IMG/VR virus record: IMGVR_UViG_3300030110_002194
Span: 1 to 33,707 of that record
DNA from: a virus
Length of the DNA stretch: 33,707 nucleotides
Direction: 5' to 3' (one strand)
Both the position numbers and the translations under genes were made by a program. Below the pieces are notes generated by a model that worked only from the letters and a program-made list of their open reading frames with translations, was not told the DNA's origin and made no database searches. This document shows positions 1 through 33,707 of this stretch, piece by piece; positions within the stretch are counted from its first letter, which is position 1, and each line of letters starts with the position of its first letter.

Positions 1-873
1 GTTGGTACTGCTACATCTGATGATGAACAAGTAGCTGATAGGTCTATTCATGCTGAATTAGAAGCTAATAGATCATATGTTATTGGTACAGCTCATGATG
101 AAGGTTCAGGTTATCCTGAGACTTGGTTCGACCAACCATATTCAACTGGTTTTGGTTTAACTCAAATATTTAAGACTTCTTGTGCTATGACAAATACTGC
201 AAGAGCTACTGTTCTTAAATATGAGCCAAATGAATGGGCTAGAACTTGGAAGAATAAATTAATTGAGCATAAATATGATATTGAGCAAACATTACTATTT
301 GGTTCACAAGCTACAGTAGGTAATACTCAATATACACAAGGTGCTCTTGACTTTGTTACTACATATGGTAATTCATTCACTTTAAATCCAAACACTAAAA
401 CAGCTGATGATTTCTTAGGAGATATGTCAAACTATTTAGATCCAAGATACAACAATAGTGCAGCTACAGTATTTTTCTGTTCAACAGCTATTTATAACTG
501 GTTGCATAAGCTTGGTGGATACTTTAGTAACAATCTTAATATTAACTCTAACTTTAGTGCTGATTTAGCAGTAACAGGTAGAAAGAAAGTATTAGGATTA
601 GATACTACTACTATATCAACTGTTTATGGTGACATGAATGTTGTTAGAAATGTTCACTTAGATGGAACTAATGTTCAGATACTTGGTATTAATATGAAGA
701 ACTGTGCATATAGACCATTAGTTGGTAATGGAGTAAACAGAGACACCTCAGTATATGTAGGTGTACAAACACTTGAAAACTCTGGTGTAGATAGAAGAGT
801 TGATTTAATTTTAACTGAAGCTGGTATGGAGTTCTCACTTCCTGAGTCTCATGCAGTTTGGTTATCAGCGTAA
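1..873 (+). CDS. Major capsid protein, SU10/DUF5309-like (5' end missing)
   Basis: The frame is open from the first base of the window, so the N-terminus lies outside; 290 codons are visible. The segment STGFGLTQIFKTSCAMTNTA, followed by a charged helix ending in DIEQTLLFGSQA, matches the SU10-type (DUF5309) major capsid pattern, in which a TQIF motif and an 'ATV/AQAV' strand precede a helix ending in D-I-E-x-x-L-L-G. The rest is a mixed beta protein with conserved-looking Gly and Asn turns (DGTNVQILGINMKN), as expected for an HK97-fold shell subunit. It lies directly upstream of two decoration-like genes and the adaptor genes, the usual place for a capsid gene. The ATG at codon 63 is internal and not the start, because the matching capsid sequence extends upstream of it. 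The family call is from motif memory, not a search. Confidence 0.85.
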   Translation, partial: VGTATSDDEQVADRSIHAELEANRSYVIGTAHDEGSGYPETWFDQPYSTGFGLTQIFKTSCAMTNTARATVLKYEPNEWARTWKNKLIEHKYDIEQTLLFGSQATVGNTQYTQGALDFVTTYGNSFTLNPNTKTADDFLGDMSNYLDPRYNNSAATVFFCSTAIYNWLHKLGGYFSNNLNINSNFSADLAVTGRKKVLGLDTTTISTVYGDMNVVRNVHLDGTNVQILGINMKNCAYRPLVGNGVNRDTSVYVGVQTLENSGVDRRVDLILTEAGMEFSLPESHAVWLSA

Positions 874-884
874 GGAGATAGATT

Positions 885-1385
885 ATGAATCCAATGTACG
901 GACAAAATAAAGCTGATAAAGCATTAGAAAAAGCTAGAAATGCATTTAAAGGCAAACTTGATGTAGTAGTCGCTGGCGATAATTCTCAATATACTTTAAC
1001 TAAAGATGAATGTTGTAGAACTTTTACAAGTCATCATGCTAATGGAATGGATATTACTCTTCCTGCTGTATCTTCTGATGATGCTGGATTATGGATTAAA
1101 ATAGAAGTCGCTGTAACTGTAACATCTTCTGATTTAGTTTCTGTAACAGCTGCAGCAGGTGATCTACTTGAAGGTAGTGTTTATTTAACTAAAGCTACTG
1201 ATGCTGTTGCTAATCAAACAGAGTTTGCAGCTGATGAATCTAATGATCTTATATTCTCTATGAATGGTGGAACTACTGGTGGATTAATTGGTAGTTGGGC
1301 TAAGTTCACAGTTAATGAAAATGGTTATTGGACAGTTGAAGGTCAAATAAATGCTAGTGGCTCTTTAGCTACTCCATTTAGTTAG
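885..1385 (+). CDS. Putative capsid decoration or head-fibre protein
   Basis: A 166-residue protein with a strong ribosome site (aaggag) just before its ATG, 11 bases after the capsid stop. Residues 1-25 form a charged helix. The rest is a Thr/Ser/Val/Ala-rich beta domain containing YTLTKDECCRTF, then ITLPAVSSDDAGLW. The pattern 'TLT..d.G..f......iTLP....aG..w' is common in small beta-sandwich proteins that decorate podovirus heads. The next gene has the same pattern, so the two look like diverged copies. There is no signal peptide or membrane segment. Position after the capsid gene supports a virion role; an exact role cannot be read from sequence. Confidence 0.6.
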   Translation: MNPMYGQNKADKALEKARNAFKGKLDVVVAGDNSQYTLTKDECCRTFTSHHANGMDITLPAVSSDDAGLWIKIEVAVTVTSSDLVSVTAAAGDLLEGSVYLTKATDAVANQTEFAADESNDLIFSMNGGTTGGLIGSWAKFTVNENGYWTVEGQINASGSLATPFS

Positions 1386-1398
1386 AAAGGATTAACTT

Positions 1399-1686
1399 AT
1401 GGCTAATACTATAACAGGTAATGTAGCTGGATGGGGAGGCAAGTATGTTGCTGAAATATCTGGTGCAGTTACTTTAACTAAAGCAGATGCAGGTAAAGTG
1501 TTTTTATGTGCAGCTGCAACTGTTACTCTTCCTTCAGCATCAGATGCTGGAGCAGGATGGACAGCTAAGTTTCTTAGGAAATCAGGTTCGTCTACTGTTA
1601 ATAGTTTAACTGTAGATGCTGCTGGTGATCATGTAGAAATAGTATGTGATGGTTCTGCTTTTTATAATGCAGCCTATATATCATAG
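1399..1686 (+). CDS. Small decoration-like protein, related to the gene before it
   Basis: A 95-residue beta-rich protein with ribosome site aaagga before ATG. Its core, VTLTKADAGKVFLC followed by VTLPSASDAGAGW and KFLRKSG, aligns with residues about 36-75 of the preceding protein (YTLTKDECCRTF, ITLPAVSSDDAGLW). It lacks that protein's N-terminal charged helix and C-terminal extension, so it looks like a minimal single-domain version. Placement between capsid and adaptor genes suggests a head-surface protein. It is the last gene before a hairpin, which would end or attenuate a capsid transcript. Confidence 0.55.
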   Translation: MANTITGNVAGWGGKYVAEISGAVTLTKADAGKVFLCAAATVTLPSASDAGAGWTAKFLRKSGSSTVNSLTVDAAGDHVEIVCDGSAFYNAAYIS

Positions 1687-1693
1687 ATAACTT

Positions 1694-1733
1694 AGGGTAG
1701 CTCAAGAGTTTCCTTTGATTCTTGGGCTACTCT
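1694..1733 (+). terminator. Hairpin after the capsid block, possible terminator or processing site
   Basis: Bases 1694-1707 pair with 1720-1733 over 14 positions (two G-T wobbles), leaving a 12-base loop. The stem begins 7 bases after the stop of the decoration gene. No clear T-tract follows, so it may be a weak terminator, an attenuator or an RNase processing and stability element separating abundant capsid mRNA from the adaptor mRNA. The gap 1687-1787 holds no other gene. Confidence 0.55.
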
Positions 1734-1787
1734 ACCTTAGTAACACAACTCATTCACGCTTAGTCAAGGCTTAGAGAGGGAGGAAAT

Positions 1788-2483
1788 TTGGCAACATTTT
1801 TAGCACAAGTAAATGCTTTAACAAGCTTAGAAATAAGTGGTTCTACTGCAGATCCATCTCAAACTGAACTCTCAGAATTTTTGAAAGATGGAGTAATGGA
1901 TGTAACTAATAAATGCATTCAACTTAATCCTCAAGATAAAATATTATTTACAGCAGAAAGTGCAGAACAAACTTCTAATAATAGTTTTACTGTAAAAGGT
2001 GAAATCTTATCTGTTGTTAGAGAGTCTGGAACTGATAATGATTGGAGACGCTGTAGATATATAAATCCTTCCATGCAAGGTAGAGTAGTAGACACTGATA
2101 GCTTAAATTTTGCTTCAAAATTCAATCCTGTTTATACTATTTTAGATAATGGTAAAATAAATGTATTCCCAACTCCTGGTAGCAATCCAGATTCATTTAA
2201 AGTTTATTATATAAACAATGATCCTAAAAGAGATTCAGATGCAGCTATATTAGCATATGATTCTGAAGATATAAGATTTTTCCCTAAAGATAAAGTATAT
2301 CTTGTAGTTATATATGCAGCTATAAAGTCTTTAGAATCTAAAATGGCTAACTTTGCTATAGATGAAGAAGATGGTGAATTAGTACAAGCTATTTCTTCAA
2401 ACTTAGCTTCTCTTAAACAACAATATGCAAGTGCATTTACATCTATGGCTCCACAACAACCTCAACAACAAGGAGGTAGATAA
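1788..2483 (+). CDS. Putative head-tail adaptor/connector structural protein
   Basis: A 231-residue protein starting at TTG (1788), chosen because a strong ribosome site (gggagga, 1778-1784) lies four bases upstream and no ATG fits. Residues 1-60 are helical (SQTELSEFLKDGVMDVTNKC). The middle is beta-rich with a short loop INVFPTPGSNP, and the C-terminal helix ends in a Gln/Pro-rich tail (APQQPQQQGGR). The helix-beta-helix plan, 'NPDSFKVYYINNDP' strand and location between capsid and tail genes fit an adaptor ring or tail-tubular-A-like protein. Its stop overlaps the next ATG by one base. I do not recognise a precise family. Confidence 0.5.
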   Translation: MATFLAQVNALTSLEISGSTADPSQTELSEFLKDGVMDVTNKCIQLNPQDKILFTAESAEQTSNNSFTVKGEILSVVRESGTDNDWRRCRYINPSMQGRVVDTDSLNFASKFNPVYTILDNGKINVFPTPGSNPDSFKVYYINNDPKRDSDAAILAYDSEDIRFFPKDKVYLVVIYAAIKSLESKMANFAIDEEDGELVQAISSNLASLKQQYASAFTSMAPQQPQQQGGR

Positions 2484-2770
2484 TGAAAGTTTTTGAAGTA
2501 ATGGAAAGAACTGGTATGTCTGAAACAGGTCGTACAGTTGCTTACATTAAAGATGCTCTTGAAGAAATTAATATGATCTCTCCTACTCATGTAACTACAG
2601 TAAGAATTGATATAACAGAGAATCAAAGATATTATGACTTACCTCATGATATGATTAAAATAACAGATGTAAGATGTAAGAATCATTTTAATAGTAAAGA
2701 TGAATATAGAAGTATTCCAAGACATATGTTTGAGCCATATACAGAAGATGCAGATCAGGAGTTAATATAA
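2483..2770 (+). CDS. Adaptor-like protein, N-terminal part of a split gene
   Basis: A 95-residue product with strong ribosome site aggagg (2471-2476). The sequence RTVAYIKDALEEINMISP then VRIDITENQRYYDLP and DMIKITDVRCKN is a helix followed by beta strands typical of the first half of tail adaptor (gp6/tail-tubular-A-like) proteins, which usually run past 200 residues. It stops at TAA (2768-2770), and the following gene starts at the very next base in the same frame. The two probably descend from one gene cut by a single nonsense codon, or are made by stop-restart translation. Confidence 0.6.
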   Translation: MKVFEVMERTGMSETGRTVAYIKDALEEINMISPTHVTTVRIDITENQRYYDLPHDMIKITDVRCKNHFNSKDEYRSIPRHMFEPYTEDADQELI

Positions 2771-3457
2771 ATGGCTTCTCCTAAAGAATATGGATATTTT
2801 ATAAAAGGTAGTAAACTTTCTATTATAGAAAAAGATACAGCCTTAGACAATGATATTAATAGTAGAGATTATGGACCAGATGTTCATAGAACAAGATTTG
2901 TTTCTCCAAGATCTACTGTAGCAGATGGAATAGAATTAGAATATATATATAGTCCTAAATATTTCATTAAACAAACCAATGTAACACATGCAACTATAAC
3001 TCACTATAGAACTAATGGTGGTTATTTGCAAATAAAAGGTGGATCTGTTAATTATGATGATACAACAGATGTAGATGATTTTATAGTTTTAAGAAATGCT
3101 GGTGAGTTTAATGGTTTGCATAAAATTACATCTTATGATAATGTAGATGCTACAAAAGATGCAATTACTTTAAATACAAAATATTCAGGCTCAACTAATT
3201 GGTCTACTTTTGAAAGAACAGTAACTTTATATTATAGAATAGATGTTCTTAATGATGAGTCTGATGAGCTTCCAGTATCAGAATATTTATCTAAAGCAGT
3301 AGTGTATTTTGTTAAAGCTAAGATGGCTGAAGATATAGGTCAATTTGATTTAAAAAATGCTATGATGAGAGAGTTCTATAGAATAGTAGAAAAGAATGAT
3401 AATTCAAAAATTAATACAATAAGAAAAATTGCACCTCATGGTGCAGCTATAAGATAG
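2771..3457 (+). CDS. Adaptor-like protein, C-terminal part of a split gene
   Basis: A 228-residue product whose ATG (2771) directly follows the stop of the previous gene in the same frame. No separate strong ribosome site is visible (aggag is about 12 bases upstream), so translation probably depends on re-initiation or read-through. It begins with beta strands (KEYGYFIKGSKLSIIEKD), holds a probable inserted beta domain (about residues 75-150), and ends in long helices (SKAVVYFVKAKMAEDIGQFD onward) like those that close adaptor rings. Together with the 95-residue piece it would give a protein of about 324 residues. Confidence 0.55.
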   Translation: MASPKEYGYFIKGSKLSIIEKDTALDNDINSRDYGPDVHRTRFVSPRSTVADGIELEYIYSPKYFIKQTNVTHATITHYRTNGGYLQIKGGSVNYDDTTDVDDFIVLRNAGEFNGLHKITSYDNVDATKDAITLNTKYSGSTNWSTFERTVTLYYRIDVLNDESDELPVSEYLSKAVVYFVKAKMAEDIGQFDLKNAMMREFYRIVEKNDNSKINTIRKIAPHGAAIR

Positions 3458-3466
3458 GAGTCAGAA

Positions 3467-3811
3467 ATGGCAGATTTACATAAATTTACAGTACAAGAGT
3501 CTTTAAATGCATCTCAAGGTAGTGCAGGTGGATGGACTGTTGGAAGCAGATTAACATTAAGTAGTGCAGCTCATGCTTACAAAGAGTTAGATGTTTCAAC
3601 TACTCAAATTGGAATATACTCTGATTCAGAAGTTCTTTTTAGATTTGATACTTTAACTTCAGATACTATAAGCACTACTACAGATTTAATTATTCCAAGC
3701 AATACTTTAATATTTTTAACTGTTCCTAAAAATGTTGGAAGTTCAATAGTAGTTCATTTTAAACAAGTATCAAGTGCTGCTTCTTCATTTTTAAGAATAG
3801 TAGAGGTATAA
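3467..3811 (+). CDS. Small beta-rich virion-type protein, unknown role
   Basis: A 114-residue protein with ribosome site aggag 10 bases before ATG. It is rich in Thr, Ser and beta-branched residues, has no membrane segment or signal peptide, and looks like one beta-sandwich domain (VLFRFDTLTSDTISTTTDL, then IVVHFKQVSSAASSFLRIVE). It lies between the adaptor genes and the S74 fibre, so a fibre-anchoring or decoration role is an inference from position only. Confidence 0.45.
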   Translation: MADLHKFTVQESLNASQGSAGGWTVGSRLTLSSAAHAYKELDVSTTQIGIYSDSEVLFRFDTLTSDTISTTTDLIIPSNTLIFLTVPKNVGSSIVVHFKQVSSAASSFLRIVEV

Positions 3812-3812
3812 T

Positions 3813-4955
3813 ATGCTTTCAGGAATAATAAGTTCAGTTAGTGGAGCAGTAAACACTTCAGGTTCCAATCTTTCAATAGACTCAAATGTTCAATTTATAT
3901 CAACTGATGAAAATAATATTGCTATTGGTGAAGGTGCAATGGCTACAGGAACTAATAACAATATTGATTACAATGTTGCTATAGGATATAATGCATTAAC
4001 AGACCTTACTCAAGGTGATTCAAATACAGCAATAGGCTATAGAGCATTAGCCAATGAAGATGAGGATAGTGAAAATGTAGCTATAGGTTATAATGCTTTA
4101 GCAACACAAAATGCTGCTACTGATGCAGCAAAAAATACAGCTATTGGTTCTCAAGCTGGATTAGCTGTAACAACTTCTGTTCAAAATGTAATCATAGGTT
4201 ATAAAGCTATGGTAGAACATACAACAGGTCATAGTAATACTGCTATAGGTTATCAAGCTATGTCAAATACAAACGATAGTGCAAACACTTTAGCTTCAAG
4301 TCACAATGTTTTTATAGGAAATAACTCAGGTTCAGGTATATGGGGAAATGGTGCTGGAGGTGGTTTATCATGTGATAAAAATGTAGCTTTAGGTAATAGT
4401 ACCTTATCAGGTGCTTTAAATAATGCTGATGATAATACAGCTATTGGCTATCAAGCAGGAAATTCTATAACTACAGGTACACAAAATGTTCTTATTGGTT
4501 CAGGAACTGATACAAGTGCTGTTGGTGGTACTAATCAAATAGTTATAGGCTATAATGCAGCAGGTGTAGGTGATAATAAAGCTGTTATTGGAAATGCAAG
4601 TATTTCTGAAATTCATATGAATGTAAATGGCGATGGAGAAATACATGCTAATGGTACTATACAAACTTCTGATATGAGATTTAAAGAAAATATAAAAGAA
4701 TGTGATTTAGGACTTGCTTTTATAAAGAAAATAAATCCTGTAAAATATAATTTTAAAAAAGATGATAATACTAAATATGGTATTATAGCTCAAGAAGTTT
4801 TAAAAACTTTAGAGGATGTTGGTATAAAAGAAAGCAGTTTTATAAAAACAAATAATCCTGATAAACTTGGAGCTGATTATGTTCAATTTATAGCTCCTCT
4901 TATTAAAGCAGTACAAGAATTATCACAACAAATAAAAGATTTAAAAAAAGGATAG
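3813..4955 (+). CDS. Tail fibre with beta-roll repeats and S74 intramolecular chaperone
   Basis: A 380-residue fibre protein. Residues about 35-265 hold around ten copies of an N-x-A/V-I-G-Y-x-A-L/G repeat (for example NVAIGYNAL, NTAIGYRAL, NTAIGYQAG), as in trimeric left-handed beta-roll heads of adhesins. The C-terminus is a Peptidase_S74-type chaperone beginning TSDMRFKENI and ending in coiled helices (YVQFIAPLIKAVQEL). Ser286 and Lys291 occupy the positions of the Ser-Lys dyad known from phage endosialidase chaperones (S-D-x-R-x-K), so self-cleavage is expected just before Ser286. That would release a 95-residue chaperone and leave a mature 285-residue trimer. It starts one base after the preceding stop and precedes two small helical genes. 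Confidence 0.85.
   Translation: MLSGIISSVSGAVNTSGSNLSIDSNVQFISTDENNIAIGEGAMATGTNNNIDYNVAIGYNALTDLTQGDSNTAIGYRALANEDEDSENVAIGYNALATQNAATDAAKNTAIGSQAGLAVTTSVQNVIIGYKAMVEHTTGHSNTAIGYQAMSNTNDSANTLASSHNVFIGNNSGSGIWGNGAGGGLSCDKNVALGNSTLSGALNNADDNTAIGYQAGNSITTGTQNVLIGSGTDTSAVGGTNQIVIGYNAAGVGDNKAVIGNASISEIHMNVNGDGEIHANGTIQTSDMRFKENIKECDLGLAFIKKINPVKYNFKKDDNTKYGIIAQEVLKTLEDVGIKESSFIKTNNPDKLGADYVQFIAPLIKAVQELSQQIKDLKKG
3912..4605 (+). repeat. Imperfect tandem coding repeats (A-I-G-Y beta-roll units)
   Basis: Variants of aatacagctattggttat recur at irregular spacing of roughly 45-100 bases inside the fibre gene. Each encodes N-x-[AVI]-[AI]-[IL]-G-[YN]. Copies are diverged at both DNA and protein level, so the array is old. 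Such arrays can change length by recombination and are often tied to host range. Confidence 0.75.
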
Positions 4956-4958
4956 AAG

Positions 4959-5222
4959 ATGCATTATAAAGATTGGACAACATTAAAAACAGCTGGTAAA
5001 GTAGCTTTTAAAAAAATAGCTGCATCAGGTTCAAAAGCAGAACATATTGTTCTTGAGCAAAAAAAATATAATTCAGATACAGGTGTAGAATATATTAATA
5101 ATCAAGAAATGTCTTTAGCTGAATTAGAAAAAGAAAAAGAAAATAAAACAGCTTTAAAAACTAAACTTCAAACAGAGATTACAGAAATTGGTAAAATGAT
5201 AACTCAAATAAAAAAGGTGTAA
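4959..5222 (+). CDS. Small protein with C-terminal coiled coil, unknown
   Basis: An 87-residue lysine- and glutamate-rich protein beginning three bases after the fibre stop, with ribosome site aaagga. Residues 1-30 are mixed. Residues about 50-87 (SLAELEKEKENKTALKTKLQ onward) form a heptad-like coiled coil. It has no membrane segment. Its place after an S74 fibre suggests a fibre-accessory or scaffold-type helper, but nothing in the sequence identifies it. Confidence 0.5.
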   Translation: MHYKDWTTLKTAGKVAFKKIAASGSKAEHIVLEQKKYNSDTGVEYINNQEMSLAELEKEKENKTALKTKLQTEITEIGKMITQIKKV

Positions 5223-5223
5223 A

Positions 5224-5430
5224 ATGAAAGCGAAAGCTAAAGAAGTAGTAGATACTCAAGTATCTGATAATGGACAAGTAGAAAAAGTAACTCCAGAGAT
5301 GGAATTAGAGTCTATTAAAAAACAATATGAAGAAGCTCTTAAACAACAACAAAATTATGCTAATCTTGCTCAAAGATGTTTAGGTGCTATAGAAATACTT
5401 GAAAGAATGACAAAAGTTGAAGATAAATAA
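5224..5430 (+). CDS. Small coiled-coil protein, unknown
   Basis: A 68-residue charged protein starting one base after the preceding stop. Residues 24-62 form an amphipathic helix (MELESIKKQYEEALKQQQNY) likely to make a coiled coil. No family is recognised. With its neighbour it makes a pair of tiny helical proteins between the fibre and the lysis genes. Confidence 0.5.
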   Translation: MKAKAKEVVDTQVSDNGQVEKVTPEMELESIKKQYEEALKQQQNYANLAQRCLGAIEILERMTKVEDK

Positions 5431-5498
5431 TCCATATAGATGGTATACATCTTCTACTTATATACTTAAATACTATCAACCAAAAGGAGTAGTTTACA

Positions 5499-5978
5499 TT
5501 GTTAGTTGAATTTGATGATATTATAGAAAAAGTCTTAGAGCATGAAGGTGGTTATGTAGATGATCCTACTGATGCAGGTGGTGAAACAAAGTATGGAATA
5601 AGTAAAAGGGCATATCCAGATGAAGACATTAAAGAGCTCACTGTGGAAAGAGCTAAAGAACTCTATAAAAGAGACTATTGGGATAGGTTTCGTACTGGTA
5701 GCCTCCCTGATCGTCTTCGCCATATCTATGTTGATATGTGTATTAATATGGGTGGTGGAAGAGCTATTAAAATTTTGCAAGAAGCTTGTAACAGCAAGAA
5801 TGCAAACAAAATAGATGTAGATGGTGGTATTGGTCCAGCTACTATAAAAGCTGCAAGTAGTGTAGAACCATTTAGACTTAGAGCATATAGAGTTATGTTC
5901 TATGCAGAACTTGTAATGAAGAAGCCTGATCAAGAAAGATTTTGGGTAGGCTGGTTTAGAAGGAGTTGTGAAGTATGA
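5499..5978 (+). CDS. Endolysin: GH108 N-acetylmuramidase with C-terminal peptidoglycan-binding domain
   Basis: A 159-residue cytoplasmic lysozyme that cuts the peptidoglycan glycan chain at the end of infection. The hallmark HEGGYVDDPTDAGGETKYGI (residues 15-34) marks the glycoside hydrolase 108 family, and Glu16 is the expected catalytic acid. The second half (IDVDGGIGPATIKAA, then RLRAYRVMFYAELVMKKPDQ and FWVGWFRR) matches the PG_binding_3 module that normally follows it. The start is TTG (5499), chosen for the aaaggag ribosome site 9 bases upstream; it adds only MLVEF before the conserved core. There is no signal peptide, so it needs a holin. Its stop overlaps the start of a tiny membrane protein as ATGA. 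Confidence 0.92.
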   Translation: MLVEFDDIIEKVLEHEGGYVDDPTDAGGETKYGISKRAYPDEDIKELTVERAKELYKRDYWDRFRTGSLPDRLRHIYVDMCINMGGGRAIKILQEACNSKNANKIDVDGGIGPATIKAASSVEPFRLRAYRVMFYAELVMKKPDQERFWVGWFRRSCEV

Positions 5979-6145
5979 TAGATACATTAAGAAGCATTCC
6001 TATTAAAGACTTAACTATACCTACAGCTACTGTAAGTATGAGTTTTGTAGATTGGTTGCCTTTTTGGCTTAGAGTTATCACTATGGTTGGTGGTGTTATT
6101 TACATCTTTGCAAAAGCTTGGAACGAAATAAAAAAGAATGGATGA
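5975..6145 (+). CDS. Tiny one-helix membrane protein, holin candidate (56 residues)
   Basis: The ATG at 5975 overlaps the endolysin stop (ATGA), with ribosome site aaggag 11 bases upstream. The 56-residue product begins MIDTLRSIPIKDL, has one hydrophobic helix at about residues 28-48 (DWLPFWLRVITMVGGVIYIF within it) and ends in a positively charged tail (AWNEIKKNG). Translational coupling to the endolysin, one membrane helix and a basic cytoplasmic end fit a small holin or pinholin. The stop (6143-6145) lies inside the next gene, as expected for a packed lysis cassette. Holin identity is inference. Confidence 0.7.
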   Translation: MIDTLRSIPIKDLTIPTATVSMSFVDWLPFWLRVITMVGGVIYIFAKAWNEIKKNG

Positions 6146-6446
6146 CTTGCTTTATCTTATTAGCGAGGAAGGTCTTCCTACTTTCCTTGTTATTGTTTTT
6201 TTGCTTGGTGTTGGCATTGTTGCTCGCTGGTTTGCCAGTTATTTTAATGCTAATCTCACTAATAAGTTCGATACTCTTGATAAAGAAATAAGAGAAATGC
6301 AAGATGAGATCACAGAACATAATAATAAAGTATATGGTATTATAGAAAAGCTTATAAGCAATCAAAGAGAAATACAGCAACATATAAATGCTATAGAGTC
6401 TTCTAATGATACTTTGATTAGCTTTATAAAAAAAGAGAATAAGTAA
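6138..6446 (+). CDS. Membrane-anchored coiled-coil protein, holin- or spanin-like
   Basis: A 102-residue protein overlapping the preceding holin candidate by 8 bases. One membrane helix lies near the N-terminus at residues about 13-35 (LPTFLVIVFLLGVGIVARWF). It is followed by a long charged coiled coil to the end (LDKEIREMQDEITEHNNKVY onward). This plan fits an inner-membrane spanin or a BhlA/UviB-type holin-like protein. No embedded outer-membrane lipoprotein frame with a lipobox was found, so a two-component spanin pair is not shown. Position after the endolysin supports a lysis role. Confidence 0.6.
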   Translation: MDDLLYLISEEGLPTFLVIVFLLGVGIVARWFASYFNANLTNKFDTLDKEIREMQDEITEHNNKVYGIIEKLISNQREIQQHINAIESSNDTLISFIKKENK

Positions 6447-6447
6447 T

Positions 6448-6984
6448 GTGGCTGACAATGAAGGGCTCAATAAAGATGGTGGGATCAGCTTTAAAAGAAA
6501 GCGTAACTTTGACAGTAAAAAGAAGTCAGATGTTCCTGAAGGAATGTTTTCCAGAAAGCCTGAAGATAAAGCTGAAGAAGAAGTACAAGAGCCTGTTGTT
6601 GAAGAAAGACCTAGAAGTGCAGCAGAGATGGCAAAAGATGAGAGACTCAATGCTAAACTTCGCAAGGCAAAAGGGATACAAGCAGGAGGGTTTGCCTTTA
6701 ATGGTGGAAGCATTATTGCTATGCTCTTCTATGTTGATAGTATTATTGCTAATCCTGATACTATTGACACTCTTAATATTATTAATGACATGACAGGAGC
6801 TAATATAGACTTTGAAACTATGGTTGCAACTATTCAAGGTTATAAAGCTCAAATAATAGGTTTTGCTGTATCTTCTCAGACTATGATCATGGGATATAAA
6901 GATATGGTACAAAAGATGAAAGAGAGAGGGAATGAATCCCTCTATGAAGTAATGAATGAAGAGTTAGAAAAAATAGGAATATAA
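6448..6984 (+). CDS. Unknown protein with basic/acidic N-terminus and hydrophobic C-terminal half
   Basis: A 178-residue protein read from GTG at 6448, two bases after the previous stop. An ATG at 6446 is in another frame and gives only a shadow. Residues 1-75 are highly charged and probably disordered (SFKRKRNFDSKKKSDVPEGM, then a Glu-rich run). Residues 76-178 are moderately hydrophobic helices (FNGGSIIAMLFYVDSIIANP, IIGFAVSSQTMIMGYKDM) that could touch a membrane but are not clear transmembrane segments. No family is recognised. It stops directly before the ATG of the synthetase-like gene, so the two are probably co-translated. Confidence 0.6.
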   Translation: MADNEGLNKDGGISFKRKRNFDSKKKSDVPEGMFSRKPEDKAEEEVQEPVVEERPRSAAEMAKDERLNAKLRKAKGIQAGGFAFNGGSIIAMLFYVDSIIANPDTIDTLNIINDMTGANIDFETMVATIQGYKAQIIGFAVSSQTMIMGYKDMVQKMKERGNESLYEVMNEELEKIGI

Positions 6985-7806
6985 ATGTATGAAACATTTG
7001 ACTACCATAAAGTAGTCGATAAGCTAAGAAAGTTTTTTAAAGATGCAAAGAACTTTACTGAAGTACCAACACAAAGCAGATTAAGTATCTTAGCTGCTTG
7101 TGAAGATCCCAATACTATAGCACAATTTAATTTTGATGGAGTAGATTACCCTCTCCCTCAAACTGGACAAATGTGGCTTGAACATGAACTGCTTACTAAC
7201 CCTAATACTGAAGGGTTTTTTTGTGTTTCAACAAGCTACAGAAATGAGCCTAATCCTATAGATGGAAGACATAAAAAGATTTTCCCTATGTTTGAATTTG
7301 AGACTAAAGGCAATATGGCTGATATGAGAAATCTTGAACATCAGTTGTTAATGTATTTAGGTTTTAAAGAAGGTGTAGATGTTACATATGACTCTATGTC
7401 AAAAGAATATAGAACAGATATATTAGAAGCAGAGCATGAAGAACTAATGCATAAAGATAAGGGAGATGTAATATTCTTATCAAAGTTCCCTAAAAGGACT
7501 CATCCTTTCTGGAATATGAAACAGAATGATAGCAATAAAGACCTTTTTAATAAAATTGATGTTATCCTTCATGGGCAGGAAACAATAGGCTCTGCTGAGA
7601 GAAGTTGTGATAAAGAAGAAATGAGATGGAACTTTTTAAATCAAACAGATGGAAGATATGCAAATCTATTATTTAATAAGTTTGGCAAAGAAAGAGTAAT
7701 GAATGAGCTTGAAGAGTTTTTGTCTAATGACTTTTTTCCAAGATATGGTGGAGGAATAGGAATGACAAGAATAGCAAGAGCTATGAAATTAGAAGGCTTG
7801 ATATAA
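6985..7806 (+). CDS. Class II aminoacyl-tRNA-synthetase-like protein (AspRS/AsnRS/asparagine synthetase type)
   Basis: A 273-residue protein with the class II catalytic core but no anticodon-binding domain. Motif 1 is around TEVPTQ (Pro28). Motif 2 is YRNE (Arg86, Glu88), then GRHKKIFPMFEFE (94-106), matching 'fRxE...RH..EF'. The class IIb signature HGQETIGSAERS (196-207) corresponds to 'G.EI.SGaqR' of AspRS/AsnRS. Motif 3 is GGGIGMTR (255-262), with Arg262 as the ATP-binding arginine. Full AspRS/AsnRS are over 430 residues; archaeal-type asparagine synthetases derived from them lack the anticodon domain and are close to this size. It may therefore make asparagine, aminoacylate a tRNA or transfer an amino acid elsewhere. 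It lies between lysis-type genes and 370 bases upstream of a tRNA. Confidence 0.8.
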   Translation: MYETFDYHKVVDKLRKFFKDAKNFTEVPTQSRLSILAACEDPNTIAQFNFDGVDYPLPQTGQMWLEHELLTNPNTEGFFCVSTSYRNEPNPIDGRHKKIFPMFEFETKGNMADMRNLEHQLLMYLGFKEGVDVTYDSMSKEYRTDILEAEHEELMHKDKGDVIFLSKFPKRTHPFWNMKQNDSNKDLFNKIDVILHGQETIGSAERSCDKEEMRWNFLNQTDGRYANLLFNKFGKERVMNELEEFLSNDFFPRYGGGIGMTRIARAMKLEGLI

Positions 7807-7807
7807 A

Positions 7808-8089
7808 CTGCCTGCAGGAAGACCTAAGAAGAAAGAAGAGGAAAAGAAGCATACTGCTTTTGAGCTAGATATAATGAATGGTGGTGATGGACTCCCAGAT
7901 TGGATGCAATTTACTATCACTCTATTTATTTTTGGTTGTTTTTTTTGGATAATATATTTATTATTTCATCCTATATTACAGCTTGAAGATAACTTTAGAG
8001 ATCTACTTAATATTATAGTAGGCACATTCTTAGCTTCTTTTAGTAAGGTTGTAGATTTTTGGTTTAAACAGAATAAGAAACAAGATTGA
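7808..8089 (+). CDS. Two-helix membrane protein, holin candidate; start may be CTG
   Basis: The first in-frame ATG (7874) would give 71 residues, but the frame is open back to 7802. A CTG at 7808, 11 bases after the Shine-Dalgarno-like agaagg, gives a 93-residue protein beginning MPAGRPKKKEEEKKHTAFEL, a basic opening usual for phage proteins. Two hydrophobic helices follow: MQFTITLFIFGCFFWIIYLL and a second containing NIIVGTFLASFSKVVDFWF, then a basic tail KQNKKQD. The second helix with 'G.....s....dfwf' recalls small phage holins of the GTA/3TM type. If translation starts at 7874 only the basic tail is lost. The stop overlaps the next tiny frame. Confidence 0.6.
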   Translation: MPAGRPKKKEEEKKHTAFELDIMNGGDGLPDWMQFTITLFIFGCFFWIIYLLFHPILQLEDNFRDLLNIIVGTFLASFSKVVDFWFKQNKKQD

Positions 8090-8178
8090 AAGAAGTTTTA
8101 ATATTTAGTATACCCTGGATTATCTTTGCTTTAATAATATATATAATAAGCAAGTTAATAAGAAAACTTTTAAAATAG
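8086..8178 (+). CDS. Possible 30-residue membrane peptide
   Basis: A TTG at 8086 overlaps the preceding stop (TTGA) and opens a 30-residue frame, MKEVLIFSIPWIIFALIIYI followed by a basic tail ISKLIRKLLK. The profile is one membrane helix with a positive C-terminus, as for tiny lysis peptides. The ribosome site is weak, and the frame's TAG (8176-8178) overlaps the first two bases of the tRNA. It may be real and coupled to the upstream gene, or a chance hydrophobic frame in AT-rich DNA. Confidence 0.35.
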   Translation: MKEVLIFSIPWIIFALIIYIISKLIRKLLK

Positions 8179-8271
8179 TAAGGTGGTGGAATTGGCAGAC
8201 ACGCCACCCTGTTTAGGTGGTAAGCATTTTTCGGGGAAATGCTTGTGTAGGTTCGAGTCCTACCCTTACTG
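8177..8271 (+). tRNA. Class II tRNA, Leu-type body with GUU anticodon in the fold
   Basis: The 95-base cloverleaf is complete. The acceptor stem 8177-8183/8264-8270 has seven perfect pairs. The D arm (8186-8202) has the GTGGAATTGGCAGAC pattern of leucine tRNAs. The anticodon stem 8204-8208/8216-8220 (CCACC/GGTGG) has five perfect pairs with loop CTGTTTA. A long variable arm has an 8-bp stem, 8222-8229/8237-8244. The T arm 8247-8251/8259-8263 has loop TTCGAGT. This fold puts GTT at 34-36 (8211-8213), an Asn anticodon, with unusual T at 37. The discriminator is G (8271), followed by CAT, so CCA is not encoded. Leucine tRNAs normally carry A73. Identity (Leu, Ser, Asn or inactive) is therefore open, though the gene itself is clear. 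Confidence 0.88.
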
Positions 8272-8283
8272 CATGGAGAATAT

Positions 8284-8505
8284 ATGATAGGTGAAAGCTT
8301 AAAGAATAAAATTGTTAAGATAGCATTAGATGCTATTGATGATAAGTTAGGAAAAAGATTTCCTATCATAGATGAAATTACAGATGTATTTCAAGAACAA
8401 GATAAAAGATTTAAAGATATAGAGAGAGAGCTCTCTGCATTAAAACAATATGTAAAGGAAAATGATGAACAAACTTGTTGCTGCGATAAAAAAAATTGCT
8501 GTTGA
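8284..8505 (+). CDS. Small helical protein with cysteine-rich tail, unknown
   Basis: A 73-residue protein 12 bases after the tRNA, with ribosome site ggag before ATG. Residues 1-63 are helical with a coiled-coil stretch (FQEQDKRFKDIERELSALKQ). The last ten residues, TCCCDKKNCC, hold five cysteines, which is rare in this phage and could bind metal or form a redox cluster. The cysteine tail lies exactly where the next gene overlaps in another frame, so the composition may partly reflect that constraint. No family is recognised. Confidence 0.5.
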   Translation: MIGESLKNKIVKIALDAIDDKLGKRFPIIDEITDVFQEQDKRFKDIERELSALKQYVKENDEQTCCCDKKNCC

Positions 8506-8662
8506 AATGATTCTTAATGATGACACTAAAGAGAAAGTTATCAAACAGCTTAATAAGAAAATGAACTTACCTATGATTTCAGAAGAAACAGAAGCTGAGT
8601 TATTAGATGCATTATATGAAGCTATGCAAGAAGCTTTACAAGATGCTATAGAGAAGAAGTAG
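8462..8662 (+). CDS. Small helical protein, unknown
   Basis: A 66-residue all-helical protein that starts at ATG 8462 (or the next codon, also ATG) and overlaps the preceding gene by 44 bases. The ribosome site aaagg lies just upstream. It begins MMNKLVAAIKKIAVEMILND and ends in an acidic amphipathic helix (ELLDALYEAMQEALQDAIEK). It has no true membrane segment. It stops directly before the TTG start of the large nozzle-like gene, suggesting coupled translation. Confidence 0.5.
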   Translation: MMNKLVAAIKKIAVEMILNDDTKEKVIKQLNKKMNLPMISEETEAELLDALYEAMQEALQDAIEKK

Positions 8663-11572
8663 TTGCCTAAACAAGTCTTAAAAATAGATAGATTTGAAAA
8701 AGGAATCTTAAGTGCCTATAATTCTAAAGATATTCCTTTAGATGGATTAGTATCAGGAAAAGCTTGTGATATAGGTACAATAGGTATAGTAAAGCTTACA
8801 CCTAAAGCTGCATTAGATAATGAAAGTTTAAATGCTGGTAAAACTTCAGAATATTTAGGTTCAACTTATACTCTGCCACCTGGTCATGGTTTTTATATAT
8901 TTCCTTCAGACTATACAAGACCTATAAGTAATGGTGTAGCTTTAAATCAAGAAACTGAATTTTATGTATATTCTATGGGTCCTAAAATATTTATATTAGA
9001 TAAAGGCAGTTTAGTATGGGATGGAAATACAGTTGCATTTGATGAAGATAAACAAACTATTGTATTAGGTACTGATTCAAGTAGTAATGCAATTATAAAG
9101 CCTGTATTCTACTATGGAGCTGAAGCTTTAAGAGTAGCAGATGGAAACTATACTAATGCTGGAAATGATGTTGGATTAAAGAATAAATGGTTTGGACATA
9201 TTAAAAGATCATTATTTGGAGAAACTGGAGATTTTACAGTTAATCATGATAGATGGTATGTAGATAATCAAGAACTTATACCTCCAACTGCACAAGATGC
9301 TTCTGGAGCTGATAGTGGATATTCTTTAACTGAATTTCAAGGTTCAGCTATAGCAGGTCTTGTTGATTTTGATGCAAGTGCAGAGGCTGGTACTTCAGGT
9401 ACAACTGTAGCTGTTCCTGATAATAATGAGTTCTTAAAAATATGGGCAGGTTCTGCTACAGATGCAAATGGTACTTGGGATATACAAGCTGAATATACTT
9501 TTTATATAAGCTTTATATATGATGGTTCTCAAGAATCACCTGTAACTAAATTAGTAGGTTTAGCTGGAGACTCTGGTAGTGTAACTACTCATTCATCAAA
9601 TCAAGAAAGTCTTTTTGTTGGAGTTACTTTACAATATGGTACAGATAATGGTAGTGGGCATAAAACTTCTGTAGATGCTAATACTTTAGTTAATCCAAGA
9701 ATAACTGGTGCAAGGCTTTATTATACAGATCCAAGTGATGGAGAAGGCATTAAGTATCTTCTTTTAGATATAGATCTAATAAAAGGCTGTAAAAAATCTG
9801 ATGAACTTAGCTATACTGCTTGGGCTCAAACAACTCAAGGTCAAACATATATATGTCCTGCAAGTGTAACAAGTGCAGATGTAACAAGTGCTAATGCATT
9901 TAATTTTGTAGATCCTCCTAAAGCTTTAACATATGATATACTTAATGGATATGGTGCAGATGAAGTAACAGCTGCAAAATATAAATGTGCTACTATACTT
10001 AATAATAGATGCTATATAGGAAACATACAACAAGAAGATAATGTAGGAGATGGTTTTGCAAGTGCTCCTATATATAATGATAGGATTGTAAGAAGCCCTA
10101 TAAACTTTGAAGGTAAACCTCAATTTGATACTTTCCCTGCTAGTCAAAAAATGGATATAGGTGTTAATGATGGAGACAGCATTATAGCTTTAGAAGGTTA
10201 TGCTGATAGATTGTTAGTATTTAAAAAGAAATCTATCTACATAGTTAATGTAGCTCAAGATGGTCAAGAGGGTGTAGAAAATCAATTATATAATAATGGA
10301 GTAAACAACCCTTCCCAAGTTATTAAGTTTGAGTTAGGAGTAGCTTGGTGCAATCCAAATGGTTGTTTTTTATATAATGGAGAACAAGTTAAAAATTTAA
10401 CAGAAGGAAAAATATACTCAGGAGGTAAATGGGAGCCAGCTCATAATGTAAGCTGGACAGGTGGTTCTTTTTCTCAATCTTGGCAAATAGATTCTACTCA
10501 CATATCTGCTTTAACTTATTTATATTCTAAAAAACAACTATGGGTTTCTATAAGTATGGATGCAGATGACCAATCTAATGATGCTTGGGTATATGATTTT
10601 AAAACTGAAGGATGGACTATGGCTTCAGGATCTATGGGAACTAATACAAGAAATAGATCTAATATAGTTATAGATTCAAGTGGTGTACCTAAGTTTATTG
10701 AGCATGATACATCGAGTAGTGCAGAAAAATTAGAAGTATATAGCTTACAAAACATTCCATCTAATAATAGTGAATTTAAGTTAATTACTCCTGATATAGA
10801 TTTTGGAGCTCCTGGAGTTAAAAAGAAGATATATAAAGTTTATGTTTCTTTTAAATCTGATGAAGCAGCTACTAATGTAAAAGTTAATTATTCTACTAAT
10901 GGTAGTGTAGAGTTTGCTAAAACATTTCAAGATGGAGATAATTTTACTTCTAATGATTTAAATACATCTGCTAATCAAGACTTTAGTACAAATATAAATG
11001 AAGGCGAAGGTGTATTTAATTTAGCTGGAACTAATCAAAGTGCTTTAGGAAATGCTGATATAGCTGTTTCTAATAATATAGCTAGAATAACTAATGATGG
11101 AACAAATCAAGGCTATGCAAGATATGATCTTGGAACTTTAGCAGCTAAAAACTATAATTTAAATCTTTATTTTAAACCAAGATTTTCAGCAATATCAAGA
11201 AGAGAAAATGTTAAATCAAGTCAAGCTATAATTAGCATTGGAACTTCAAATTCAAACCCTAGCACAAATAGAATTGTTAATCAAATAATAGGTCAAGAAG
11301 GTGCTTATAAAATAAGCTTCCAAGCGACTGCAGCAGCTCATTATTTATATATACAAAATCAATCTTCTATTGATGATGACTTTATAGATGTTAGCAATGT
11401 ATCTATTACAGAAGAATCTGATTACTATGTAGCTGAATTAAAACCTACTACATCATCTGAAGCTAATAATGTTTATTCATTCCAATTAAAGTTTGAAGCA
11501 GATGGTCAAGTTCCTAAAGGTTTTGAAATAGGCGATATATCAATAATATATAGAATGAAGAATGTTAAATAG
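8663..11572 (+). CDS. Large tail structural protein, probable tail nozzle/hub (beta-propeller type)
   Basis: A 969-residue, almost entirely beta protein starting at TTG 8663 directly after the preceding stop (gagaag upstream). The N-terminus MPKQVLKIDRFEKGILSAYN is typical of phage 'FxGG/F.kGi' nozzle proteins. Residues 512-530 (GYADRLLVFKKKSIYIVNV), then LGVAWCNPNGCFLYNGEQV and a WVYDFKTEGWTM strand, look like propeller blades as in T7 gp12 or P22 gp10-type tail proteins. The C-terminal 250 residues are Asn/Ser-rich beta domains. The absence of sheath and tape-measure genes supports a short tail ending in this protein. The last ten bases overlap the next gene. Confidence 0.65.
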   Translation: MPKQVLKIDRFEKGILSAYNSKDIPLDGLVSGKACDIGTIGIVKLTPKAALDNESLNAGKTSEYLGSTYTLPPGHGFYIFPSDYTRPISNGVALNQETEFYVYSMGPKIFILDKGSLVWDGNTVAFDEDKQTIVLGTDSSSNAIIKPVFYYGAEALRVADGNYTNAGNDVGLKNKWFGHIKRSLFGETGDFTVNHDRWYVDNQELIPPTAQDASGADSGYSLTEFQGSAIAGLVDFDASAEAGTSGTTVAVPDNNEFLKIWAGSATDANGTWDIQAEYTFYISFIYDGSQESPVTKLVGLAGDSGSVTTHSSNQESLFVGVTLQYGTDNGSGHKTSVDANTLVNPRITGARLYYTDPSDGEGIKYLLLDIDLIKGCKKSDELSYTAWAQTTQGQTYICPASVTSADVTSANAFNFVDPPKALTYDILNGYGADEVTAAKYKCATILNNRCYIGNIQQEDNVGDGFASAPIYNDRIVRSPINFEGKPQFDTFPASQKMDIGVNDGDSIIALEGYADRLLVFKKKSIYIVNVAQDGQEGVENQLYNNGVNNPSQVIKFELGVAWCNPNGCFLYNGEQVKNLTEGKIYSGGKWEPAHNVSWTGGSFSQSWQIDSTHISALTYLYSKKQLWVSISMDADDQSNDAWVYDFKTEGWTMASGSMGTNTRNRSNIVIDSSGVPKFIEHDTSSSAEKLEVYSLQNIPSNNSEFKLITPDIDFGAPGVKKKIYKVYVSFKSDEAATNVKVNYSTNGSVEFAKTFQDGDNFTSNDLNTSANQDFSTNINEGEGVFNLAGTNQSALGNADIAVSNNIARITNDGTNQGYARYDLGTLAAKNYNLNLYFKPRFSAISRRENVKSSQAIISIGTSNSNPSTNRIVNQIIGQEGAYKISFQATAAAHYLYIQNQSSIDDDFIDVSNVSITEESDYYVAELKPTTSSEANNVYSFQLKFEADGQVPKGFEIGDISIIYRMKNVK

Positions 11573-13370
11573 AGTAAGAGACCTATTACAGAACAAAGCT
11601 AATAAGCCAAGTAGAAGGGCAAGACAACCTTTAAATAGTGAAGGAAATGAAGGTGATTTTGTAATAAGTAGACTTAAAGATGGCTTATTTGTTTTCTTTA
11701 AAGTTATGGGGCGATGGCTTAAAATATTTCATTCAAGAACAAGTTTAATCCCAGATCAAAATAAAGCTTTTGATATAGGCTCTCCTACAAAAAGATGGAA
11801 AAATCTATACTTATCTAATGATGCTATTAACATAGGTGATAATAGAGATACAAGTGGTAAGATAACTTATGATGGCACTGATCTTATATTTAAGAACAAA
11901 GCTGGAACTGAGTCTAAAATAGTTGGAAAAAGACCTACAGATAGTGGAGCTGGAAGTGGTGTAGATGGTACAATTATTACAGGGGAAGATAATAGTGCAA
12001 ATAAAGAAGGTATTCTTCATTTAGGAAGTGGTACAAGTAATTTAGGTGGAATTATAACAGGAAGAACAGATTTTCTTGCATCTACAATGGGAATAAGAGT
12101 TAGTGGACCTATTGCAGCGAATACTGCTATGCAACCACTTTTAAGTGCTGTTGCAGCAACTGCTATTTCATCAACAGATAAAGGTGTTAAGTTAAGTGTT
12201 TATAATGGTTCTTGTGGAGCTATATCACTTGGTGTTTCAGACGATTCTGATAACCCAACAGGATTAGCAAACATGGGTACTATATGGGTAGATAATAATG
12301 AAAAACTCTCCTATAGATATGGAACAGGAACAATAGTAGATTTAACAAGTGGTGGTGGTATTGCAACTTCAGGAACAGCAACTCCTTCAACAACTGATAT
12401 AAATGATAAGACTCCTAATAAAGGAGATATGTATATTCAATATACTGATACTGCAGGAGATAATACTGTTGATGTAAATGGTAATAATGCACCAACAATA
12501 TATATAAGAGATAGTGATACAAGAATAATAAAATATTATGGTTCAAATAATAGCTATGCAAGAGTTTCTGAATTTATAGATTTAGGAGCTACTCCTTTTC
12601 TTCCTAGATGTACTTCTATTGTATTAAGTAATAATTCAGGAACAGCTAATTCAACTAAAGTTTTAGTTAAAACATCTTTAAGTTTATATGCAAGATGCAA
12701 CTATAGTACAGATGTTACAAGTGGAGGAACACAAGCAAATACTCCAATAGCAAGATTTAAAAGAAGTGATACTTCAGCAACAGAAGATAATAATTTAGAT
12801 ACAACTTATAATTCTCAAGCAAAAAGATTAACATCAAATGCATATACAAGATTTGTTGCTCTTGCAAGAGATAAATATATTGAGATAGATTGGGTTCAAA
12901 ATGGATTTACAGTAGAGAATAGTGGTGGTTCAGCTATTGCTGTTGTTGATGGAGCAAGTAGTTTTGGAACTTATAGTCATAAAGTTTATGCAAGAAACTA
13001 TATATATTATGGAATAGTAAATGGAGCTGCTACTTTAGGAGATTCAATAGATGCTACTAATATAAAAGCTCATAATACTTATCTTCCAGGCTCTTCAAAT
13101 TATCCATCTCAGTTTCCTGATTTTGGATTTACTTGTAGTGCTGGTCAAGTAGCTTTTTTTGCAGTTCCTGTTAATGCAGGAAATATAACAAACATTACAT
13201 GGACAACTCCAACTGGATATAATTCAACAAATCAACTTACTGATTTTACAACAGCAGTTGTAGAAGATGTCCAGAATACAAATAGTTATGAAGAAGATTA
13301 TAATGTATGGATTTCACCTCGATTAGGTGCATTTACTGATGCAGCTACAAGTATATGGCATGTGAGTTAA
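11562..13370 (+). CDS. Tail fibre/appendage protein
   Basis: A 602-residue protein overlapping the nozzle-like gene by 11 bases. The N-terminus is basic and short (MLNRVRDLLQNKANKPSRRA), perhaps for docking to the tail. Near residues 70-87 is FDIGSPTKRWKNLYLSND, then ITYDGTDLIFKNKAG, strand-turn motifs common in trimeric beta-helical fibre shafts. The rest is Gly/Ser/Thr/Asn-rich and ends in an aromatic, compact C-terminal domain (WISPRLGAFTDAATSIWH), a probable receptor-facing head. It has no enzyme motif. Confidence 0.7.
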   Translation: MLNRVRDLLQNKANKPSRRARQPLNSEGNEGDFVISRLKDGLFVFFKVMGRWLKIFHSRTSLIPDQNKAFDIGSPTKRWKNLYLSNDAINIGDNRDTSGKITYDGTDLIFKNKAGTESKIVGKRPTDSGAGSGVDGTIITGEDNSANKEGILHLGSGTSNLGGIITGRTDFLASTMGIRVSGPIAANTAMQPLLSAVAATAISSTDKGVKLSVYNGSCGAISLGVSDDSDNPTGLANMGTIWVDNNEKLSYRYGTGTIVDLTSGGGIATSGTATPSTTDINDKTPNKGDMYIQYTDTAGDNTVDVNGNNAPTIYIRDSDTRIIKYYGSNNSYARVSEFIDLGATPFLPRCTSIVLSNNSGTANSTKVLVKTSLSLYARCNYSTDVTSGGTQANTPIARFKRSDTSATEDNNLDTTYNSQAKRLTSNAYTRFVALARDKYIEIDWVQNGFTVENSGGSAIAVVDGASSFGTYSHKVYARNYIYYGIVNGAATLGDSIDATNIKAHNTYLPGSSNYPSQFPDFGFTCSAGQVAFFAVPVNAGNITNITWTTPTGYNSTNQLTDFTTAVVEDVQNTNSYEEDYNVWISPRLGAFTDAATSIWHVS

Positions 13371-13372
13371 TT

Positions 13373-13732
13373 ATGGCAAGTGAAACTTCAACTTATGTTT
13401 TAAAGAATAGATACTCTTCATTGTTTGATGAAGATTTAGTTTTTACAGATGCTCAAGCTAATTTAGTTCTTATTAAAACTACTACAAAAGTATATTTTAA
13501 TTCAGTCTTTAATCATTGGGCATTTTCAGTTTTAGATGAATTAGGTAACACTTATTCTTGGAAAGATTTTAGATGTCTTGAAGGAGCTGATAAAGCTGCA
13601 GTAAAAACAGCTATTAAAAATCATTTAACAAATTCTGTGATAAAAATTACTGAAGATACTAATAATTCAGGATATTTAAAGACAGAAACTTCTGTTGCTG
13701 ACAGAGGTCAAGATGAGTACTTAGGAGATTAA
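13373..13732 (+). CDS. Small protein between two fibre genes, unknown
   Basis: A 119-residue protein if read from ATG 13373, two bases after the preceding fibre stop. An upstream in-frame ATG at 13355 would add MACELI and overlap that gene by 16 bases; neither has a strong ribosome site. It begins MASETSTYVLKNRYSSLFDE, then beta strands (LVLIKTTTKVYFNSVFNHWA) and a helix (ADKAAVKTAIKNHLTNSV). It looks like a compact alpha/beta fold and may be a fibre-connecting or fibre-assembly protein by position. No family is recognised. Confidence 0.55.
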   Translation: MASETSTYVLKNRYSSLFDEDLVFTDAQANLVLIKTTTKVYFNSVFNHWAFSVLDELGNTYSWKDFRCLEGADKAAVKTAIKNHLTNSVIKITEDTNNSGYLKTETSVADRGQDEYLGD

Positions 13733-13734
13733 TA

Positions 13735-15711
13735 ATGCCTGATTTTTCTGGACAATTACAAATAGGTGGGGCTGATAATGATTATTCTCCAAGACTTGTT
13801 AGAGGTAGAGATGTAGATATATCTGCAGGTTCTTCTGAACTTACTAATACAAATCTTGCAGATGCAGATTTATTTTTAGTAGATGATGTAAGTACAAACA
13901 ATCCTTTAACAAGCAGTGCAAGTCCTGGTATGCAATCAGGAACTAAGAAAATACTTGCATCTTCTATGAAGACTTATTTTCAAACAGGTCTTCAAACAAC
14001 ATTAACATTTGGTATATCTGAACATAGTTTAATTAAATGTGGTACTGGAATTGTAGATGATGATTTTATAAGAGTTAATGGTACTACATTAGAAGGTTTA
14101 AATGCAAGTGAAGTTAAAACTGCATTAAGTTTAGCTAAAGCAGATGTAGGACTAGGTAATGTTGATAATACATCAGATGCAGATAAACCAATCTCCACAG
14201 CTACACAAAATGCTTTAAACGCTAAACAAGATACTCTTGTATTTGGTAAGTCAAATGGTAATGCTTTAAAGAGTGAAGAAGCATTAGCTACAGGTGAAGT
14301 TTTATTAATGGGTACTAATCATGTGCAAGGTCAATCTCTTTTAGATTTTAGAACTGCTTTGTTAGTATTGCCTATTGGAGGTGGTACTTTAAATGGTCAA
14401 TTAAAATTAGATTTTAGTGATGGAGATTCAGCTCCCTCTACAGATGGTCATATACTTGATACAGATAATACAACTTTCAATGATGCAACTACAAGTGCAA
14501 GTGGAACAGTATCACAATTTTATACTTATAAACTTTCTAAAGCAACTTTAACAGCTACAAATGCTTCTATTACAACAACTGATTCAGCTACATTATATTT
14601 AGAAGGAGCTACTGTTGCATCTACAAATCAGACTATAACTAATAACTATGCTCTTCAATTAGGTGGTGGAAATATTAAACTACCTAATGATAGCAAGATA
14701 CTATTTGGTGATGCAGGTGAATATATTAAAGGTGATGGTACAGACTTAACAATAGCTTCAAGTGGAGATATTATTTTAGATGCAGATGGTGGAGATGTTA
14801 CTATACAAGATAGTGGTTCAGCTACTCCAAGATTAGCATTAAAGAATACATCTGACCAATATGGTACACCTCCTGTACTTTCATTTGAAGTTAATCCAAG
14901 TAATGATGTAGGTGCTGCAGGTGATGATATAGGTAGGATAGATTTTAAAAGTGATGATGCTGGAGGAAATGTAACTACATATACTCAAATAATTGGAGAG
15001 ATAGCTGTAGCTACTGATGGACAAGAGGGTGGTAAACTTAGCTTAAAAGTAGCATCACATGATTCTGAAATGAATGATGGATTAATAATTCAAGATGGAA
15101 GTCAAGAAGATGAAGTTGATGTTACTATTGGAAATGGTGATAATTCTCTTACAATTATAAAAGGTAGATTAGCATTTGGAGATAGTGCTACCTTTGCAAA
15201 TATTATATTGGATGAAGATGATTTTGCAACAAATAGCAATTCAGCATTACCTACACAGCAATCTGTAAAAGCATATGTAGATAATACTATTAGAGATATT
15301 AAAGCAAGTGGTTTTAATTACAGTTCTACAGCAGGTACAAAAGTATATATTCCTTTAGGAGCAACTACAGGAGAATTTACAAGTTTATCAGGTGCAAATG
15401 AATTTAGAAATTTTGTAGTACCTTATGATGGATATTTAGATCAAGTTGTTTTTAGAAGTGAAGAAGCTTGTGGATCAACAATAGTTGGTTTTCATAAATC
15501 ATCAACAGGAACAGAAATACCAAGCTCTACAGCAAGTGCTACAGTTACAGTAGATATGACAGCAGATGATACTGCATTTAAATTTGACTTCACTTCTAAT
15601 AATACATTTAGTGCAGGGGATATAATAGCTATTAGCTTTGATCCTACAAATGATGCAAACGATACAAATGCTACAATAGTTTTAGTTTATGATGCTAGTC
15701 AAGGTGTGTAA
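13735..15711 (+). CDS. Long tail fibre with C-terminal jelly-roll-like domain
   Basis: A 658-residue fibre with ribosome site aggag eight bases before ATG. Residues about 130-164 contain ADVGLGNVDNTSDADKPIS and TATQNALNAK, a segment seen again and again in phage tail fibres (trimeric stalk repeat). A beta-rich shaft follows (ILFGDAGEYIKGDGTDLTIA, GDIILDADGGDVTIQDSG). Near residue 500, SALPTQQSVKAYVDNTI is the usual coiled trimerisation element. The last 140 residues form a separate beta domain (KVYIPLGATTGEF, NFVVPYDGYLDQVVFRSE) resembling a jelly-roll receptor-binding head. No cleavage or sialidase motif is seen. Confidence 0.8.
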   Translation: MPDFSGQLQIGGADNDYSPRLVRGRDVDISAGSSELTNTNLADADLFLVDDVSTNNPLTSSASPGMQSGTKKILASSMKTYFQTGLQTTLTFGISEHSLIKCGTGIVDDDFIRVNGTTLEGLNASEVKTALSLAKADVGLGNVDNTSDADKPISTATQNALNAKQDTLVFGKSNGNALKSEEALATGEVLLMGTNHVQGQSLLDFRTALLVLPIGGGTLNGQLKLDFSDGDSAPSTDGHILDTDNTTFNDATTSASGTVSQFYTYKLSKATLTATNASITTTDSATLYLEGATVASTNQTITNNYALQLGGGNIKLPNDSKILFGDAGEYIKGDGTDLTIASSGDIILDADGGDVTIQDSGSATPRLALKNTSDQYGTPPVLSFEVNPSNDVGAAGDDIGRIDFKSDDAGGNVTTYTQIIGEIAVATDGQEGGKLSLKVASHDSEMNDGLIIQDGSQEDEVDVTIGNGDNSLTIIKGRLAFGDSATFANIILDEDDFATNSNSALPTQQSVKAYVDNTIRDIKASGFNYSSTAGTKVYIPLGATTGEFTSLSGANEFRNFVVPYDGYLDQVVFRSEEACGSTIVGFHKSSTGTEIPSSTASATVTVDMTADDTAFKFDFTSNNTFSAGDIIAISFDPTNDANDTNATIVLVYDASQGV

Positions 15712-15727
15712 TATAATTAAAATTAAT

Positions 15728-15756
15728 TTGAATAAGACTATAAATATTAATAAAAT
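15728..15756 (+). promoter_or_regulatory. Possible sigma70-type promoter before the ejection genes
   Basis: TTGAAT (15728-15733) and TAAAAT (15751-15756) are separated by 17 bases within the 71-base gap 15712-15782, which otherwise holds no gene. The gap separates the fibres from the ejection block. In DNA this AT-rich such matches arise often by chance. Confidence 0.3.
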
Positions 15757-15782
15757 AGATATATCTGAAATAGGAGTTTTTT

Positions 15783-16376
15783 GTGAATTATAAAAAGTAT
15801 CAAGAAGGTGGGCAAACAACTGCTCCTGTGATGACTCAATCTCTCGCTAATGTATTATTAAAAATACAAGGCAATCAAGATAAGAAAAAAATATTAGATG
15901 CTGAAAAAGAAATTGAAGCAAAGCTTGAAGAAGAAATTATTAAAGCTGAACAAGTTGCTCGAGAACAAGATTTATATTCTGCTATAGGTAAACTTATAGG
16001 TGGTTATGGTGGAGCAGGGTTAGCAACAATGTCTCCAAAAACTAAAAGATTTGCACCAATAGCTGGAGCTGTAGGAGATGTATTTGGAAGTTTTGCAGGC
16101 AAAGAATTAGCTGGAGATTATAAAGCTCCTGATGTATCTGATTTAGATATAGAAATTCCACAAACAATGTTTTATTCTGATGAAGCTAGAATGCTTGCTG
16201 AAACTGGAGAATCTGGATTACAAGACATAGAAGATAGATCAGGAAAATCTGAAAAAGATTTAAGAGATAAGATATTATTATCAGCTGTTAGCAGTTTGCC
16301 TGTATATGGAGAATCTATATCTGGAGATGATTGGTTATCTACTTTATTTGGCAGAGATACAGAGGTAGAATCATAA
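15783..16376 (+). CDS. Putative internal virion (ejection) protein with QEGG N-terminus
   Basis: A 197-residue protein starting at GTG 15783, with taggag about eight bases upstream. It begins MNYKKYQEGGQTTAPVMTQS; the KYQEGG motif recurs in the next gene. Residues about 45-65 are a charged helix (EIEAKLEEEIIKAEQVAREQ). Residues 66-105 are Gly/Ala-rich and hydrophobic (AIGKLIGGYGGAGLATMSPK, PIAGAVGDVFGSFAGKELA) and could insert into a membrane during DNA delivery. No family is recognised, but the plan and place resemble the first small ejection proteins of podoviruses. Confidence 0.5.
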   Translation: MNYKKYQEGGQTTAPVMTQSLANVLLKIQGNQDKKKILDAEKEIEAKLEEEIIKAEQVAREQDLYSAIGKLIGGYGGAGLATMSPKTKRFAPIAGAVGDVFGSFAGKELAGDYKAPDVSDLDIEIPQTMFYSDEARMLAETGESGLQDIEDRSGKSEKDLRDKILLSAVSSLPVYGESISGDDWLSTLFGRDTEVES

Positions 16377-16378
16377 AT

Positions 16379-17260
16379 ATGAGAATAAAAAGTTTATTAC
16401 AAAAGTTTCAAGAAGGTGGATATTTAGATGAATTATCAGGTATTGACTTTAGTAATCCAGCTAACTTTGCTTTGTATCAAGAATTAGCAGGTTTAGAAGG
16501 TCAAGAGTTTGCAGATGCAATGTTAGAAAACTTTGGAATGCAACAGCAAGAAATTTTAGATGAACAGGGTAATCCTACAGGAGAGTTTCAAGATTTTTCT
16601 GTATTATTTCAACAATATGATTCAACAGCAGAAGAAGCCCTTAGAGACACTTTTACAACAGCTAAAGATAAAGCTAAATCAAGAGCAAGAAACAATCTAG
16701 CAGAGGCATTTCAATTAGCCAGAACAACTCCTGGAGGTTTTGGTGGTGTTGGCAAACCATTACAGTCTGCTTTAGGCAGAGTTTTTTCTGAAAGAGACAC
16801 AGCTTTTGATACTGCACAACAACAATATTATGGTGGGGCTTTTGATTTACAAGAAGATTTTGCAAGTTCATTTGAAGATCAATTAGCTAATCTTAGTGCT
16901 ATGGGTGTTGAGTTTATAAATCCTTTAAATCCTGATGAAAGTGATGAAGGAGAAGGTGATGAAGGAGAAGGTGGAAATGAAGATGTAGTAATTGATGATT
17001 CTACTGAAGAAGTTAATCCTACTGATCCTACTGATCCTACTGATATTTACACAGACTTTGGAGAAGATTTTGGTGGTGGTGGCTTTGATGCTGGTCCTGG
17101 ACAAGGAGAAGATAACTCTTGTAATAATCCACAGTTTGCTGCTGCATATCCAAATTTATGCAATCCATCTAATGTTAATTTTGATGATACAGCTCAAGAA
17201 GCTGGAGGAGATATGCTAGGAAATCCTTTTAAAACTGGTGAAGTATTTGGAGGAAATTAA
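16379..17260 (+). CDS. Putative internal virion protein with QEGG N-terminus and acidic repeats
   Basis: A 293-residue protein. I chose ATG 16379 over an in-frame ATG at 16331, which would add an unlike hydrophobic stretch overlapping the previous gene, because 16379 puts KFQEGG at residues 9-14, matching the previous protein's start. Residues 20-185 are mostly helical, Gln/Ala-rich. Residues about 185-245 are an extremely acidic linker built from tandem repeats (DEGEGDEGEGG, PTDPTDPTD). A Gly-rich tail contains GEDFGGGGFDAGPGQGED. The acidic stretch may be disordered and bind basic partners or mimic DNA. Its stop overlaps the next start as TAATG. Confidence 0.5.
   Translation: MRIKSLLQKFQEGGYLDELSGIDFSNPANFALYQELAGLEGQEFADAMLENFGMQQQEILDEQGNPTGEFQDFSVLFQQYDSTAEEALRDTFTTAKDKAKSRARNNLAEAFQLARTTPGGFGGVGKPLQSALGRVFSERDTAFDTAQQQYYGGAFDLQEDFASSFEDQLANLSAMGVEFINPLNPDESDEGEGDEGEGGNEDVVIDDSTEEVNPTDPTDPTDIYTDFGEDFGGGGFDAGPGQGEDNSCNNPQFAAAYPNLCNPSNVNFDDTAQEAGGDMLGNPFKTGEVFGGN
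16943..17044 (+). repeat. Short in-frame tandem repeats (15-base x2 and 9-base x3)
   Basis: Bases 16943-16957 and 16958-16972 are identical copies of gatgaaggagaaggt (DEGEG). Bases 17018-17044 are three copies of cctactgat (PTD). Both keep the reading frame, so slippage would change only the length of the acidic linker. Confidence 0.85.
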
Positions 17261-18834
17261 TGGCTATTAGATTCGAAGACACAAGCCCTGTTGCAGATTT
17301 TCTTAGAAATGAATTTCAAGATACAGTTTTAAATGTAACTAGATCTTTACAAGCTAGTGATGAAAAAAAAGAAAAAGAACAACAAGCTGAAGAATTAAAA
17401 TTAACTGAAATTAGAGCTACTAATATACTTAATGATTTAGAAAGTGCATCTAAAAACAATAATACATTAGATCCTTCTGAGATAGATAGATTTACAGATG
17501 GTATAGCTGCATTAAGAGCTACAGATCCAGATAGTAAAATAATACAAGCTACAGCAGATGGTGTGCAGAAGACTTTTAATAATGTTATTAATCAACAATA
17601 TGATACTATGGCTAGTATAAATGAAATTAAAAATATTCAAAACAGAGCTGAAAGAGCATTAAGTGCTGAGTATCAAAGTGGAGATTTAGATAGTTTAATT
17701 TCAGATTTAAATAATGTTGTTATGAATGTAGGTGGAACTTATAGTTCAAATGTTATTGATAGAACACAATTAAAAACTAGTCAATTATTAGATCAAGTTA
17801 CTCTTTTAAATAATTTAAAGAAAGAAGATGTTAGCGAAGAAGATGGATTGCAACTAGATGAAGCTAAAACTAAACTAGGAATAGTTGGTAAAACTCTTGA
17901 TGGTATAGATGGATTTCAAAGTAATACTTATCAAGAATTAATTAAATCAGCAGATTCTTTTATGAAAAGAGGTGATTATAAATTTGCAGCAGAATTATTT
18001 GATAAAGCAAAACTTAATCAAACTCAAGAAGCTTCTAAAGCTAGAGATATACAAAACTTATTAGATATTTTTTATAGTCCTGAAGGAGAATTAAAAGAAG
18101 AGTTTGTTAAAAGAAATGCAAATGTTTTTGATGGTTATAATAAGATGGTTCAAGTTCCTTTTGTTGATTTATTAAATACTGCAATAAATGATGCTCAAGC
18201 TGGTAACTTTGATCAATCTAAAAAGAATTTAAATTTAATTCCAAAAAGTATTAGAGCTAGTGAAAATGCTTTAAATGAATACAAATTAAGAGAAGCAAAA
18301 GAAAATGATAAAATAGAAGAAGCTTTAATGAAAGAAACTTCTATTAAAAAAACTCTTAATATAAATCAAACTATAAAAGATATGAATCCTTCTGATGTAA
18401 GTTTAGATGGTCTTTCTATTAAAGATAAAACTAAAATTAGAGAAGTATTTGATGATATTAAAAATTGGTCTTTTATAAAAACTACAAAAATACCAGATGC
18501 TGAAAAAGTTAGACTTAAGTATATAGATATTAATAAAAAGTTTGCAGATATGTTTGTTACTTTTGAAAGTGAAGATACTGATACTGATTTTTCACCTAAT
18601 TTAGTAGGGAAAATAAAACAATATGCTTCTGCAACTAATGAAATAGATAAAGAATTAGCTTCTAAAGCTATTGTAAAATTAATTAAAGATGGAAATGAAA
18701 TTGAAAATATTGATCTTAAATTAATAGGTAAAGGTAGCTCAACTAAACACACTATATTTAGAAATAAACTTAGACAGATACTAACATTAATAGATGATTA
18801 TGAAGTTTTAGATAATAATTTAAATGAGCAATAA
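17260..18834 (+). CDS. Putative internal virion protein, helical/coiled coil
   Basis: A 524-residue protein whose ATG overlaps the preceding stop (TAATG), with ribosome site aggaaa. It is nearly all helical and highly charged (SLQASDEKKEKEQQAEELKL near residue 35, and many heptad-like stretches), with no membrane helix or enzyme motif. Long soluble helical proteins of this kind, next to giant proteins, resemble ejection-core components such as T7 gp15-type proteins. That is inference from shape and order, not a recognised family. Confidence 0.5.
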   Translation: MAIRFEDTSPVADFLRNEFQDTVLNVTRSLQASDEKKEKEQQAEELKLTEIRATNILNDLESASKNNNTLDPSEIDRFTDGIAALRATDPDSKIIQATADGVQKTFNNVINQQYDTMASINEIKNIQNRAERALSAEYQSGDLDSLISDLNNVVMNVGGTYSSNVIDRTQLKTSQLLDQVTLLNNLKKEDVSEEDGLQLDEAKTKLGIVGKTLDGIDGFQSNTYQELIKSADSFMKRGDYKFAAELFDKAKLNQTQEASKARDIQNLLDIFYSPEGELKEEFVKRNANVFDGYNKMVQVPFVDLLNTAINDAQAGNFDQSKKNLNLIPKSIRASENALNEYKLREAKENDKIEEALMKETSIKKTLNINQTIKDMNPSDVSLDGLSIKDKTKIREVFDDIKNWSFIKTTKIPDAEKVRLKYIDINKKFADMFVTFESEDTDTDFSPNLVGKIKQYASATNEIDKELASKAIVKLIKDGNEIENIDLKLIGKGSSTKHTIFRNKLRQILTLIDDYEVLDNNLNEQ

Positions 18835-18837
18835 TTT

Positions 18838-21396
18838 ATGGATAAATCTCAAGTTTATAAAATTTTTCTTGAAAGATATGGTGAGTCTTTAGAGTTTCAA
18901 GGATTAAATGAAGATGATTTTTTAAGAAAATATATTGAGAATTATGCTACTGATTTAGAAAAACAAAAATACAATCTAAATAATATATATCAAAATCTTC
19001 CTAGAACAGAATTAGTTGATCCAGGTGTTCAAGCTAATGTTTCAACTTCCTTTGGATATTCATTCCCAACAAAAGAGCAAGCTTTAAAACCTTTTGAAAT
19101 AACTGCAAAAACTTTATTAACTAAACTTTCTCCATTAACTCCAGTTGATCCTATGGAAAGAAAATTTTTTGAACCAGAACAAACTATTGATTATAGTAAA
19201 AAAACTAGAGATACATTCCCTAGACTTTTAGTTGAATCTGTAGCAAATGATAATAAAATAATTGAAGAATCTGTTTTAAATAAAATAAATTCTAATCCTA
19301 AATATAAAGCACATTTTTTATATAGAAAACAAAATCCATTAAGTTATCCAAGTTCTTTAGCTGATCTTGCAGAATATGCTGGTATGGTAGTTCCTGAAGT
19401 AGGGAGTCAGATTGTAGCATATGGTTTAGGTGGTCCAGCTTTAGGTACAGCATATAATGCTACTAGAATTTTTGGTGGAGAAATGGCAGAAGATATACAA
19501 GAAGGATTAGATAGAGGTGAAGATCCTGAAAATATATTTAATACAGCTATTTTATCAGCAAGTTTATCTACAACAGCTCAAACAGTATTAGAAGCTGCAG
19601 GTATGCCAAAAGCATTAAAAACTAGATTTGGTACATCAAGAGCTAATAATGTATTAAATAAAATAAATAATAAACTTGGTAAAAGTATTTATTCTAAACT
19701 AAGAATAAATATAGGTGATTCAGCTAAATTAGCTGCAGGTAAAAAGTTTACTACTGGTGCTTTATTAGCAGCTGGACCAGCATTAAGAGAAGCTCTTACT
19801 GAAGTTTCACAGGGTGTAATAGATGAAGCAATAGATATGTATTTAGGATATGGAGATGCAGAAGATTTTAAACAAACATTACCTTTTGGTGGAGATGAGT
19901 TTGCTCAAAATTTAATTGGTGGATTAATGGGTGGAGGAATTTTTGGAGCTGCTGGTATTGCAAGAAAAACTAGAGACTTATATAAAGCAGCTGAAAAAAC
20001 AGAAGCATTAAATAATGAAGTATATATTGAAAATAGTTTACCTATAGGAGAACAAGAGCAATCTGTTAAAAGTAATGCTGATAAACAGTTTGTTCAAGAA
20101 AAACAAAATGAAAGAGAAGCTGCTAAAAATTTAAATAAAAATATACAAATTAATAATTTATTGCCTACTATAAAAACTACTGAAGACTATTTTAAACATA
20201 CAAGTCAGATTGTAGAAGGTGGAGGTATTTTTAATATAAATGAAATTAAAGATGGTAAAATAAAAGAAGATACTGATCAAGATACAAAAGATCTTGTTGT
20301 TTTAAATTCTCAAAAAAAATTAAATCCTAATCAAAAATTATTAGCTGCTTATCAAGCTTTAAAAAAGAAAGGTCTAAATGATAAAGCTATATTTGATTTA
20401 GTAGATGATGAAGATAAAAAGGATTTTGTAAAAGATGTTATATCTGGACAGATTCAAGAAAAAGGATTTGGAGATATTAGTAATAAAACTAAAGAAAAAT
20501 TAAAACAAGATACTAGAGATTCATTAGAATTACAAGGCAATCCTTTATCTTCTGAAGAAACTTTAAACTTAGTTAATGCAAAAAATCCTGCAGAAAGATT
20601 TAATATAATTAAAAAAGCTTATACTAGAGGTTATGAAGATCAACTTGATGATAAAGAATTAAAAAAAATAATATCACTTGCTCATCAAGAGTATGAACAA
20701 AAAAATAAAGATCAAGAACAAACAGGTGAAAAAGATTTAATAAGAAAAGAAGCCTCTGAAGAAATAAATAAAAATAAAGCTACTACAAAAACTATATCAG
20801 GTATTATATCTAATATGATAATGTCTAAAAATCCTGAAGAAGTTGTTAATAATTTAAAGTCTAATTATGGTATGTATAAAAATAGACCTGAAATATTAGA
20901 ACAAGCATTTAATAATCTTAATAATAAACAAGGTCAATTAGCTTTAACAAGATTAGTAAAATCTAATAAAAATTTATTAAAGAATGTAGAATTAGATAGT
21001 AAAGGTAAATTTAAAAGCACTCCAGCTAATATGCAGGCTTTAGCAAAATTTATGTCTAAAGGAGAACCTACTAAACAAAATATAACTTCTTTAAATTTAA
21101 AGGGTGATGCAGTTAAAAAAAGAGGTGAGACTAAATCTTATGATGAAGATAATATTGTTGAACAAGCTCAAGCTGATGAATATAAAAAAAGATTAGCTGC
21201 TATACAGGCTCAAGGAGCACAAGCTATTAATGTTACAGGAACAGATGATTCAAATAGCACAGCTAATAAAGTTAGAAAATACTACAATAAAAATGCTAGT
21301 CTTAAAAAAACTATAGATAAAACAAGTCCTACTATTGAACAAGAAACAGTTGATGCTTTACAACAAGACATAAATAATACGGAGATAGATTGCTAA
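18838..21396 (+). CDS. Large putative ejection protein with membrane-active central region
   Basis: An 852-residue protein three bases after the previous stop. The N-terminus (KIFLERYGESLEFQGLNEDD) resembles short helical openings of phage ejection proteins. Residues about 175-380 are Gly/Ala-rich and hydrophobic (EYAGMVVPEVGSQIVAYGLG, ALREALTEVSQGVIDEAIDM, NLIGGLMGGGIFGAAGIARK), a pattern common in ejection proteins that build a channel across the cell envelope. The C-terminal half is lysine-rich and helical. It ends in Asp-Cys, and its stop overlaps the next ATG as TAATG. I see no lytic-transglycosylase motif, so peptidoglycan cutting is not indicated here. Confidence 0.6.
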   Translation: MDKSQVYKIFLERYGESLEFQGLNEDDFLRKYIENYATDLEKQKYNLNNIYQNLPRTELVDPGVQANVSTSFGYSFPTKEQALKPFEITAKTLLTKLSPLTPVDPMERKFFEPEQTIDYSKKTRDTFPRLLVESVANDNKIIEESVLNKINSNPKYKAHFLYRKQNPLSYPSSLADLAEYAGMVVPEVGSQIVAYGLGGPALGTAYNATRIFGGEMAEDIQEGLDRGEDPENIFNTAILSASLSTTAQTVLEAAGMPKALKTRFGTSRANNVLNKINNKLGKSIYSKLRINIGDSAKLAAGKKFTTGALLAAGPALREALTEVSQGVIDEAIDMYLGYGDAEDFKQTLPFGGDEFAQNLIGGLMGGGIFGAAGIARKTRDLYKAAEKTEALNNEVYIENSLPIGEQEQSVKSNADKQFVQEKQNEREAAKNLNKNIQINNLLPTIKTTEDYFKHTSQIVEGGGIFNINEIKDGKIKEDTDQDTKDLVVLNSQKKLNPNQKLLAAYQALKKKGLNDKAIFDLVDDEDKKDFVKDVISGQIQEKGFGDISNKTKEKLKQDTRDSLELQGNPLSSEETLNLVNAKNPAERFNIIKKAYTRGYEDQLDDKELKKIISLAHQEYEQKNKDQEQTGEKDLIRKEASEEINKNKATTKTISGIISNMIMSKNPEEVVNNLKSNYGMYKNRPEILEQAFNNLNNKQGQLALTRLVKSNKNLLKNVELDSKGKFKSTPANMQALAKFMSKGEPTKQNITSLNLKGDAVKKRGETKSYDEDNIVEQAQADEYKKRLAAIQAQGAQAINVTGTDDSNSTANKVRKYYNKNASLKKTIDKTSPTIEQETVDALQQDINNTEIDC

Positions 21397-24300
21397 TGGC
21401 AGATAAATGTTCACCTAAACAATATTTAGATGCTACTATAAATACATTTCAGAATTATATGGATAATGCTATATCTGGAGGATGGAGTATAGAATCCAGT
21501 ATTAAATCAATGATGACTGAATTAGTAAAAGAAGATTCTGATATACCAGCTAAAGCTTTCTATACTTTTTTAAGAGACCATGAAGAATATCAATTTATAG
21601 CACCAGAAGTATCTGAACTTATAAAGACTGGAGAAAACATTAACTTCTTATCAGGCATTGTTCAAACTCCTGTATTACAAGATTTTATAGATCCAAATGA
21701 TATAGATCCAATTATAAACTCACAAATGTTTTTAGAAGAATTAGATGCTGAAGAAGGTAAGAGTGATGAAGGTGATATAAAAACTACTAGCTATGAAACT
21801 ACAAATTTAATTGATACTATATTTTTAAAAGATGTAAGCTTAAGACTTACTAAGCAACAATATGCTCAAATAGCTACAGATGTTAGAGATTTAGATTTTG
21901 ATAATGCAATGAAATATATAGAAAGAAAATTGCAGACAGATAACTTAACAGATACTATAGCTAAAGAACAAGCTTGGAGAAAATGGTGGAACTCTAATCT
22001 ATCTATAAATAGAAGACCTACTAAATCAGAAGTTTATCTTTCAGATTTATATAAAAAGAAAGATGGAACACTTTATGTAGTAAAAGATAAATTAAAATTA
22101 CAATTAAAAGCTAAAGAAGGAACTAACTTTATTAATCCTAGAACAGGCAAGAGAGAACCTAATACAGAGTTTGTTCCTTTTTATGATAATAATATTGTTT
22201 ATGGTAAGAACAAAACTGATACTCTTGAAAATAGCACATACACTATGAGTATAAAAGATGGAATCCTTAGTGCTAAAAAAAGAAAAGATAATTCTATAGT
22301 TCACTTTCAAGCTAATCATAGAATGTCAGCAGCTTATTTAAAAGCTATAGATATACAGTTTATGTCTTTAGATTTAGGATTTAAAAGAACTTTAGTTGGA
22401 GCAGTTCCAGGAGATTCAGGTAAGCTTGTATTTGCTAAAATACTACCTGAACATTATTCTTTAATTCTACCTGTAAGTGAATTTAAATCTTTAGATAATA
22501 TATTAAAAGAATTGCCTAAACCTGTTTATGATAAAATTGTAGAGAATGATTATAAAGCTTTAAAAACATTAAATGATTTATCTTCAGATGATAATATAAA
22601 TGCAAATGATTTACAAGAATATTATAGAACTATTGAGGAAGTAGCAGAAGCTAAATACATTGAATACTTTACTAGTGAATTTGAAAATAACAATATAAAT
22701 AAAAATCATTTATCAGATTTTTTAAAGATAACAGGTACTTCACTTAGTGAAAGAGGTATAGAATTTCAAGAAGCTAAAGAAATAGTAAGACCAGAACAAG
22801 CTAGACTTGGTAAGATAGGAATGTTTTTAGAAGAGATTGCTAAACATCAATGGTGGCAAGCTATAAGTTCTCCAGACTATTTAAAGATGGGAAGCACTTT
22901 AGATTTATTAAATAGATTAAAACTTATGATGGCTAAAGGTGTAGTTCCTGTAGGTTCTGGTAAAAGAAAAGGTGTTGTAATAGATCCTAATACTACTAAC
23001 TGGTATATAGATGGTAAGCTTGTTAATCATATGTTAGATATAGATGCTTTAAATAAAAATATATATGTAGGTGATGGAACTATTTTTGCAGATACAAGTT
23101 TTTTTGAACAGCTTAAATTGGCTGGTATACCTGATATGAGAAGTGTAAAAACTGTTGGCTATATAAATGATAATAATGGATTTGGTGTAAATAAAGGTCA
23201 AAAAACTATTGCATTGCCAGGCTTAGAGATTAAAAGAAAAGATAATAATCAACTGTTAATTAAAACTGTATTATCTTCTGATGGTAAAAGTGTATCAATG
23301 GAAGGACCAGGTGGTAAACCTATAAATGAGTTTTTAACATTTGATGAAAGAAAACTACATACAGGAGAGTATAGCAAAACAAATACTATACAAACTTACA
23401 ATGAAGATAGTGAAAGAATACTTATAGAAGAAGGACCAGCAAAACTTAGTACAGCAGCTCCTTTTCAGTTTTTAGATTTACTAGGAGATCCTAGAAAAGA
23501 ACATCAAAAAGTTAAAAAAATACTTGAAGATCATGTTTTAAATGTAGCTGATAATTGGTTAAGTAGATTACAAAAAATGTCTATTAGTCCTAAAGCTTTA
23601 CAAATAGGTATGAAAAAAATGTTAGAGTATCATGGAGATGATATATTAACAGAAATGCAAAAACATTATAGGCATAGTAATTTAGCTTTAGCACATCCAC
23701 ATATTCTTAATTCAGCATTGCCTATGCTTACTAATCAATTTTTAAGAGATGGATTACTACAAGCTAGAGTAACAAACCAAAGATTGTATGGAGGTACTTT
23801 AGTTAAGTTTAAATTTGGCTTAGGAAAGTATGAGCCATCTAATCAAAACAATGTTTTAATTAGTATAAAAAATACTAAGATGAGAGATATTGTTTATAAT
23901 AAAATGATAAAAGATTCCAAAAAAGCTGGTATAGCATATAATAATAAAGATGCAACTGATGAAGATAAAAGAAAAATATTAAATGCATATTTAAAAAATA
24001 AAGATACCTGGGTATTAACTTTTAGAAAACCAGTTGATTCTTTACCAGCTGTTTCTTTAAAAAAGATAGAAAGATTTACAGGCTACTGGGATTCTAATGC
24101 TGCCTATCTTCATCCACAAGATGTTTTTGGCAGTAAAAGAGGAGACTATGATGGAGATACTTTAGGCTTAGAAATACTACCTGAAAATATTACAAAACAA
24201 TTAATACCATTAATAGGAACTAATAATATATTTACAGAACTACCTGTAGAATTAGCACACTTTAAAGACAAAGAAGGTTTAAGAGTTGATAATAATTTGT

Positions 24301-25577
24301 CTGATAGACAATCTTTTTATGAATCTATGTCTCATCTTGTAAAAGGTCAAGGTGCTCAAGGTATGGCTTATAGTATGAGAAAGGTTAGAGCTAATTTATC
24401 TTTTAAAAGATTTAAGTTAAAATATAAAGATATGATAATATCTGTAATAGATCCTTCAGATGTTATTACTATGAACTATATAGAAGTCCAAGACTATATA
24501 AATAAAGATAATGTAAAAGAATACTTTAAAAATATACCTGAAATAAAACTAAAAGGTAAGAATTTAACTACTACATCAGAACATGAACTAGCATTAATAG
24601 CTAATGCTGCTACTGATAATGCTAAAAAACTTAAATTAACTTCTATGGGGTTTGTTGGTAAAGGTGGCAGGTTTTGGAAACCTAATGATTTCTTTATACA
24701 AAAGATATTTAAAGTTACAGAAGGTAATAGAACAAGAAGATTGAATATGCAATCTAGTGAAGACTTAGAAGTATTTCAAATTTTAAGAAAAGTTTTTAAA
24801 TCTTTTAATACTACAAGTCAAAAAAATGGAATGAACAAGTTTAGAAAAAATGCTAACATGAAAGAGATATTTAATTATTCAAGAGAAATGTTTGATAAAT
24901 TTAATCAGCCTAAAGATTTATTTATTTCAAATTTAGCAAAAGAGATTAGCACTAAAAATATAGAAATAAAGCCAGAGGATATTTCAATAGAGCCTGTTCA
25001 AACATCTGATGAAAGATTAATATCTTATATACATGAGTTTTCTAAGAACATGTTGAATAATAAAAATATATCTCATATTATGGATCAGAATGAAACAGTT
25101 TTAAATACATCTCATAATTATGCAATACAACAGATTTTAGAAGTAGTTCCAAGAGTTAGTAAAGAAGCAAAAAATAAAGCATATAATTGGTTTAAAACTA
25201 ATGGTGTTAAATATTTTGATGAAATACAAAAAGGTATAGCAACTCAAAATGAAGATTATAAATTAAATCCATCTATGTTAAAAATAGATTATAATGAAGA
25301 AATAGTTAAATGGACACAAAAATCTCAAGCTGAAATAAATAGATTACCTAATGGTGCTAGAAGTTATATAACTTATTTATATCTATTAAGGCTAGGAAAA
25401 AGATACCATTTACCACCAATGGATTTATTAGATCAAAATATGCTTTTAGAATATAAAAAATTATGGCATGAAAAATACTATAGTAATGATAGTGATTTAT
25501 GGATTAAAAGAGATGATAGCAGAATGAATAAATCTTATAAAAAAGTTACTGGTCAAGATTTAAATGAGGATTGTTAA
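21396..25577 (+). CDS. RNA-polymerase-like giant protein with DxDGD catalytic motif, probable virion RNA polymerase
   Basis: A 1394-residue protein read from ATG 21396 (TAATG overlap); a TTG at 21390 would add two residues. Residues 917-921 are DYDGD, inside FGSKRGDYDGDTLGLEIL. Upstream are R877-K-P879 and H906-P907. In bacterial RNA polymerase beta-prime the order is R-x-P, H-P and DFDGD, about 25 and 10 residues apart; here the distances are 29 and 11. DxDGD holds the three Mg-binding aspartates of the double-psi barrel in multisubunit, YonO/crAss-type single-chain and RNA-silencing polymerases. A later NAATDNAKK (1070-1078) recalls the 'D.aK' segment after this motif in single-chain relatives. 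I could not place the partner beta-like barrel. Its position among ejection-type genes suggests packaging in the virion. Confidence 0.78.
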   Translation: MADKCSPKQYLDATINTFQNYMDNAISGGWSIESSIKSMMTELVKEDSDIPAKAFYTFLRDHEEYQFIAPEVSELIKTGENINFLSGIVQTPVLQDFIDPNDIDPIINSQMFLEELDAEEGKSDEGDIKTTSYETTNLIDTIFLKDVSLRLTKQQYAQIATDVRDLDFDNAMKYIERKLQTDNLTDTIAKEQAWRKWWNSNLSINRRPTKSEVYLSDLYKKKDGTLYVVKDKLKLQLKAKEGTNFINPRTGKREPNTEFVPFYDNNIVYGKNKTDTLENSTYTMSIKDGILSAKKRKDNSIVHFQANHRMSAAYLKAIDIQFMSLDLGFKRTLVGAVPGDSGKLVFAKILPEHYSLILPVSEFKSLDNILKELPKPVYDKIVENDYKALKTLNDLSSDDNINANDLQEYYRTIEEVAEAKYIEYFTSEFENNNINKNHLSDFLKITGTSLSERGIEFQEAKEIVRPEQARLGKIGMFLEEIAKHQWWQAISSPDYLKMGSTLDLLNRLKLMMAKGVVPVGSGKRKGVVIDPNTTNWYIDGKLVNHMLDIDALNKNIYVGDGTIFADTSFFEQLKLAGIPDMRSVKTVGYINDNNGFGVNKGQKTIALPGLEIKRKDNNQLLIKTVLSSDGKSVSMEGPGGKPINEFLTFDERKLHTGEYSKTNTIQTYNEDSERILIEEGPAKLSTAAPFQFLDLLGDPRKEHQKVKKILEDHVLNVADNWLSRLQKMSISPKALQIGMKKMLEYHGDDILTEMQKHYRHSNLALAHPHILNSALPMLTNQFLRDGLLQARVTNQRLYGGTLVKFKFGLGKYEPSNQNNVLISIKNTKMRDIVYNKMIKDSKKAGIAYNNKDATDEDKRKILNAYLKNKDTWVLTFRKPVDSLPAVSLKKIERFTGYWDSNAAYLHPQDVFGSKRGDYDGDTLGLEILPENITKQLIPLIGTNNIFTELPVELAHFKDKEGLRVDNNLSDRQSFYESMSHLVKGQGAQGMAYSMRKVRANLSFKRFKLKYKDMIISVIDPSDVITMNYIEVQDYINKDNVKEYFKNIPEIKLKGKNLTTTSEHELALIANAATDNAKKLKLTSMGFVGKGGRFWKPNDFFIQKIFKVTEGNRTRRLNMQSSEDLEVFQILRKVFKSFNTTSQKNGMNKFRKNANMKEIFNYSREMFDKFNQPKDLFISNLAKEISTKNIEIKPEDISIEPVQTSDERLISYIHEFSKNMLNNKNISHIMDQNETVLNTSHNYAIQQILEVVPRVSKEAKNKAYNWFKTNGVKYFDEIQKGIATQNEDYKLNPSMLKIDYNEEIVKWTQKSQAEINRLPNGARSYITYLYLLRLGKRYHLPPMDLLDQNMLLEYKKLWHEKYYSNDSDLWIKRDDSRMNKSYKKVTGQDLNEDC

Positions 25578-28500
25578 TGGCAAAAACAGGATGTAATACA
25601 AAGTTAAGAGAAGAACTTAGGTCATTTCAAGCTGATGTAGTTAATGCTATGATGAATGATTTTGGTTCTTTAGAGCTTATAACTAATTTTGAAAAAGATG
25701 TTAGAAGTCTTAACTCTACAATTAAATCAAGAGAAAGAATTATAGTTAAAGACAAAAGTAAATTATTAAAATCTACTACATTACAGAAAATAGATTTAGA
25801 AGAAAAAATAAAAAATAATACTATTTTAAATAAACAAGACATTCAATCTTTAAAACAAATTATAAAAGATAAAAAAATACAAGATAAAAAAATACCTGTA
25901 ATAACTAATATATATAATAAAATAAAAAATCAACTTGAAAATTTTGCACATGAAAGACTTTATTTAATAGATCCTCATGTATATACAAGAGCATTAAAAA
26001 GAGGAATGTTTGATAGAGGATTAATTTTTAATAGTTTAGAAGATTTAGATTTAAGCCAGCTATATACATTAGATGGGTATACAGATAAAATATTTAATAG
26101 CAAACCATATAAACTAAAGAAAAGTACATTAAGATATTTAAATATAGATTTAAAAGATGAGTTTTATGATCCTGCTATATTAATGATGCAAGCAGATAAA
26201 ACATTGTCTGGATTAAGTGCAGTTAAAAAAATACAAGATACTCCTGATACTAGAGAAGCTGAGATAAATAAGTTTACAACTATCTATTCAGATTTAATTA
26301 CAAAATTTAATTTAGGTATTAAAACTATAGGTTCTGATAAAGGAGTATATTTTGGAAATCAGCCTGAATTAAAAAACAAAACACCTAATGTTAATAAAAA
26401 AGAAGAAATGCATTCTATTAGTTTTAATAATATAATGTCTTTTATAAATGATTTAGGTTTTGGTGAAACTAAATATTTTAATACATCTAACTTTGGAGAT
26501 TTATACAGTAAAGATGCAGTAAGAATAGTAGAGTATGCTAATAAAAATAAATTTTATATGTTTGGTGCAGCTAATTATATAGGACCTAATATAGATTTTA
26601 CAACTATAGATGGAGAAAGAGTTTACTATGCTATTGTTAATAAAAAAGTTGGTAAAAAAATTATACATTATGTAGAACCATTAATGACTGATATAATATC
26701 TCAAGATAATAGAGATTTGTATAGATTAAAATTTCCTTCAGACAGGACAGCTATTAAAGCTTTTAGAAATAGAATTAAAGATAAGTTTATAAATGCTATG
26801 CCAGAAGGTTTTTATAAAGCTAATGATCATATGATGATAGAAGGTGAAACTAAAGTAGGAGGTGAAGTTAATAGTTTTACTGTACCTACATTTGTAGAAC
26901 ATATAAAACTTGAAGATAGTCAAGTACCTAGTAAATTTTTAAATGATACAGATGTAGACTTTCAAAAAACAGATCCTAATGGTGCTCCATTTCACAGAAC
27001 TATATGGGATGTGCATTATGAAATAATGACTAATATATTAGATCCTTTATATGATATTATAGAGTCAGTAAATAAAAAAAATAAATCTAATCTTACTATA
27101 GGTGTTAAGAAATTAAAAAATAATTACAATGCTTCAGATGCAGAAACTACTATAAATGAATTAGAAATGATGACTGGTTCTAAAATAGGTTTAAGTGTAA
27201 AAGGAGATACAATATTTTTTGCTAATGAAAACATTGGTAAACAACAAAAAAATTATTTTCCAGCTAAATACTATTTAAATACTGCTATATCAGAAGGTGT
27301 AAGAGCAGCACAAGAATTAGAATCAAGAATAGAAGTTTTAACTGAAGAGTTTGAAGTTGCACAAACAGAATTTAATGTAAAACAAACTGTTGAATCACAA
27401 ACTAAATTACAAAAAATAAAAAATGAATTAGATGAAAAAGAAGAAGATTATGATATTCAACTTTTAAAACTTAATCAATATTTAGGTGATGAAAATCAAA
27501 GAGACATAGATAAAAAATTAAATGATATATCTCTTGATAAGATGATAAGAGCAATGAAAAGTAGATCTAATTCTATAAATGTAATGCTTAGAAGAAAAGA
27601 TCCTGAAGTTATATCTGATTATATTAGAGAAGTATTTAATGATTTATATCAAAATAAATTAGTAGCAGAAGTATTGCCAGACTTTGCTCAACTTTATGAT
27701 AAACCAGAAGTTGTAGATTATTTATTAGATCATTTAAGAGCTTCTTTAGGTTATTTAGATACTAGAGCATCTATGTTTGGAATAGATATATCATTCCCAG
27801 CTGTAGAAAAATTTTTAAATAAAATACCTTTTTTAAAAAATAAAAGTATTAATGAAGCATATATATTTCAATTAGCATCTATATATACAAGAATGATGTC
27901 AGGCTCTGTATTAAGAACACCTTCTGCACTTCAAAATTTAACTCAAAGTCTTAGTGTAGCAGAAGATGTTGGTATACAAATTACTACAGAAGCTTTAGAT
28001 TTTATAACTAATCCAGCTACTAGTGAAATAGCAGATGAAATGGTTACAAGAGCTGGTACTGGAGATTTAATATCTTCTTTATCTGATATGCTTACTAGTG
28101 GTATTGATGCTGATAAATCAAGATTTTTAGATGGATATTTTCCAATAGCTCAATTAGCATTATTACAAGGAAGTAAAATAAAATTTATTAAAAATGCAAA
28201 TTGGTATAGAAAGTTGTTTGAAGTTGCTTTAAAACCTAGAACTGAAAAAGAAGCTAATATAAAAAAACAAGTAGATTCTTTAATGAATAATACTTGGGAA
28301 GTTGTAAATGGATTAGCTAAGGGAACTTTAGGCAAAAAAGAATTAGATAAGTTAATGGAAATATTTAGAGATACAGGTATGACTCAAACATATATAAATA
28401 GATATGTATCTTATGGGTTAGGATATATTCCATATGCTAATAAAAAAAGTGAATTAAATCTTCTTACTTTTTCAGGAGCAGAATTAGGATTAAGAAAGCT

Positions 28501-29314
28501 TGCATTAGTTTCTGCAGCTATATATATTGATAAAAATTCTAAATCAATATTTAGAGATAGAAGTACAATGTCTAAAAAAGATTTATTAAAATATCCTCAT
28601 AGATACTTTGAACCAGCTGTATTAGAAGTTGGTAGAGCTAATGTATATAATACTATGTTTGGAATGACTCATGCATATATGGCTAAATTTTTAAGAGGTG
28701 GAGGTAAAACTGTTAATATATATAAACAGTATACTTGGAGACAAATAATAAGAGAACAAATAATAATGTATAATTTATTATTATCTTATCAAAAAAGATT
28801 AGAATATGAAGGCATAAAAGGTTTAAAAAGTGCTGGAAGAGTAGATAAAAGATTTGCTCAATGGTTTATGACTAGAGGTGCTTCTACAGCTATGAGTTTA
28901 CTTACTACAATATTTTTCCCTGTATTAAAACCAATGATTAAAATGCCAGGGTTTTTAATAAGAAATACTATAGGAGAAACAGGTTTAAATTTTAAAACTG
29001 CATATAAACTAACTAGAGGAGTATCATCTCCTAGTATGGAAATAGTTGGTAATTCAATTTTGTATGCAGCTTATTTACTTGGAATGCTAACTTCTGAAGA
29101 AGAAGAAACTGGAGAAGAAGCTAAAAATGATTTAATGTTTATATTTATGCCAATGTTTTTAAATCAATCTTTTGAACTTAGAGAAATTGTAAAAGAAAAA
29201 GGTATCTCTGGAGGCTTTGAGTATTTAAGTAAATACATTCCATTTTTATCAGAAGCACCTATACAAACAGGTATAAAGGAAGTTAAAAGTTACATAGAAG
29301 AGGAGGAAGAATAA
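25577..29314 (+). CDS. Giant putative internal virion protein, partner of the RNA-polymerase-like protein
   Basis: A 1246-residue protein read from ATG 25577 (TAATG overlap, gagg ribosome site six bases upstream); a TTG at 25571 would add two residues. Residues 1-120 are charged helix and coiled coil. Another coiled coil lies near residues 580-640 (ELESRIEVLTEEFEVAQTEF onward). The C-terminal 350 residues are more hydrophobic (LRKLALVSAAIYIDKN, MSLLTTIFFPVLKPMIKMPG, NSILYAAYLLGMLTSEEEE) with possible membrane-active helices, and it ends in an acidic run. No enzyme motif was recognised. It is the last gene before the convergent block, next to the polymerase-like gene, so a delivery channel or polymerase-associated role is an inference. 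Confidence 0.55.
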   Translation: MAKTGCNTKLREELRSFQADVVNAMMNDFGSLELITNFEKDVRSLNSTIKSRERIIVKDKSKLLKSTTLQKIDLEEKIKNNTILNKQDIQSLKQIIKDKKIQDKKIPVITNIYNKIKNQLENFAHERLYLIDPHVYTRALKRGMFDRGLIFNSLEDLDLSQLYTLDGYTDKIFNSKPYKLKKSTLRYLNIDLKDEFYDPAILMMQADKTLSGLSAVKKIQDTPDTREAEINKFTTIYSDLITKFNLGIKTIGSDKGVYFGNQPELKNKTPNVNKKEEMHSISFNNIMSFINDLGFGETKYFNTSNFGDLYSKDAVRIVEYANKNKFYMFGAANYIGPNIDFTTIDGERVYYAIVNKKVGKKIIHYVEPLMTDIISQDNRDLYRLKFPSDRTAIKAFRNRIKDKFINAMPEGFYKANDHMMIEGETKVGGEVNSFTVPTFVEHIKLEDSQVPSKFLNDTDVDFQKTDPNGAPFHRTIWDVHYEIMTNILDPLYDIIESVNKKNKSNLTIGVKKLKNNYNASDAETTINELEMMTGSKIGLSVKGDTIFFANENIGKQQKNYFPAKYYLNTAISEGVRAAQELESRIEVLTEEFEVAQTEFNVKQTVESQTKLQKIKNELDEKEEDYDIQLLKLNQYLGDENQRDIDKKLNDISLDKMIRAMKSRSNSINVMLRRKDPEVISDYIREVFNDLYQNKLVAEVLPDFAQLYDKPEVVDYLLDHLRASLGYLDTRASMFGIDISFPAVEKFLNKIPFLKNKSINEAYIFQLASIYTRMMSGSVLRTPSALQNLTQSLSVAEDVGIQITTEALDFITNPATSEIADEMVTRAGTGDLISSLSDMLTSGIDADKSRFLDGYFPIAQLALLQGSKIKFIKNANWYRKLFEVALKPRTEKEANIKKQVDSLMNNTWEVVNGLAKGTLGKKELDKLMEIFRDTGMTQTYINRYVSYGLGYIPYANKKSELNLLTFSGAELGLRKLALVSAAIYIDKNSKSIFRDRSTMSKKDLLKYPHRYFEPAVLEVGRANVYNTMFGMTHAYMAKFLRGGGKTVNIYKQYTWRQIIREQIIMYNLLLSYQKRLEYEGIKGLKSAGRVDKRFAQWFMTRGASTAMSLLTTIFFPVLKPMIKMPGFLIRNTIGETGLNFKTAYKLTRGVSSPSMEIVGNSILYAAYLLGMLTSEEEETGEEAKNDLMFIFMPMFLNQSFELREIVKEKGISGGFEYLSKYIPFLSEAPIQTGIKEVKSYIEEEEE

Positions 29315-29321
29315 CCTCCTC
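29300..29321. terminator. Hairpin at the convergent gene ends
   Basis: GAGGAGG (29300-29306) pairs with CCTCCTC (29315-29321) around an 8-base loop that holds the stop codon of the giant gene. The + strand then runs cccttctt and later a T-rich stretch (from 29341). On the - strand the hairpin follows the 33-residue gene. It is well placed to end both converging transcripts, although T-tracts are imperfect. Confidence 0.5.
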
Positions 29322-29338
29322 CCCTTCTTATGAAAGGA

Positions 29339-29440
29339 TTATTTTATTATTTCTTTTAGTTTATTAACTACATCATGCAAAAGAACTTGAACATTCTCTA
29401 ACATCTCTAGTAAATCAAATAACTTATCTTCTTTATTCAT
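29339..29440 (-). CDS. 33-residue leucine-rich helical peptide
   Basis: The ATG (29440-29438 on the - strand) overlaps the end of the nuclease gene and is preceded by a good ribosome site (aaaggaaa). The product starts MNKEDKLFDLLEMLENVQVL and ends NKLKEIIK, an amphipathic helix with leucine/valine heptads that could dimerise. Coupled translation and the site upstream make it likely to be expressed. Function unknown. Confidence 0.5.
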   Translation of the reverse strand: MNKEDKLFDLLEMLENVQVLLHDVVNKLKEIIK

Positions 29441-29807
29441 TTGTTTCCTTTATCATTTCTATAAAAATATCTAATGGTATTGCTACCATAGGATCTTTTC
29501 TATTCTTCTTAACTACAATAGCAGGTGTAATGCCTTCTTTACAATTTGATTCACATTGTTCTACTGTAGCCCAGAAGCTTAATCTTTCTACATTCTTACA
29601 TTCAAAACTAAAAGGAATCTTCCTACGAGCAGCAGGAGAGAGAACTATATCTTCTCCTGTCATGCCCATAGTTTGGCTCTTTATATCATCTTCTTCAAGA
29701 GAAGGAAATGCTACTCTTAATTTATCTCTTAAAAGATTCTGAAGTTTTCTTCCTTTAGCTTTTGAATATCTTGGATTACTCGAATGGGAGCTTTTTTTCT
29801 TTGCCAT
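29433..29807 (-). CDS. PD-(D/E)XK-type nuclease, possible Holliday junction resolvase
   Basis: A 124-residue protein from the ATG at 29807, chosen for ggag six bases upstream; TTG 29819 or ATG 29810 are alternatives. A basic start (MAKKKSSHSSNPRYSKAKGR) is followed by a helix and then GEDIVLSPAARRKIPFSFEC with KN next. The Asp of GEDIV and the E-C-K triad fit the D...ExK active site of small phage PD-(D/E)XK nucleases. A strand-helix NVERLSFWATVEQCESNC and TPAIVVKKNRKDP follow as in that fold. In a replication cluster it would resolve branched DNA or trim ends. The specific enzyme type is uncertain. Confidence 0.65.
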   Translation of the reverse strand: MAKKKSSHSSNPRYSKAKGRKLQNLLRDKLRVAFPSLEEDDIKSQTMGMTGEDIVLSPAARRKIPFSFECKNVERLSFWATVEQCESNCKEGITPAIVVKKNRKDPMVAIPLDIFIEMIKETNE

Positions 29808-30081
29808 CATTTGCTCCAAATAATTCTTCTAATCCTGTTTTTGCTTTACCTCTTCTATGTGGAGGCATCTCATCTTCTATCACATCATCAAAAGCTATAG
29901 AGATCATATCTTGTCCATTCTTGTCTTGTTTAATCCAAGCTGCTAATTCTACTTCATGTCCTCTGATTGTTGCTTTACCTCTAAAGAAAGGTTCATTATC
30001 TTTTTTCTTGTATTTATTCTTCCAAAGAACTCCATTACCTATACTTTGAAATGTTTTCTTTGGTTTGTTATTGTAATTCAT
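29776..30081 (-). CDS. Small beta-rich protein of the replication cluster, possibly ssDNA-binding
   Basis: A 101-residue protein overlapping the start of the nuclease gene. The core NGVLWKNKYKKKDNEPFFRG, then ATIRGHEVELAAWIKQDKNG and DMISIAFDDV, resembles a class of small phage proteins with the pattern 'G.lfkN.kk....p.y.G...i.g.e...saW.k...nG.f.sl.f', thought to be OB-like. The end KEKKLPFE is a little like the acidic-hydrophobic tail of single-stranded-DNA-binding proteins, but not convincingly so. The ribosome site is weak, and it follows the HNH gene by five bases. Confidence 0.5.
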   Translation of the reverse strand: MNYNNKPKKTFQSIGNGVLWKNKYKKKDNEPFFRGKATIRGHEVELAAWIKQDKNGQDMISIAFDDVIEDEMPPHRRGKAKTGLEELFGANDGKEKKLPFE

Positions 30082-30086
30082 CTGTT

Positions 30087-30521
30087 TTATTTTACTCTTT
30101 CATGTTGTTTTCTTGAAAACTTTTTAACTAGTTTGCAAGCATCACATCTACATCCTCTATCATACCATGCTCTACTTGCATAATGACCATCTTCCTCTTC
30201 TCTATTACCTATTCTATGTTCATACTTAATTCTACCTTTTTTAGTGCTTTGTCTTGCTGCTCCTGAATTGCAACTTTTATGAGAAAATGCAATATTACCT
30301 AAATCCCAGAATAGTCTGGTGTCTTCATCAAGCCAAGGCTTTTTATGTTCTATTGAGTAATCATCTACATCTACTATAAGATTTCTGCACTGATAGCATT
30401 CATCAAGTTTAAGTCTTTGAATAAGCATAAACATCACTTTTCTGCGAAGTCTATGTTGAGCTGTGGAAAAGTTCATTCCCAGTTGTTTAGTTTTTCTTTC
30501 GTTTGCTTTCTTACTAGGCAT
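30087..30521 (-). CDS. HNH endonuclease
   Basis: A 144-residue protein. CYQCRNLIVDVDDYSIEHKK (a CxxC zinc pair followed by the E-H of the HNH core), then NIAFSHKSCNSGAARQ (the closing H..CN), give the ββα-metal nuclease signature. A second zinc-ribbon-like segment near the end, AWYDRGCRCDACK, is common in phage HNH proteins. It may be a free-standing homing nuclease or a replication/packaging nicking enzyme. No good ribosome site lies before the ATG at 30521, and the second ATG (30476) has only a very close ggga, so the start is not settled. A hairpin fills the gap upstream. Confidence 0.8.
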   Translation of the reverse strand: MPSKKANERKTKQLGMNFSTAQHRLRRKVMFMLIQRLKLDECYQCRNLIVDVDDYSIEHKKPWLDEDTRLFWDLGNIAFSHKSCNSGAARQSTKKGRIKYEHRIGNREEEDGHYASRAWYDRGCRCDACKLVKKFSRKQHERVK

Positions 30522-30522
30522 A

Positions 30523-30586
30523 ATATAGAGAGGTCAGCTGAGGTAGATGGTATGTAGTGTAGTGTGGGTGCCAACCTCTCATATAT
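30523..30586 (-). promoter_or_regulatory. Noncoding gap with inverted repeat before the HNH gene
   Basis: In the 74-base gap (30522-30595), GAGAGGT (30528-30534 on the + strand) pairs with ACCTCTC (30574-30580), extended by five A-T pairs across one bulged A. The 39-base loop is GT-rich on the + strand (AC-rich in the transcript), unlike the AT-rich surroundings. One arm ends six bases before the HNH ATG. It could be a terminator/attenuator after the DUF932 gene, an operator or a structured leader controlling HNH translation. Confidence 0.45.
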
Positions 30587-30595
30587 AATCCTTTA

Positions 30596-31405
30596 CTAAG
30601 CTGCTATACTAAGACAGCCATCAACCCACTGTTTATTGTGATTGAAGTCTGATATAGTTTGTTTCTTATTATGCCAGAAAACATCTGTTCCAGCATTCAT
30701 AAGATCCCAAGCAGTTCTTTCGTTGTATTTTTCATTGGTTAAGAAATTGTCAAAGGCTTTGCCAAAGACTCCAGTACCCATTGAAGAGAAGGTAGTTCTT
30801 CTGGCATTTGCTACATCACCCACTCTTACATAATGGTTTGGTAATTTACTACATTTATCTGCAAATTGTTTAACATTTTCTTCTGCAGTATCTAAGACTT
30901 TAAGAGTCTTTTCAACTTCAAACTTCCAATCTTTATTGTTTATATCATGCTTAAAGATGTATTCACCAAACTCATGTCTTGATGTCATACCATTTGTGCA
31001 AGCTAATCTATAAGCAAATAAAGCAAATCTTCCTGAGATGCTGCCATCATAAGAGTTCCACAATCCTACACCTATACCAAGATTGTCTCCCTCCATTACT
31101 TCAGCATCTATTTCATCTGAACACTTCCAGCTTTGAAAAAATTGCTTTCCATTCCAAAACTGTTTCTCTGGTTCAAAATCTAAAGTAGATCCAGCCATCA
31201 CATCTTCAGCCATCTGTACCATAGTTTTATTAGGCACAAGTAAATAATCTGAAGATACTATACCTACTTCATTCCACTTAGGAACATTATCTTTATAGTC
31301 AAAGCTTTCTATCTTAACACCATAAGCTTTTGATTTCATTCCTGCTCCATAAGCTAATTGTTCTTTGCTTATTTCTGCATATGGCGATGTATTCTTTAAG
31401 TTCAT
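30596..31405 (-). CDS. DUF932 phage/plasmid-like protein
   Basis: A 269-residue protein with the DUF932 (TIGR03299-like) signature: a mid-domain segment VGLWNSYDGSISGRFALFAY, then RLACTNGM (residues about 113-140). The start MNLKNTSPYAEISKEQLAYG and the C-terminal region, rich in aromatic residues with DLMNAGTDVFWHNKKQ, fit the usual 250-300-residue length. The family is common beside single-strand annealing and replication genes of phages and plasmids; its biochemical role is unsettled. The ATG overlaps the Gp157-like stop as TAATG, with gaaaggg as ribosome site, so it belongs to the primase operon. Confidence 0.8.
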   Translation of the reverse strand: MNLKNTSPYAEISKEQLAYGAGMKSKAYGVKIESFDYKDNVPKWNEVGIVSSDYLLVPNKTMVQMAEDVMAGSTLDFEPEKQFWNGKQFFQSWKCSDEIDAEVMEGDNLGIGVGLWNSYDGSISGRFALFAYRLACTNGMTSRHEFGEYIFKHDINNKDWKFEVEKTLKVLDTAEENVKQFADKCSKLPNHYVRVGDVANARRTTFSSMGTGVFGKAFDNFLTNEKYNERTAWDLMNAGTDVFWHNKKQTISDFNHNKQWVDGCLSIAA

Positions 31406-31884
31406 TATTTTAACCCTTTCATGTATTTATTTGTAGCTATATCAGCACCTGGTATCTTTTTACCTTGCTTCATATCAGCTAACATTCGTTTTTTGTCTAG
31501 CTTCTTAGTAATCACTTCTACCCAATAAGTCTCTGGTATCTTACTTTCATCTATAATATCTACAGATTTAGATTCCATAACTTTTAAAGGATTGAAAACT
31601 GAATGCTCTGGAAGCTTACCTGTTTTCTCTGACACTTCTATCATAGTGTTCTTCATCCACTTTTGTGAATTTTGTCTTACTTTCTTTAGCTTTTGAATCT
31701 TAGATATATATTCATCTGCTAAGTCTATGTCTGCTTGTACTTTCTTAAACCAAGCCCACATACCATCTTCTTTTTTTGCTAGTTCATAGAACAGGACTTC
31801 AAGTCTCTGCTCTATTTCTTCTTCAGTTGCAAACAGATCTGTATTAGCTGTTGCAATCTCTGATGTTATTTCAAATATATTCAT
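31405..31884 (-). CDS. Gp157-family phage protein
   Basis: A 159-residue protein matching the Siphovirus Gp157 family (PF05565) in plan. It has an N-terminal helix (MNIFEITSEI), a long central coiled coil (DEYISKIQKLKKVRQNSQKW), then short strands SVDIIDESKIPETYW and a final IKKxDK-like helix plus GKKIPGADIATNKYM. The pattern 'IPe.yw.......dKk.l...lk.GkkipGa' is characteristic. A role in phage DNA replication or resistance has been proposed for the family. The ATG overlaps the primase stop (ATGA), with agagg seven bases upstream. Confidence 0.8.
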   Translation of the reverse strand: MNIFEITSEIATANTDLFATEEEIEQRLEVLFYELAKKEDGMWAWFKKVQADIDLADEYISKIQKLKKVRQNSQKWMKNTMIEVSEKTGKLPEHSVFNPLKVMESKSVDIIDESKIPETYWVEVITKKLDKKRMLADMKQGKKIPGADIATNKYMKGLK

Positions 31885-33680
31885 AAAGTTGCCTCTTTTA
31901 TTTGTATTTTATTCATTTTCTTTAACTGACAATTATCTGGTTTAAGATAAACACATATACCTTCTTTCTCTCTATTAGCTACTGTATCTAGTTTTATGTA
32001 ATTAATTAACCCTCTATCATCTTTACTAGGAACAATAGATAATAATTTATTTGCAGTATATGCAATCCTTGCACTACCTCTAGCAGCAGCAATAGCTGGT
32101 ACTCCCATTCTTTTGTTCATAGATTCTTTAGTCATTTCTGATATAGCAAATACAATAATATTATTTCTAATAGCAACTTCTTTTAAAGCTGCCATTATTT
32201 CTTCCATTTTACCATTCATATCTTTGTTATTGCTTTCCATTAGACCAATATGATCTATTACAATTATCTCTGGTTTTTCAGGCATTGAACTTAGCTTTTT
32301 ATCTATTTCAAAAGGAAAACATGATTTGTAGTCAATCATAAGCCATTCATCATTGTATCCTGACTTCTTACCTGATTTTAAATCATCTTCTACTTGTTCA
32401 TAAGATAATCCTTCTTTAATCATTCTATGTCTCATATACATTTGTCTTGGACTCATCTCCATTTCTAAGAAATAAGTTTGTCTTTGAAATGCTATCATCC
32501 AATTATGTATTAACATAGTTTTCATAGCTTTAGGTTCTGATTGTAATACAACTAGTTCTCCTGGATATATAGGAAAATCTTCACCTTCATATATATCACC
32601 AAGATTAATAGGATTTAAACCACTAGAATAAAATTCAATAGCATTATCTTCCATACCACCGAATCCAACTATATCACTATTCTTTTTAGCTCCATACAAT
32701 CTACAAGTTTGACTGCAAAAAGATTCTCTAATGAAATCACTACAACCATAATTGTAACCACTACCATCATGTCCAGTATAAGCTCCATTTATAAGCCTTA
32801 ATACTTCATCCTTTTGTAGCTTTTTCTTAGCTCCTTGATTTACTTGTTGTCTCCAGTCTTCCATAATAATATTAACTATATTTTCTGGATACCTAAGTCT
32901 AAACCAAGATGCAAGTCTTAAGCCAATCATATGTCTTTTACCTTCTCCTCTCCAGTTTAACATATCTGTAATACAAGGATAGTTTACTGGATCTGGTTGT
33001 CTTCCTTTTACAACAGGTTTAACTTCTTCTTTCTTAGTCTTCTTTTTTCTTTTAGGTAAAGCATCAAAGACTGGTTCTATTTCTTGAAAGAAACCATAAG
33101 GTGATGGCTTTCTAGGTTTAGATGCAAACTCTTGTATATCTTTTTCATCCAGTTCACATAAGTCATTATATTTTAATAACTCTGTAACTTCTACTTTAAA
33201 TAGATCTACTTTTGAGTTTACTGTATTGTTTATTCTAATAAGTCTAGTCTTATCAGTTACAGAAGGATCAGCATATTTGAATATATTTTTAGCTGTAAGT
33301 GCATCTTTAACATACTTGTGCAAGTTTTCATGTGGTTCCCATTTAAAGCTTTCTCTTGGAATAGAAATATGAAATCCTCTACCACTAAAGTAAACTTTTG
33401 ATGGAACATTTAGATTATTAAGTATTTTAAGTACCTTATCAGCTTTATTAATAGCTTCTTTTAGATTATTACCATCTACATCTATTATATGTTCTCCAGA
33501 AAGATATATAATACCTTTGTATCCTGCTATCTTTCCTTTTTCTTTAACATATTCTTTAACAGATTCATCATAACAGAACAAAGACATAAACTTATCTTTA
33601 CCACCTCTCTGTTTAGAGATTTCATTTTCAGTTAAGAAATGACCTCTATTAGATAGGCTTGGTGCATATTCTCTTATCAT
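31881..33680 (-). CDS. Primase-helicase: AEP-type primase fused to RecA/DnaB-like helicase
   Basis: A 599-residue replication protein with ribosome site ggag before ATG 33680. The N-terminal domain is an archaeo-eukaryotic-type primase: D67-V-D69 in HIIDVDGN, SGRGFHISIP with His104, and DKTRLIRINNTVNSK as the third motif. A middle segment, YGCSDFIRESFCSQTCRLYG, holds Cys residues as in PriL/PriCT-like zinc or Fe-S modules. The C-terminal RecA-like domain has Walker B IIVIDHIGLM (Asp476) and a sensor-like FAISEMTKES. Its Walker A is unusual: SEPKAMKT (381-388) keeps Lys387 and Thr388 but lacks the glycines of GxxxxGKT. It would prime and unwind phage DNA. It heads the - strand operon, and no DNA polymerase gene lies in this window. 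Confidence 0.85.
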   Translation of the reverse strand: MIREYAPSLSNRGHFLTENEISKQRGGKDKFMSLFCYDESVKEYVKEKGKIAGYKGIIYLSGEHIIDVDGNNLKEAINKADKVLKILNNLNVPSKVYFSGRGFHISIPRESFKWEPHENLHKYVKDALTAKNIFKYADPSVTDKTRLIRINNTVNSKVDLFKVEVTELLKYNDLCELDEKDIQEFASKPRKPSPYGFFQEIEPVFDALPKRKKKTKKEEVKPVVKGRQPDPVNYPCITDMLNWRGEGKRHMIGLRLASWFRLRYPENIVNIIMEDWRQQVNQGAKKKLQKDEVLRLINGAYTGHDGSGYNYGCSDFIRESFCSQTCRLYGAKKNSDIVGFGGMEDNAIEFYSSGLNPINLGDIYEGEDFPIYPGELVVLQSEPKAMKTMLIHNWMIAFQRQTYFLEMEMSPRQMYMRHRMIKEGLSYEQVEDDLKSGKKSGYNDEWLMIDYKSCFPFEIDKKLSSMPEKPEIIVIDHIGLMESNNKDMNGKMEEIMAALKEVAIRNNIIVFAISEMTKESMNKRMGVPAIAAARGSARIAYTANKLLSIVPSKDDRGLINYIKLDTVANREKEGICVYLKPDNCQLKKMNKIQIKEATL

Positions 33681-33707
33681 TTATTCTCCAAATAAAAAAG
33701 GGGAAGC

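Follow-up and report, generated by a model that had tools for sequence, protein, structure and literature searches.

Published accounts name carbamoyl phosphate as the precursor of pyrimidines across all domains of life (PMC13260591) and in every organism (PMC6245113). The CarAB–PyrB–PyrC route uses it to make dihydroorotate, which is also the product that we propose for the phage enzyme described here, although the enzymes of that route are unrelated to it. The proteins that resemble the phage enzyme are class IIb synthetases and their stand-alone paralogues. AsnRS is the nearest of these in fold and pocket, while archaeal asparagine synthetase A (AS-AR; PDB 3p8t, 3reu, 3rex and 3rl6) and the EF-P lysine ligase EpmA (GenX) share with the enzyme the architecture of a stand-alone class IIb core, AS-AR being of similar length as well. 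Among phages, the genes annotated as ‘tRNA ligase’ (T4-GC 194) in the cyanophages P-SSM2, P-SSM5 and P-SSM7 encode members of the same family, 55–56 % identical to our enzyme, and an 85–88 nt tRNA-Asn lies directly 3′ of each, the same kind of tRNA that is found downstream of our enzyme. The cyanophage records carry an annotation made by similarity only and mention no link to PyrE or to cellular pyr operons. A literature search whose coverage stopped short of bioRxiv preprints and most subscription journals returned nothing on the enzyme family, its tRNA or an asparagine-based route to pyrimidines.

The window analysed here is the whole 33,707-nucleotide stretch of the viral record IMGVR_UViG_3300030110_002194. 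The enzyme is encoded on the plus strand by an ORF at exactly 6985–7806, with an ATG start and a product of 273 aa, which comprises a catalytic core only. The Pfam family tRNA-synt_2 (D, K and N) is matched over residues 8–265 (E-value 1.1e-14, 54.6 bits, cut-off 25), and PHROG 29758, a family of unknown function, is matched over essentially the full length (residues 6–267, 1.6e-95, 320 bits). There are hundreds of viral relatives, so the ORF is not a chance one. The NCBIfam models for synthetases and asparagine synthetases, which require several hundred bits, give at most 30 bits; the AsnRS model NF003037 scores 23.1 bits against a cut-off of 414, and the archaeal asparagine synthetase A model NF005055 scores 29.7 bits against 389. 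An AlphaFold2 model of the protein (pLDDT 93.1, pTM 0.90) has as its best matches in the PDB the cores of AsnRS (Z 28), followed by AspRS (26.7), archaeal asparagine synthetase A (24), EpmA (24) and LysRS (23.8). The 273 residues leave no space for an anticodon-binding domain, in agreement with the preliminary description of this product as a stand-alone synthetase-like protein without that domain, and its reading as a class IIb paralogue of the Asx type is supported. In a tree constructed without the archaeal asparagine synthetase A family, the enzyme family forms a single clade on a long branch (SH-aLRT 100), within which phage and cellular branches are intermixed. The tree leaves the sister group of this clade open, and we therefore make no claim of descent from AsnRS. 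In the phylum of one DPANN relative, no archaeal asparagine synthetase A was found above its cut-off.

The active site was compared in an alignment of 55 family members with 15 AsnRS, 9 AspRS and 4 LysRS/EpmA sequences from genomes, one AspRS-like row (L377) being grouped with AspRS. R86, E88, E199 and R262 of the ATP site, together with R206, are invariant across the 55 family rows, and we take their roles in the ATP site and in substrate discrimination to be those known from structural work on AspRS and AsnRS. The ATP-site residues singled out in the preliminary description (R86, E88 and R262) are thus retained throughout. Motif 2 (residues 80–106, positions 7222–7302, plus strand) contains R86, E88, R95, H96 and the E104-x-E106 pair typical of AsnRS, and the motif 3 region (residues 253–266, 7741–7782, plus strand) contains R253 and R262. 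These two motifs are as previously described, but motif 1 is atypical because its otherwise invariant proline, present in all 28 AsnRS, AspRS, LysRS and EpmA rows, is glutamine in 55 of 55 family members (Q30, codon at 7072–7074, plus strand). The class IIb signature is also present, at residues 197–206 (GQETIGSAER, 7573–7602, plus strand), where it supplies E199 and the side-chain-binding R206, although its spacing reads G-x-E-x-x-G-x-x-x-R and not G.E..G..R as first given.

The substrate pocket is of the asparagine type. E104 is the AsnRS-like glutamate in all 55 members (AspRS has aspartate, Asp233), the position of AspRS Lys198 is leucine (L65), again in 55 of 55, and E66 matches AsnRS. 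R206, the counterpart of AspRS Arg489, is kept in every member and is replaced by glutamate in LysRS and EpmA; the position of E106 is tyrosine in EpmA and LysRS, and the pocket is thus not a lysine-type one. A comparison of fold and pocket, proposed at the outset as a check, accordingly places the enzyme with AsnRS on both counts. The family nevertheless differs from AsnRS in invariant residues of its own, namely Gln30, Arg253 (histidine in 14 of 15 AsnRS and 9 of 9 AspRS), Lys190 (codon at 7552–7554, plus strand; absent from AsnRS and AspRS), Asn177 and Pro101, and in a short insertion near residue 35. We consider it very probable that the enzyme is a class IIb adenylate-forming core with an Asn-type pocket, and the invariance of K190, R253, N177 and Q30 suggests a chemistry different from plain tRNA charging.

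The strongest functional clue, which the preliminary description did not foresee, is the pyrimidine context of relatives in cells. Scanning bacterial and archaeal genomes revealed 80 of these, in Bacteroidota, Gammaproteobacteria, Myxococcota, Chlamydiota, Midichloriaceae, Dependentiae, Patescibacteria and DPANN archaea; those in the aligned subset are 54–62 % identical to the window enzyme, as close to it as is the P-SSM7 protein (57 %). At 30 of the 80 loci the fetched flanks (up to 4 kb) include pyrD, pyrE or pyrF, in several phyla and in differing arrangements, with the identities of the neighbours verified in representatives by Pfam and NCBIfam. In ‘Candidatus Bandiella’ the gene row is enzyme–pyrF–short pyrE-like PRTase–pyrD–prs (ribose-phosphate diphosphokinase), and in Pasteurella atlantica it is enzyme–pyrF–short PRTase, with pyrD close by. 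Four gammaproteobacterial MAGs (G034, G035, G039 and G040) have the enzyme, pyrE and pyrF in one segment; these four have no AsnRS above cut-off and presumably use indirect Asn-tRNA synthesis.

The association with pyrimidine synthesis extends to gene content. Profile searches of 35 enzyme-bearing genomes, many of them MAGs of unreported completeness, gave hits above cut-off for PyrB in two, for CarB in two and for PyrC in two with TIGR00857 and none with TIGR00856, while PyrE was found in 25; CarB, PyrB and PyrC were all absent by these searches from 22 of the 25 genomes with both enzyme and PyrE. Ten near-threshold TIGR00857 hits (nine from Bacteroidota, one from Myxococcota) were examined as candidate PyrC proteins and are allantoinases or dihydropyrimidinases. 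PyrB and CarB were detected in all 14 control genomes, and 153 of 159 evenly drawn random Bacteroidia have PyrB; the only one of these 159 that carries the enzyme is among the six that do not. Within Bacteroidota, PyrB is present in 1 of 10 genomes with the enzyme, as against 153 of 158 (Fisher P = 8e-11, uncorrected for relatedness). Some bacteria, such as Haemophilus, have PyrD, PyrE and PyrF but neither PyrB nor PyrC and import precursors, so the gene losses do not by themselves prove a replacement. In the Patescibacteria and DPANN archaea that carry the enzyme, the remainder of the pathway may be missing. We are nonetheless fairly confident that the family, in cells, has a role in pyrimidine synthesis at a point before dihydroorotate, and for cells the simplest reading makes the enzyme the source of dihydroorotate when CarAB, PyrB and PyrC are missing.

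Asparagine contains all the ring atoms of dihydroorotate except C2, and from this chemistry we infer a candidate reaction. The AsnRS-like core would bind asparagine and ATP and form asparaginyl-AMP; addition of CO2 or bicarbonate to the alpha-amine would then give an N-carboxy intermediate, for example an N-carboxyanhydride, and attack of the side-chain amide nitrogen on the C2 carbonyl would close the six-membered ring of L-dihydroorotate with release of the alpha-carboxylate. The net reaction would be Asn + HCO3− + ATP → dihydroorotate + AMP + PPi, in place of CarAB, PyrB and PyrC, and the host's PyrD, PyrE and PyrF, or in part the phage's own, would carry the pathway on to UMP. That this is the exact reaction we put forward tentatively, the chances being slightly against it. 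We give even chances to the broader reading that the window gene encodes a phage version of a family of enzymes which begin pyrimidine synthesis from asparagine, without carbamoyl phosphate, and end at dihydroorotate. Given how closely the phage copies resemble the cellular ones, and given the pyrE and pyrF genes found in phages, the same function is expected in both, and we think this probable. For the phage in the window, the product would feed the PyrD–PyrE–PyrF enzymes of the host and so provide nucleotides for phage DNA.

Some phages carry the later pyrimidine genes themselves. The Prochlorococcus phage records that contain the enzyme (P-SSM2, P-SSM5 and P-SSM7) are exactly those with a clear PyrE. 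In four other phage sequences (L135, L140, L157 and L193) PyrE adjoins the enzyme, with the tRNA discussed below in the same segment, and the L193 protein passes the PyrE cut-off; in L234 PyrF follows the enzyme directly. For most phage copies the neighbourhood contains no pyr gene, and a search of the full 33.7 kb of the window found no PyrD, PyrE or PyrF. The gene had been placed in a lysis region, and there is indeed an endolysin gene upstream at 5499–5978 (PHROG 315), but the small downstream ORF proposed as a holin (7874–8089) has no family match. The lysis neighbourhood looks incidental, since P-SSM7 has its relative of the enzyme next to gp23 and gp3, and P-SSM2 has its own next to purH.

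Downstream of the enzyme gene is the only tRNA that ARAGORN finds in the window, a 96 nt type II tRNA at 8177–8272 (plus strand) with anticodon GUU, a 7-bp acceptor stem and G73 at 8271. It scores 48.5 bits with Rfam RF00005 in a focused search and 92.3 bits with model R1. The anticodon (8211–8213) is followed by U37 (8214), and a long variable arm with an 8-bp stem occupies 8222–8244, both on the plus strand. The anticodon and G73 are those of tRNA-Asn, but the short variable loop and A37 expected of such a tRNA are replaced by the long arm and U37, features on which the preliminary description did not remark. In a covariation analysis of 11 distinct rows, all 24 cloverleaf and variable-arm pairs are standard in every sequence, and two-sided changes occur at 19 of the 24, including all four of the variable-arm pairs tested; when the partners are shifted by 1–3 columns, pairing falls to 37–48 %. 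In cellular genomes, model R1 gave hits of 57–75 bits, and the four that were checked are ordinary tRNA-Leu.

A tRNA with anticodon GUU or GUC lies within 1.1 kb downstream of the enzyme in 83 of 171 distinct phage sequences (median distance 9 nt), a count made on loci collected by several queries in which the P-SSM7-like clade is over-weighted. The anticodon is GUU in 82 of these tRNAs and GUC in one, and almost all of them combine U37 with a long variable arm that covaries. The roughly one-half of the phage copies that have no tRNA nearby belong mostly to one set, comprising freshwater and Bacteroidota-like phages. U37 is present in 80 of the 83 partners and in none of the 120 other tRNAs of the fetched loci, which have A, G or C; within the same loci, base 37 is U in 62 of 62 type II tRNA-Asn and A in six ordinary tRNA-Asn. 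When, conversely, viral contigs were scanned with the DNA pattern of the type II tRNA alone, ten stretches were found. Two of them start at the very end of a contig, and one of these two is the margin of a contig in which the enzyme had been found before; in all the others the enzyme is upstream of the tRNA. Two phages (L214 and L218) have an ordinary short type I tRNA-Asn in place of the type II tRNA.

Several RNAs of phages with the enzyme have unusual forms. The partner with anticodon GUC (Asp), at L016:7332–7481, is 150 nt long and has a very large variable domain. At L083:6817 onwards the beginning of a tRNA (acceptor, D arm and anticodon arm, without a T arm) comes right after the enzyme stop codon, and a complementary acceptor strand followed by GCCA lies about 200 nt further on, the tRNA being either broken or greatly extended. 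Enzyme-carrying phages from fresh water have tRNA-like RNAs in which the acceptor, D and T arms are intact and base 73 is A, but which show no clear anticodon arm and have a middle part that varies widely in length, and several occur in arrays (L043:8443–8602, L047:5897–6055, L053:3306–3408, L057:5360–5451, L059:1013–1152, L061:1358–1439, and also L099, L102 and L113); the same search gave one hit in a 5.5 Mb shuffled control. The tRNA PSSM2_199 of P-SSM2 (AY939844.2) is annotated at 164094–164179 and actually lies at about 162082–162169, right after the ligase gene, so that the coordinates in the record look wrong. In two huge phages, L004 (LR756501.1, 735 kb) and L005 (LR756508.1, 484 kb), the enzyme (53 % and 48 % identical, respectively) is distant from their large tRNA arrays.

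The linkage to the tRNA is as real as that to pyrimidine genes, and the proposed reaction alone does not explain it. The enzyme probably has the type II tRNA(GUU) as its dedicated partner, whether acceptor, carrier or regulator, and the role of this tRNA is the least certain part of our account: the enzyme may charge the tRNA, use it as a carrier or be under its control. Both U37 and the atypical body suggest something other than an ordinary decoding tRNA. Charging of the phage tRNA had been suggested from the outset, and of that suggestion the link between enzyme and tRNA is borne out, whereas charging itself is either a rival to the pyrimidine reading or a part of the answer.

As a rival, it would make the enzyme a minimal phage AsnRS dedicated to the phage tRNA(GUU), the cellular copies doing something related. 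Such an AsnRS would identify the tRNA by its acceptor stem, G73 and body and not by the anticodon, and would make the phage's supply of Asn-tRNA independent of the host's synthetase and of the host's anticodon nucleases. The phage tRNA linkage, which the proposed reaction does not require, points towards aminoacylation, as do the result of the reverse scan, the type I tRNA-Asn that takes the same place in L214 and L218, and a fold and pocket that match AsnRS. However, a minimal AsnRS leaves unexplained the pyr operons and the missing CarB, PyrB and PyrC of the cellular carriers. It is also at odds with the cellular loci tested, which have no tRNA-Asn in their fetched flanks, and with the presence of an ordinary AsnRS above cut-off in 20 of 43 cellular genomes with the enzyme. 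Such a tRNA is missing from the vicinity of about half of the phage copies, U37 is poorly suited to decoding, to judge from its absence in other tRNAs, and the changes of the motif 1 proline to glutamine and of the motif 3 histidine to arginine are further departures from AsnRS. We regard this explanation as unlikely.

Both functions may instead be combined, if the pyrimidine reaction uses tRNA-borne asparagine or is controlled by a tRNA; cells would use their own tRNA-Asn and phages a dedicated non-translating one. There is a parallel in glutamyl-tRNA, which feeds tetrapyrrole synthesis. A combination accounts for the tRNA and the pyrimidine associations alike, and U37 together with the type II body suggests a tRNA that does not translate, while GUU and G73, which are known identity elements for AsnRS, are present in it. 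The sharing of one segment by PyrE, enzyme and tRNA in L135, L140, L157 and L193 also fits. Many phage copies nevertheless do without such a tRNA nearby, and we judge the combination quite improbable. In the widest proposition, the family would be a second start to pyrimidine synthesis that makes dihydroorotate from asparagine, bicarbonate and ATP and stands in for CarAB, PyrB and PyrC across varied bacteria and archaea, with a dedicated non-translating type II tRNA(GUU) that participates in the reaction or controls it in many phages; this is possible, though we think it doubtful.

Two explanations raised in the preliminary description fare worse. An archaeal AsnA-like asparagine synthetase (Asp + NH3 + ATP → Asn), which had been suggested as a possible supplier of asparagine to the host, has the same stand-alone architecture, a weak similarity in NCBIfam and a structural match of Z 24; but the score of about 30 bits falls far below the cut-off of 389, AsnRS structures fit better (Z 28), the pocket is of the Asn and not the Asp type, the family has a pyrimidine context instead, and the loss of PyrB and PyrC would go unexplained, all of which makes such a function very improbable. 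A protein- or tRNA-modifying paralogue of the EpmA or GluQ-RS kind, for which the stand-alone core and the U33-G34-U35 of the partner tRNA (the usual target of queuosine insertion) might speak, is hardly credible given the glutamate and tyrosine that EpmA and LysRS have in place of R206 and E106, and it offers no pyrimidine logic.

The pairing of the enzyme with a type II tRNA that has a GUU anticodon and U37 is unusual in itself, and this tRNA could serve metabolism and not translation, or could underlie a compact synthetase–tRNA pair. If dihydroorotate is indeed made from asparagine, the rule that carbamoyl phosphate is the universal precursor of pyrimidines would fall, and the manner in which many bacteria with PyrD, PyrE and PyrF but without PyrB and PyrC make UMP would be explained. 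Phages would then carry a one-gene shortcut that raises the supply of pyrimidines.

Follow-up and report, generated by a model that had tools for sequence, protein, structure and literature searches.

A putative single-chain, two-barrel RNA polymerase among the giant virion proteins of an uncultured phage lineage

A giant gene near the end of the virion block of an uncultured phage very probably encodes a DNA-dependent RNA polymerase of the single-chain, two-barrel type, which would be carried as cargo in the virion, ejected, and used to transcribe the first phage genes. The gene lies in a 33,707-nucleotide stretch of DNA (here called the window) that makes up most of a 35,745-base IMG/VR virus record. 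Single-chain two-barrel virion polymerases are already known, namely the crAss-like gp66 and gp96 of phage P23-45; the protein described here, whose activity and packaging are inferred, represents a new family of this type from an uncultured lineage. The computations presented below show two predicted barrels in one chain, conserved catalytic residues, a conserved gene order and the layout of cysteine residues. The relevant features are listed in Table 1.

Table 1. Features of the polymerase gene and of its surroundings (residues numbered from the ATG unless noted; model numbers refer to the 700-residue core)
Feature	Position	Strand	Remarks
Major capsid protein, lineage marker	1..873	+	phrog_1328; truncated at its 5' end by the window
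Upstream giant virion protein, 852 aa	18838..21396	+	only Cys is the last residue
Cys852 codon, C terminus of upstream protein	21391..21393	+	only Cys of that protein
Gene for the probable single-chain two-barrel RNA polymerase	21396..25577	+	1393 aa; from ORF, relatives and predicted fold
Cys5 of polymerase	21408..21410	+	one of its only two Cys
First barrel, predicted, DPBB-B type, beta-like	22962..23423	+	AlphaFold2 strands, model 18-171; GDG and two invariant lysines
K585 (K587 from TTG), invariant lysine 1	23148..23150	+	alignments A3, A4, A9
K600 (K602 from TTG), invariant lysine 2	23193..23195	+	alignments A3, A4, A9
Second barrel, predicted, DPBB-A type, beta-prime-like	23796..24248	+	model 296-446 against E. 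coli beta-prime about 345-492, Z about 12
R877-K-P879 (R-x-P)	24024..24032	+	R and P invariant in 16-sequence alignments
H906-P907	24111..24116	+	present in window; not conserved in family
D917-Y-D-G-D921, metal-binding triad	24144..24158	+	D-x-D-x-D in 27/27 relatives
Long predicted helix past the barrel	24306..24404	+	model helix 466-498
Cys1393, last polymerase residue	25572..25574	+	Cys in last 5 residues in 27/27 relatives
Downstream giant protein, 1245 aa, last virion-block gene	25577..29314	+	only Cys is residue 6
Cys6 of downstream protein	25592..25594	+	N-terminal Cys in 26/26 downstream proteins
Primase/helicase, convergent replication strand	31881..33680	-	

Catalytic signature and family

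The open reading frame is listed from a TTG codon at 21390. An ATG at 21396, which overlaps the stop codon of the upstream gene as TAATG, is most likely the start of the gene and agrees with the residue numbers of the first-pass annotation; tool numbering counts from the TTG and is therefore higher by 2. That annotation had read the active site of an RNA polymerase beta-prime subunit into the residues R877-K-P879, H906-P907 and D917-Y-D-G-D921. All three elements were found in place, with spacings of 29 and 11 residues as claimed and with F876 directly preceding the first of them. A degenerate DNA pattern for H-P followed by G-D-x-D-G-D at the same distance (the span from H-P to DYDGD being 24111-24158) occurred once in the window and in none of 100 shuffles, and matched only 8 places among 2.9 million IMG/VR contigs. 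Four of these places belonged to the same family and two to ordinary-looking beta-prime proteins; one lay in another long phage frame and one was apparently a chance occurrence. A long frame with FHPIGFYTSQGGDFDGDS in a viral contig of 70,971 bases (L011:2-2254) may represent another two-barrel polymerase, as yet without annotation, from a different phage lineage.

Searches with the polymerase itself were unproductive: no significant match was obtained in Pfam, in PHROGs or with phmmer against the PDB, tblastn against 50,697 phage records gave no match, and a sequence-based profile search of the PDB returned chance matches only. A single-protein search of viral contigs likewise found none, and it was after this failure that the family was found, through the degenerate pattern. 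Starting from the pattern matches, tblastn identified two contigs at E about 1e-30 and a third at 6e-7, and profile-guided searches added further relatives. The polymerase has relatives in at least 27 IMG/VR contigs, all from one podovirus-like, apparently mostly marine lineage with no cultured member. The major capsid protein (MCP) of the window is 59-73% identical to those of three relatives; at least 557 IMG/VR contigs encode relatives of the capsid protein, and cultured-phage records contain no close ones. Among 16 long contigs picked solely by their capsid, a profile match to the polymerase was obtained for 11. In four of the other five (G010, G011, G013 and G016) a giant open reading frame contains D-x-D-x-D and shares the cysteine layout; the fifth, of 31.6 kb, was left out of that inspection. 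An MCP 69% identical to that of the window is encoded in a contig (L173) of a marine metagenome-assembled genome labelled Flavobacteriales TMED123, a weak hint that the host belongs to the marine Flavobacteriales, in the same phylum as the hosts of Crassvirales.

The signature did not fare equally well in all its parts. The D-x-D-x-D motif is found in 27 of 27 relatives and R-x-P in 25, G011 and G016 lacking a recognisable copy. D917, D919 and D921 never change, as the first-pass annotation had required of a true active site, while the residues between them vary freely (GDYDGD, ADSDGD, GDHDHD, GDGDGD, GDYDID, ADFDLD, RDFDMD). The H-P pair, replaced in relatives by NP, NA, NW, SP or HH, is not conserved and thus constitutes the weak part of the signature. 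In 16-sequence alignments of the core, the relatives are 18-26% identical to the window protein and few positions are invariant, among them K585, K600, R877, P879, D917, D919 and D921. The two upstream lysines, invariant wherever aligned, had escaped the first-pass annotation, as had the terminal cysteines described below. Since it is conserved in relatives, the motif is more than a chance occurrence.

Predicted fold and known polymerases

Two AlphaFold2 models were built without templates, from family alignments only: one for residues 199-1395 (tool numbering; pLDDT 59.5) and one for a 700-residue core (pLDDT 73.0, pTM 0.65). Confidence in the models is moderate and parts fall below a pLDDT of 50. 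The core model contains two barrels in one chain. A barrel of the double-psi, beta-prime type had been expected around residues 870-930; it was predicted there by AlphaFold2, and VIA-align matched it, taken alone, to the beta-prime proteins of E. coli, AR9 and PhiKZ (Z about 12-13, rmsd about 3). In the model the D-x-D-x-D metal site sits in a beta-prime-type barrel, as in two-barrel RNA polymerases, and the same chain provides the other trait of these enzymes, a beta-type barrel with conserved lysines, although the lysines were not compared residue by residue. The 33-residue helix modelled after the second barrel would stand at the place of the bridge helix; this is inferred from the model, no residue-level comparison with the bridge helix having been made.

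The structural comparisons proposed in the first-pass annotation pointed to the expected proteins. With Foldseek against the PDB, 6vr4, the virion polymerase of phage phi14:2, was the top match for both models (E 4.5e-5 for the longer one, 2.1e-7 for the core), followed for the longer model by QDE-1. With VIA-align, the core matched QDE-1 (2j7n) first (Z 14.1, rmsd 5.6, 427 residues), in an alignment of model residues 2-630 with chain residues 671-1144 that covers both barrels. In a library of viral structures, the best matches were viral proteins without a name, with E values down to 2e-32, along with crAss-like proteins. The profile comparison, also proposed, was run and found no significant similarity to crAss-like gp66 (hhalign probability 0.6%, controls 0-0.3%) or to YonO (0.1%). 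The best profile match was gp96 of the Thermus phage P23-45. With a probability of 5% over 49 columns it is not significant and offers a hint, not proof, at the level of sequence profiles, that this is the nearest polymerase; because the probability is so low, no membership in the gp96 group is claimed.

Among known systems, phi14:2 gp66 (Crassvirales) resembles the window protein in being a single chain with two barrels, D-x-D-x-D and R-x-P, and differs from it in having DFDID instead of DYDGD and in its greater length (2180 aa). The window phage does not belong to Crassvirales, since its terminase, portal and capsid proteins fall into other PHROGs families (phrog_38, 156 and 1328, against phrog_6681, 6547 and 11589 in phi14:2); this assignment relies on family markers without deeper profile comparison. 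P23-45 gp96 shares R-N-P-V, G-G and D-F-D-G-D, as well as a spacing of 38 residues from R to D that is found in several relatives. However, its polymerase forms the N-terminal part of a siphovirus tape measure that is 5002 aa long and without cysteine, whereas in the window family the polymerase is C-terminal or alone in an ejection gene of podovirus type, so that the trait typical of gp96 is not met. The RNA-silencing polymerases QDE-1 and RDR2 have the single-chain two-barrel fold, and QDE-1 the highest VIA-align Z, but they are eukaryotic, about 12% identical and surrounded by different domains. YonO of SPbeta is also a single-chain two-barrel polymerase with D-x-D-G-D; it differs in its 14 cysteines and its location outside any virion block. 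N4 gp50 (Schitoviridae) is a giant ejected polymerase encoded beside other ejection proteins and free of cysteine; unlike the polymerase of the window, it has a T7-type fold and no terminal cysteines. Podoviruses of the Fredfastierviridae type (119X, PaP2) and Desulfofustis phage LS06 have a distantly related MCP and a long virion block with a giant last gene, but their giant proteins contain neither the D-x-D-G-D polymerase signature nor cysteine; the giant genes that close the virion blocks of 119X, Tiera and Desulfofustis phages showed no polymerase motif.

Gene neighbourhood and terminal cysteines

The genes of the window run from the MCP through tail genes and giant genes to convergent primase/helicase genes. 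Here and in the relatives, the polymerase gene is the last but one of the virion block and is followed by a giant gene and then by the convergent replication genes; in contigs long enough to show it, a downstream gene of about 800-1300 aa closes the block. The polymerase stands alone in the window and forms the C-terminal part of a protein of 2300-3567 aa in most relatives, the chain ending about 465-580 residues past the motif. The first-pass annotation had seen no T7-type polymerase gene; PHROGs scans of the larger open reading frames showed none either, although not every frame was covered. Three other features of the region were recorded. The gene at 6985-7806, unusual inside a podovirus tail-gene block, matches phrog_29758 (E 1.6e-95), and its product is 48-56% identical to proteins annotated 'tRNA ligase' in cyanophages P-SSM2 and P-SSM7 and to proteins of metagenomic large phages. 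A 658-aa tail-fibre-like protein (13735-15711) matches many fibre families at once through residues about 125-190, which suggests a low-complexity repeat. G+C falls from about 0.32 to 0.24-0.28 across the giant-protein genes (17000-29300).

The order giant protein, polymerase, giant protein at the end of a virion block convergent to replication genes is shared with phi14:2 (g067-g066-g065), whose record annotates g067, g066 (as catalytic subunit) and g065 from MS/MS of virions. Profile comparisons revealed no significant similarity between the downstream family and crAss gp65 or between the 852-aa protein and gp67; the correspondence of the neighbours therefore rests on position and cysteine layout only.

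This layout is peculiar: the three consecutive giant proteins of the window (852, 1393 and 1245 aa) have cysteine only at the termini that face each other. The rule also holds on 26 other contigs: over 27 contigs, all 27 polymerases have a cysteine within the last 5 residues and all 26 downstream proteins one near the N terminus, with no internal cysteine in about 98,000 residues, where about 750 would be expected from the 0.76% found in other open reading frames of 300-800 aa at the same loci. (One extra row in the cysteine table was the L025 downstream gene picked up by the pattern.) Two relatives with a separate upstream gene repeat the arrangement, with positions counted from the start of the open frame: 1521 aa (Cys1516), 1440 aa (Cys 10 and 1440) and 1227 aa (Cys 10) in one, 1637 aa (Cys1636), 1588 aa (Cys 6 and 1588) and 1300 aa (Cys 3) in the other. 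Where the upstream gene is fused to the polymerase gene, the first cysteine pair is missing. An identical layout is present in phi14:2, with g067 of 1797 aa (Cys1797), g066 of 2180 aa (Cys 3 and 2179) and g065 of 1421 aa (Cys 3). In crAss001, cr112 and DAC15 the terminal cysteines are kept along with a few internal ones; the chain order predicted for these phages is gp47-gp50-gp49, and their gp47-type protein (L137, L175 and L176 for crAss001, DAC15 and cr112) keeps a single C-terminal cysteine, with its gene on the opposite strand. Giant ejected proteins outside such chains are free of cysteine: N4 gp50 (3500 aa), gp51 and gp52, P23-45 gp96 and 119X gp25.

An origin of the terminal cysteine as a by-product of the TAATG overlap was rejected, given that 0-4 residues follow it in relatives and that crAss gp47 keeps it on the opposite strand. 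As the sequences are related, the cysteine counts are not independent events; still, accident is very unlikely because identities are near 20%, internal cysteines have been purged and the pattern recurs in Crassvirales. No description of terminal cysteines or disulfides in crAss phages or ejected polymerases was found in the literature searched, although priority cannot be excluded.

Proposed delivery and alternatives

The case for a virion enzyme remains an inference, from the position of the gene, the synteny with phi14:2 g067-g066-g065 and a depletion of cysteine like that of known ejected proteins, and it draws on work with phi14:2 and P23-45 (PMC10770324, PMC7886860). There is no biochemical, proteomic or promoter evidence for the polymerase, so that RNA synthesis, packaging, ejection, early-gene promoters and disulfides are all inferred. 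The polymerase would be packed as one of the three giant cargo proteins, pass through the tail partly unfolded, as has been argued for crAss001 cargo (PMC10172136), then refold and transcribe the first genes. With less confidence, we postulate that in the oxidised virion Cys852 of the upstream protein would pair with Cys5 of the polymerase, and Cys1393 of the polymerase with Cys6 of the downstream protein. Such disulfides might join the three giants head to tail and hold their order during ejection, until reduction in the cytoplasm broke them and freed the polymerase; in relatives with the first two genes fused, a peptide bond would take the place of the first link. That this lineage and Crassvirales both deliver their three giants as a disulfide-linked train, polymerase in the middle, released by the reducing host cytoplasm, is a proposal we find as easy to doubt as to accept.

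It is possible, if rather unlikely, that the polymerase is as described and its terminal cysteines serve instead to coordinate a metal ion jointly or to form some other contact between the cargo proteins. Virions assemble in the host cytoplasm, which is reducing until release, and a single cysteine per terminus could join other ligands in a metal cluster. Metal binding is the main alternative to disulfides, and the cysteines could also serve assembly; the few extra internal cysteines of crAss-like members likewise speak against a disulfide link. On the other hand, the termini inspected have no conserved second cysteine adjacent to the first, one cysteine on each side fits a disulfide best, and the virion of crAss001 is known to be stabilised by disulfides elsewhere (PMC10172136).

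It appears improbable that the protein is a two-barrel RNA polymerase synthesised during infection to serve middle or late genes, with its gene lying beside virion genes by chance. Such non-virion enzymes do exist (P23-45 gp64 and the nvRNAPs of PhiKZ and AR9). Yet the gene is flanked within the virion operon by those of two giant proteins, and in most relatives it is joined to the upstream gene; its product lacks internal cysteine as known ejected proteins do, and phi14:2 g066 matches it in position and cysteine layout. Even less support was found for a polymerase fold that has lost catalysis and now serves as a structural ejection protein. Such a change of role could account for the very great divergence and for the fusion with other ejection domains, but both lysines, R-x-P and the three aspartates are kept as the rest diverges to about 20% identity, and D-x-D-x-D persists even though the residues between the aspartates vary freely. 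A DNA polymerase of the PolD type, which likewise has two double-psi barrels (PMC10770324), is scarcely tenable. The best matches here were single-chain RNA polymerases. D-x-D-G-D alone is common in calcium-binding loops, but the idea that the motif arose by chance in some unrelated giant protein of the virion is already refuted by conservation across 27 contigs and by the independent recovery of RNA polymerase folds.

Under the preferred reading, that of a virion-borne polymerase, the single-chain two-barrel RNA polymerases gain a new family from a phage lineage that is abundant but uncultured. Injection being inferred here, this reading indicates that phages outside Crassvirales also use the crAss-like strategy of injecting a polymerase of their own. 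What keeps several giant proteins together and correctly ordered on their way through a narrow tail is an open question, for which the terminal-cysteine rule offers a hypothesis that can be tested now on cultured crAss-like phages. The rule also makes it possible to predict from sequence which cargo proteins lie next to each other.
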